In this document: piece after piece, positions 1-29,571 of the stretch
Numbering within the stretch: position 1 is the first letter of the stretch
Layout of the letters: the number at the start of each line of letters is the position of its first letter
Virus record (IMG/VR): IMGVR_UViG_3300036945_000379
Span: 1-29,571 of that record
From: a virus
DNA length: 29,571 nt
Direction: 5' to 3' (one strand)
Made by a program: the position numbers and the translations under genes
Notes under the pieces: model-generated
The model's input: only the letters and a program-made list of their open reading frames with translations
The model's database searches: none
What the model was told of the DNA's origin: nothing

Positions 1-143
1 ACTCTGCCAAAGACAAATATAGTGCTGGTGATACGGGAACTGAAAAGTATTCTAAAGATATCGATCACTTAGACAAAAATCTAACCAGCAAATTAGACAA
101 AAGCATGGGCATCAAACACGATCACGGAAATAAAAAGAAATGA
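1..143 (+). CDS. C-terminal end of an unknown protein (partial)
   Basis: An open frame runs in from the left edge (first full codon at base 3) and ends at TGA 141-143. The visible tail is about 46 residues, very rich in Lys, Asp, Ser and Gly, ending in a His/Lys stretch. It overlaps the next start codon in an ATGA arrangement, which supports it as a real gene end translated in line with its neighbour. No domain is recognisable, so no function is proposed. Confidence 0.6.
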   Translation, partial: SAKDKYSAGDTGTEKYSKDIDHLDKNLTSKLDKSMGIKHDHGNKKK

Positions 144-469
144 AAATTGCTGAAATTCTTAGTGAAATGAAATGTTGGGATGGGTATCGCAAAGCTGGTA
201 CGCAACCTGGCACAGGTAAGAATAAAGGCAAGCGTGTTAACAAATGTGTACCAGAAGGCTTAGACGCTGATCAAAAGCGTGTAGGCCAAGTAGGTGGCGA
301 AGAAAAAGCAAAACCCATTGGACAAGTTCTTGCTAAACCTCCTAAGCAACATCCTTTCAAAGGACGTCTAGTAGGCGAAGAACTAGAAGAAGGCTATGGC
401 AAATACTACTGTAGCACTGACAAGCGTTGGAAAGAACGCAAAGGTCCTAAACAAACCCGAAGCGCATGA
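140..469 (+). CDS. Small basic phage protein with CWDGY...NKCVPE motif
   Basis: A 109-residue, Lys/Gly-rich protein. Near the N-terminus it carries CWDGY (residues 12-16), a Gly/Lys-rich linker and then NKCVPE. This Cys-Trp-x-Gly-Tyr to Asn-x-Cys-Val-Pro pattern recurs, from memory, in small proteins and protein tails of aquatic T4-like phages; its function is not known to me. The C-terminal half has a second cysteine in YYCSTDKRW. The start overlaps the preceding stop (ATGA) and the end overlaps the next start (ATGA), so three genes are translationally chained. The paired Cys residues might bind a metal, which is inference only. Confidence 0.7.
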   Translation: MKIAEILSEMKCWDGYRKAGTQPGTGKNKGKRVNKCVPEGLDADQKRVGQVGGEEKAKPIGQVLAKPPKQHPFKGRLVGEELEEGYGKYYCSTDKRWKERKGPKQTRSA

Positions 470-870
470 CACATTGGCAAGAATACATTCGCAGTAGTTA
501 TGAATTGATTCTTGATGCAGAAGGTAAAACTGCTACTTACTTAAACGAACCCTTAGAATATTACCTAGTTAGCTTAATGGCTAAGTGGTTTGACAAACCT
601 AATATACCTCCCGATACTCCTGTGGCAATAATGATGCTTACTGCTATGCAAAATCCTAGAAAAGAAAACTTAGCGGAAGTAGCAGATATCTGCTTGTTCT
701 ATGATAGTTTTAAAATAAAACAACCTAAATGGCCCACACCTAAATACTACAAAGACATGGGCATTACAGCCTATGGTATGGCCTATGTTGCTAGTAATGA
801 TAATTTATACAGTCAGTTAGAAAATAGCTTTGATATGTGTAGTAGAATTTTATCTAATACTATTAAATAA
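466..870 (+). CDS. Hypothetical protein
   Basis: A 134-residue, probably soluble and mainly helical protein. It starts in an ATGA overlap with the upstream gene. Aromatic-rich patches such as LEYYLVSLMAKWF (about residues 28-40) and YYKDMGITAYGMAYV suggest a packed helical fold. The pattern loosely resembles a family of uncharacterised bacterial proteins of similar length, but I cannot name it. After it, bases 871-964 hold a late promoter-like motif and no gene, so it is the last gene of the upstream group. Confidence 0.65.
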   Translation: MTHWQEYIRSSYELILDAEGKTATYLNEPLEYYLVSLMAKWFDKPNIPPDTPVAIMMLTAMQNPRKENLAEVADICLFYDSFKIKQPKWPTPKYYKDMGITAYGMAYVASNDNLYSQLENSFDMCSRILSNTIK

Positions 871-935
871 CTCTAACTATAGTATGAGAGAATTTTTTGT
901 AAAAGCCTTTAAGTATTTAAGTATTACTCAATAGA

Positions 936-943
936 GATAAATA
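936..943 (+). promoter_or_regulatory. Putative T4-like late promoter (GATAAATA)
   Basis: GATAAATA differs at one position from the T4 late promoter consensus TATAAATA, which is read by a phage late sigma factor (gp55 type) with the sliding clamp. It lies 21 bases before the Dps ATG, leaving a short leader with an AGGA ribosome site. The same sequence with the same geometry occurs at 21477-21484, and the exact consensus at 24945-24952. No -35 element is required by this class. Confidence 0.5.
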
Positions 944-964
944 CACTTAATAGGATAACATATC

Positions 965-1405
965 ATGGATGAATTAGTACAAGCAATGAAAAAGGCACTG
1001 GCAGATACATTTGCCTTTTATTTAAAAGCGCACGGCTTTCACTGGAACGTAGAAGGTCGCACATTCCTGCAAGATCACGAATTGTTCGGCAACATCTACG
1101 AAGAAGTATATGGAAGTTTGGATAAATTTGCCGAAGAAATTCGTGCTATGGATGCGTATGCTCCTGCTAGCTTTGCTCGCTTCAGCGAACTAACTGGTAT
1201 CGAAGATGAAATTAAAATTTTAAATGCTCAAGGCATGTTAGAGAAGTTATTAGCTGACAACTCAGTTGTTCAAGCAAGCGTAGAGCAAGCATATGAACTA
1301 GCCGAAGTCGCACACAATCATGGACTTAGCAACTTTTTAGCAGAACGTCAAGATGCACACGCTAAACATGCTTGGCAATTAAGAGCTACACTTAAACAAA
1401 GATAA
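965..1405 (+). CDS. dps: Dps-family ferritin-like protein
   Basis: A 146-residue Dps (DNA protection during starvation) homologue. Dps proteins form 12-subunit cages that oxidise Fe(II) with peroxide and store iron. All ferroxidase ligands of the family are visible with correct spacing: H26 followed by W27, H38, D53 and E57 (equivalents of E. coli H51, H63, D78, E82). The length fits the shorter Dps group without a long Lys-rich tail, so DNA binding is uncertain. It sits alone behind a late promoter-like motif and may act late in infection, protecting DNA or holding iron for the Fe-S and Fe enzymes encoded nearby. The family assignment is secure; the role in the phage is inference. Confidence 0.92.
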   Translation: MDELVQAMKKALADTFAFYLKAHGFHWNVEGRTFLQDHELFGNIYEEVYGSLDKFAEEIRAMDAYAPASFARFSELTGIEDEIKILNAQGMLEKLLADNSVVQASVEQAYELAEVAHNHGLSNFLAERQDAHAKHAWQLRATLKQR

Positions 1406-1651
1406 ATGAATCCAACCATTAAAGAGTTAGTCCGGAGTGAACTAACTAAAAATCAAATCCTTGCCCTTGAGTCTTTTATCGCAGATCGGGGTGAGGATAT
1501 TTTCAAAAACAGCAATTTACTCAAAGTTATCAATCGAGGCGACTTTGATGCTGTGCCAACTGAACTAGCAAAATGGACAATAGACAGTGGCAGAGTTCGT
1601 CCAGAACTTGCAGAACTTCGACAAAAAGAAATTATTCTATTTACTAAATAA
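1406..1651 (+). CDS. Lysozyme (GH24)-like C-terminal lobe protein
   Basis: An 81-residue protein whose start directly abuts the Dps stop. Residues about 14-81 resemble the C-terminal helical lobe of phage GH24 lysozymes: LTKNQILALESF corresponds to the 'lTq.QfdALvSF' segment, NLLKVINRGDFDAVP to the 'LLkkLN.GdY..a' segment, then a KW and a 'G.V.peL..LR..E..LF' segment. The N-terminal lobe with the catalytic Glu is absent and no upstream frame supplies it. It is therefore unlikely to be an active lysozyme; it may be a remnant or a binding lobe reused in another role. Confidence 0.6.
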   Translation: MNPTIKELVRSELTKNQILALESFIADRGEDIFKNSNLLKVINRGDFDAVPTELAKWTIDSGRVRPELAELRQKEIILFTK

Positions 1652-1655
1652 GTTC

Positions 1656-2825
1656 ATGTCAACTCAACCACTATGTATTGCACCATGGACTAATATTCTC
1701 ATCGATACCAACAAAGGCGTTAAACCCTGTTGTGCGTATATGGATGATCACTTAGGTAACATTAAAGAAACTAACATCTCCGATATTGTATCAGGAGAAA
1801 AATGGGCAGATCTTAAAAACAAATTACTTAATCAAGAATGGACTAAAGGTTGTTATAAGGGATGCAAGAGTCAAGAAGACAAACACGGATGGAGTCCACG
1901 TTTAGGTTTCCAACCTGTGCATTTTCAAAATGAAGCTAGTACTGATCCTATTCAGTACGAAGATGGCGCTATTGTTTATTTAGAATTTAATGGTAGTAAT
2001 ATCTGTAACTTAGCCTGTTTGCATTGTGGTCCAGCATTTAGTTCTAAATGGATTCCTGAATGGGAAAGATTATTTCCTGACTCTAAAGGCACATTTAAAA
2101 ATAATTTGCCAGATACAGATCTTATAACATCTAACTTAAAACAACTGGATTTATCTAGATTGAAGTACGTTCACTTCAAAGGCGGCGATCCTATGTATAA
2201 TGATGAAACACTAACAGTATTAGAACATTTGGATCAACTCGGTATTATTGCTAACATAGAATTTACTATGTTCTCGAACGGTAGTATTGTTAATGAAAAA
2301 GTTGTTGAATTATTATCAAAAGCAAAGATGTTTACATACTGCGTATCAGTCGACGGCATGGGTAAACTCAATGAATATATTCGCTATAAAGATAGTAGCA
2401 TTGAAACGATTACAAGATCTATTGAAAAAATAGACATGATGCCAAATGTACAGTTAACGTTAAGTGTATCAACTATGGTCTATAATATTTTTAACTTAGT
2501 TGAGATAAGAGATTTTTGGTTAGAAATGGCAACCAAACATAAGTTCGTTAAAGATGTATTTTTTAACATTGTAGTCACTAATCCAATTTACTTAAATCCT
2601 GCGGTGTTGTCTGATCCTGTTAGACAACACCTAGTTGACTACTACACAAAAAATCAAATCAAAAACGAATTCGGTTCTATTATAAAATCATTGTCCAATC
2701 CATACTTAGGCGATGAGATTCATAACGAATGGGTTACTTATACTAGAAAAATGGAAGCGATGCGAGGAAATTGTATTGAAGATATTGTACCCGAACTAGC
2801 CAACGAGCTAGTAATACGCCAATAA
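1656..2825 (+). CDS. Radical SAM protein with N-terminal twitch/SPASM-like region
   Basis: A 389-residue enzyme. The frame is open upstream to 1587, but ATG 1656 is chosen because it follows the preceding stop by four bases and begins with the conserved region. Residues 1-75 look like a SPASM/twitch segment: C7, an 'I.iDt..GvkPCC' strand (C25, C26), and C66/C70 before an Arg-containing end. The radical SAM core follows, with the cluster motif CNLACLHC (C117, C121, C124) and KGGDP in place of the usual GGEP. The order, accessory cluster before core, is reversed from most SPASM enzymes. Substrate unknown. A second member is on the minus strand at 23369-24613. Confidence 0.85.
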   Translation: MSTQPLCIAPWTNILIDTNKGVKPCCAYMDDHLGNIKETNISDIVSGEKWADLKNKLLNQEWTKGCYKGCKSQEDKHGWSPRLGFQPVHFQNEASTDPIQYEDGAIVYLEFNGSNICNLACLHCGPAFSSKWIPEWERLFPDSKGTFKNNLPDTDLITSNLKQLDLSRLKYVHFKGGDPMYNDETLTVLEHLDQLGIIANIEFTMFSNGSIVNEKVVELLSKAKMFTYCVSVDGMGKLNEYIRYKDSSIETITRSIEKIDMMPNVQLTLSVSTMVYNIFNLVEIRDFWLEMATKHKFVKDVFFNIVVTNPIYLNPAVLSDPVRQHLVDYYTKNQIKNEFGSIIKSLSNPYLGDEIHNEWVTYTRKMEAMRGNCIEDIVPELANELVIRQ

Positions 2826-2828
2826 CAC

Positions 2829-2857
2829 TTGACCTTTGTTGTTTATTATTATATAAT
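2829..2857 (+). promoter_or_regulatory. Sigma70-type promoter for the replication block
   Basis: TTGACC (2829-2834), a 17-base spacer, and a perfect TATAAT (2852-2857). It begins three bases after the stop of the radical SAM gene and lies upstream of AAGGAG (2875-2880). It should drive the DsbA-like gene and, by read-through, the membrane protein and DNA polymerase. Confidence 0.8.
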
Positions 2858-2885
2858 AGTGAACACATTTTATTAAGGAGTGTTT

Positions 2886-3143
2886 ATGGAACCGCGTATG
2901 TTCAGTGGCGATGAAAAAGCCAAAATTAAAAAACTATTTGCCGAAGGCATCCAAGTCATGGGTGAAGTTAATGCACTTAACGAAGGCTTGAATGAAACCA
3001 TTAAAGCTATTGCTGAAGAACTTGATATGAAACCCGGCGTACTAAAGAAAGCTCTGCGTATTGCTTATAAGAACGAGTTTGCCAAAGAACAAGATGCTTT
3101 TACTGAAGTAGAAGAAGTTCTAGAAGTTGCAGGCCATCGTTGA
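2886..3143 (+). CDS. dsbA: DsbA-like double-stranded DNA-binding protein
   Basis: An 85-residue, charged, helical protein. A GTG at 2880 also opens the frame, but ATG 2886 is preferred because AAGGAG (2875-2880) sits five bases before it. The C-terminal half (about residues 45-80: 'LDMKPGVLKKALRIAYK', then an acidic stretch with Glu-Val-Glu-Glu-Val) resembles T4 DsbA, which binds double-stranded DNA near late promoters. Its place immediately before DNA polymerase, behind a strong sigma70 promoter, fits early or middle expression. The similarity is short and read by eye, so the assignment is tentative. Confidence 0.6.
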   Translation: MEPRMFSGDEKAKIKKLFAEGIQVMGEVNALNEGLNETIKAIAEELDMKPGVLKKALRIAYKNEFAKEQDAFTEVEEVLEVAGHR

Positions 3144-3379
3144 TTAAATTCTTAAAAGAACAAACTTGGCAATTCTGGTTTGAATGGCTATGTACCGCTA
3201 TTTTAATCTGGGGAGTTGCCTTGACCAGTTATAATGTTTATCCTCTAAACATTTGGATCAGTGGCCTAGGCAATCTAGGCTGGTTTGTTCTTGGTATACT
3301 ATGGCGCAAGTGGAGTTTGATTATTGTTCAACTTATAGTTACATTAATCTATGTTGCAGGAATATATAATATACTATGA
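3140..3379 (+). CDS. Small integral membrane protein
   Basis: A 79-residue hydrophobic protein with probably three membrane segments (roughly residues 16-30, 37-54 and 58-77) and a WRKWS loop between the last two. The only in-frame start near the upstream stop is TTG 3140, overlapping that stop as TTGA. Its last codon overlaps the DNA polymerase ATG (ATGA). A similar small membrane protein, with a conserved 'YPLNIW...LGNLGWF' stretch, occurs from memory in other aquatic T4-like phages. The fold recalls a fragment of PnuC-type transporters, but nothing shows transport; function unknown. Confidence 0.7.
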   Translation: MIKFLKEQTWQFWFEWLCTAILIWGVALTSYNVYPLNIWISGLGNLGWFVLGILWRKWSLIIVQLIVTLIYVAGIYNIL

Positions 3380-6021
3380 GTTATGTTGACGCAGTTTATG
3401 TAAAAGAAAAAGACCTTATCAATGTTGTAGAACGAGTTGATGGAGTTAGGAAGTTTAAAAGTTTCCCAGCACATTACTTGTTTTATTATCAAGATAATAA
3501 AGGTCAATACACAGGCATTGATGGTCGGAGATTGACTAAAGTTGCTGTGGCTAGTAACAAGGCTTTTGATAAAGAAAAGCGTATCTATGGACACAAACAA
3601 CTTTATGAAAGTGATATTAAGCCTCTTAATCGTTGTTTAGAAACAAACTATCTAAACGCAGATGCTCCAAAAGTTAATAAGGCGTTCTTCGACATTGAAG
3701 TTGCTTACAATAAGATTAAAGGCTTTGCTGATCCCAGCGATCCATTTAATCCTATTACTGCTATCTCTATACATTGCGGCTGGCTAGACAAACTAATCAC
3801 TTTAGTTATTAAACCAGATAAGATGGAACAGGATCAAGCAGAAGCTATTGTTGCTAGATTTGATGACACTATTCTTTGTAGTACAGAAGAAGAGATGTTG
3901 GATATGTTCCTAAGTCTTATTGACGATGCTGACATTATCAGTGGCTGGAACAGTGAAGGCTATGACGTACCATATACAGTTAATAGAATTATTAAGTTGA
4001 TGGGTTCAGATCACAGTCGTAGATTCTGCTTGTGGAACGCTAAACCTAAAAAGCGTGAATACGAAAAGTATGGAAAGCTCAGTGAGACATATGACTTTGT
4101 TGGTCGTGTTCACTTAGACTATCTTGACTTGTATCGTAAGTATACCTATCATGAACTTCACACATATCGTTTAGATTATGTAGGTGAGATTGAGATTGGT
4201 GAAACAAAAGTTCATTATGAAGGCACATTAGATCAACTGTATAACAATGACTTTGAAAAGTTTATTGCTTATAACAGACAAGATACTATGTTGCTATACA
4301 AGATGGATGCCAAGCTACAATACATTGACTTAGTTAACGTCTTGGCACATGCAAACACAGTTACTCTACGTACAACAATGGGCGCGGTGGCTATGACTGA
4401 CCAAGCGATTATTAACGAAGCTCATGGCAGAGGCGTAATGGTCATGGATCGTAAGCGTGGCGATGGAATTGAAACACAGGCAGCGGGTGCTTATGTTGCT
4501 TATCCAGAAAAAGGCGTTCACGACTGGATCGGAAGTATGGACTTGAACAGCTTGTATCCTTCTCTAATCCGTGCTCTTAATATGAGTCCGGAAACAATTA
4601 TCGGACAAGTGCGTCAACAACAAACTAAGCCAGAAATTAAAGATTGGCTGGACAGTGGCAAAGGCTTTGCTGACTATTGGGACGGTAAGTTTTCGGTTCA
4701 CGAGTACAATGAAATCTCTGCTAAAAACAAAGGTTACAATATTATCATTGACTGGGAGAATGGCACTAGCACAGAACTAAGTGCGGCAGAAGCATATGAC
4801 TTGATTTACTTACAAGGTAATCCCTGGATGCTAACTGCTAATGGTACAATCTTTACCTATGAGAAACAGGGTGTTATTCCAGGCCTGTTAACTCGTTGGT
4901 ATGCCGAACGTAAAGAACTACAAAAGAAAGCCAAAGAAGCATATGGCACTGATATGTTTGAATATTGGGACAAACGACAACTAGTTAAGAAGATTAATTT
5001 GAACAGTTTGTATGGCGCTTTGCTTAACGCAGGTTCCAGGTTCTTTGATATCCGTCTTGGACAAAGCACTACATTGTTAGGTCGTTGCGTTGCTAGACAT
5101 ATGGCTAGTCAAGTTAATAATGTATTTACTGGTGAATATGATCACAAAGGTCGAACTATTATCTATGGTGATACCGATTCGTGTTACTTTAGTGCTTATC
5201 CAGTTTACAAAGGTCAGATTGACCGAGGCGAAATTGATTGGACACGTGATAAAATTATCGAGCTCTATGACATGGTTGCCGATGAAGTTAATGCTACCTT
5301 TCCGTTGTTTATGAATACTGCTTTTAATTGTCCAACCAACCTGGGCGAGATTATTAAAGCTGGTCGTGAAGTTGTTGCCAGTAAAGGTTTGTTTATTACT
5401 AAAAAGCGTTATGCTGTTCTTATCTATGATAAGGAAGGTAAACGCAAAGACAAGGATGGAGAGCTGGGAGAGATTAAAGCTATGGGTCTTGACTTGAAGC
5501 GAGCAGATACTCCAGAGTTCATGCAACGGTTCTTGGAAGAAATTCTACTAATGGTTCTCAATGGACAGGACAAGCAAGACGTTATTGATGCTATCAATGT
5601 GTTTAGAACAAAGTTCAAAGAGAGACCAGGTTGGGAGAAAGGTACTCCAAAGCGTGTTAACAACTTAACCAAACATACCGAGACTTTTGAAAAGACGGGT
5701 AAGTGCGGAGTTGGACATGCTATGGCGGCTATCAATTGGAATAGGTTTAAGAAAGCACACGGTGACCAAGCAAGTTTGGATATTACAGATGGTATGAAAG
5801 TTATCGTTTGTAAGTTAAAATCCAATCCAATGGGCATCACAAGTATTGCTTATCCAATTGACGAAATGAGATTGCCAGATTGGTTTAAGGATATGCCCTT
5901 TGACCATGGCGCAATGGAAGAAACAATCATCAACAATAAAGTGGAAAACTTAATTGGTGTTCTTGATTGGGATATTCGAGCAAGTGACCAAACAAATACC
6001 TTCGAAAGTTTGTTTGCGTAA
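3376..6021 (+). CDS. 43: DNA polymerase, family B (T4 gp43 type)
   Basis: An 881-residue replicative polymerase, close to the length of T4 gp43. The 3'-5' exonuclease domain shows Exo I FFDIEVAYN (D106, E108), Exo II ISGWNSEGYDVPY (about 188-200) and Exo III YNRQDT (about 299-304). The polymerase domain shows motif A SMDLNSLYPS (about 387-396), motif B KKINLNSLYGALLNAG (about 537-552) and motif C IYGDTDS (about 595-601), so both active sites look intact. It probably works with the sliding clamp encoded just downstream. It starts in an ATGA overlap with the membrane protein and is followed by a hairpin at 6035-6057. Confidence 0.97.
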   Translation: MSYVDAVYVKEKDLINVVERVDGVRKFKSFPAHYLFYYQDNKGQYTGIDGRRLTKVAVASNKAFDKEKRIYGHKQLYESDIKPLNRCLETNYLNADAPKVNKAFFDIEVAYNKIKGFADPSDPFNPITAISIHCGWLDKLITLVIKPDKMEQDQAEAIVARFDDTILCSTEEEMLDMFLSLIDDADIISGWNSEGYDVPYTVNRIIKLMGSDHSRRFCLWNAKPKKREYEKYGKLSETYDFVGRVHLDYLDLYRKYTYHELHTYRLDYVGEIEIGETKVHYEGTLDQLYNNDFEKFIAYNRQDTMLLYKMDAKLQYIDLVNVLAHANTVTLRTTMGAVAMTDQAIINEAHGRGVMVMDRKRGDGIETQAAGAYVAYPEKGVHDWIGSMDLNSLYPSLIRALNMSPETIIGQVRQQQTKPEIKDWLDSGKGFADYWDGKFSVHEYNEISAKNKGYNIIIDWENGTSTELSAAEAYDLIYLQGNPWMLTANGTIFTYEKQGVIPGLLTRWYAERKELQKKAKEAYGTDMFEYWDKRQLVKKINLNSLYGALLNAGSRFFDIRLGQSTTLLGRCVARHMASQVNNVFTGEYDHKGRTIIYGDTDSCYFSAYPVYKGQIDRGEIDWTRDKIIELYDMVADEVNATFPLFMNTAFNCPTNLGEIIKAGREVVASKGLFITKKRYAVLIYDKEGKRKDKDGELGEIKAMGLDLKRADTPEFMQRFLEEILLMVLNGQDKQDVIDAINVFRTKFKERPGWEKGTPKRVNNLTKHTETFEKTGKCGVGHAMAAINWNRFKKAHGDQASLDITDGMKVIVCKLKSNPMGITSIAYPIDEMRLPDWFKDMPFDHGAMEETIINNKVENLIGVLDWDIRASDQTNTFESLFA

Positions 6022-6034
6022 CTAAATAGAATAC

Positions 6035-6057
6035 ACGACGTGCTTGGCGCACGTCGT
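6035..6057 (+). terminator. Hairpin after DNA polymerase, possible terminator
   Basis: A perfect 9-bp stem (ACGACGTGC / GCACGTCGT) with a 5-base loop TTGGC, starting 13 bases after the polymerase stop. It is not followed by a T run, so it may be a weak or factor-dependent terminator or an mRNA 3'-end stabiliser. A second, imperfect hairpin (6072-6100, CTATGTT / AACATAG core) follows before the clamp promoter. Confidence 0.55.
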
Positions 6058-6106
6058 ATCAATAGTCAGCTTAACTATGTTTTGGTAACATAGGTAGTTA
6101 TAACAG

Positions 6107-6135
6107 TTGACACTACAACCTAAATACGCTATACT
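6107..6135 (+). promoter_or_regulatory. Sigma70-type promoter of the sliding clamp
   Basis: TTGACA (6107-6112), a 17-base spacer and TATACT (6130-6135). The predicted transcript starts near 6142, just before the AGGAGA ribosome site (6143-6148) and ATG 6154. The -10 element lies inside a perfect inverted repeat (separate entry). Confidence 0.8.
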
Positions 6136-6142
6136 AGCGTAT
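6124..6142. promoter_or_regulatory. Operator-like inverted repeat over the -10 element
   Basis: ATACGCTA (6124-6131), TAC, TAGCGTAT (6135-6142): perfect 8-bp arms with a 3-base centre. It spans the -10 element to the predicted start site, the classic place for a repressor site. Most of it would not be transcribed, so DNA binding is more likely than an RNA hairpin. Confidence 0.5.
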
Positions 6143-6153
6143 AGGAGAAAATA

Positions 6154-6891
6154 ATGAAAGACGCAATTTTTGATATCGTGCGACACACAGCCAGCCTCGG
6201 CTTCTTTGACTTAGCAAAGATTACAGGCACTGATACTAGCACAGAAATATGGACCTGTGACGAAAAACGTAACGTGGTCCTTGAAGCTGAATTAAAGAAT
6301 CCAGTAGCACCGTTAATTGGTGAAGTTGGCCTAGGTAATTTGAGTTTCTTAAACGGTCTTACTGGTCTTTATAATAAAGACGGAGTTGAAGTAGAAGTAT
6401 CTACAGTTGAAAAGAATGGAGAAACAATTCCAGAATATTTCATCTTTAAAGATGCAGACGGCAACAACGACAAGTATCGTTTGATGAGTAAAGAGATTAT
6501 TGACACACAACTGCAACAAAGCAAGTTTAAAGGTGTCAAGTGGGATATTAGCTTTGAACCCAAGAAAAGCAAAGTCAGTGAAATGTCACAGAAGGCAGGT
6601 ATCTACTCTGCACTAGAGCCTACATTTACTGTTAAGACAGAAAACAACGAACTTGTTTTTATCTTTGGCAGCGACACAGGCGGCAGCCACTTTGGACGTA
6701 TGACCTTTGCACAGAATGTAACAGGTAATATGAAAGAAGGCTATTCTTGGCCTATTGACAAATTTTTAAGTATTCTTAAGCTCGGAATGAGCGGAGAATG
6801 TACAGTACAGTTCTGCCAGGTAGCTTGTATGATTACTATTGACAGCGGTACTGGTGTTTATAACTATATCCTGCCAGGACATACACGATAA
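6154..6891 (+). CDS. 45: Sliding clamp (T4 gp45 type)
   Basis: A 245-residue DNA polymerase processivity clamp, near the 228 residues of T4 gp45. It shows the expected alternating beta-strand/short helix pattern of two clamp domains: an N-terminal 'LGFFDLAKITG...VLEAEL' part, 'LGNLSFLNGLTGLY' (about residues 57-70), and a C-terminal half with 'EPTFTVKTENNELVFIFGSD' and a final 'YNYILPG' strand. In T4 the clamp also activates late transcription with gp33/gp55; late promoter motifs in this window fit that. It has its own promoter and a good ribosome site (AGGAGA). The call rests on the pattern and on the neighbouring polymerase. Confidence 0.8.
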   Translation: MKDAIFDIVRHTASLGFFDLAKITGTDTSTEIWTCDEKRNVVLEAELKNPVAPLIGEVGLGNLSFLNGLTGLYNKDGVEVEVSTVEKNGETIPEYFIFKDADGNNDKYRLMSKEIIDTQLQQSKFKGVKWDISFEPKKSKVSEMSQKAGIYSALEPTFTVKTENNELVFIFGSDTGGSHFGRMTFAQNVTGNMKEGYSWPIDKFLSILKLGMSGECTVQFCQVACMITIDSGTGVYNYILPGHTR

Positions 6892-6901
6892 GGAGAACGA
6901 C

Positions 6902-7135
6902 ATGGCAACTAAACTAACCCCACTTAAAACGCCTAAGGCACCCAAAGCTAAAGCAACTGAAGAAGTCGATACACAGAAACTTATTCTAGAAGAGCTACAA
7001 AAGCAAACAGAATACTTCCATCGTATGGATTGGAAACTGTGGATGATTATGAACATGGTTCGTCTTATCGGTGAAGAAAATGGATATCATTATGAAATTA
7101 ATGAACAAAATCCAGATGATCCTACTAATGAATAA
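6902..7135 (+). CDS. Small WKLW-motif protein, copy 1
   Basis: A 77-residue protein. The frame is open upstream to 6839, but ATG 6902 follows AAGGAG (6891-6896) and avoids overlap with the clamp gene. It has a Lys/Pro-rich N-terminus (residues 1-25), an amphipathic helix LILEELQKQTEYFHRMDWKLW (about 29-49), and an acidic tail. The helix with the (M/I)DWKLW ending recurs in the next gene, so the two are tandem paralogues. The position right after the clamp suggests a replication or transcription accessory, which is inference; no known family is recognised. Confidence 0.75.
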   Translation: MATKLTPLKTPKAPKAKATEEVDTQKLILEELQKQTEYFHRMDWKLWMIMNMVRLIGEENGYHYEINEQNPDDPTNE

Positions 7136-7146
7136 GGAGATTTAAA

Positions 7147-7350
7147 ATGGTTGATAACAAAGATGTTTTAGTAGAACTTAAAAAAATGAATGAGTTCTTA
7201 GAAAAGATTGATTGGAAACTTTGGACGCTACACGAAAAAGTTTTTGGTGCAAATGCCTCTGAAAAAGGCAGTTCGAAAGAAACTGGCACTAAGGATGTAG
7301 AACCAGTTGTTCCAACAGCAAAATATCCAACAATTGAAACTTGGGAATAA
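7147..7350 (+). CDS. Small WKLW-motif protein, copy 2
   Basis: A 67-residue protein preceded by AAGGAG (7135-7140, overlapping the upstream stop region). Residues 7-28, with VELKKMNEFLEKIDWKLW and a following short helix, match the helix of the preceding gene; the C-terminal half is Ser/Thr/Gly-rich and probably disordered, ending in a short YPTIETWE tail. Duplication and divergence of a short helical binding module is the simplest reading. Partner unknown. Confidence 0.72.
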   Translation: MVDNKDVLVELKKMNEFLEKIDWKLWTLHEKVFGANASEKGSSKETGTKDVEPVVPTAKYPTIETWE

Positions 7351-7351
7351 A

Positions 7352-7726
7352 ATGAAAAAAATGATTTGGGTTACCTTCCAAAAAGAAGGCATACACAAGT
7401 ATCCAGCGGCTCTAACTGATCCTAACTTGGCTACCGGCGATGAATATGATGTCAGCTTTCTTGGCTATCCTCACAGACACATGTTCCATTTTAAAGTAGC
7501 CATTGAAGTGTTTCATGATGATCGTGACATTGAATTTATTCAATTTAAACGCTGGTTGGAAAATCTTTATAAAGGTGCTATACTAGCATTAGACTTTAAA
7601 AGTTGCGAGATGATCGCAGAAGATTTGTACACACAAATTAATGCTCGCCATCCCGGCAGAGCAGTAACCATAGAAGTAAGTGAGGATGGTGAAAATGGAT
7701 GCTACATTCAATTTGAACAGAAGTAA
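7352..7726 (+). CDS. Divergent QueD/6-pyruvoyl-tetrahydropterin synthase-like protein
   Basis: A 124-residue protein, the size of QueD. ATG 7352 abuts the previous stop; the longer frame from 7307 would overlap. QueD turns dihydroneopterin triphosphate into 6-carboxy-tetrahydropterin in 7-deazaguanine synthesis. By eye the order of elements matches the T-fold family: a first strand with H15, an HRH pair (H41, H43) at the start of the second strand (compare LHGH in QueD), IEFIQFKRWLE (compare IIDFAELK), 'KSCEMIAEDLYTQI' (compare PTSEVLAKWIW) and a final 'VTIEVSEDGENGCYI' strand. The catalytic Cys four residues before HGH and the LDH segment are not evident, so activity is unproven. The nearby FolE, QueE and DpdA genes support the idea. 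Confidence 0.5.
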   Translation: MKKMIWVTFQKEGIHKYPAALTDPNLATGDEYDVSFLGYPHRHMFHFKVAIEVFHDDRDIEFIQFKRWLENLYKGAILALDFKSCEMIAEDLYTQINARHPGRAVTIEVSEDGENGCYIQFEQK

Positions 7727-7736
7727 GGTGAGAACT

Positions 7737-8093
7737 ATGCATAATAATAATTCTTATGTAAGTCGTGCCATGATCAATATCAACGATATCAAGTATGATT
7801 TGTTGAAGATCAGTGAAATGTACGACGGAGTGTTACAAGATGGTCTTGGACACGTTGCCGCAGACATGTTCTGCAAATATCTACAAGACATGTGCGACCA
7901 GCGATGGATCCACAGTTTTGAGATCACAGAGATTGTGTTAAAAGAACACAGTTACACATACGACATTAATATTCAAATTACTAATGATCGTACTCCTAAG
8001 AAATTAAAGATCCATGTGGGTCTTTATAAGAGTGCTTGGCCTAGCTTTGCTAGTACAATGAAGAACACTGACGCAGGTTATGTAAATGCCTAA
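7737..8093 (+). CDS. Hypothetical protein upstream of dpdA
   Basis: A 118-residue protein. ATG 7737 is chosen over the upstream frame opening at 7680 because it follows the previous stop and an AAGGTGAG ribosome site. The sequence suggests an N-terminal helical part (about residues 10-60, with two Cys in 'MFCKYLQDMC') and a C-terminal pair of beta strands ('YDINIQITND', 'KLKIHVGLY'). No family recognised. It overlaps the DpdA start by 8 bases, so it is co-translated with it and could be a partner subunit; that is inference. Confidence 0.7.
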   Translation: MHNNNSYVSRAMININDIKYDLLKISEMYDGVLQDGLGHVAADMFCKYLQDMCDQRWIHSFEITEIVLKEHSYTYDINIQITNDRTPKKLKIHVGLYKSAWPSFASTMKNTDAGYVNA

Positions 8094-9648
8094 TCATAAA
8101 ACCCGTGTAGATTTAAAAACACGCAATAAAGACTATGCAGTCTTTTTGCCAAGTATCAGCGGGTTCTATCAAACCTTTATTAGTAAACAACAACAAGAAG
8201 AATTCGTTCCATTGAATAGAATTCCAAAAGAGTTTGAGAATGGCATTGAAGGTATGAACTTCCTTAACAAGGAACAAGCATACTTTTACTACCCTGATGC
8301 GTTATATTCTGCAGGTCACGCACAGTTAGATATAACTAAGAGTTATGTTGAAGAATCTATGGTTCAACAACGTGATAAAACTAACCCCGACAGTTTTATT
8401 CTTGGTGACTCGGGCGGATTCCAGATTGGTAAAGGCGTTATTAACTTTGACTGGCAGCATTTCTGGGAGAAGCAAGGCGATGCAGGTTATGTAGGCGCCG
8501 CGGATAAAACCCGTATGGCAATTCTTAACTGGCTAGAGTTCACTGCTGATTATAGCATGGTACTTGACTTGCCAACTTGGAGTGCCGCACCTATCAATCA
8601 AGCACGTACAGGTCTTAAAGACTTCGGTGATTGTCTACGTGGAACATTGTTTAACAATGATTTCTTCTTAAAACATCGTCAAGGTAAGACTAAGTTCCTA
8701 AACGTTCTTCAAGGTGGTACTAACGAAGACGCTGACACTTGGTATGAAGCTGTCAAGCATTATCCATTTGAAGGTTGGGCTATGGGTGGTAATAACATGA
8801 AGGACGCAGACTTAATGTTACGACGCTTAGTTAAACTACGTGATGAAAAGTTGCTGGAGCCTGGACGTGATGTTATTCACTTCTTGGGTACTAGTAAACT
8901 TGAACTCGCTTGTTTGCTTACTGCCGTTCAACGTAATCTACGTGAACATGTTAATCCTAATATGAAGATTACATTTGACTGTGCTAGTCCGTTCTTAGCT
9001 ACTGCTTATGGACAGGCTTATACACAGCACGTTCATCGTAACAATCGTTTTAGTTACATTATGGATAAGGCCATTGATGATAGACGTCTTGCTGGTAGTG
9101 ATACGCCTTGGCCTTGGGGCAGTCCGGTCGGCGAACGTATGACTATGGGAGATGCTTGTTATTACAAACCCGGTGACTTGAATAAGTTAGGCAAGGAAAG
9201 TAGAACAAGTTGGGATAGCTTTGCTTACTTCTTAATGATGGGTCATAATGTATATCAACACATCGAATCTGTTCAACGTGCTAACGCATTGAATGATACT
9301 GCTTGTGTGTTACACAAACCTGATCCCGGTCATTGGCATCCTACTAAAGGCACTAATGGTGAACTTAGTAACTGGGTTCCGCGTAATGTGATCTATATCA
9401 CAGAGTTAGTTAATCGTGTGTTTACCAGTGAAACACCTTTTACCGAACTTGACCGAGCTTCTAAATTACTTGCTGACTTTAACGGCAAGAAAACTCTTAA
9501 GACTAATGCCAAAGCTAATAACTTGCTTTTTGAAATCGAAGATCCAAAAACAGGCGAGAAGATCATTGACAAAGGCAGCGATAATGACTCTGCCATAGTC
9601 GATGATTGGGATCTAAGCGAAGCTGAAAACATCTTAAAAGACGCATAA
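8086..9648 (+). CDS. dpdA: DpdA-type tRNA-guanine transglycosylase homologue (DNA 7-deazaguanine insertion)
   Basis: A 520-residue TGT-superfamily enzyme. Bacterial TGT exchanges guanine for preQ1 in tRNA; phage DpdA proteins exchange guanine for a 7-deazaguanine in DNA. Visible TGT elements, in order: DSGGFQ (D108 onward), LDLP (160-163), VLQGG (207-211) with GWAMGG (230-235), and FDCASPF with D298 in the place of the nucleophile Asp. The Cys-x-Cys-x2-Cys zinc site of bacterial TGT is not seen, and the protein is longer than a tRNA TGT, both favouring a DpdA-like phage enzyme. FolE and QueE in the same window support this. It heads a chain of overlapping genes. Confidence 0.85.
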   Translation: MPNHKTRVDLKTRNKDYAVFLPSISGFYQTFISKQQQEEFVPLNRIPKEFENGIEGMNFLNKEQAYFYYPDALYSAGHAQLDITKSYVEESMVQQRDKTNPDSFILGDSGGFQIGKGVINFDWQHFWEKQGDAGYVGAADKTRMAILNWLEFTADYSMVLDLPTWSAAPINQARTGLKDFGDCLRGTLFNNDFFLKHRQGKTKFLNVLQGGTNEDADTWYEAVKHYPFEGWAMGGNNMKDADLMLRRLVKLRDEKLLEPGRDVIHFLGTSKLELACLLTAVQRNLREHVNPNMKITFDCASPFLATAYGQAYTQHVHRNNRFSYIMDKAIDDRRLAGSDTPWPWGSPVGERMTMGDACYYKPGDLNKLGKESRTSWDSFAYFLMMGHNVYQHIESVQRANALNDTACVLHKPDPGHWHPTKGTNGELSNWVPRNVIYITELVNRVFTSETPFTELDRASKLLADFNGKKTLKTNAKANNLLFEIEDPKTGEKIIDKGSDNDSAIVDDWDLSEAENILKDA

Positions 9649-10535
9649 TGAAAAAAGCACTTATAATTGGATTAGGCTTTGGCCAGGCTGTTTATCGGCC
9701 TGTGCTAACAGAACTTGGTTATGAAGTGATTACTGTTGACATGGATACATCTAAAGGTGCTGATTTTTCAAACCTAGACGATGCTATTCGTGTTCACGGT
9801 AAATTTGATACTGTGAACATTTGTACTCCAAACTTTACACATATCAAGTTAGCAAGAAAAGTTGCCGCACTTAGTAAGATAGTATTTGTTGAAAAACCAG
9901 GCGTTGCCAACAGTGAAGCATGGCGACAACTTTGTTTTGATTATCCCGAGACTCGTTTCATGATGGTTAAGAATAATCAATATCGTGATACTATTGCACA
10001 GTTCAAACTACTTGCAGATCAAAGTCATACTGTTAGACTTGTTTGGAATAACAAAAATCGTATCCCAAATCCAGGTAGTTGGTTTACCACAAAAGAATTA
10101 GCCTTTGGTGGCGTTAGCCGTGATTTAATGCCTCATATGTTAAGTTATTATGTGGCATTGACAGACTACGCAAAAGGTAATAAACTATACAGTAACGCAG
10201 TACAACGACATGAACTCAAAGATATTACTGATACTGATTACGGCGTTGTCAATCGTGATGGCGCTTACGATGTCGATGACTTCTGTGAATTCGAATTTAA
10301 AAACGGCAACACAACTTGGGTCTTGACTGCTAACTGGAAAGACAATAAAGCTGATGATGTTTATATTAGTTTTGATATGAAGAATAGTGCCGCTAAGTTT
10401 GTTCTAGGTTTATGTCCAGAAGAAGCATACAAGGCAATGATAGAAACCGCTGTTACAAACCTAAATAATGACGAGTTCTGGAAAGAACAATTACAACAGG
10501 ATCTTTGGATCCACAAGCAAATAGAAAACTTATGA
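9648..10535 (+). CDS. Gfo/Idh/MocA-family oxidoreductase
   Basis: A 295-residue NAD(P)-dependent dehydrogenase-like protein. The N-terminal Rossmann fold has GLGFGQAV (residues 8-15), a 'TVDMD' acidic end of strand two, 'NICTPNFTH' (57-65) and EKPG with the conserved catalytic Lys83. The C-terminal half is the expected mixed alpha/beta dimer domain. Members usually oxidise or reduce sugars or inositols. It starts in a TAATG overlap with dpdA and ends in an ATGA overlap with a zinc-type dehydrogenase, so the three are made together. The substrate cannot be read from sequence. Confidence 0.88.
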   Translation: MKKALIIGLGFGQAVYRPVLTELGYEVITVDMDTSKGADFSNLDDAIRVHGKFDTVNICTPNFTHIKLARKVAALSKIVFVEKPGVANSEAWRQLCFDYPETRFMMVKNNQYRDTIAQFKLLADQSHTVRLVWNNKNRIPNPGSWFTTKELAFGGVSRDLMPHMLSYYVALTDYAKGNKLYSNAVQRHELKDITDTDYGVVNRDGAYDVDDFCEFEFKNGNTTWVLTANWKDNKADDVYISFDMKNSAAKFVLGLCPEEAYKAMIETAVTNLNNDEFWKEQLQQDLWIHKQIENL

Positions 10536-11437
10536 CAAGAATACTACAAACAACTGGTCAAGGTAATTTTATAGAAACTACATGGGATAATCCAGATTGT
10601 GGCGATTATGAGATTACCGTCGAAAGCATTATGACAGGCGTGTGCCGTAGTGACATTGATATGATGAACGGTGACTTTGGTCCTTTGCCTATTAATATGC
10701 AAGGACACGAAGGATTAGGTCGCGTAATTAAAGTTGGTAAAAATATTGGAATGACGCAAGTAGGAGACATTGTAGCTACTCGCGGAGAGCCTGCTTATGC
10801 AGATGTATACAACGTTAGAGCCAATGAATATGTAGTAGTGCCAGAAGCACATCCTAGATATATTTTAGAACCAGTAGCCTGTGGTATTAATGTAGTACAA
10901 CAACCAATTAGAGAAATTTCCGAACGTGCGGGACCAGGTAAAAAATTATTAATACTTGGCAGTGGTTTTCTTGCGTGGATTGCTTATAACACGATTAAAC
11001 TTAATCATTTAGATTTTGAAATCACAGTAGTAGGTAATAGCAACAAAGAACTTTGGAGTGAAGTTCTGCATCAAGACTATGAAGGCACATTTGATGTCAT
11101 CATTGACTTGAGCAGTAAGATGGATGTTTTTGAGAAACCCATTCTAAATAATGAAGCATTAGTAGTATTTGGCAGTCAAAAACAAGTTACTACAGACTTT
11201 AGTAATTTACTTTGGAAGGCGTGTACTATGATATTCCCAAGTCCAAGAACAGACGGCTTTTATCATTGTATGAAAGATGCGGCATATTGGATTGAACAAG
11301 GTGATATTCAAGTTGACAGCTTCTGGACTCAAGCGTATAATAGAGACACTGAATGGCAATCTGCATTTGCTGATGGCCTAGACCGTCCTGCAGGTTATAG
11401 CAGAGGATACATTTATTGGAACAAAGATGGCAATTGA
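10532..11437 (+). CDS. Zinc-type medium-chain dehydrogenase (MDR/alcohol dehydrogenase-like)
   Basis: A 301-residue medium-chain dehydrogenase. ATG 10532 is chosen for its ATGA overlap; the frame opens earlier at 10505. The catalytic zinc ligands are visible: C38 in GVCRSDID, H59-E60 in GHEGLG, and an EP pair at 113-114. The four-Cys structural zinc lobe is absent. The nucleotide-binding motif is ILGSGFLAW (141-149). It is shorter than typical members (about 340-380 residues), the loss being in the structural lobe and cofactor domain. Together with the Gfo/Idh gene before it, this looks like a two-step sugar or polyol oxidation/reduction pair; the substrate is unknown. Confidence 0.85.
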   Translation: MTRILQTTGQGNFIETTWDNPDCGDYEITVESIMTGVCRSDIDMMNGDFGPLPINMQGHEGLGRVIKVGKNIGMTQVGDIVATRGEPAYADVYNVRANEYVVVPEAHPRYILEPVACGINVVQQPIREISERAGPGKKLLILGSGFLAWIAYNTIKLNHLDFEITVVGNSNKELWSEVLHQDYEGTFDVIIDLSSKMDVFEKPILNNEALVVFGSQKQVTTDFSNLLWKACTMIFPSPRTDGFYHCMKDAAYWIEQGDIQVDSFWTQAYNRDTEWQSAFADGLDRPAGYSRGYIYWNKDGN

Positions 11438-11936
11438 TACAATAGGCCGTAAGGCAACAACTTATTTTATTGGTACAGAAGTAGAACGTACCGCTATGTA
11501 TGGTGAACGCACATTATTCGTGGTAGGTGTTCAACCTGTAGATAAAATTGTTAGTCTACTTAATGAGCATAAGCTACGTCACGTTTATCTCGGCACAAGT
11601 CAAAGTTTTACTCCTAAAGACTATGATGACTGGAAAGCCTGGGATTATATGATTGTTGAGTTGTTAGACGCAGGTTATTGGGTTACACTTGACTTCGGTG
11701 TAGAATACGCTGATACGTTTAACGAAGAAGGATGGAGTGAATATAACACATTCATTCCTATGATTAGCGTTAAACTTCCTCATATTAAATTGTATAATTA
11801 TAATGCTACACTAAAGATTGATGATACTACATGGGGTCATAGTAATCCAGGCGTATGGTGTCATAGTCTACACGACTTATTAGACCGTAAAGTTTACACA
11901 GACTGGAAAGATTATGTAGGAGACGAAAATGTCTAA
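11427..11936 (+). CDS. Hypothetical protein between dehydrogenase and glycosyltransferase
   Basis: A 169-residue protein, starting in an 11-base overlap with the dehydrogenase and ending in an 8-base overlap with the glycosyltransferase. The sequence reads as an alpha/beta fold: strands at 'TLFVVGVQ' (about 27-34), 'RHVYLGTSQSF' (48-58), 'YWVTLDFGVEY' and 'FIPMISVKLP', with a Trp- and His-containing 'TWGHSNPGVWCHSLHDLL' segment near the C-terminus. The alternation suggests a Rossmann-like or TIM-barrel-fragment core. No family recognised. Its strict sandwiching argues for a part in the same pathway. Confidence 0.75.
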   Translation: MAIDTIGRKATTYFIGTEVERTAMYGERTLFVVGVQPVDKIVSLLNEHKLRHVYLGTSQSFTPKDYDDWKAWDYMIVELLDAGYWVTLDFGVEYADTFNEEGWSEYNTFIPMISVKLPHIKLYNYNATLKIDDTTWGHSNPGVWCHSLHDLLDRKVYTDWKDYVGDENV

Positions 11937-12987
11937 GATATTTTTAGTTGATTTAGAATCAGTTAGCACTCGCTATACTGGTCAGTGGAAAGAGCATGTT
12001 CCACAATTACTTAAAAAGGCAGGTCATGAAGTTCAAGTCATATCGGGTCCTAGCGATATCCCTAGCGCCACTACTCCTGGTGCATTTCTTAATTTTGGGG
12101 GCACTAATATCTATAAGGCAGACCAAGTTGCACAGCTTGGAAGACTTTTTTGTTCAGGATCCGTCCAGGCTGGCGATCATTTTATCTTTACTGACGCTTG
12201 GCATCCAGGTATCATCAACCTGAAGTATATGAGCGAGTTGCTGGGCATCCCAGTAACCACACACGGACTATGGCATGCTGGTAGTTATGATCCGCAAGAC
12301 TTCTTAGGACGTCTTGTAGGTAACAAGCCTTGGGTTAGAAATGCTGAAAAGAGTTTCTTTCACGCATTTGATCATAACTACTTTGCCACAGACTTTCACA
12401 TTGAAATGTTTTCTAATAACTTGTTTCACGACGAGGATGTAGAACTAGCCGATGACAAAGTTATACGCACAGGTTGGCCCATGGAGTATATGGACGAAAC
12501 CCTAAAGCCATTTAAGAATTTAAACAAACGAGATCTTATCTTGTTCCCGCATCGTATCGCTCCAGAGAAGCAAGTCGAAATCTTTAGAGATCTAAAAAAA
12601 CATTTGCCTCAATATGAATTTGTGGTATGTCAAGATGACCAACTAACTAAAAAACAATATCATACATTGTTAGGTCAAGCTAAAATGGTGTTCAGTGCCA
12701 ACTTGCAAGAAACACTGGGCATTAGTTGCTACGAAGGCGCCATAGTAAATGCCATCCCAATGGTTCCAGATAGACTAAGCTATAGCGAAATGTACTTGGA
12801 CGTATTCAAATACGAAAGCAAATGGACAGAGTCTTGGGAGGCATACAATGTGTATCGTCCTGATCTATGTCGTGCTATCATAACACACATGGATTATTAT
12901 CATACTCGTCTACGCCAGCTTAAAGAACAAACAGAATATTTGTCTATGAACTTCTTTAGTGCCAATGATATGTTAAAAAATCTATAA
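11929..12987 (+). CDS. GT-B fold glycosyltransferase (GT4-like)
   Basis: A 352-residue glycosyltransferase. The C-terminal nucleotide-sugar domain shows LILFPHRIAPEKQ (about 203-215), a 'EFVVCQDDQ' strand, and an EX7E motif (E261 to E269) within QETLGISCYEGAIVNAIPMVP, typical of GT4-type retaining enzymes. The N-terminal acceptor domain has 'WKEHVPQLLKKAGHEVQVI' (20-38), the usual first helix and strand. It overlaps the genes on both sides. The acceptor is unknown; DNA (through the modified base), virion protein or lipid are all possible. Confidence 0.82.
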   Translation: MSKIFLVDLESVSTRYTGQWKEHVPQLLKKAGHEVQVISGPSDIPSATTPGAFLNFGGTNIYKADQVAQLGRLFCSGSVQAGDHFIFTDAWHPGIINLKYMSELLGIPVTTHGLWHAGSYDPQDFLGRLVGNKPWVRNAEKSFFHAFDHNYFATDFHIEMFSNNLFHDEDVELADDKVIRTGWPMEYMDETLKPFKNLNKRDLILFPHRIAPEKQVEIFRDLKKHLPQYEFVVCQDDQLTKKQYHTLLGQAKMVFSANLQETLGISCYEGAIVNAIPMVPDRLSYSEMYLDVFKYESKWTESWEAYNVYRPDLCRAIITHMDYYHTRLRQLKEQTEYLSMNFFSANDMLKNL

Positions 12988-13427
12988 TGTTTATTATATA
13001 CTTTTTATTGTGGACATTGATATTGTACGCTGTGCATCGTGCTGTTCATAACTTGCCGTATTTAAAAGATATTCATCGAGAGCATCATAGGTATGTTGTC
13101 CGTAGTAAAGAATCTGGAATAGCATTAAGACATTTCTTTCTTATTCATAAATCAAAAGATTACACTATTGATTTATGGATTACAGAAGTTGTTCCTACTA
13201 TTCTATTTTCCTTAGTAACAGGCCAACTATGGATATTAGTTATTTACTATATTTGGGCGGCATTGTTTCAAACATCTACAAAGTACGACACTAATTTTGA
13301 TGTGTTTCCTCTTACATGGGGTGCATGGACACTACTTCACTATAGACATAATTCAAATAATTTTGGCAGTATATTTACTATATGGGATAGACTTTTTAAA
13401 ACTAATAAAGGAATAAATCAAATATGA
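12987..13427 (+). CDS. Fatty acid hydroxylase/sterol desaturase-like membrane protein
   Basis: A 146-residue membrane protein with the His boxes of the non-haem di-iron hydroxylase superfamily: HRAVH (17-21), HREHH (30-34) and HYRHNSNNFG (118-127, where H118 and H121 are kept and the last His of HxxHH is Asn). Hydrophobic segments lie at about 1-15 and 66-95. It is shorter than cellular members (usually over 200 residues). The start forms TAATG with the glycosyltransferase stop. Such enzymes use O2 and two irons to hydroxylate or desaturate lipids. The substituted last His leaves activity open. Confidence 0.72.
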   Translation: MFIIYFLLWTLILYAVHRAVHNLPYLKDIHREHHRYVVRSKESGIALRHFFLIHKSKDYTIDLWITEVVPTILFSLVTGQLWILVIYYIWAALFQTSTKYDTNFDVFPLTWGAWTLLHYRHNSNNFGSIFTIWDRLFKTNKGINQI

Positions 13428-13777
13428 TTAAAATACAAAGTTATGGATCTACTCCTGGTTGGTATCAAGTAGATACTAGTTATAATCAACCGAGTATTAC
13501 TGGCGCTGTTCAATGGAATGGTTCTACTAAATGCTTTGAAGTTAGTACAGGCAGTACTTGGATGCGAATAGATAATACTGTTCAAATTCATAATAGCAGT
13601 ACCTATGATATAAATGTTATCGGGGCATGGGTGCATAAAAAGATGCAAGAGGAAGAAGAAACTAAGAAACTGCGTAGTAAATACCCAGCACTAGATGAAG
13701 CATACAATCATTTGGATTTGATTAAAGCATTAGTTACATCTGGAACAGAAGAAAATAGCGTACAAACAGGACCATGA
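13424..13777 (+). CDS. Small fibre/virion-like protein
   Basis: A 117-residue protein. Residues 1-60 are beta-rich and Gly/Ser/Thr-rich, with 'GAVQWNGSTKCFEVSTGSTW' (about 23-42), a phrase of the kind seen in phage tail fibre and head decoration proteins ('...W.g..f.v..G..W'). A charged helix 'KKMQEEEETKKLRSKYPALDEAYNHLDLIKAL' follows (about 70-104, given here only in part as the key region). The SKYP-containing end resembles that of the protein at 16018-16425. It sits in an ATGA chain between enzymes, unusual for a structural protein. Confidence 0.65.
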   Translation: MIKIQSYGSTPGWYQVDTSYNQPSITGAVQWNGSTKCFEVSTGSTWMRIDNTVQIHNSSTYDINVIGAWVHKKMQEEEETKKLRSKYPALDEAYNHLDLIKALVTSGTEENSVQTGP

Positions 13778-14235
13778 TATTCAACAAAATTAAAAAGTTA
13801 AAAGAAGATGGATTAAAAGTCGGTATAACTTTTAGTACATTTGATTTATTTCACGCAGGGCATGTAGCTATGTTAGCTGAAGCAAAAAATCACTGCGACT
13901 ATCTAATTGCCGCACTACAAACAGATCCAACCATTGATCGACCTGATACTAAAAATCCGCCGATACAAAGTATTGTAGAACGACAAATACAATTAAGTAC
14001 AAATCGTAATGTGGATGAAGTTGTTATTTATCAAACAGAAAAAGACTTAGAAGACCTATTGCTTATTCTACCTATTGATGTTAGAATACTAGGCGTAGAG
14101 TACGCAGACAAAGAGTTTACAGGAAAACAAATCTGCAGAGATCGTGGAATTGAAATTGTGTTTAACGGAAGAGATCACAGTTTTAGTTCAAGCAGTTTGC
14201 GTAAGCGAGTAGTACAAGCAGAAAGTAAAAAATGA
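13774..14235 (+). CDS. Cytidylyltransferase/adenylyltransferase-family nucleotidyltransferase
   Basis: A 153-residue nucleotidyltransferase of the RfaE2/TagD type, full length for the family. It shows the HxGH motif in FDLFHAGH (H27, H30), the 'TDPT...' region after strand two, and SSSSLRKR near the C-terminus, matching the family's second nucleotide-binding signature. Members couple CTP or ATP to glycerol-phosphate, heptose-phosphate or phosphopantetheine. The neighbours (a UDP-sugar dehydrogenase directly after in an ATGA overlap, a glycosyltransferase before) point to making an activated sugar or polyol. The substrate cannot be told from sequence. Confidence 0.85.
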   Translation: MIFNKIKKLKEDGLKVGITFSTFDLFHAGHVAMLAEAKNHCDYLIAALQTDPTIDRPDTKNPPIQSIVERQIQLSTNRNVDEVVIYQTEKDLEDLLLILPIDVRILGVEYADKEFTGKQICRDRGIEIVFNGRDHSFSSSSLRKRVVQAESKK

Positions 14236-15035
14236 AAACAAAAGTAGCAATTATAGGAATGGGTTTCGTAGGCGGTGCAATACATAATTCTTTTTCTAAT
14301 AACACGAATGTAGAATTACTTGCTATCGATCCAGCAAAAGGTTGGATGGCATCATATCTTGACATAATTAACTTTGATGCAGTATTTGTCTGTGTGCCTA
14401 GTCCACAACGTCCAGACGGATCGTGTGACACAAGCATATTAGTTGAAGTATTAAATCAATTATCTATTGTAAACTTTAAAGGTGTTATCATTAGCAAAGT
14501 TACAGCAATACCAAGTGTATACACAGGATTACAATCAAAGTATACAAACTTAGTACATGCTCCAGAGTTTCTAACTGCGGCTAATGCTATATCGGATTAT
14601 GTCAATGGTAGCTTTGCTGTTATTGGCGGAGCAACTACAGCATATAGAAACGAAGCAGAACGCATCATTCGTTTAAGCCAACCAAATTTAAATTCAGTAA
14701 CACATTGTAGTATTGGAGAAGCTAGCTTTGCCAAATATACAATCAACAGCTTCCTTGCTACTAAAGTTATTTTTATGAATGAAATGGCAAAACTAGCCCA
14801 AGAAAATGGTTGTGATTGGAACAGCATTAAACAAGCAGTTGCACAGGATAAACGGCTTGGTGCCAGTCATATGCAAGTGCCTGGTCCAGATGGCGAATAT
14901 GGTTTTGGTGGTATGTGTTTTCCAAAAGACACAAATGCCATGGTCAAGTTTGCAGAATGGTGTGAACAGGATCTAAGTGTTTTGGCTACAGCAGTTGCAA
15001 AGAATAATAAAATTCGCTTGACTGAACCTAAATAA
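14232..15035 (+). CDS. UDP-glucose/GDP-mannose dehydrogenase family protein, C-terminally short
   Basis: A 267-residue protein. It has the Rossmann motif AIIGMGFVGG (6-15), CVPSPQRPDG (54-63), APEFL (110-114), the central helix with the conserved Lys and Asn in 'KYTINSFLATKVIFMNEMA' (168-186), and the catalytic Cys229 in GGMCFPKDT. This covers the NAD domain and the dimerisation domain, but the third, UDP-binding domain of 390-450-residue members is absent; the stop is a clean TAA. The first steps (oxidation through a Cys thioester) could still be possible on another substrate. The -35 of the FolE promoter lies in its last codons. Confidence 0.85.
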   Translation: MKTKVAIIGMGFVGGAIHNSFSNNTNVELLAIDPAKGWMASYLDIINFDAVFVCVPSPQRPDGSCDTSILVEVLNQLSIVNFKGVIISKVTAIPSVYTGLQSKYTNLVHAPEFLTAANAISDYVNGSFAVIGGATTAYRNEAERIIRLSQPNLNSVTHCSIGEASFAKYTINSFLATKVIFMNEMAKLAQENGCDWNSIKQAVAQDKRLGASHMQVPGPDGEYGFGGMCFPKDTNAMVKFAEWCEQDLSVLATAVAKNNKIRLTEPK

Positions 15036-15046
15036 TAGTGTATACT
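15018..15046 (+). promoter_or_regulatory. Sigma70-type promoter of folE
   Basis: TTGACT (15018-15023), a 17-base spacer and TATACT (15041-15046). The -35 lies in the last codons of the upstream dehydrogenase. The leader of about 38 bases contains only a weak GGCA/TGCC hairpin; no preQ1 riboswitch pattern is seen. Confidence 0.7.
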
Positions 15047-15090
15047 TAATACACACGGCAACGACCTCTGCCTTAACATAGGAAAATAAA

Positions 15091-15828
15091 ATGACAGAAC
15101 CAGTAACATTAAACAACATAGACGACAAGGGCTATGAAGAAGCATATCTAGGCGATCATCTTCGCTTTAAAATGAAACGTGAAGGCAAACGTTTTTGGGC
15201 GGGAGATAACATCAGCGATTATCTATACGAAGGCGACATAGAAAAACTAATTGACGAGGCAACACCTGCATTTGAACAAGTGCTAGACAGTTTGCTTATT
15301 GATCGTGAAAACGATCCTAATAGCAAAGGTACTGCAAGACGTCTTGCTAAGATGTACTTTAATGAAATTATGGCAGGAAGATATGAACCAGCACCAGACG
15401 CTACAGCGTTCCCAAATGATTCAACGGACCGTTATGAAGGTATGCTTGTTGTTCGTAGTGAGCTTCGCAGTATGTGTAGCCATCATCACCAACCCGTTAG
15501 TGGCGTTGCTTATATTGGCATCATTGCCGCTGAGAAACTTATTGGACTCTCAAAGTACACCCGCATCGCTCAGTGGTGTGCAAGACGTGGTACTCTCCAG
15601 GAGGAACTTTGTAACGATATTGCTAGGGAAATCGAAAAAGCTACCGGAGCAAAAAATCTAGGTGTTTATATTCAAGCTACACATGGATGTTGTGAAAATC
15701 GTGGCATTATGGCACACTCTAGTCTAACACAGACAACAGTACTCAAAGGTTCTTTTAAAACTGATCCAGGTGCAAAGAAAGAATTCTTTGACAATATTAA
15801 ATTACAACAAGAATTTGCACCACGATGA
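15091..15828 (+). CDS. folE: GTP cyclohydrolase I (FolE)
   Basis: A 245-residue GTP cyclohydrolase I, which makes dihydroneopterin triphosphate, the entry point to both folate and 7-deazaguanine synthesis. The zinc ligands are visible: C129 and H132 in MCSHHHQP, and C200 in HGCCENRG. The substrate segments 'LIGLSKYTRIA' (150-160) and 'RRGTLQEEL' (165-173) are intact. The first 45 residues are an extension before the family core. It has its own promoter and ends in an ATGA overlap with the next gene. With QueE and DpdA nearby, its likely job is DNA base modification rather than folate supply. Confidence 0.95.
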   Translation: MTEPVTLNNIDDKGYEEAYLGDHLRFKMKREGKRFWAGDNISDYLYEGDIEKLIDEATPAFEQVLDSLLIDRENDPNSKGTARRLAKMYFNEIMAGRYEPAPDATAFPNDSTDRYEGMLVVRSELRSMCSHHHQPVSGVAYIGIIAAEKLIGLSKYTRIAQWCARRGTLQEELCNDIAREIEKATGAKNLGVYIQATHGCCENRGIMAHSSLTQTTVLKGSFKTDPGAKKEFFDNIKLQQEFAPR

Positions 15829-16031
15829 AAGACCCTGTAATAGAACAACTAGTATTAGAATTACAAGATGCTATTAATCGTGTAAATTCTATTACAGAGA
15901 AACTACAAGATCTAAACGTAGAAGTTAGGATTGCTTATGTAGATCCTAAGAGCCCCGAGAATATGAACAAGACTGATATCAAACAAGGTATCAAGGTTTG
16001 GCGCATAGAAGAACACAATGACTACCTCTAA
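15825..16031 (+). CDS. Small coiled-coil-like protein
   Basis: A 68-residue acidic protein starting in an ATGA overlap with folE. Residues 3-32 form a heptad-like helix (ILV/NQ pattern), followed by a strand 'VEVRIAYVDP' and 'GIKVWRIEEHNDYL'. It overlaps the next gene by 14 bases. No family recognised; possibly a structural or binding peptide. Confidence 0.65.
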   Translation: MKDPVIEQLVLELQDAINRVNSITEKLQDLNVEVRIAYVDPKSPENMNKTDIKQGIKVWRIEEHNDYL

Positions 16032-16425
16032 TTCAGGATACGGTGCTATTCCATCCATACACAATGCTATTCCAGGTGGCATTGGTGCTCAAGGCGCCAG
16101 CGGGCAAATTCTAACTTCTAATGGCATGAATGGCACTAGTTGGATGAGCCAAGGTATTAACATAGCACAGCCAAGTGCTATGCAAATTGGCAATAATCCA
16201 GATCCTGTTCTAACAATTCATTACGATGGTACTATAACAACTAAGGCTGGATCTATCACAACAGAAGATTGGATATCTGTTATTAAAGTTATGAAACAGA
16301 TAATCATGGATATGAGTAAAGATCAGGAATTAGTATCTAAATATCCATATATACAAGATGCGGCGCACACTTGGTTTATGAATGAACTTAAAGGAAGAGA
16401 TAATGGCAAAACCAAAGATGAATAA
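16018..16425 (+). CDS. Small fibre/virion-like protein with collagen-like Gly stretch
   Basis: A 135-residue protein. The N-terminal half is Gly/Ser/Asn-rich, with 'GGIGAQGASGQILTSNG' (about 21-37) followed by GTSW, a phrase typical of phage tail fibre and neck proteins. Then comes 'PDPVLTIHYDGTITT', another phrase frequent in virion proteins of T4-like phages, and a helical C-terminus with SKYPYIQDAAHTW. That end resembles the SKYP region of the protein at 13424-13777. It lies inside an operon of metabolic genes. Structural role inferred from composition. Confidence 0.65.
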   Translation: MTTSNSGYGAIPSIHNAIPGGIGAQGASGQILTSNGMNGTSWMSQGINIAQPSAMQIGNNPDPVLTIHYDGTITTKAGSITTEDWISVIKVMKQIIMDMSKDQELVSKYPYIQDAAHTWFMNELKGRDNGKTKDE

Positions 16426-16609
16426 AATCAGTGACAAGTTATCAAAAGTAAACGATAGCTTCACTGTTTATATGTATGACAACGGCTTTATGGTAGAAAT
16501 TGCTGGCAATGATCATAAAGAAGATTGGGCTAATACTAAAATTGTTTGCACAAGTATGGCAGAGCTTGTTGAGTTGATTCAAGAAGCAACGGAACTAGAA
16601 AGAAGTTAA
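16403..16609 (+). CDS. Hypothetical small protein
   Basis: A 68-residue protein. ATG 16403 is preferred over ATG 16382 because AAGGAAGAGA (16391-16400) lies directly before it. It has a Lys-rich N-terminus, a beta pair 'FTVYMYDNGFMVEIAG' and a C-terminal helix 'SMAELVELIQEATEL', a compact beta-beta-alpha pattern. No family recognised; overlaps the upstream gene by 23 bases. Confidence 0.65.
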   Translation: MAKPKMNKISDKLSKVNDSFTVYMYDNGFMVEIAGNDHKEDWANTKIVCTSMAELVELIQEATELERS

Positions 16610-16611
16610 TC

Positions 16612-16911
16612 ATGGCAACGAAAAAGAAAATCAAAGCAGAAGAAGTTAAAGTAAAGAAGCCTGCTAAGAAAAAAGATAGCATTACATTGGAAATGCCCGG
16701 TACTATTGGTAGTGCAAAAATTGTATTACCGAAAACTAAAGTTGTAAAAGGTAGTCATTTAACTATCACTTACACTAATGGTTACCCTGAAAAATTAGAA
16801 TGGGATGATGAAGCATTGATGCGAGATGTCCGAGCGGCACTACTAAAAGCAGAGAGTAACATTCCAGCTACAACGGAAACTAAACCAAAGAAAGCCAAAA
16901 AAGTAAAGTAA
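16612..16911 (+). CDS. Lys-rich hypothetical protein
   Basis: A 99-residue protein with Lys-rich tails at both ends (residues 1-22 and 85-99) flanking a core of beta strands 'SITLEMPGTIGSAKIVLP' and 'SHLTITYTNGYPEKLEW' (about 24-70) and a helix. The basic tails would suit nucleic acid binding, which is inference. It follows the previous stop by two bases and is followed closely by the next gene. No family recognised. Confidence 0.68.
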   Translation: MATKKKIKAEEVKVKKPAKKKDSITLEMPGTIGSAKIVLPKTKVVKGSHLTITYTNGYPEKLEWDDEALMRDVRAALLKAESNIPATTETKPKKAKKVK

Positions 16912-16912
16912 A

Positions 16913-17164
16913 ATGCCTACGGTAAAAAGTCAGCAGTTAATATTCCTTAACTTTTGGGAATGTAAACAGTTAGAATATTGGTTAGCTGATAACTTTCCTG
17001 ATTGTACTATTCGTAGTTTATACGATACTTGGTCTAGTCCAGAACAAGAAGAATGGTATGCCATAGAAGGTAACATATCACTTGACATGGAACTACTTCT
17101 GAAGTTAAAATACGGTAATAAATTAAAAGGCTCAAACGCAGGAATAAGATATGGACAAAATTAA
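16913..17164 (+). CDS. Hypothetical protein upstream of queE
   Basis: An 83-residue protein, starting one base after the previous stop and overlapping queE by 14 bases. Aromatic-rich, with 'FLNFWECKQLEYWLADNFPDC' features in the first third (two Cys) and a Trp-containing 'EEWYAIEGNI' strand. No family recognised. The tight overlap suggests translational coupling to queE. Confidence 0.65.
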   Translation: MPTVKSQQLIFLNFWECKQLEYWLADNFPDCTIRSLYDTWSSPEQEEWYAIEGNISLDMELLLKLKYGNKLKGSNAGIRYGQN

Positions 17165-18011
17165 AGTAAGTGAGATTTTTTATAGCGCACAAGGCGAAGG
17201 TCGCTTTATCGGCGTACCTAGTGTGTTCTTTCGCACATTCGGTTGTAACTTCAAATGCCCGGGCTTTGGCTTGCCCGCAGGACAAAAGACTACAGAGCCA
17301 GATGACATAGGTGCAAAAGTTCATCTATACAAAACATTTATGGACTTGCCATTGGCACAAACAGGCTGTGATAGTTATGCAAGTTGGCATCCTGCATTTA
17401 AACATCTAAGCCCTTACTATAGCATTGATGAAGCTATTGCAGAAATGTTAAAGCTAACTCCTAATCATGCATGGAAGCAAGACAATGGCAATGACGTACA
17501 CTTAGTTATTACTGGCGGTGAACCTTTGCTAGGATGGCAACAACTATATCCAGACTTGTTAAGTGAAAACAAGATGCGTGACTTAGAGAATCTTACATTT
17601 GAAACTAATGGTACTCAACATTTACATGAGGATTTTAAACGCTTCTTGATCAATGACTATCATCTACGCAAAGATCAAATTACATTTAGCGTTAGTCCTA
17701 AGCTAAGTGCCAGCGGAGAATCTTGGAAGGATGCAGTCTGTCCAGAAGTAGTAGCAGAATATCAAACACGTGGCTTTACTTACTTAAAGTTTGTTGTTGA
17801 TAAATTAGAAGACTTTAAAGAAGTAGATGCCGCTACAGCAGAGTATCGTGAAGCTGGATTTAAAGGTCCAGTATTTGTTATGCCTGTAGGCGGTACAGAT
17901 GCGGCATACTTTGCCAACAGTAAACACATTGCAGACATTGCTCTAGAACGAGGTTACAGATATAGTCCTAGATTACACGTAGACATTTGGTCTAACGGAT
18001 GGGGTAAATGA
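17151..18011 (+). CDS. queE: 7-carboxy-7-deazaguanine synthase, QueE-like radical SAM enzyme
   Basis: A 286-residue QueE homologue. QueE uses SAM and a 4Fe-4S cluster to turn 6-carboxy-tetrahydropterin into 7-carboxy-7-deazaguanine. It begins with EIFYSAQGEG (8-17) and 'GVPSVFFRTFGCNFKC', and has ITGGEPLL for SAM binding. The cluster motif is unusual: C32-x3-C36 is present but C39 is replaced by Phe, and the 'Cys-Asp' that normally completes the motif appears as GCDSY at C73, after an insertion (CX3CX36C). The insertion and the 'SWHPAFKHLSP' that follows are, from memory, shared by QueE-like proteins of other T4-like aquatic phages. It overlaps both neighbours. Confidence 0.88.
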   Translation: MDKIKVSEIFYSAQGEGRFIGVPSVFFRTFGCNFKCPGFGLPAGQKTTEPDDIGAKVHLYKTFMDLPLAQTGCDSYASWHPAFKHLSPYYSIDEAIAEMLKLTPNHAWKQDNGNDVHLVITGGEPLLGWQQLYPDLLSENKMRDLENLTFETNGTQHLHEDFKRFLINDYHLRKDQITFSVSPKLSASGESWKDAVCPEVVAEYQTRGFTYLKFVVDKLEDFKEVDAATAEYREAGFKGPVFVMPVGGTDAAYFANSKHIADIALERGYRYSPRLHVDIWSNGWGK

Positions 18012-18346
18012 CACAAACACCTGCACAAGGTATAATGCTTGACAGAGATTATGGTGATAGTAAATCATATACTATCGCCTGTGATTGTCATGACGGCGAC
18101 CATCAAGTTCATATGTGGATCGAACTTAATGGAGATCAAGACACTAAAGATGTCGAAATGATATTTTATGTAAATACTACCACGCCCTTTTGGAAATCAG
18201 GATTTAGTCGTTTTAAAGCGGCCTGGGACATCTTAACCAAGGGCTATAGAGAAGATCAACATACATTGATTTTAAATAAACAGGCAGCATTGAATGTTGC
18301 TAGTACTATCAATCAAGTAGTAAAAGAATTACAAGGAAAAAAATGA
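18008..18346 (+). CDS. Hypothetical protein between queE and metK
   Basis: A 112-residue protein chained by ATGA overlaps to queE and metK. The N-terminal two thirds are beta-rich ('SYTIACDCHDGDHQVHMWIEL', about 20-40, with two Cys and two His that could bind a metal; 'KDVEMIFYVNT'), followed by an Arg/Lys-rich segment and a C-terminal helix 'LNVASTINQVVKELQ'. Similar small proteins occur in T4-like aquatic phages as far as I recall, without known function. Confidence 0.7.
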   Translation: MTQTPAQGIMLDRDYGDSKSYTIACDCHDGDHQVHMWIELNGDQDTKDVEMIFYVNTTTPFWKSGFSRFKAAWDILTKGYREDQHTLILNKQAALNVASTINQVVKELQGKK

Positions 18347-19437
18347 GTTATTTGTTTACCAGTGAGAGTGTGTCAGAAGGACACCCGGATAAAATTGCTG
18401 ATGCTATCAGCGATGCAGTATTAGATTTAGTTATGGCCAAAGAAGATTCTAGTCTTCGGTGCGCCTGCGAAACACTAGTAACTACTAATCGTGTAGTATT
18501 GGCTGGAGAATACAAAGGTATTTTAGATAAATTAGAAGTAGAAGGCGCAGTTCGTAATGTTATTAGAAACGTAGGTTATGAGCAAACTGGATTCGACTGG
18601 CGTAATGTAGAAATTACTAACTTACTACACGGGCAAAGCGCAGATATTGCATTAGGTACAGATAACTTTGGTGCAGGCGACCAAGGCTTAATGTTTGGCT
18701 ATGCTTGCAATGAAACTGATAACCATATGCCCAGTGCAATTTACTGGAGTCACGAGATACTCAGACACTTAACTGATGCTCGCAAAAACGGTGTTCTAGC
18801 TTGGTTAGGTCCCGATGCTAAGAGCCAAGTAACATTTGAATACAATGACGATGGTACACCAAAACGTATTGCCAAAGTAGTTTGCAGTACACAACACAGT
18901 GAATCAATTGATATCCAACAACTGCGTAGTGTAATAACTTCGTTTATTCGCAATGTGCTACCAGGTAAATATTTAGATGATAACACTGAATTCTTTATTA
19001 ACCCTACTGGTCGATTTGTCATTGGCGGCCCTGACGGTGACACTGGTCTCACGGGAAGAAAAATCATCGTGGATACCTACGGTGGTTATAGCCCTCATGG
19101 CGGTGGGGCTTTTAGTGGTAAGGACCCTACTAAGGTAGATCGAAGTGCCGCTTATCTGACACGTTGGATTGCTAAAAACATTGTAGCAAGTGGCCATGCT
19201 GACTGGGCCAATGTACAAATTAGCTATGCTATTGGGCTTGCACAGCCTATGAGCTTTTACATTGAAAGTAATGGCGATAGTAGAAAGCTAACTAAAACAA
19301 TCGAAGATCTAATAGACCTAACTCCTAAAGGTATTATCGATCGCTTCAACTTGTTCCGTCCTATCTATAGTAGCACTACAAACTACGGACACTTTGGTAA
19401 AGATTATTTACCATGGGAAAAGATTGATCTATTCTAA
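18343..19437 (+). CDS. metK: S-adenosylmethionine synthetase (MetK)
   Basis: A 364-residue methionine adenosyltransferase, slightly shorter than the usual 380-400. It makes SAM from methionine and ATP. Family signatures are intact: FTSESVSEGHPDKIAD (5-20, ATP and Mg sites), GAGDQGLMFGYA (about 110-121), the PTGRFVIGGPDGDTGLTGRK stretch and GGGAFSGKDPTKVDRSAAY, with a full C-terminal domain. It is chained to queE by overlaps through one small gene. The likely role is to raise SAM for QueE and the two other radical SAM proteins, or for phage methylation; which one is inference. Confidence 0.96.
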   Translation: MSYLFTSESVSEGHPDKIADAISDAVLDLVMAKEDSSLRCACETLVTTNRVVLAGEYKGILDKLEVEGAVRNVIRNVGYEQTGFDWRNVEITNLLHGQSADIALGTDNFGAGDQGLMFGYACNETDNHMPSAIYWSHEILRHLTDARKNGVLAWLGPDAKSQVTFEYNDDGTPKRIAKVVCSTQHSESIDIQQLRSVITSFIRNVLPGKYLDDNTEFFINPTGRFVIGGPDGDTGLTGRKIIVDTYGGYSPHGGGAFSGKDPTKVDRSAAYLTRWIAKNIVASGHADWANVQISYAIGLAQPMSFYIESNGDSRKLTKTIEDLIDLTPKGIIDRFNLFRPIYSSTTNYGHFGKDYLPWEKIDLF

Positions 19438-19445
19438 GGAATATT

Positions 19446-19757
19446 ATGTTAGAAAAACTAAAAAACTTATTTGGCAAGAAACCAGAAGCCACAGGCAAAG
19501 AAGGCAGTGAACCCTGGGTCAATGTTGTTAACACAAACTTTGATGGCGAGAATCCAAATCAAGGCTTTATGGAATTGGAATGGAATAAACCATTTATTGA
19601 TTTCCTACGTAAGCATGGTTATCAAGGTGCCACAGATGAAGAAGTAGTAGACAAATGGTTTACTGATTTATGTAAGAACATTGGTGGACAAATGGAAGAA
19701 GAATCCAAATTTGTTGCTGATGCCGACAAGTTACCAAAAAAGCGGAAGAAGTCTTGA
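19446..19757 (+). CDS. Hypothetical acidic/helical protein
   Basis: A 103-residue protein preceded by AAGGAA. It starts with a Lys-rich amphipathic helix (LEKLKNLFGKK), has 'WVNVVNTNFDGENPNQGFMELEWN' region features in the middle, then helices with 'FIDFLRKHGYQGATDEEVVDKWF' and a basic KKRKK end. From memory such proteins recur in T4-like aquatic phages without an assigned role. Its stop TGA is part of the -35 of the next promoter. Confidence 0.7.
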   Translation: MLEKLKNLFGKKPEATGKEGSEPWVNVVNTNFDGENPNQGFMELEWNKPFIDFLRKHGYQGATDEEVVDKWFTDLCKNIGGQMEEESKFVADADKLPKKRKKS

Positions 19758-19781
19758 CTTTAATTGATAATCGTGTATAAT
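19754..19781 (+). promoter_or_regulatory. Sigma70-type promoter, leaderless geometry
   Basis: TTGACT (19754-19759), a 16-base spacer and TATAAT (19776-19781). The ATG at 19787 is five bases after the -10, so transcription should start at or within a base of the start codon. No ribosome site fits between. Confidence 0.75.
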
Positions 19782-19786
19782 AACGT

Positions 19787-20002
19787 ATGTCAACAAAATT
19801 AAATTGGAATTTCGAAGTTAAGTGGGTAGGTGATACTCATATATTATTAGTCCTGACAAGGATAGATGATGAAAACATTAAAAATGAAATGCTAATGACA
19901 GTTAAAGAGTATGCTGAATTTATGAGCTTGCTACAAGAGTTCAACATACACTTTAAAGAAAAAATTGACCAACAACTTATACAAGATTATTTAAATGGGT
20001 AA
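19787..20002 (+). CDS. Hypothetical small protein, probable leaderless mRNA
   Basis: A 71-residue protein with a beta-hairpin-like start ('WNFEVKWVGDTHILLVLTRID') and two helices. It begins five bases after a strong -10, so its mRNA should be leaderless. It overlaps the nuclease gene by 8 bases and may act as its leader cistron. No family recognised. Confidence 0.65.
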   Translation: MSTKLNWNFEVKWVGDTHILLVLTRIDDENIKNEMLMTVKEYAEFMSLLQEFNIHFKEKIDQQLIQDYLNG

Positions 20003-20984
20003 ACAATACATCCTAGTAGATGCCGCTAACATGTTCTTCCGTGCTCGTCACGTTGTTAGAGGCGAAGACGCTGAAACTAAAGTTGGTATGGCTTACCACA
20101 TTATGTTTAACAGTATTAACAAAGTATGGCGTGACTTTAAAGGCAGTCACGTTGTAGTCTGTTTAGAAGGTCGAAGCTGGCGTAAAGAAGTTGATACTAC
20201 TTACAAAGCCAATCGTACTGCGGCTCGTATGGCATTGAGCCCTAAAGAAGCAGAAGAAGATCGAATCTTTTGGCAAGCCTTTGATGAGCTCAAAGACTAT
20301 CTAACATCTAAATCTAATTGTACAGTATTGCAACATCCACGTTGCGAAGCTGATGACTTTATTGCTCGCTTCATACAAAATCATCCCCAAGATGAACACG
20401 TTATTGTCAGCAGTGACAGCGATTTTTATCAATTGCTTAGACCCAATGTTCGTCAATTCAATGGTATTAGTAAACAGTTAATCACTGTGGAAGGTATCTT
20501 TGATGAAAAAGGTAAACGCATTAAAGATAAGAAAACTAAAGAAGAATTGCCTGCTCCAGATCCACAGTGGTTATTGTTTGAGAAATGTATGCGTGGTGAT
20601 AGTTCAGACAATGTCTTTTCTGCCTTTCCAGGTGTACGTGAAAAAGGCACTAAGAACAAAGTTGGTTTGAGAGAAGCCTTTGCTGACAGAGAAACCAAGG
20701 GCTATAATTGGAACAATCTCATGCTTCAGCGTTGGGCCGACCACGAAGGCAATGAGCACAGAGTTCGTGACAGATATTTGCATAATAAGATGCTGATAGA
20801 CTTGACAGAACAGCCAGAAGATATTAAACTAGCGTTAGATGAAACTATTAGCGATGCCGTTAATAAACAGAGAGTACAGTCAGTGGGCTTACATTTTGTT
20901 AAGTTTTGTAGCAAATGGAACCTTGTCACTATCGCGGATAAGATGACAGACCATGGCGAGTACTTAGGAGCAACATACAAATGA
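19995..20984 (+). CDS. rnh: 5'-3' exonuclease / T4 RNase H-like nuclease
   Basis: A 329-residue FEN/PIN-superfamily nuclease, near the size of T4 RNase H (305), which removes RNA primers on the lagging strand. Metal-binding acidic motifs: YILVDAANMFFRARH (D9), RCEADDFIARF (about 116-126), VSSDSDFYQLL (about 138-148) and CMRGDSSDNV (about 196-205), followed by the helix-hairpin-helix-like 'PGVREKG' DNA-binding segment. A YKANR phrase (about residues 70-74) matches the substrate arch of phage 5' nucleases. It ends in an ATGA overlap with the next gene. Confidence 0.9.
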   Translation: MGKQYILVDAANMFFRARHVVRGEDAETKVGMAYHIMFNSINKVWRDFKGSHVVVCLEGRSWRKEVDTTYKANRTAARMALSPKEAEEDRIFWQAFDELKDYLTSKSNCTVLQHPRCEADDFIARFIQNHPQDEHVIVSSDSDFYQLLRPNVRQFNGISKQLITVEGIFDEKGKRIKDKKTKEELPAPDPQWLLFEKCMRGDSSDNVFSAFPGVREKGTKNKVGLREAFADRETKGYNWNNLMLQRWADHEGNEHRVRDRYLHNKMLIDLTEQPEDIKLALDETISDAVNKQRVQSVGLHFVKFCSKWNLVTIADKMTDHGEYLGATYK

Positions 20985-21454
20985 TTTTAGCAAAAAGTGT
21001 AATTAAAGATAAGTTTTGGATTCTAGAAGAAAATGCCAAGCGGGTCGGCATGATGAACTTCAAGGATAATAACTATACTATTAATCTTAAGCGCAAGGAC
21101 TTGGTAGCACAGAGTCAAGACGAACTTAAAGATATGGGCATTGAATTTGTTGTCCGTGATCTAACACATGGAGGTCATCTCGAGGTCATGGGTTATCCTA
21201 CTGATCAAGAAGAAGTCTTTAATGTTAAAGAGATTGATGGATTTCCTACTTTTACTAAAAAATCAGAAAGTAAAAGCACTCACGTTGCTGGTTGGTATGG
21301 ATTAAAGTTTAAAAATGGTTGGTGCGCCAGTTTATGCCCTAGGTTAACCACTGTAAAGACTAATACGTATGTTGGACCGTTTAAAACTAAAATGGACTTA
21401 AAAGTTGTACTAGGACAGAAAAAAGACGTATTTTTGGACGAAGACGATAGTTAA
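20981..21454 (+). CDS. Hypothetical beta-rich protein
   Basis: A 157-residue protein joined to the nuclease gene by ATGA. It reads as mostly beta: 'FWILEENAKRVGMMNFKDNN' start, 'IEFVVRDLTHGGHLEVMGYP' (about 54-73), and 'AGWYGLKFKNGWCASLCPRLT' (about 108-128), ending in an acidic tail. Composition and order are like proteins found beside the 5' nuclease in other aquatic T4-like phages, from memory. Function unknown. Confidence 0.72.
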   Translation: MILAKSVIKDKFWILEENAKRVGMMNFKDNNYTINLKRKDLVAQSQDELKDMGIEFVVRDLTHGGHLEVMGYPTDQEEVFNVKEIDGFPTFTKKSESKSTHVAGWYGLKFKNGWCASLCPRLTTVKTNTYVGPFKTKMDLKVVLGQKKDVFLDEDDS

Positions 21455-21476
21455 AATAGTATATAATGCGTTCTCT

Positions 21477-21484
21477 GATAAATA
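21477..21484 (+). promoter_or_regulatory. Putative T4-like late promoter (GATAAATA)
   Basis: GATAAATA, identical to the motif at 936-943, lies 18 bases before ATG 21503 with an AGGAGA ribosome site (21491-21496) between. A TATAAT at 21462-21467 is also present but lacks a -35 at normal spacing. Confidence 0.5.
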
Positions 21485-21502
21485 ATAGTAGGAGAACAGC
21501 AG

Positions 21503-21820
21503 ATGGCAAGACCGAAACCGACTATACTATTAACTTACGTAGACCCTAGCTCTTATAAGAGTGAAGAAATATTAGAAGCCGAAGCCATCTATGCAGTTTT
21601 CTATAAAGGACAACCTTTCAATCTTCGCACGTTCTTAAACAGCTTGCAGGATTATCCTGGACCAAAATATAAAAAGGTCAGCTTTAGTAATCCGGGACAT
21701 GCATTTAATTTAATGGAAAAAATGAACAAGTTGTTCAAGTGTTCGGACTTTACTGTAGTGGAATTAAAAGAAGGGTCTTTAGTCAATGAATCAGACCTTA
21801 TCAAAAAAACAGATAAGTGA
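21503..21820 (+). CDS. Hypothetical protein under a late promoter
   Basis: A 105-residue protein preceded by AGGAGA and a late promoter-like motif. It has strands 'TILLTYVDPS' and 'EAIYAVFYKGQPFNLRTFLN', and a 'PGHAFNLMEKMNKLFKCSDFTVVEL' helix-strand end. No family recognised. It overlaps the next gene by 35 bases, a longer overlap than elsewhere in this window. Confidence 0.68.
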   Translation: MARPKPTILLTYVDPSSYKSEEILEAEAIYAVFYKGQPFNLRTFLNSLQDYPGPKYKKVSFSNPGHAFNLMEKMNKLFKCSDFTVVELKEGSLVNESDLIKKTDK

Positions 21821-22127
21821 CATTATCTTTGAACAATTACAAAAGTCAGTGGGTAAGGACTTAGAGTTTTTTCAAATATATAAAAATACCAAAGGTACTA
21901 GATTTACTAGTACAGGATTTGAACTAGCAAAACGTTTGTGGAAAACATATCCACTAAAATTCAAACAAGAGTATAGGGTACTAAACAAAACATTATTACT
22001 TTTAGACGAACGTATGGATTGGCCATATTACTTGAGTAAACGTCAGTTAGTTTTGTTCAGTGAGATGGATGCTTTTGAATTCACATTATATTCAGGTGAT
22101 ATAAATCTATGGGCCAACAAATTTTAA
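21786..22127 (+). CDS. Hypothetical helical protein
   Basis: A 113-residue protein, mainly helical, with a basic middle ('GFELAKRLWKTYPLKFKQ', about 44-61) and 'DWPYYLSKRQLVLFSEMDAFEF' features near the end. It overlaps its neighbours by 35 and 19 bases. The 'WPYYL...LVLFSEMDAFEFTLYSGDI' ending resembles, from memory, small conserved proteins of T4-like phages. Function unknown. Confidence 0.68.
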   Translation: MNQTLSKKQISDIIFEQLQKSVGKDLEFFQIYKNTKGTRFTSTGFELAKRLWKTYPLKFKQEYRVLNKTLLLLDERMDWPYYLSKRQLVLFSEMDAFEFTLYSGDINLWANKF

Positions 22128-22804
22128 ACACAATTAATGAACAGGGCTATTGTGTTGTTCGCAATTTAATCGATCAGGAAGACATCGATGACCTTAACTT
22201 TCTACAACACTATTTAGAACCACAGCGTGGGCATGATTTTACTGCCAAATATTTTCCTAAAAAGAAACTTGATGAAGCAGGAGAATTTGCTATATGGTGG
22301 AGTCAACAACTTACAGGTTGGGAATGTGTTAAATCTATTAACAATAAATTATTAGAAGTTTCTAAAGAGTGGTTTAATGACAGCGTTGTTTATGTCTGTG
22401 ATGTTATTACCAATGAACCAGGCAATAAATTTGTCAAGCCTCATATAGATACTCCTTATAGATTTGATCCTTGGCACGAAAGTTTCGAACTACTAGGAAT
22501 TCAATGTATTGTTCCTTTATGCGAATTCAATGAAGAAAATGGCGGCACTGGTTTATATCCAGGTAGCCATTTGAGAAATTGGGTAGTGCAAGATAGTTAT
22601 AAAGGTGTGTACACAGAAGAATTTTTGGCTAATGTAGTACAGCCGGAAATGGGTCCAGGCGATGTACTAATGTATAATCCAAGGGTATTACATAGTACTA
22701 TGCCAAATAATACAGATTTAAAACGCAGGGCCTTGCTAACCCATATAACTGCTAGAGAAATGGTAGACCAATTAAAATTGGTAGATAATATTTGGTTAGA
22801 GTAA
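22109..22804 (+). CDS. PhyH-type 2-oxoglutarate/Fe(II) dioxygenase
   Basis: A 231-residue dioxygenase of the phytanoyl-CoA hydroxylase family. The iron facial triad is visible: H112 and D114 in KPHIDTPY, and H195 in VLHSTMPN, with R206/R207 placed to bind 2-oxoglutarate. 'GGTGLYPGSH' (145-154) and 'MGPGDVLMYN' (181-190) are the usual strands between them. Such enzymes hydroxylate small molecules, amino acids or nucleobases. It precedes the exported Lys/Pro/Ala-rich gene after a 91-base gap. Substrate unknown. Confidence 0.87.
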   Translation: MGQQILNTINEQGYCVVRNLIDQEDIDDLNFLQHYLEPQRGHDFTAKYFPKKKLDEAGEFAIWWSQQLTGWECVKSINNKLLEVSKEWFNDSVVYVCDVITNEPGNKFVKPHIDTPYRFDPWHESFELLGIQCIVPLCEFNEENGGTGLYPGSHLRNWVVQDSYKGVYTEEFLANVVQPEMGPGDVLMYNPRVLHSTMPNNTDLKRRALLTHITAREMVDQLKLVDNIWLE

Positions 22805-22806
22805 AC

Positions 22807-22822
22807 ATTTTGTCAACAAAAT
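22807..22822. repeat. Short inverted repeat in the leader of the exported protein
   Basis: ATTTTGT, CA, ACAAAAT: perfect 7-bp arms with a two-base centre, three bases after the dioxygenase stop. The centre is too short for a good RNA loop, so a protein site is possible. The following leader (to 22895) has an AAAGGAAA ribosome site but no promoter with standard spacing. Confidence 0.35.
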
Positions 22823-22895
22823 ACAGAGCTGCCGCGTTATATATATGTAGAGACAAAAATGTCACTATAGTTCATTAATCTAAAGGAAACTTAAA

Positions 22896-23177
22896 ATGAA
22901 AAATCTTATCGCTACCCTAGTCGTTGCCTTTGCCGCAACCGCCGCTTTTGCTGCCGCACCAGCCAAAGTAGAAGAAGTTAAGAAGCCAGAAGCTACAGCA
23001 AACGTTCCTGCTACACCTAAGGAAATGCCTAAGGTTGCAAAGCCAAAGACTAAAGCTGAAAAAGAAGCTGAAGCAAAGGCAGGTAAGCCAGCTGACACTA
23101 AAAGTGCTACACCAGCGCCTGCTGCCAAAGCAGACGAAAAGGCTCCTGCAAAGCCTGCCGCAACTCCAGCTAAGTAA
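22896..23177 (+). CDS. Exported Ala/Lys/Pro-rich protein
   Basis: A 93-residue protein with a clear Sec signal peptide: basic MKN, a hydrophobic core LIATLVVAFAATAAF, and a probable cleavage after AFA (about residue 19). The mature part is almost only Ala, Lys, Pro, Glu and Thr, repetitive and disordered, with PAK/KPA/APA words. It looks like host-type periplasmic proteins of proteobacteria, not phage virion proteins, so it may be host-derived. AAAGGAAA precedes the start. Role unknown; an envelope or periplasm function during infection is inference. A second frame continues after its stop (next entry). Confidence 0.8.
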   Translation: MKNLIATLVVAFAATAAFAAAPAKVEEVKKPEATANVPATPKEMPKVAKPKTKAEKEAEAKAGKPADTKSATPAPAAKADEKAPAKPAATPAK

Positions 23178-23358
23178 TTTTGAACTAGACGATGAGGGAC
23201 TAGACCTTGATCCGGAACTAGATCTTCATCGCAGCTACAATAGACCTAGACTAGTTACTGTTGACTTAGACAATGATGATGTCAGTGACTATGTAGCACT
23301 TAGATTACAAATAGCTCGTGAAAAGGCTATGATGGCGTATAAAGAAAAATGGGCTTAA
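23176..23358 (+). CDS. Acidic small protein without an obvious start
   Basis: About 60 residues beginning NFELDDEGLDLDPELD and ending in the phage-like 'VTVDLDNDDVSDYVALRLQI' region and a helix to KEKWA. The protein-like part begins right at the stop of the exported protein, in the +1 frame. There is no ATG, GTG or TTG or ribosome site near; only CTG codons at 23146 and 23155 lie upstream in frame. Options are a non-standard start with coupling, or a +1 frameshift at the end of the exported gene (around AAG TAA, 23172-23177). The start given is the first sensible codon, not a proven one. The stop lies in a terminator stem. Confidence 0.55.
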   Translation, partial: NFELDDEGLDLDPELDLHRSYNRPRLVTVDLDNDDVSDYVALRLQIAREKAMMAYKEKWA

Positions 23359-23370
23359 TGCCCATTTTTC
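23344..23370. terminator. Bidirectional terminator between convergent genes
   Basis: GAAAAATGGGC (23344-23354), loop TTAAT, GCCCATTTTTC (23360-23370): an 11-bp perfect stem with T runs on both strands. It covers the stop codon of the + strand small gene (23356-23358) and reaches the stop of the minus-strand radical SAM gene (23369-23371), so it can end transcription from both sides. Confidence 0.85.
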
Positions 23371-24613
23371 ACGAGTTCTTTTCTAACTCAGCTAACCAAG
23401 GTAATACTTCACGCCAGTTAGTTTGTCGCCTAGTATCAAGAATATCCAAACGTTGATATAATTCTTTTACAGCGGCTGGTCTTGCAGGACTACTTTCGAT
23501 TTCTGTAAAAATACTCTTTGCATAATGTTTGTATTCTCTATCCCCATACATTATCTCATTCAATTCAAGTATCTTTTCAATGTCTTTTGCAAATGTACCT
23601 TTGGGGAAAATATTAGGATCATAGATATATGGATCAATGACTTTGTTAAAGTTAACATTGATCGGTCTTCCATATTTGTCTTGCCATTCTATAACCTGTT
23701 GTTGTAGTTCATGAATATGTGGCATGCTCAATGAAGTTACACTCCAATTCATACCAGGCATTATTTCAGGACATTCTGCAAGTACGTATTCGAAGTTTTC
23801 TTTGAATGTAGCGATATCATGTCCATTGCGAATAAACTCGCCTTCGCGACCCCAAGCATCTATGGAGGTTGTAAGCTCTACGCTATTACAAGTTCTAGCT
23901 AACGCACGAACCTTTTCAATACCACGCTTAAACAATACAGGTTTAACCTGCATATTACTGTAAATTTCAAAATCAACTTCTGGGTTAGGATGTGCTTCGC
24001 ACCAATCAATACAATCAAATGTTTCTTTTTGTAAGAATGGTTCGCCGCCTAAAATATCAAATGCACGTAATCCTTGATAATTTTCTTCCATCCATTCATA
24101 GAACTTGGCAACACGTTCTTTATATGTAGCATCTAATTCCCAAGGGTCGATGTCATAATCTTTACCTTGTTCGTACTTCCATTCTTCTTTAACCCAACTG
24201 CTACTTTGATTTGGACCACAGTAGATACATTTCAAGTTACATTTATTATTAAAGTGAATAGACAGCATTGTTGGCTTGACATGAATAGCTGTTGGATCAG
24301 TATATAACTCTTTTGGCACATAGCGTTTATTGCCATCAGACTTTAAGAATTGAACTCTGTCACTCATTCCACTGTATTTTTCTTGATCCCTGCAATGCTC
24401 ACAGCCTCTGCCGTCACTGGGCCATTGATCGTTAAGCATTTTTGTTCTATGCTCTAAAACAATAGGAGTATTGTGAAAGTCAAAATTAGCGGGGATAGGT
24501 GCGTTTAAGTTTCTATGACAACCACTGCTGGTGTTTTCCCATAGATATAAACTTACTTGACTCCATTTTAATAAACACGATTTGCCCTTGGGCGGAAACC
24601 AATCTGCTGACAT
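23369..24613 (-). CDS. Radical SAM protein with N-terminal twitch-like region, minus strand
   Basis: A 414-residue radical SAM enzyme and the only minus-strand gene seen. The core cluster motif is CNLKCIYC (C125, C129, C132), followed by GGEPFLQ (about 194-200) and 'SIDAWGREGEFIRNG'. Before the core is a Cys-bearing N-terminal region (C13, C32, then C71-x2-C74 followed by 'S.M.dR'), like that of the protein at 1656-2825, so the two belong to one family. An AAAAGGA ribosome site precedes the start (read on the minus strand). Substrate unknown. It converges on the exported protein unit and is followed by a shared terminator. Confidence 0.87.
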   Translation of the reverse strand: MSADWFPPKGKSCLLKWSQVSLYLWENTSSGCHRNLNAPIPANFDFHNTPIVLEHRTKMLNDQWPSDGRGCEHCRDQEKYSGMSDRVQFLKSDGNKRYVPKELYTDPTAIHVKPTMLSIHFNNKCNLKCIYCGPNQSSSWVKEEWKYEQGKDYDIDPWELDATYKERVAKFYEWMEENYQGLRAFDILGGEPFLQKETFDCIDWCEAHPNPEVDFEIYSNMQVKPVLFKRGIEKVRALARTCNSVELTTSIDAWGREGEFIRNGHDIATFKENFEYVLAECPEIMPGMNWSVTSLSMPHIHELQQQVIEWQDKYGRPINVNFNKVIDPYIYDPNIFPKGTFAKDIEKILELNEIMYGDREYKHYAKSIFTEIESSPARPAAVKELYQRLDILDTRRQTNWREVLPWLAELEKNS

Positions 24614-24658
24614 TGTTAATCCTTTTAGTACGCAATATTTAGCAACAGTATTCGTTGG

Positions 24659-24687
24659 TTGACATAAATTGATTTTGAGTGTATAAT
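24659..24687 (+). promoter_or_regulatory. Sigma70-type promoter, leaderless geometry, conserved spacer
   Basis: TTGACA (24659-24664), the 17-base spacer TAAATTGATTTTGAGTG, and TATAAT (24682-24687). ATG 24694 lies six bases after the -10. The spacer matches those of the promoters at 25783, 26128, 27024 and 27574. Confidence 0.85.
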
Positions 24688-24693
24688 CACGTT

Positions 24694-24942
24694 ATGAACA
24701 AAGAAAAAGTAAACGAAATTATACAGTGGGCTGGTGCGTTATTCATCATTCTGATGCACGTTTTGAACAGCGCATTGGAATATGGTTATAGTGTTAGACC
24801 ATACAACCTTGTTGCCGCGGCATTAGGCACTATCTGTTTTATGCTATGGAGTTTTCGTGTAGCAAATCGACCACAGTTATTAGTTAATGTTGTGGCTATG
24901 GTTATCTGTGCGTTAGGCTTATATAAAGCATTTTTCAACTAA
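24694..24942 (+). CDS. Small integral membrane protein, probable leaderless mRNA
   Basis: An 82-residue protein with three probable membrane segments (about 9-25, 39-53, 60-79) and short charged ends. The frame opens at a GTG at 24679, but that lies upstream of the -10 element, so ATG 24694 is the start. With six bases from the -10 to the ATG the mRNA should lack a leader. Function unknown; small membrane proteins of this kind in phages can act in lysis control or superinfection exclusion, which is not shown here. Confidence 0.72.
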   Translation: MNKEKVNEIIQWAGALFIILMHVLNSALEYGYSVRPYNLVAAALGTICFMLWSFRVANRPQLLVNVVAMVICALGLYKAFFN

Positions 24943-24944
24943 CC

Positions 24945-24952
24945 TATAAATA
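24945..24952 (+). promoter_or_regulatory. Late promoter, exact T4 consensus TATAAATA
   Basis: TATAAATA, the exact T4 late consensus, three bases after the membrane protein stop. Transcription would start around 24957-24959, giving a short leader with CGGAG (24961-24965) and ATG 24972. Confidence 0.65.
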
Positions 24953-24971
24953 TATGGTTACGGAGAATATA

Positions 24972-25577
24972 ATGAAAGCGGAAGAGATTATTGATAGCAT
25001 TATCACACACGATGATGCACCTGATTTTGTGGAGAAAACAAGAGAATGTTTTCAAACAGAAGGCCTTGAATTTAGTTCTCCTTATTTTACAAAAGTAAAA
25101 CATTTATACTCTGGTGCCGCAGGTAAACATACTGGATTATATTTTATTTTTCAAAGATTGCCTGAAGGTTATATCTATTATTATACTGGTATTGCTACTA
25201 AAGGTAATACTGTAAATAAAAGATTTCAACCACATTATGCTAAACTAACAGTTAATCTTCCTGCGATGTATGGCAAATTAGATAGATTAAGCAAGGAAAC
25301 TCAGTGGCAGTTTCCTAAAAACTGGCGTAAAGGTGTTAAGCAACATTTTCTAAATAATACAGATGATATTCCTGATTATTGGGTAGGACGCCAGAAGCAC
25401 GATATTCTACAGCCTGCTAATTTAGATTGGAAACCCGATTTTAAAGTTAATGTAAATGATTTACCAGTAATGGTATTTGATTTAAAAGATTTTAATGCTC
25501 AACAAATCGATGATTTAGAAACTGGATTTATTCGTGTTTTTAAACCTGTATTCAACGGTGCTAAAACTAAAAAGTAA
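24972..25577 (+). CDS. GIY-YIG-like nuclease
   Basis: A 201-residue protein. ATG 24972 is preferred over ATG 24954: CGGAG precedes it at good spacing and the late promoter would start transcription near or after 24954. The GIY-YIG pattern is visible: GLYFIF (55-60), YYYTGIA (69-75), R84 and H88 in NKRFQPHY, and the late Glu E183 in 'DLETGFIRVFKPVFNG' with N195. All catalytic positions of the family are thus present. It could be a homing-type or host-DNA nuclease; no intron is seen. Late expression is suggested by its promoter. Confidence 0.65.
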   Translation: MKAEEIIDSIITHDDAPDFVEKTRECFQTEGLEFSSPYFTKVKHLYSGAAGKHTGLYFIFQRLPEGYIYYYTGIATKGNTVNKRFQPHYAKLTVNLPAMYGKLDRLSKETQWQFPKNWRKGVKQHFLNNTDDIPDYWVGRQKHDILQPANLDWKPDFKVNVNDLPVMVFDLKDFNAQQIDDLETGFIRVFKPVFNGAKTKK

Positions 25578-25606
25578 TTGACACAAATTAGGTTTGGTCA
25601 TACAAT
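25578..25606 (+). promoter_or_regulatory. Sigma70-type promoter, leaderless geometry
   Basis: TTGACA (25578-25583) right after the nuclease stop, a 17-base spacer and TACAAT (25601-25606). ATG 25613 is six bases later. The spacer is a variant of the shared one (CAAATTAGGTTTGGTCA). Confidence 0.75.
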
Positions 25607-25612
25607 ACTTGT

Positions 25613-25786
25613 ATGACACTAGCAAACGAACTTCCAAAAGGTTTTCAAACTGAAGACGAGATCTTAGCCGCAGGCTTTGCTCTAATGAAAGAACAAATGG
25701 GTTTGAAATCTGCCCGTTATTACTTTTATTACAATGAAGACTATCCCAGCGATTTGATCAACGAGTACTTAATGCTCGTAAATTGA
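25613..25786 (+). CDS. Small acidic protein, probable leaderless mRNA
   Basis: A 57-residue protein: MTLANELPKGFQ start, an acidic helix, and an aromatic 'ARYYFYYNEDYP' segment, ending LMLVN. The start is six bases after the -10 element, so no ribosome site is expected. Its stop TGA (25784-25786) lies inside the -35 of the next promoter. No family recognised. Confidence 0.68.
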   Translation: MTLANELPKGFQTEDEILAAGFALMKEQMGLKSARYYFYYNEDYPSDLINEYLMLVN

Positions 25787-25811
25787 CACAAATTGGTTTT
25801 GGCAGTATAAT
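25783..25811 (+). promoter_or_regulatory. Sigma70-type promoter with conserved spacer
   Basis: TTGACA (25783-25788), spacer CAAATTGGTTTTGGCAG (17 bases) and TATAAT (25806-25811). The -35 contains the stop of the upstream gene. The whole element is identical to that at 27024-27052. Confidence 0.88.
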
Positions 25812-25842
25812 ATACACATAGTTTAACAAAACAGGAGTTGAT

Positions 25843-26127
25843 ATGAAACAGAGTCATACAATGTATATCTATAAAGCAGACAAGCGCACGAAAAGTGGCG
25901 AACGTCTTGTTAGCACTACAGTTTGGCAACATCGTGATGAAGCTGAAATGAAACGCGAAGTTCGCGAACTCCAATACCAATTGTATCCTGCGAGTAAAGG
26001 TTTTCGCATCGAATTCTTTGCTACAATGCAGACTGTAAAGAACTTGATGACTGGCAAAGACGTGCAGATTGACCGTGATACTCCATGGTCCTGCAATCCT
26101 GCTAGCGAAACTTACTGGTCAATGTAA
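25843..26127 (+). CDS. Hypothetical basic protein
   Basis: A 94-residue protein with its own promoter and an ACAGGAG ribosome site. 'MYIYKADKRTKSGERLVSTTVW' (about 7-28) looks like a beta hairpin, followed by a charged helix 'DEAEMKREVRELQYQLYP' and 'FRIEFFATMQTVKNLMTGKDV'. The layout (hairpin, helix, strand) is shared with the smaller protein that follows, so the two may be relatives. No known family. Confidence 0.7.
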   Translation: MKQSHTMYIYKADKRTKSGERLVSTTVWQHRDEAEMKREVRELQYQLYPASKGFRIEFFATMQTVKNLMTGKDVQIDRDTPWSCNPASETYWSM

Positions 26128-26156
26128 TTGACATAAATTGATTTTGGTTGTATAAT
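26128..26156 (+). promoter_or_regulatory. Sigma70-type promoter with conserved spacer
   Basis: TTGACA (26128-26133), spacer TAAATTGATTTTGGTTG (17 bases) and TATAAT (26151-26156), directly after the upstream TAA. Confidence 0.87.
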
Positions 26157-26180
26157 ACATATATCGCAACAAGGACTACT

Positions 26181-26357
26181 ATGTATAAATGGCTTTGTCA
26201 AATGTTTTACAAAGATAAGCTCTATACTGGTTACTATTGGAGCGATGAATATAGTTTGGCCCGTGCTCGCAAAAAGGTTGTAGAAATGCAAAGAATGCAT
26301 CCTGCTATGCGATTCGAGTTGACAGACAACCAAACTGGCGTTAAAATTACTTTTTAA
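26181..26357 (+). CDS. Hypothetical small protein
   Basis: A 58-residue protein. ATG 26181 follows AAGGA; the frame opens earlier, but within the promoter. 'YKDKLYTGYYWSDEYSLARARKKVVEMQRMHP' features (about 10-41, key parts only) give a beta hairpin and a basic helix, then 'MRFELTDNQTGVKITF'. The order of elements and the 'P..(M/K)(R/G)F(E/R)(L/I)' step resemble the preceding gene. No known family. Confidence 0.68.
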   Translation: MYKWLCQMFYKDKLYTGYYWSDEYSLARARKKVVEMQRMHPAMRFELTDNQTGVKITF

Positions 26358-26369
26358 ACAGGAGTTTAT

Positions 26370-26630
26370 ATGAAAGCACTTCAAGCGTTTATTGACCAGA
26401 AGAATCACTGGAATTCATTCTTCAATGGCGAACAATATGAAATCAAAACTGCACAAGGTCGTCAGCGAGTAGCGGATATGATTGATGCGGCTCTAAGTCC
26501 CGAGAACTTGACCTGCGATGGAGAACTTCCCCGCGCAGAGGTCAATCGGAGATTCAAAGAGTTGGATACTGCCGCTAAACAACTTCGCAAGTTAGACCCC
26601 ACAGTTAAGTTTTACGAATACGATTATTAA
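26370..26630 (+). CDS. Hypothetical small protein
   Basis: An 86-residue helical protein preceded by ACAGGAG (26358-26364) and probably sharing the transcript of the previous gene. Helices at about 1-12, 30-45 and 55-75 ('AEVNRRFKELDTAAKQLRKL'), ending in FYEYDY. No family recognised. Confidence 0.68.
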   Translation: MKALQAFIDQKNHWNSFFNGEQYEIKTAQGRQRVADMIDAALSPENLTCDGELPRAEVNRRFKELDTAAKQLRKLDPTVKFYEYDY

Positions 26631-26638
26631 GGAATCAT

Positions 26639-26797
26639 ATGGGCAAGGTATCAGAACTATCCGTTGAAATCAAAGGTATGCTACAAGATGGCTATCTTCC
26701 CGTAACTATTGCTCGTGAACTTGACGTTCCAATTACTTGGATCTTCGAAGAAATCGAACAAGATGAACTTAGTCCGTTTGAGACAATTAATTCTTAA
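26639..26797 (+). CDS. Tiny putative helix-turn-helix protein
   Basis: A 52-residue protein with an AAGGA ribosome site (26629-26633). 'IKGMLQDGYLPVTIARELDV' (11-30) followed by 'PITWIFEEIE' has the spacing of a helix-turn-helix (small-residue turn, Ile-Ala-x2-Leu, Val, then a recognition helix). The 'LSPFETINS' tail is a phrase I recall from small conserved phage proteins. A role as a DNA-binding regulator is possible but unproven. Confidence 0.65.
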   Translation: MGKVSELSVEIKGMLQDGYLPVTIARELDVPITWIFEEIEQDELSPFETINS

Positions 26798-26807
26798 GGA
26801 AACAAAA

Positions 26808-27023
26808 ATGAACAAGTATCAAATTCAAGCCCTATTAGACATGGGCAAAGTGGCAATTGGTATCTTTGCTGTTATTGCATTGGTCAATGGTATTATCATG
26901 CTAGGCATGGAAGCCACTGATATTGTAGCAGGAATTTCGTTTGCTGTTATGATTTACTGCCTGTACCAACTATTTAAAATCCGTGTAGGACAGTTGGAAT
27001 CAGAAGACAAAGAAATCAAATAA
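26808..27023 (+). CDS. Small membrane protein
   Basis: A 71-residue protein with two probable membrane segments (about 14-33 and 38-56) and a charged C-terminal tail. ATG 26808 follows AAGGAAA and is preferred over the longer frame from 26709, which would overlap the previous gene. Its stop TAA abuts the next promoter. Function unknown. Confidence 0.7.
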   Translation: MNKYQIQALLDMGKVAIGIFAVIALVNGIIMLGMEATDIVAGISFAVMIYCLYQLFKIRVGQLESEDKEIK

Positions 27024-27052
27024 TTGACACAAATTGGTTTTGGCAGTATAAT
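27024..27052 (+). promoter_or_regulatory. Sigma70-type promoter with conserved spacer
   Basis: TTGACA (27024-27029), spacer CAAATTGGTTTTGGCAG and TATAAT (27047-27052), identical to the promoter at 25783-25811. Confidence 0.88.
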
Positions 27053-27083
27053 ATATACATACAGACACACAAAGGAGTTAGAT

Positions 27084-27341
27084 ATGAGTAAGAATTATGA
27101 AACACGTGAATTCGTGATGGTAAAACCATCTGGAACCCGTTTAGGCCAAGAAGGCGACATTATGCTCGCAACATTGGGCGCTTCTGTAGTAAAACGCATC
27201 GATGTTATTAATTTGAAAGCTCGATTAGTTCGAGGCCGTGCAGGTTACCGTTCTAAGGGTGGTTCTGATTATGCTGAATTAGAAGCCGGAAAGTGTTTTG
27301 CTTCTTACCTTAAGCAAGGTATTCTTCGCGAACTCAAGTAA
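27084..27341 (+). CDS. Hypothetical basic protein
   Basis: An 85-residue protein with AAAGGAG before ATG 27084. Basic middle part 'NLKARLVRGRAGYRSKGG' (about 43-60) between a strand-rich N-terminus and a C-terminal helix. Might bind nucleic acid by charge; no family recognised. The longer upstream frame runs through the promoter and is rejected. Confidence 0.7.
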   Translation: MSKNYETREFVMVKPSGTRLGQEGDIMLATLGASVVKRIDVINLKARLVRGRAGYRSKGGSDYAELEAGKCFASYLKQGILRELK

Positions 27342-27353
27342 GGAATATAAATA

Positions 27354-27587
27354 ATGAACCCGTTAGACCGCGACAACCTTAACTTCATCATGACTGCTAG
27401 TGCAGAAGAACTCCGAGAGTTTTATGATGATATGAACACAGAAAACCTACTGTATCTTTTGAATTTGGTACGTGGTGAAATGAGCCGTTTGCGTTTGGAA
27501 GAAGTCGAGTTACTAGATGAAGTCACTCATACAGATGACGCAGACCGTGCTATCCTAGAGATTCTAGAGAAATTTGACACAAAATGA
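27354..27587 (+). CDS. Hypothetical acidic helical protein
   Basis: A 77-residue acidic protein, likely an all-helical bundle ('SAEELREFYDDMNTENLLYL', 'LVRGEMSRLRLEEVELLDEV', 'ADRAILEILEKF'). AAGGA precedes the start. Its last codons contain the -35 of the next promoter. Strong acidity and small size are features of phage anti-host-defence or DNA-mimic proteins, but nothing here proves that. Confidence 0.68.
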   Translation: MNPLDRDNLNFIMTASAEELREFYDDMNTENLLYLLNLVRGEMSRLRLEEVELLDEVTHTDDADRAILEILEKFDTK

Positions 27588-27602
27588 TTTTGGTGTTATA
27601 AT
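27574..27602 (+). promoter_or_regulatory. Sigma70-type promoter with conserved spacer
   Basis: TTGACA (27574-27579), spacer CAAAATGATTTTGGTGT (17 bases) and TATAAT (27597-27602). The -35 is inside the end of the upstream gene, encoding its final Asp-Thr-Lys. Confidence 0.85.
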
Positions 27603-27623
27603 AACACTTTAATGGAGAGAATT

Positions 27624-27779
27624 ATGAAGCGAGAAATTATCACTGCTAAAGTTCCTAAACAGAAACGTCGTGCTGACTTCTTGTTTCATAACGGTGCTTA
27701 TCGCCCGCAGGTCGTTGCTAGCCAAAAAGTTTACAACCGTAAAAAGTTGGCAAAAGTAATTGACACAAAAGGCGAATGA
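27624..27779 (+). CDS. Tiny basic protein
   Basis: A 51-residue, strongly basic protein (Lys/Arg-rich in 'KVPKQKRRADF' and 'YNRKKLAKV'). TGGAGAG ribosome site before ATG 27624. Its last codons, encoding Ile-Asp-Thr-Lys, contain the -35 of the next promoter. Possibly nucleic acid-binding by charge; no family recognised. Confidence 0.66.
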   Translation: MKREIITAKVPKQKRRADFLFHNGAYRPQVVASQKVYNRKKLAKVIDTKGE

Positions 27780-27788
27780 GCATATAAT
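27760..27788 (+). promoter_or_regulatory. Sigma70-type promoter
   Basis: TTGACA (27760-27765), 17-base spacer, TATAAT (27783-27788). The spacer departs from the shared one after CAAAA. The transcript would start at a hairpin (next entry). Confidence 0.83.
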
Positions 27789-27793
27789 AGTGA

Positions 27794-27814
27794 TACGGTG
27801 AATGGTTCATCGTA
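27794..27814 (+). promoter_or_regulatory. 5'-terminal mRNA hairpin
   Basis: TACGGTGAA, loop TGG, TTCATCGTA: nine pairs including one G-U. It begins at the predicted transcription start (about 27795), so the mRNA would start with a hairpin, as stabilised phage mRNAs do. Confidence 0.5.
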
Positions 27815-27849
27815 CACATTTTTTACACACAGAGAAAGAGAAATCTAAA

Positions 27850-28107
27850 ATGGCTACTACTAAAACTTTTAAAGTTATCGGCGTTTCAACACTTGCAGGC
27901 AAGACTAAAGTTCGTTTTGCTAACGACTTCGCCAGTCGTATTAAAAACTTGGTGAAGAATGGTCACACCAATGTTGAGCTCTTTGAGCTGCCTGAGGCAA
28001 TGACTAAAGAAGCAGGTCTTGCTTATGCTAAGGCTAATGCTTTGTTTACTATCCCTGCAGACACAGACGTTTCTGCAGAAGCACTTGTCGCAGTTGCAGG
28101 CGAGTAA
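27850..28107 (+). CDS. Hypothetical small protein in its own transcription unit
   Basis: An 85-residue protein with a strand-rich N-terminus ('FKVIGVSTLAGKTKVRFAND', about 7-26), a central helix and an Ala-rich acidic tail ending VAVAGE. ATG 27850 is chosen, as the longer frame opens within the leader. It sits between its own promoter with a 5' hairpin and a strong terminator, the only such isolated gene here, suggesting high or separately controlled expression. No family recognised. Confidence 0.75.
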   Translation: MATTKTFKVIGVSTLAGKTKVRFANDFASRIKNLVKNGHTNVELFELPEAMTKEAGLAYAKANALFTIPADTDVSAEALVAVAGE

Positions 28108-28114
28108 TCCACAT

Positions 28115-28147
28115 AGGGCACAGAAGTGTGCCCTTTTCCTTTCTTTT
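28115..28147 (+). terminator. Rho-independent terminator
   Basis: AGGGCACA (28115-28122), loop GAAG (a GNRA-like tetraloop closed by a stable stem), TGTGCCCT (28127-28134), then a T-rich tract. Eight perfect pairs eight bases after the upstream stop. Confidence 0.88.
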
Positions 28148-28162
28148 ACATAGGACATTACA

Positions 28163-28393
28163 ATGAGCAGATTGCAGTTGCACGGACGCACCTTCGTAGT
28201 GTTCGATGCCAATAACAAAGAACACCGCAAATGGTTTGCGGATTTTAACACTACAGGACGCTGGGGTCGATGCCCAGTGCGGTTCGTTGTCAACGACGAC
28301 CACGGCGACTTGATTACACAGATCCAACGAGAACTAATCCAGTTCTATGTTGACAAAGAATTTAAAACACTAACCAAAGAAGTAAACGTATAA
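28163..28393 (+). CDS. Hypothetical small protein
   Basis: A 76-residue basic protein with an AGGA ribosome site. 'RTFVVFDANNKEHRKWFADF' (about 9-28), then 'RCPVRFVVNDDHGDLITQIQ' and a C-terminal helix. No promoter is seen between it and the terminator before it, so it may depend on read-through or on a promoter not recognised. It overlaps the next tiny gene by one base (TAATG). Confidence 0.68.
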   Translation: MSRLQLHGRTFVVFDANNKEHRKWFADFNTTGRWGRCPVRFVVNDDHGDLITQIQRELIQFYVDKEFKTLTKEVNV

Positions 28394-28503
28394 TGACACA
28401 ACCTGCAACACCTAAAGTCGGCGACCGAGTTCCTAGTTCTACTGGCGGAGTCATCACTTATACAAAGACAGGTCTGATCCACACTATGTCTAAGAATCGT
28501 TAA
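28393..28503 (+). CDS. 36-residue micro-protein
   Basis: A 36-residue frame starting in a TAATG overlap: MTQPATPKVGDRVPSSTGG, then 'VITYTKTGLIHTMSKNR'. The Val-Gly-Asp-Arg-Val and Gly-Gly-Val-Ile turns look like a small SH3-like beta hairpin. The coupling and the promoter directly after its stop favour a real gene, but at this size certainty is limited. Confidence 0.5.
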   Translation: MTQPATPKVGDRVPSSTGGVITYTKTGLIHTMSKNR

Positions 28504-28532
28504 TTGACACAATTAAGATTAGACGTTATAAT
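28504..28532 (+). promoter_or_regulatory. Sigma70-type promoter of the AAA+ ATPase
   Basis: TTGACA (28504-28509), 17-base spacer and TATAAT (28527-28532), directly after the upstream TAA. Confidence 0.83.
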
Positions 28533-28567
28533 AGACACATAGCAAAACATTTATAGGAGAATGCTAA

Positions 28568-29571
28568 ATGGCAAAAGTAAATAAAGGCGGAGTAGGCGAA
28601 CCCCGTACAGTAAAGATCACAGAAGCAAAGCGTCTTATCCGCCGTGCTATGAAAGTCAAGCGTCCCGTGTTTATGTGGGGTCCTCCAGGCGTAGGTAAAT
28701 CCGACCTTGCCGCTCAGTTGGCAGAAGAAATGGGTGGCGCTCTTATTGACGTTCGTTTGAACTTGTGGGAACCTACAGACATTAAAGGTATCCCTTACTA
28801 CAATGCTAAAGAAAACACAATGTCGTGGGCACCTCCCAGTGAACTGCCTACTAAAGAGTTTGCCGCAAAGCATCCTGTCGTAGTATTGTTCCTGGACGAG
28901 CTAGCTGGTGCGGCTCCTGCTGTTCAGGCCGCGGCTTACCAACTTATCCTTAACCGCAAGGTTGGCACATACGAACTGCCAGACAATGTTGTTATTATGG
29001 CGGCTGGTAATCGTATGACAGACAAAGGTGTTACTTATCGTATGCCTACTCCGTTGGCTAACCGCTTTGTTCACTTTGAACTTCGTGTAGACTTTGCAGA
29101 CTGGAATGTTTGGGCACTACAAAATCGTATCCATCCAGACGTGGTAGGTTACTTGAACTACCAAAAAGCAGACTTGTACAACTTTGATCCTACTGTACAT
29201 GACCGTTCGTTCGCTACACCTCGCAGTTGGAGCTTCGTGTCAGATCTTATTGATGACGAGATGACAGACAACGAGCAGACAGATATGGTCTCGGGTTGCG
29301 TTGGTGAAGGCCTTGCAATTAAGTTTATGGCTCATCGTAAGATTGCCGCAGACTTGCCAACTCCTACAGATGTATTGTCTGGTAAAGTTAAAGAATTGAA
29401 GACTAAAGAAATTAGTGCTATGTATTCTTTGACAACCGGCATGTGCTACGAGCTCAAAGACGGCTACGACAATGCTAAGAAAAGTGGCAAATTGGATACA
29501 TGGCACATTAACTGTGAGAACTTCATCCAGTTTATGATGGACAATTTTGAGGCAGAGATGGTTATTATGGG
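28568..29571 (+). CDS. MoxR-type AAA+ ATPase (partial, runs off the window)
   Basis: At least 334 residues, open at the right edge. ATG 28568 follows AGGAGA; an ATG at 28561 opens only a short frame. AAA+ motifs: Walker A GPPGVGKSD (38-46), Walker B VVLFLDEL with D110-E111, and sensor 1 MAAGNR (144-149), then 'PLANRFVHFEL' with the arginine finger region. MoxR ATPases usually work as chaperone-like remodelers with a VWA-domain partner, often encoded next door; that gene would lie beyond the edge. Early expression is suggested by the promoter. Target unknown. Confidence 0.88.
   Translation, partial: MAKVNKGGVGEPRTVKITEAKRLIRRAMKVKRPVFMWGPPGVGKSDLAAQLAEEMGGALIDVRLNLWEPTDIKGIPYYNAKENTMSWAPPSELPTKEFAAKHPVVVLFLDELAGAAPAVQAAAYQLILNRKVGTYELPDNVVIMAAGNRMTDKGVTYRMPTPLANRFVHFELRVDFADWNVWALQNRIHPDVVGYLNYQKADLYNFDPTVHDRSFATPRSWSFVSDLIDDEMTDNEQTDMVSGCVGEGLAIKFMAHRKIAADLPTPTDVLSGKVKELKTKEISAMYSLTTGMCYELKDGYDNAKKSGKLDTWHINCENFIQFMMDNFEAEMVIM

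Follow-up and report, generated by a model that had tools for sequence, protein, structure and literature searches.

The analysed window is a fragment of 29,571 nt (IMGVR_UViG_3300036945_000379). It carries a 7-deazaguanine DNA-modification gene set with QueC missing, as a sequence-only reading had described, and the FolE, QueE and DpdA-type proteins named there are all confirmed. FolE, the GTP cyclohydrolase I (15091..15828, plus strand), matches PF01227 with E 3.3e-38 and phrog_2197 with E 7e-43. QueE, the radical SAM 7-carboxy-7-deazaguanine synthase (17151..18011, plus strand), matches phrog_2076, 'QueE-like', with E 8.7e-53; five NCBIfam QueE models also find it with E values from 2e-12 to 2e-7, every one below its cut-off. 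All three cluster Cys residues are present. In an alignment of 20 QueE sequences C32 and C36 are invariant and C73 is nearly invariant, and this third Cys is displaced by an insertion and not lost, which rules out a broken QueE. Both FolE and QueE, required by the DpdA-type DNA-modification pathway, are thus encoded in the window. The S-adenosylmethionine synthetase MetK (18343..19437, plus strand; TIGR01034 E 4.7e-142, above its cut-off) might, judging by its gene position, feed the radical SAM step of QueE. The Pfam QueC profile has no match in the window. QueF likewise has no match, in line with the earlier claim, in a Pfam scan of 48 ORFs, which cover a list of 51 except for three shorter than 80 aa; a longer list has 84 ORFs. 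An Rfam scan of the window returns nothing.

A divergent DpdA-type transglycosylase

The protein encoded at 8086..9648 (plus strand) has no match in Pfam, PHROG or NCBIfam, and none among PDB sequences at E up to 0.1. Its assignment as a DpdA-type guanine transglycosylase, made earlier from the letters, is upheld by the TGT fold of its AlphaFold2 model (pLDDT 81.6) and by both Asp motifs. Every Foldseek match listed for the model is a TGT structure (E 4.2e-9), and the best superposition has a Z of 19.1 and an rmsd of 4.6 over 301 residues. All 25 aligned sequences keep two motifs, DSGG(F/Y)Q and (F/Y)D(C/A)ASP, in which the Asp residues D108 and D298, which we take from the TGT literature to be catalytic, are both invariant. 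The protein is 37% identical to a PA5oct-like 'hypothetical protein' and belongs to a divergent family that is also present in Pseudomonas phage PA5oct. A profile comparison with the transglycosylase of X1 gives no match.

The TGT fold alone cannot separate a DNA from an RNA substrate, and the enzyme could work on tRNA, the pathway then raising queuosine-type tRNA modification in the host. We consider this very improbable. The window protein is very distant from TGT, with 14–16% identity over the aligned core among the matches listed. A transglycosylase of another family, phrog_10773, adjoins QueC in nt-1 and is presumably the DpdA2 of that phage. According to passages of Hutinet et al. (2019), nt-1 carries 7-deazaguanines in its DNA. 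We infer that DNA, rather than tRNA, is the target of the window enzyme.

A QueD-fold protein of family phrog_17812

Close to the transglycosylase gene lies a small gene for a phrog_17812 protein (7352..7726, plus strand; E 3.2e-36). The ORF spans 7307–7726 and opens with TTG at 7307, and the ATG at 7352 is the likely start of the protein. Pfam at E up to 0.01 gives no family for it, PF01242 (QueD) included, and a PDB sequence search gives nothing credible. The structure model (pLDDT 89.4) has a T-fold, with E. coli QueD as the top Foldseek match (E 1.2e-6); the two superimpose with Z 12.0 and rmsd 2.4 over 111 residues at 22% identity, and an archaeal PTPS ties with QueD (Z 12.2).

Residues E27, H30, H56, H58, S99-C100-E101 and E126 (numbered from 7307) are invariant in all 26 aligned phrog_17812 sequences. 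Among phage QueDs, the catalytic C53 and D96-H97 are invariant in 17 of 17 aligned sequences, taken from 23 extracted. Profile comparison of the two families gives a moderate match (probability 75%, E 2.5e-5), in which HRH lies opposite HGY, the two CE pairs coincide, and E126 is aligned with the Glu at the C-terminus. The QueD Cys falls on a Leu that is invariant in phrog_17812, and the Asp-His on a loop that varies (Leu and Lys-Gly in the window protein); across the 26 aligned sequences neither a Cys nor an Asp-His is conserved there. By alignment, the family keeps the HxH and Glu sites of QueD and has lost its catalytic Cys and Asp-His.

A true QueD, matching PF01242, is encoded elsewhere in the nearest relative (contig G001), about 68 kb from the phrog_17812 gene. 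PF01242 is found in 11 of 12 phrog_17812 isolate records, D479 being the one without, and in only 5 of 34 contigs selected by DpdA; in two of the latter, G009 and G021, each longer than 230 kb, neither profile finds QueD. From its profile, its residues and the separate QueD of the nearest relative, the phrog_17812 protein is not QueD. Its earlier description as 'QueD-like' therefore stands for the fold and falls for the QueD step.

The gene is present in 74 of 80 DpdA loci, and the remaining six stop short of its position in close relatives. This kept place, together with the strict conservation across the 26 aligned sequences, suggests a catalytic step.

Exchange of QueC and phrog_17812

Because the window is a fragment, the lack of QueC from it proves little by itself, and relatives are needed. 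G001, a 235-kb contig whose DpdA is 98% identical to that of the window, has no full-length QueC by the Pfam QueC profile, so a complete preQ0 pathway with a phage QueC is found neither in the window nor in G001. Full-length QueC is also missing from all 12 phrog_17812 isolate records, from the 34 DpdA-selected contigs (three with partial QueC-family matches above cut-off) and from 22 contigs selected by QueE (one with such a partial match). Seven of these 22, one of them 105 kb long, carry neither QueC nor phrog_17812.

Several QueC-like ORFs were rejected. At 32.8 bits, D479 has a partial QueC-family match that exceeds the cut-off of Pfam and covers profile positions 133–201; its ORF lacks SGGxDS as well as the three further motifs of canonical QueC that are given in passages of PMC13329287. 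In G010 and G024 an ORF of about 210 aa combines SGGxDS with a Cys-rich tail yet is without any of these three motifs, and the QueC-like ORF of G022 agrees with it. When the G024 ORF is searched against 28 records, G010 and G024 alone give a full match, and G022 gives a weak partial one. SGGxDS ORFs of about 300 aa in several relatives cover no more of the QueC profile than its first third, and the partial match in X1 (16 bits) is below the Pfam cut-off. The lack of QueC looks real, and its proposed location elsewhere in the phage is disfavoured.

At E <1e-50, QueC is found in 0 of 12 phrog_17812 isolate records and in 6 of 8 records negative for phrog_17812, a contrast that is biased because four of the eight negatives were chosen as known QueC phages. 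Since records are not independent, the association was judged by lineages. The phrog_10773 transglycosylase, next to QueC in nt-1, occurs with phrog_17812 and without full-length QueC in ACP17, X1 and BUCT-ZZ01, and its tblastn homologue in pf16 lies beside an annotated QueC. The window-type DpdA is accompanied by QueC in Vibrio 2.275.O and by phrog_17812 in PA5oct. QueC and phrog_17812 thus stand in for one another in each of these two families of transglycosylase. In passages of PMC9025141, QueC, transglycosylase and QueE are ORFs 139–141 of Stenotrophomonas phage Ps15, and ACP17 is a clear close relative of the genus of Ps15; the gene order in ACP17 is transglycosylase, glycosyltransferase, phrog_17812, QueE. 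In six phrog_17812 isolate lineages no DpdA was found with the two families searched.

There are two other readings of the pathway. A host QueC could finish it, the phage boosting 7-carboxy-7-deazaguanine (CDG), the host making preQ0, DpdA inserting preQ0 and phrog_17812 being unrelated. Most hosts of such phages have a queuosine pathway, and host supply is discussed in passages of Hutinet et al. (2019). We nevertheless regard this as unlikely: phrog_17812 and QueC (E <1e-50) never occur together in 20 isolate records, they are exchanged within both transglycosylase families, and host supply predicts neither a replacement gene nor a linked glycosyltransferase. In the other reading dCDG itself is inserted, as the sequence-only reading had suggested, and phrog_17812 would be either a helper or a QueD that has degenerated, as might suit a phage that encodes no QueC; dCDG has reportedly been found in phage DNA. 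CDG is also raised, in passages of Hutinet et al. (2019), as the possible base of Mycobacterium phage Bipper, which is without QueC only. Bipper has neither QueC nor phrog_17812, so QueC loss alone does not call for phrog_17812. The strict conservation and kept place of the family speak against a mere helper, and we find insertion of dCDG quite unlikely. Neither reading accounts for a second QueD-fold enzyme replacing QueC in several unrelated phages, or for its frequent glycosyltransferase partner.

Predicted pathway and the linked glycosyltransferase

FolE, QueE and a DpdA-type transglycosylase are common to the window and the phage DpdA system of 9g, CAjan, nt-1 and Dp-1, as presented in passages of Hutinet et al. 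(2019), and QueD is in the nearest relative. Compared with the phages in those passages, the present set has phrog_17812, and often a glycosyltransferase, instead of QueC, and its transglycosylase belongs to a family unmatched by Pfam, PHROGs and NCBIfam. We therefore see here a known system in QueC-less form, in which the new, putative part is a sugar on the base. FolE and QueE, with a QueD from another part of the phage genome, would produce CDG; the phrog_17812 protein would take the place of QueC, most likely decarboxylating CDG to 7-deazaguanine; and the transglycosylase would swap guanine in phage DNA for this base, shielding the DNA from restriction. Perhaps a sugar would then be added by the GT4-like glycosyltransferase that about half of the isolate lineages with phrog_17812 encode. 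We rate the scheme as a whole slightly better than even.

Pathway logic, together with a reported prediction of such an enzyme, makes phrog_17812 probably a CDG decarboxylase, and a family without assigned function can be named as the probable QueC substitute. A predicted CDG decarboxylase, DpdL, is said to give 2'-deoxy-7-deazaguanine, exactly the QueC-free step needed; its identity with phrog_17812 is only putative, and a limited literature search found nothing relevant on DpdL in print. With phrog_17812 standing for QueC and a glycosyltransferase nearby, the base is probably outside the set proposed for LC-MS by the sequence-only reading (dCDG, dADG, dPreQ0 and dPreQ1), which would miss both plain 7-deazaguanine and a sugar form. 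A product made from CDG without QueC is likelier, and would probably be plain 7-deazaguanine or, perhaps, a sugar derivative of it; these two should be looked for, not preQ0-type bases.

The glycosyltransferase tied to phrog_17812 (11929..12987, plus strand) has by itself no significant glycosyltransferase match, PF00534 included, and a PDB sequence search gives one weak match, WlaC (E 0.028). PF00534 recognises 6 of the 20 family members that were aligned; homologues in X1 (8e-12) and BUCT-ZZ01 (5.5e-6) are above its cut-off, and those in ACP17 (2.5e-4), PA5oct (1.1e-3) and Phosso (0.089) are below. It could serve another molecule and belong with the sugar-metabolism genes between DpdA and FolE (nucleotide-sugar dehydrogenase, heptose-type nucleotidyltransferase, oxidoreductases), unrelated to the base. 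On bare 7-deazaguanine there is no hydroxyl to which a sugar could be attached, and 6 of 11 phrog_17812 isolate lineages are without the glycosyltransferase. Against this, its homologue adjoins phrog_17812 or sits one gene off in five isolate lineages that differ in host, its occurrence tracks phrog_17812 and not the transglycosylase type, and of the 20 records that carry the family in a collection of 50,697 phage records, 16 also have phrog_17812. A role on another molecule is a serious possibility, if short of probable. That DpdA inserts a QueC-free base made through phrog_17812 and the linked glycosyltransferase then adds a sugar is a tentative and somewhat unlikely reading. It would parallel, on guanine, the glycosylation of hydroxymethylcytosine by T4. 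If true, such a base would occur widely, in phages that infect Pseudomonas, Acidovorax, Xanthomonas, Sinorhizobium and Synechococcus and in many uncultured large phages, and would be a further kind of guanine hypermodification, of which a limited literature search found no description.

Cellulophaga phages phiST and phi19:2 have the order QueD-QueE-FolE-MazG-phrog_17812 with no QueC match, like the window's set, but their genomes are without this glycosyltransferase family, and no DpdA was identified in them. Acidovorax phage ACP17 and the Pseudomonas jumbo phages PA5oct/Paride likewise combine transglycosylase, GT4-like glycosyltransferase, phrog_17812 and QueE, and ACP17 and PA5oct have no QueC match; the transglycosylase is of nt-1 type (phrog_10773) in ACP17 and of window type in PA5oct. 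The predicted modification thus becomes testable in cultured phages, including Paride, which kills dormant Pseudomonas.

Two conserved genes without assigned function accompany the set. The small ORF beside phrog_17812 (7680..8093, plus strand), with no Pfam or PHROG match, is present in 48 of 80 DpdA loci. The protein at 11427..11936 (plus strand) is present in 72 of 80; no PHROG matches any of 25 family members, a PDB sequence search gives nothing credible, and it was rejected as a QueE or QueD relative by the lack of a profile match. By tblastn, all 13 phage records with its homologue also carry phrog_17812, in two lineages only. ACP17 and PA5oct/Paride share it with the window, and about 27 kb separate it from phrog_17812 in PA5oct.

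Core genes and a QueD-related protein

The window is a viral record of 29,571 bases in which family-B DNA polymerase and 5'-3' exonuclease domains are found by Pfam-type domain matches; a tRNA search finds none. FolE (15091–15828) and QueE (17151–18011), both called in the sequence-only reading, are secure as profile-based assignments. Two further radical-SAM proteins (PF04055) lie at 1587–2825, with an additional SPASM domain, and at 23369–24613 on the minus strand, and a ferritin-like protein (PF00210, E 3.2e-20) lies at 965–1405. In loci L004–L083, FolE of two types occupies the same region, one 80–94% and the other only 31–40% identical to FolE of the window, which suggests gene replacement.

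For the DpdA-type protein (8086–9648), searches of Pfam, PHROGs and NCBIfam give no match, and a PDB sequence search to E 0.1 returns nothing. The structure predicted for it (pLDDT 81.6) is TGT-like: tRNA-guanine transglycosylases are all of the best 50 matches in both structure searches (Foldseek E 4.2e-9; Z 19.1). Both Asp motifs are conserved in 25 of 25 aligned sequences, and fold and motifs bear out the transglycosylase claimed earlier.

The gene first read as QueD-like (ORF 7307–7726, likely start 7352) is related to QueD in fold and is not QueD itself. It matches phrog_17812 and has no PF01242 match in Pfam. The model is a T-fold (pLDDT 89.4) with E. coli QueD as top Foldseek match; by Z, E. 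coli QueD is level with other PTPS/QueD structures. Residues E27, H30, H56, H58, S99-C100-E101 and E126 (numbered from 7307) are kept in 26 aligned sequences, that of the window and 25 of 41 distinct ORFs. In profile alignment with phage QueDs (17 of 23 extracted sequences), HRH stands opposite HGY, CE opposite CE and E126 opposite the C-terminal Glu; H30 is beyond the stretch covered. Cys and Asp-His of QueD, invariant in all 17 phage sequences, are instead faced by Leu and Lys-Gly. From these residues we infer that ring binding is retained and QueD catalysis lost; metal binding is probably retained.

Of 12 isolate records carrying phrog_17812, 11 (all but D479) have a true QueD as a separate gene, as does contig G001, the nearest relative (235,561 bases). 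PF01242 occurs in 5 of 34 viral contigs selected by DpdA. With a phage-QueD profile that draws in part on the relatives G001, G010 and G024, QueD is found in 8 of 18 records. All five large contigs selected by QueE are among these eight; G009 and G021, each >230 kb, give no match. In Vibrio phage Bakedbeans gp176 (L106, 383 aa) and Chryseobacterium phage MA9V-3 (L110, about 293 aa), the proteins are longer and phrog_17812 makes up their C-terminal portion, after an additional N-terminal region.

Distribution of QueC and phrog_17812

QueC was said to be missing from the window, and a profile search indeed gives no match there or in G001. Full-length QueC is found in none of the 34 DpdA-selected contigs (those of 34 among 80 DpdA loci). 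Partial matches at E up to 0.001 occur in ten; three exceed the Pfam cut-off (G010, G022, G024), and their QueC-like ORFs lack three of the canonical QueC motifs. A ~210-aa QueC-superfamily protein without these motifs, in G010 and G024 (L084, L085), is sporadic, being complete in 2 of 28 records; the genes beside it in L085 look oxygenase-like. The 80 loci picked by QueE include 25 contigs ≥20 kb; 22 of these form the QueE-selected set, the other three being already in the DpdA set. Here phrog_17812 is present in 15 contigs and missing from seven, one of these 105 kb; full-length QueC is in none of the 22, and partial matches are in two, one barely above cut-off.

Among 20 isolate records, 12 carry phrog_17812 (from 26 phage records with a match) and eight do not. 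QueC at E <1e-50 is found in 0/12 and 6/8, respectively, a contrast biased if taken alone, since four of the eight were picked as known QueC phages. D479 has a partial QueC match of 32.8 bits and phage X1 one of 16 bits, below cut-off. Of the remaining negatives, Bipper has no QueC match and Illi-2 has two weaker ones, of which one (69 bits) is nearly full-length.

Exchanges of QueC and phrog_17812 within transglycosylase families are less open to this selection bias. Family phrog_10773 includes the phage nt-1 protein adjoining QueC, which we take to be DpdA2 of Hutinet et al. It also includes the transglycosylases of phages ACP17, X1 and BUCT-ZZ01, all three of them phrog_17812 carriers without full-length QueC. 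In pf16, outside the 26 phrog_17812 records, a tblastn homologue adjoins annotated QueC. The window-type DpdA accompanies QueC and annotated QueF in Vibrio phage 2.275.O, and phrog_17812 without a QueC match in PA5oct. According to the available text of PMC9025141, ORFs 139–141 of Stenotrophomonas phage Ps15 are QueC, transglycosylase and QueE, and ACP17 is a clear though distant relative of its genus. The ACP17 order is transglycosylase, glycosyltransferase, phrog_17812, QueE.

Conserved neighbours

Near DpdA, phrog_17812 occurs in 74 of 80 viral-contig loci, and the other six contigs stop short of its position in close relatives. The 11427-type protein (ORF 11427–11936) is near DpdA in 72 loci and the GT4-like glycosyltransferase (11929–12987) in 63 by tblastn, some at mere 20–25% identity. 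A compact order of DpdA, 11427-type protein, phrog_17812 and glycosyltransferase is seen in L024, L061 and others. In the window DpdA follows phrog_17812, with two oxidoreductase genes between DpdA and the pair formed by the 11427-type protein and glycosyltransferase.

Among 50,697 phage records, phrog_17812 matches 26, the glycosyltransferase 20 and the 11427-type protein 13. All 13 of the last (two lineages only, PA5oct-like and ACP17) and 16 of the 20 are phrog_17812 carriers; the remaining four glycosyltransferase matches, at 24.5% identity, come from phages of Xanthomonas and Erwinia. The glycosyltransferase is present in 5 of 11 phrog_17812 isolate lineages (PA5oct-like, ACP17, X1, Phosso, BUCT-ZZ01) and missing from six. 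It adjoins phrog_17812 in PA5oct, ACP17, Phosso and BUCT-ZZ01 and is one gene off in X1. Its profile was built with proteins of those first four phages, which thus match by construction; an earlier profile without them recovers all five lineages. The profile matches G001 and all five large QueE-selected contigs, and none of the eight phrog_17812-negative isolates. Of 70 records with an ACP17-type transglycosylase (40 of them listed), only four, the phrog_17812 carriers (ACP17 twice, X1, BUCT-ZZ01), appear in the complete glycosyltransferase list.

Proposed pathway

The route from FolE, QueD and QueE to 7-carboxy-7-deazaguanine (CDG) is established (available text of PMC6884629 and PMC13329287). 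In our scheme these three enzymes would make CDG, and phrog_17812 would stand instead of QueC at its step, with decarboxylation giving 7-deazaguanine. CDG is most simply the substrate because phrog_17812 has the QueD fold, keeps the ring site, has lost the catalytic residues of QueD and is present where QueC is missing. This decarboxylation requires neither ATP nor ammonia. Cui et al. 2023 reportedly detected dCDG and 2'-deoxy-7-deazaguanine in the DNA of phages and are said to have predicted a CDG decarboxylase, DpdL. The 7-deazaguanine modification pathway is already known, and its QueC-free branch may already have been described under the name DpdL. Among the matches listed in a literature search of partial coverage, none concerns QueC replacement by phrog_17812 or its link to the glycosyltransferase and 11427-type protein. 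The term 'queuosine' is not found in the available text of papers on the PA5oct-like phages MIJ3, Callisto and Paride, nor 'deazaguanine' in that on Callisto and Paride.

DpdA would then swap guanine in DNA for 7-deazaguanine, and the glycosyltransferase may modify the inserted base, the weakest step of the scheme. Since bare 7-deazaguanine lacks a hydroxyl, this would require an extra handle or a sugar linked through carbon. By analogy CDG is a possible sugar acceptor, since a carboxyl group is the handle in another DNA hypermodification system (available text of PMC12783734). A phytanoyl-CoA dioxygenase-family (PhyH) protein is encoded at 22109–22804 (E 1.9e-16); that it supplies an acceptor hydroxyl is speculation. 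ORFs of ~310–326 aa with a PP-loop occur in seven relatives (L087–L093; G002–G004, G006, G007, G013, G021), ~4–6 kb or less from DpdA except in G013. The four sequences inspected (L087, L088, L089, L091) have SGG(L/I)DS and look asparagine-synthetase-like. CmoY, an amide ligase that works in a different phage DNA hypermodification system, is of this kind (available text of PMC12783734), and the PP-loop proteins could act on a carboxylated base.

Follow-up and report, generated by a model that had tools for sequence, protein, structure and literature searches.

A module of dpdA, orf139 and a glycosyltransferase suggests a sugar-bearing DNA base in phages

The window analysed here is the whole 29,571-nucleotide stretch of the IMG/VR virus record IMGVR_UViG_3300036945_000379, and the genes described below lie on its + strand. 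dpdA (8086–9648), encoding a putative TGT-like DNA base-exchange enzyme, is followed by genes for a Gfo/Idh-type oxidoreductase (9648–10535), a Zn-dependent alcohol dehydrogenase of the MDR type (ADH; 10532–11437), a 169-aa protein (11427–11936), a GT4-like retaining GT-B glycosyltransferase of type I (hereafter GT; 11929–12987), and a fatty-acid-hydroxylase-like di-iron protein (12987–13427). All six reading frames exist, as the preliminary description had stated, and are joined by stop/start overlaps of 1, 4, 11, 8, and 1 nt, but the ADH start is shifted from the upstream TTG at 10505 to the ATG at 10532 (ATGA overlap), and the overlapping run is longer than first described, extending over 7352–15035. 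dpdA does not head the cassette, since orf139 (7352–7726), encoding a QueD-like, T-fold-like member of the deazaguanine module that is distinct from QueD, and orf137 (7686–8093), encoding a small protein present in 18 of 60 clusters, come before it. The run ends with a small protein that recurs at variable places (13424–13777; 24 loci), an HldE-C/TagD-like nucleotidyltransferase (13774–14235; TIGR00125 above cut-off, rfaE_dom_II at 1.8e-21 and under cut-off), and a short NDP-sugar dehydrogenase-like protein (UGDH-like; 14232–15035; PF00984 3.8e-20, PF03721 2.2e-11), which shows no match to a C-terminal domain. Beyond it lie folE, encoding GTP cyclohydrolase I (15091–15828; PF01227 3.3e-38), and a queE-like radical SAM gene (17151–18011), whose product matches by profile the QueE-annotated relatives in the phages ACP17, X1, and Paride.

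All 10 neighbouring pairs within the run overlap, compared with 13 of the 28 pairs in the rest of the window; since the genome is compact and overlaps are common outside the run too, overlap alone is weak evidence. Promoter-like sites in the window show no excess (48 versus 43 in shuffles, sd 5.4), so the operon limits are not readable from them, and the window holds no Rfam matches or tRNA genes. DpdA, the 169-aa protein, and GT reach no Pfam cut-offs; GT, Gfo/Idh, the 169-aa protein, and the hydroxylase-like protein have no match in PHROGs; and PADLOC gives none for DpdA, GT, the 169-aa protein, or orf139.

DpdA of the window matches the TGT profile (hhalign E 7.8e-4) with the GDSGGFQ and FDC motifs in register, and its catalytic aspartates, D108 and D298, are invariant among 29 sequences. 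Its profile shows no relation to PDB sequences and does not match DpdA of phage 9g (E 1.8); the DpdA proteins of ACP17, X1, and ZZ01 are very divergent and are matched barely or not at all. Phage TGT-like proteins that occur with FolE, QueD, and QueE are DNA enzymes, and 7-deazaguanine modification is found in phages 9g, CAjan, Rosebush, and nt-1 (PMC6884629). Like these phages, the window encodes FolE and QueE near dpdA, and its modification genes lie beside replication genes, with dpdA adjoining polymerase and clamp genes. Among 18 large relatives, of which 13 are incomplete records, 15 score above cut-off for QueD (PF01242), which was not seen in the window, itself a fragment. A full-length QueC match (PF06508) was found in none of these 18 relatives, which gave two partial matches just above cut-off. 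Since the relatives have no clear QueC, the modified base probably derives from 7-carboxy-7-deazaguanine. Unlike the known DpdA phages (PMC6884629), the system here shows neither a clear QueC nor a QueF-like or amidotransferase step, and it adds orf139, the 169-aa protein, and a GT that tracks dpdA.

orf139 is a distant match to the phage QueD profile (hhalign E 3.5e-4, 42 columns), does not match the PTPS family PF01242, and adjoins folE in phages without GT. We dropped the assignment of orf139 as the phage's QueD because ACP17 and other phages encode both. In 2023, Cui reportedly described Dpd genomic islands in bacteria together with phage variants of DpdA that involve DpdL, DpdM, and DpdN; orf139 may correspond to DpdL, a 7-carboxy-7-deazaguanine decarboxylase. 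Removal of the carboxyl group by orf139 would leave position 7 without an obvious place for sugar attachment. The 169-aa protein is a core member (54 of 60 clusters) with an AF2 model (pLDDT 91.9), for which Foldseek gave no confident structural match (nothing below 1e-3); its profile shows no relation to PDB sequences. VIA-align places QueE (5th5) among the top rows, with Z 6.4 over 128 residues, and we treat this resemblance as a mere lead because Z is below 8 and the profile E is 0.51.

The AF2 model of GT (pLDDT 86.5) adopts a GT-B fold, and Foldseek relates it to glycogen synthase (1.2e-10) and BshA (7e-10). R209, K214, and E269 are invariant, and position 261 is Glu in 28 and Asp in 10 of 38 sequences, so that the donor-phosphate Arg/Lys pair and the E-x7-E motif of GT4 enzymes are present. 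The enzymes nearest to it in structure have small molecules or glycans as substrates; the best of them, BshA and further GT4 enzymes, make bacillithiol precursors or glycans and have no link with dpdA. AGT, BGT, or any other DNA glycosyltransferase does not appear among the 50 Foldseek rows listed. GT shares the GT-B fold with T4 alpha-GT and beta-GT, which sugar-coat phage DNA against host nucleases, but it resembles GT4 enzymes and is bound up with a module that modifies a purine, whereas the T4 enzymes act on hydroxymethylcytosine. Queuosine is glycosylated in eukaryotes, and the queuosine mannosyltransferase QTMAN/GTDC1, GT4-like as is GT, acts on a 7-deazaguanine nucleoside, at the cyclopentenediol of tRNA queuosine; the QTMAN Pfam domain has no match in GT.

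The genomic distribution of GT ties it to the deazaguanine genes. In 56 virus loci fetched by GT alone, each with at least 6 kb of flank on both sides, dpdA, orf139, and the 169-aa protein are each present in all 56, and dpdA is present in 97 of 97 loci with a type II GT. These locus counts are not independent, since the phages are related and the searches give best matches only. The core is carried by the isolated phages Paride, ACP17 (an Acidovorax phage), X1, BUCT-ZZ01, and Phosso. In these five unrelated phages, GT lies within the deazaguanine cluster, with orf139 and dpdA, in gene orders that differ among the lineages. Alphaproteobacterial chromosomes, for example in Magnetospirillum, contain islands with dpdA and GT, often with orf139 and in some cases with a VUT-family (queuosine-precursor-type) transporter, and without other phage genes. 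They resemble the bacterial islands of Cui, which are reportedly mobile and in which DpdA is said to work with base-processing proteins, but differ in carrying GT and a transporter beside dpdA. No protein related to the Aurantimonas GT or orf139 is encoded on a plasmid. A cassette without dpdA or the deazaguanine genes was looked for among close and middle-distance relatives and not found; phages in which no deazaguanine link was seen encode four distant relatives of GT (24.5%), and those in Xanthomonas phages adjoin amino-sugar genes. GT, orf139, and dpdA form a module.

The sugar-related genes vary with the type of GT. A GalE-type epimerase accompanies 60 of 63 type II clusters and none of 86 type I clusters, whereas gfo/adh occurs in 46 of the 86 type I clusters and none of the 63 type II clusters. 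The GT type changes at least 7 times on the DpdA tree, and GalE follows it in about 5 of 6 independent pairs, never opposing (sign test p ~0.06). Thus, the sugar part is variable and the base part constant. Gfo/Idh (PF01408 9e-8, 33.3 bits versus a cut-off of 24) retains invariant EKP and D-x3-H motifs, and ADH (ADH_N, PF08240 2e-9, 38.1 bits versus 23.5) retains its zinc-site residues C38, H59, E60, and C117, in 19 sequences each, while the Paride proteins have lost the EKP and zinc-ligand residues. The nearest solved structure to Gfo/Idh is DgpA (E 7.8e-11), a glycoside 3-oxidase of the Gfo/Idh type for catabolic deglycosylation in gut bacteria; here the enzyme has a Zn-ADH as its partner and belongs to a cassette with dpdA. 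The association of the two dehydrogenases with dpdA stood, in that 79 of 80 gfo loci carry dpdA and the contig of the exception carries dpdA and GT elsewhere, but the pair is optional (19 of 60 clusters). It is in places relocated yet retained within the dpdA genome (loci L293/L101, and also Paride). The hydroxylase-like gene (PF04116 FA_hydroxylase, 1.7e-12, 48.4 bits versus 31), earlier counted as a member of the cassette, is present in 5 of 60 clusters and is lineage-specific, outside the core.

These frequencies make it very unlikely that a single pathway comprises every gene of the overlapping run, the hydroxylase-like one included, with all products acting on the base. The uninterrupted overlaps from orf139 to the UGDH-like gene would agree with such a pathway, but the hydroxylase-like gene and gfo/adh are too inconstant, and overlaps are frequent elsewhere in the window. 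We also consider it quite unlikely that GT and the dehydrogenases serve a surface- or virion-glycan pathway merely sharing the operon with dpdA. GT4 enzymes mostly make glycans, the amino-sugar neighbours of the distant Xanthomonas phage relatives fit that role, and HldE-C-like and UGDH-like genes adjoin in the window. However, the latter two are inconstant (15 and 13 of 60 clusters, respectively), and GT tracks orf139 and dpdA across the five isolated-phage lineages and accompanies dpdA in bacterial chromosomes. Support is much stronger for a glycosylated 7-deazaguanine than for glycan genes that happen to share the operon.

The acceptor could also be another molecule. Hydroxymethylases derive from the thymidylate-synthase family, genes of which occur in 6 of the 18 large relatives. 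GT might glycosylate a different base of phage DNA, for instance a 5-hydroxymethylpyrimidine, and only share a modification island with dpdA, in line with the action of the T4 DNA glucosyltransferases on hydroxymethylcytosine (PMC13216743). This appears highly improbable, as no PF00303 gene is found in 12 of the 18 relatives (13 of 18 being incomplete records) and GT tracks orf139 and dpdA, bacterial chromosomes included. That the module acts on tRNA, protein, or free deazaguanine, with a TGT-like tRNA enzyme and a GT that glycosylates the tRNA base, is unlikely. DpdA is TGT-like, eukaryotic enzymes glycosylate queuosine, and some defence systems conjugate deazaguanine to protein (PMC13329287), but phage TGT-like proteins beside FolE, QueD, and QueE are known DNA enzymes (PMC6884629), each host genome examined has an ordinary tgt of its own, and dpdA of the window adjoins replication genes.

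We consider it fairly probable that the cassette furnishes phage DNA with a sugar-bearing 7-deazaguanine, of which we infer the acceptor, the sugar, the order of steps, and the effect. Of the earlier proposal of a glycosylated 7-deazaguanine, the membership of GT in the deazaguanine module is borne out, while the sugar on a DNA base is our reading of the gene content. 7-Carboxy-7-deazaguanine would come from FolE, QueE, and QueD, the last of which most relatives encode elsewhere, and orf139, perhaps also the 169-aa protein, would process the base or its handle. DpdA would then swap guanine in replicated DNA for the deazaguanine base. GT is the probable sugar-adding enzyme for the modified guanine and would transfer the sugar from a nucleotide-sugar donor to the 7-deazaguanine, or else to the base prior to its insertion. 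The sugar-related genes differ, in that a type II GT comes with a GalE-type epimerase and a type I GT, as in the window, often with Gfo/Idh and Zn-ADH; from the resemblance to DgpA, this pair may oxidise a hydroxyl on the attached or donor sugar and then reduce it again. The product may shield the DNA, as a bulkier camouflage, from restriction and from other defences that target DNA.

To our knowledge, and as far as the searchable papers show, every 7-deazaguanine reported from DNA has only a small group at position 7. Our analysis suggests a sugar-coated DNA base in these viruses that is not described in the searchable literature. The broader reading seems evenly balanced: a widespread DNA hypermodification, not yet described, in which a 7-deazaguanine derived from 7-carboxy-7-deazaguanine with no QueC would receive a sugar through a dedicated DpdA-linked GT, with GalE or Gfo/ADH as interchangeable modules, in several phage families and alphaproteobacterial islands. 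If true, a linked exchangeable sugar module would extend T4-style glycosylation to a purine base and account for some of the accessory genes near dpdA in large aquatic phages, and the sugar-bearing base would confront restriction and CRISPR nucleases with a new bulky obstacle.

The cassette, encoded on the plus strand, comprises dpdA (8086–9648), a Gfo/Idh-type oxidoreductase gene (gfo, 9648–10535), a Zn-dependent alcohol dehydrogenase gene (adh, 10532–11437), a gene for a 169-aa protein (11427–11936), a glycosyltransferase (GT) gene (11929–12987), and a hydroxylase-like gene (12987–13427). The window is a virus genome fragment of 29,571 bases from IMG/VR, which also encodes DNA polymerase-like and clamp-like proteins and completes its 7-deazaguanine set with folE (15091–15828) and a queE-like gene (17151–18011). 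Inspection of the reading frames confirmed the six genes and their overlaps, except that the start of adh was corrected to the ATG at 10532 and the overlapping run extends further, from 7352 to 15035. Pfam matches above the cut-offs were obtained for Gfo/Idh, ADH_N, and FA_hydroxylase. The overlaps had been taken as a sign of one pathway; all neighboring pairs overlap within 7352–15035 (10/10), compared with 13 of 28 in the rest of the window, and since overlaps are thus common in this genome, they are weak evidence alone. The NDP-sugar dehydrogenase-like product of 14232–15035 has no Pfam match to the C-terminal nucleotide-sugar domain and is possibly not a true UDP-glucose dehydrogenase. By eye, translations also revealed two radical-SAM-like proteins with CNLxCxxC-type motifs (1659–2825 and, on the minus strand, 23369–24613) and a phytanoyl-CoA-dioxygenase-like protein (22109–22804).

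The DpdA of the window has no Pfam family match. A profile built from 60 relatives matched that of true tRNA-guanine transglycosylases (TGTs) with an E-value of 7.8e-4 over 204 columns, at a low hhalign probability of 25%. The motifs ILGDSGGFQ and FDCASP of DpdA are in register with ILTDSGGFQ and FDCVMP of TGT, and an alignment of 29 relatives shows no variation at either DpdA aspartate. Because of this profile match, the registered motifs, and the invariant aspartates, DpdA is, as judged from its sequence, a TGT-like base-exchange enzyme. DNA as its substrate would follow by analogy from its membership in the known phage DpdA family (PMC6884629).

The predicted structure of the GT is of the GT-B type (pLDDT 86.5), and its top Foldseek matches are glycogen synthase (1.2e-10) and then BshA (7e-10). 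Arg209, Lys214, and Glu269 are invariant among 38 sequences, and position 261 is Glu or Asp. The related protein of Xanthomonas phage X1 has a Glycos_transf_1 match in Pfam (8e-12).

The preliminary description had proposed that the cassette forms one pathway, perhaps toward a glycosylated 7-deazaguanine, or alternatively a glycan pathway sharing the operon. Virus contigs were searched with dpdA, three forms of GT, gfo, and orf139, the QueD-like protein gene at 7352–7726 (+); the best 80 matches were listed per search, so that some counts are minima, and the viruses are related, so that counts are not independent events. Among the matches listed, dpdA, orf139, and the 169-aa protein gene were present in 56/56 loci fetched only by GT and flanked by 6 kb or more on each side, and dpdA was present in 97/97 fully flanked loci fetched by two type II GTs. 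The only listed gfo locus lacking dpdA (L293, a gfo/adh pair) lies about 110 kb from a gfo-less dpdA–GT cassette (L101) on the same contig, 3300032307_000369. Grouping the dpdA loci at 90% identity gave 60 clusters, in which polymerase and clamp are usually followed by dpdA, 169-aa protein, orf139, GT, folE, and queE, in that order; in the clade containing the window, orf139 precedes dpdA. The FA_hydroxylase-like protein, encoded in 5/60 clusters, is probably a passenger. Downstream of the hydroxylase-like gene, four clusters encode a PP-loop ATPase-like protein bearing the motif FSGGADS (L008:15348–16256, L010, L020, and L083), and the L083 genome has a weak QueC match at this place. A phosphoribosyltransferase-like protein is encoded between folE and queE in 25/60 clusters (L157:13844–14389 and 24 similar loci).

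In the annotated phage collection, 20 records contain GT relatives, and in 16 of them, from five lineages, GT is inside a deazaguanine cluster. These lineages are Paride with related phages, Acidovorax ACP17, Xanthomonas X1, Synechococcus BUCT-ZZ01, and Sinorhizobium Phosso, where dpdA is elsewhere in the genome. The window-type DpdA profile barely or does not match DpdA of ACP17 (2e-4), X1 (0.74), and BUCT-ZZ01 (0.16); despite this divergence, their GT and orf139 are homologous. The remaining four records, three PhiXhv phages and Ep032, are distant (24.5%); in PhiXhv-15, the one examined, GT adjoins amino-sugar genes, and a genome search found no orf139. Relatives of dpdA also occur without a window-type GT, as in Pseudomonas putida phages. 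Between folE and dpdA, BUCT-ZZ01 encodes a further protein distantly resembling GT (L173:3364–4707, 447 aa, GT profile E = 6.6e-5), and a xanthine-guanine phosphoribosyltransferase gene adjoins its queE.

A scan of bacterial genomes gave 21 matches. Several, including L399, L401, L402, and L419, are virus-type loci that include the clamp gene, possibly from viral contigs within assemblies. The loci L403–L414 are chromosomal dpdA–GT pairs in Alphaproteobacteria, often with orf139 and some with VUT-family transporter and integrase-like genes, and are possible DNA-modification islands; the hosts examined carry an ordinary tgt gene elsewhere. The order is GT–orf139–dpdA in Magnetospirillum and dpdA, transporter, orf139, and GT in Aurantimonas, and in Azospirillum and a Rhizobiales isolate, transporter genes also lie upstream of GT. 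These transporters match PF02592, two above the cut-off, the family of the preQ0 transporter YhhQ (PMC5372724).

At the profile level, orf139 resembles phage QueD (3.5e-4 over 42 columns), with no PF01242 match. In other, GT-less phages it adjoins folE, and in several also queE or queD. Canonical QueD is encoded separately in 15 of 18 large relatives. Since no full-length QueC was found in these 18, with two partial matches above the cut-off, 7-carboxy-7-deazaguanine is the likely end product of the phage-encoded steps, and orf139 would act on or after that base, unless preQ0 comes from the host. In phages, an enzyme that decarboxylates 7-carboxy-7-deazaguanine, DpdL, has reportedly been proposed; if orf139 were DpdL, the carboxyl group would be lost from position 7, the main problem for a sugar there. 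The 169-aa protein gave a high-confidence model with no confident match in structure searches; QueE structures were among the top VIA-align rows (Z about 6).

The GT relatives fall into types I and II. Among the matches listed, a GalE-type epimerase is near 60/63 type II but 0/86 type I GTs in non-redundant clusters, and the gfo/adh pair is near 46/86 type I, a count inflated by the gfo-anchored search, but 0/63 type II GTs. The DpdA tree requires at least 7 changes of GT type and at least 14 of the gfo pair. GalE tracked GT type in about 5 of 6 independent pairs and never ran contrary to it, at a sign-test p of only 0.06. A search of 50,697 phage records placed gfo relatives in the 11 Paride-like phages and nowhere else; these phages carry dpdA and GT. 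Paride itself has gfo, adh, and the gene for the 169-aa protein grouped 26 kb from dpdA–GT (L600:3140–5417, Paride 122139–124416). Since its Gfo lacks EKP and its ADH lacks the GHE zinc-ligand motif, this pair may be decayed or non-catalytic.

We propose that the deazaguanine base would be synthesized, processed by orf139, and inserted by DpdA, after which GT would transfer a sugar, with optional tailoring by Gfo and ADH. The nearest solved structure to Gfo is DgpA, which oxidizes a glycoside hydroxyl. In the open-licence literature on 7-deazaguanine and glycosylation or glycosyltransferases, no glycosylated 7-deazaguanine in DNA appeared in the titles and abstracts or in the passages checked, and such a base would likely be novel. 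GT and DpdA very probably work in the same pathway, and we moderately favor a sugar-bearing 7-deazaguanine in the DNA of these viruses.
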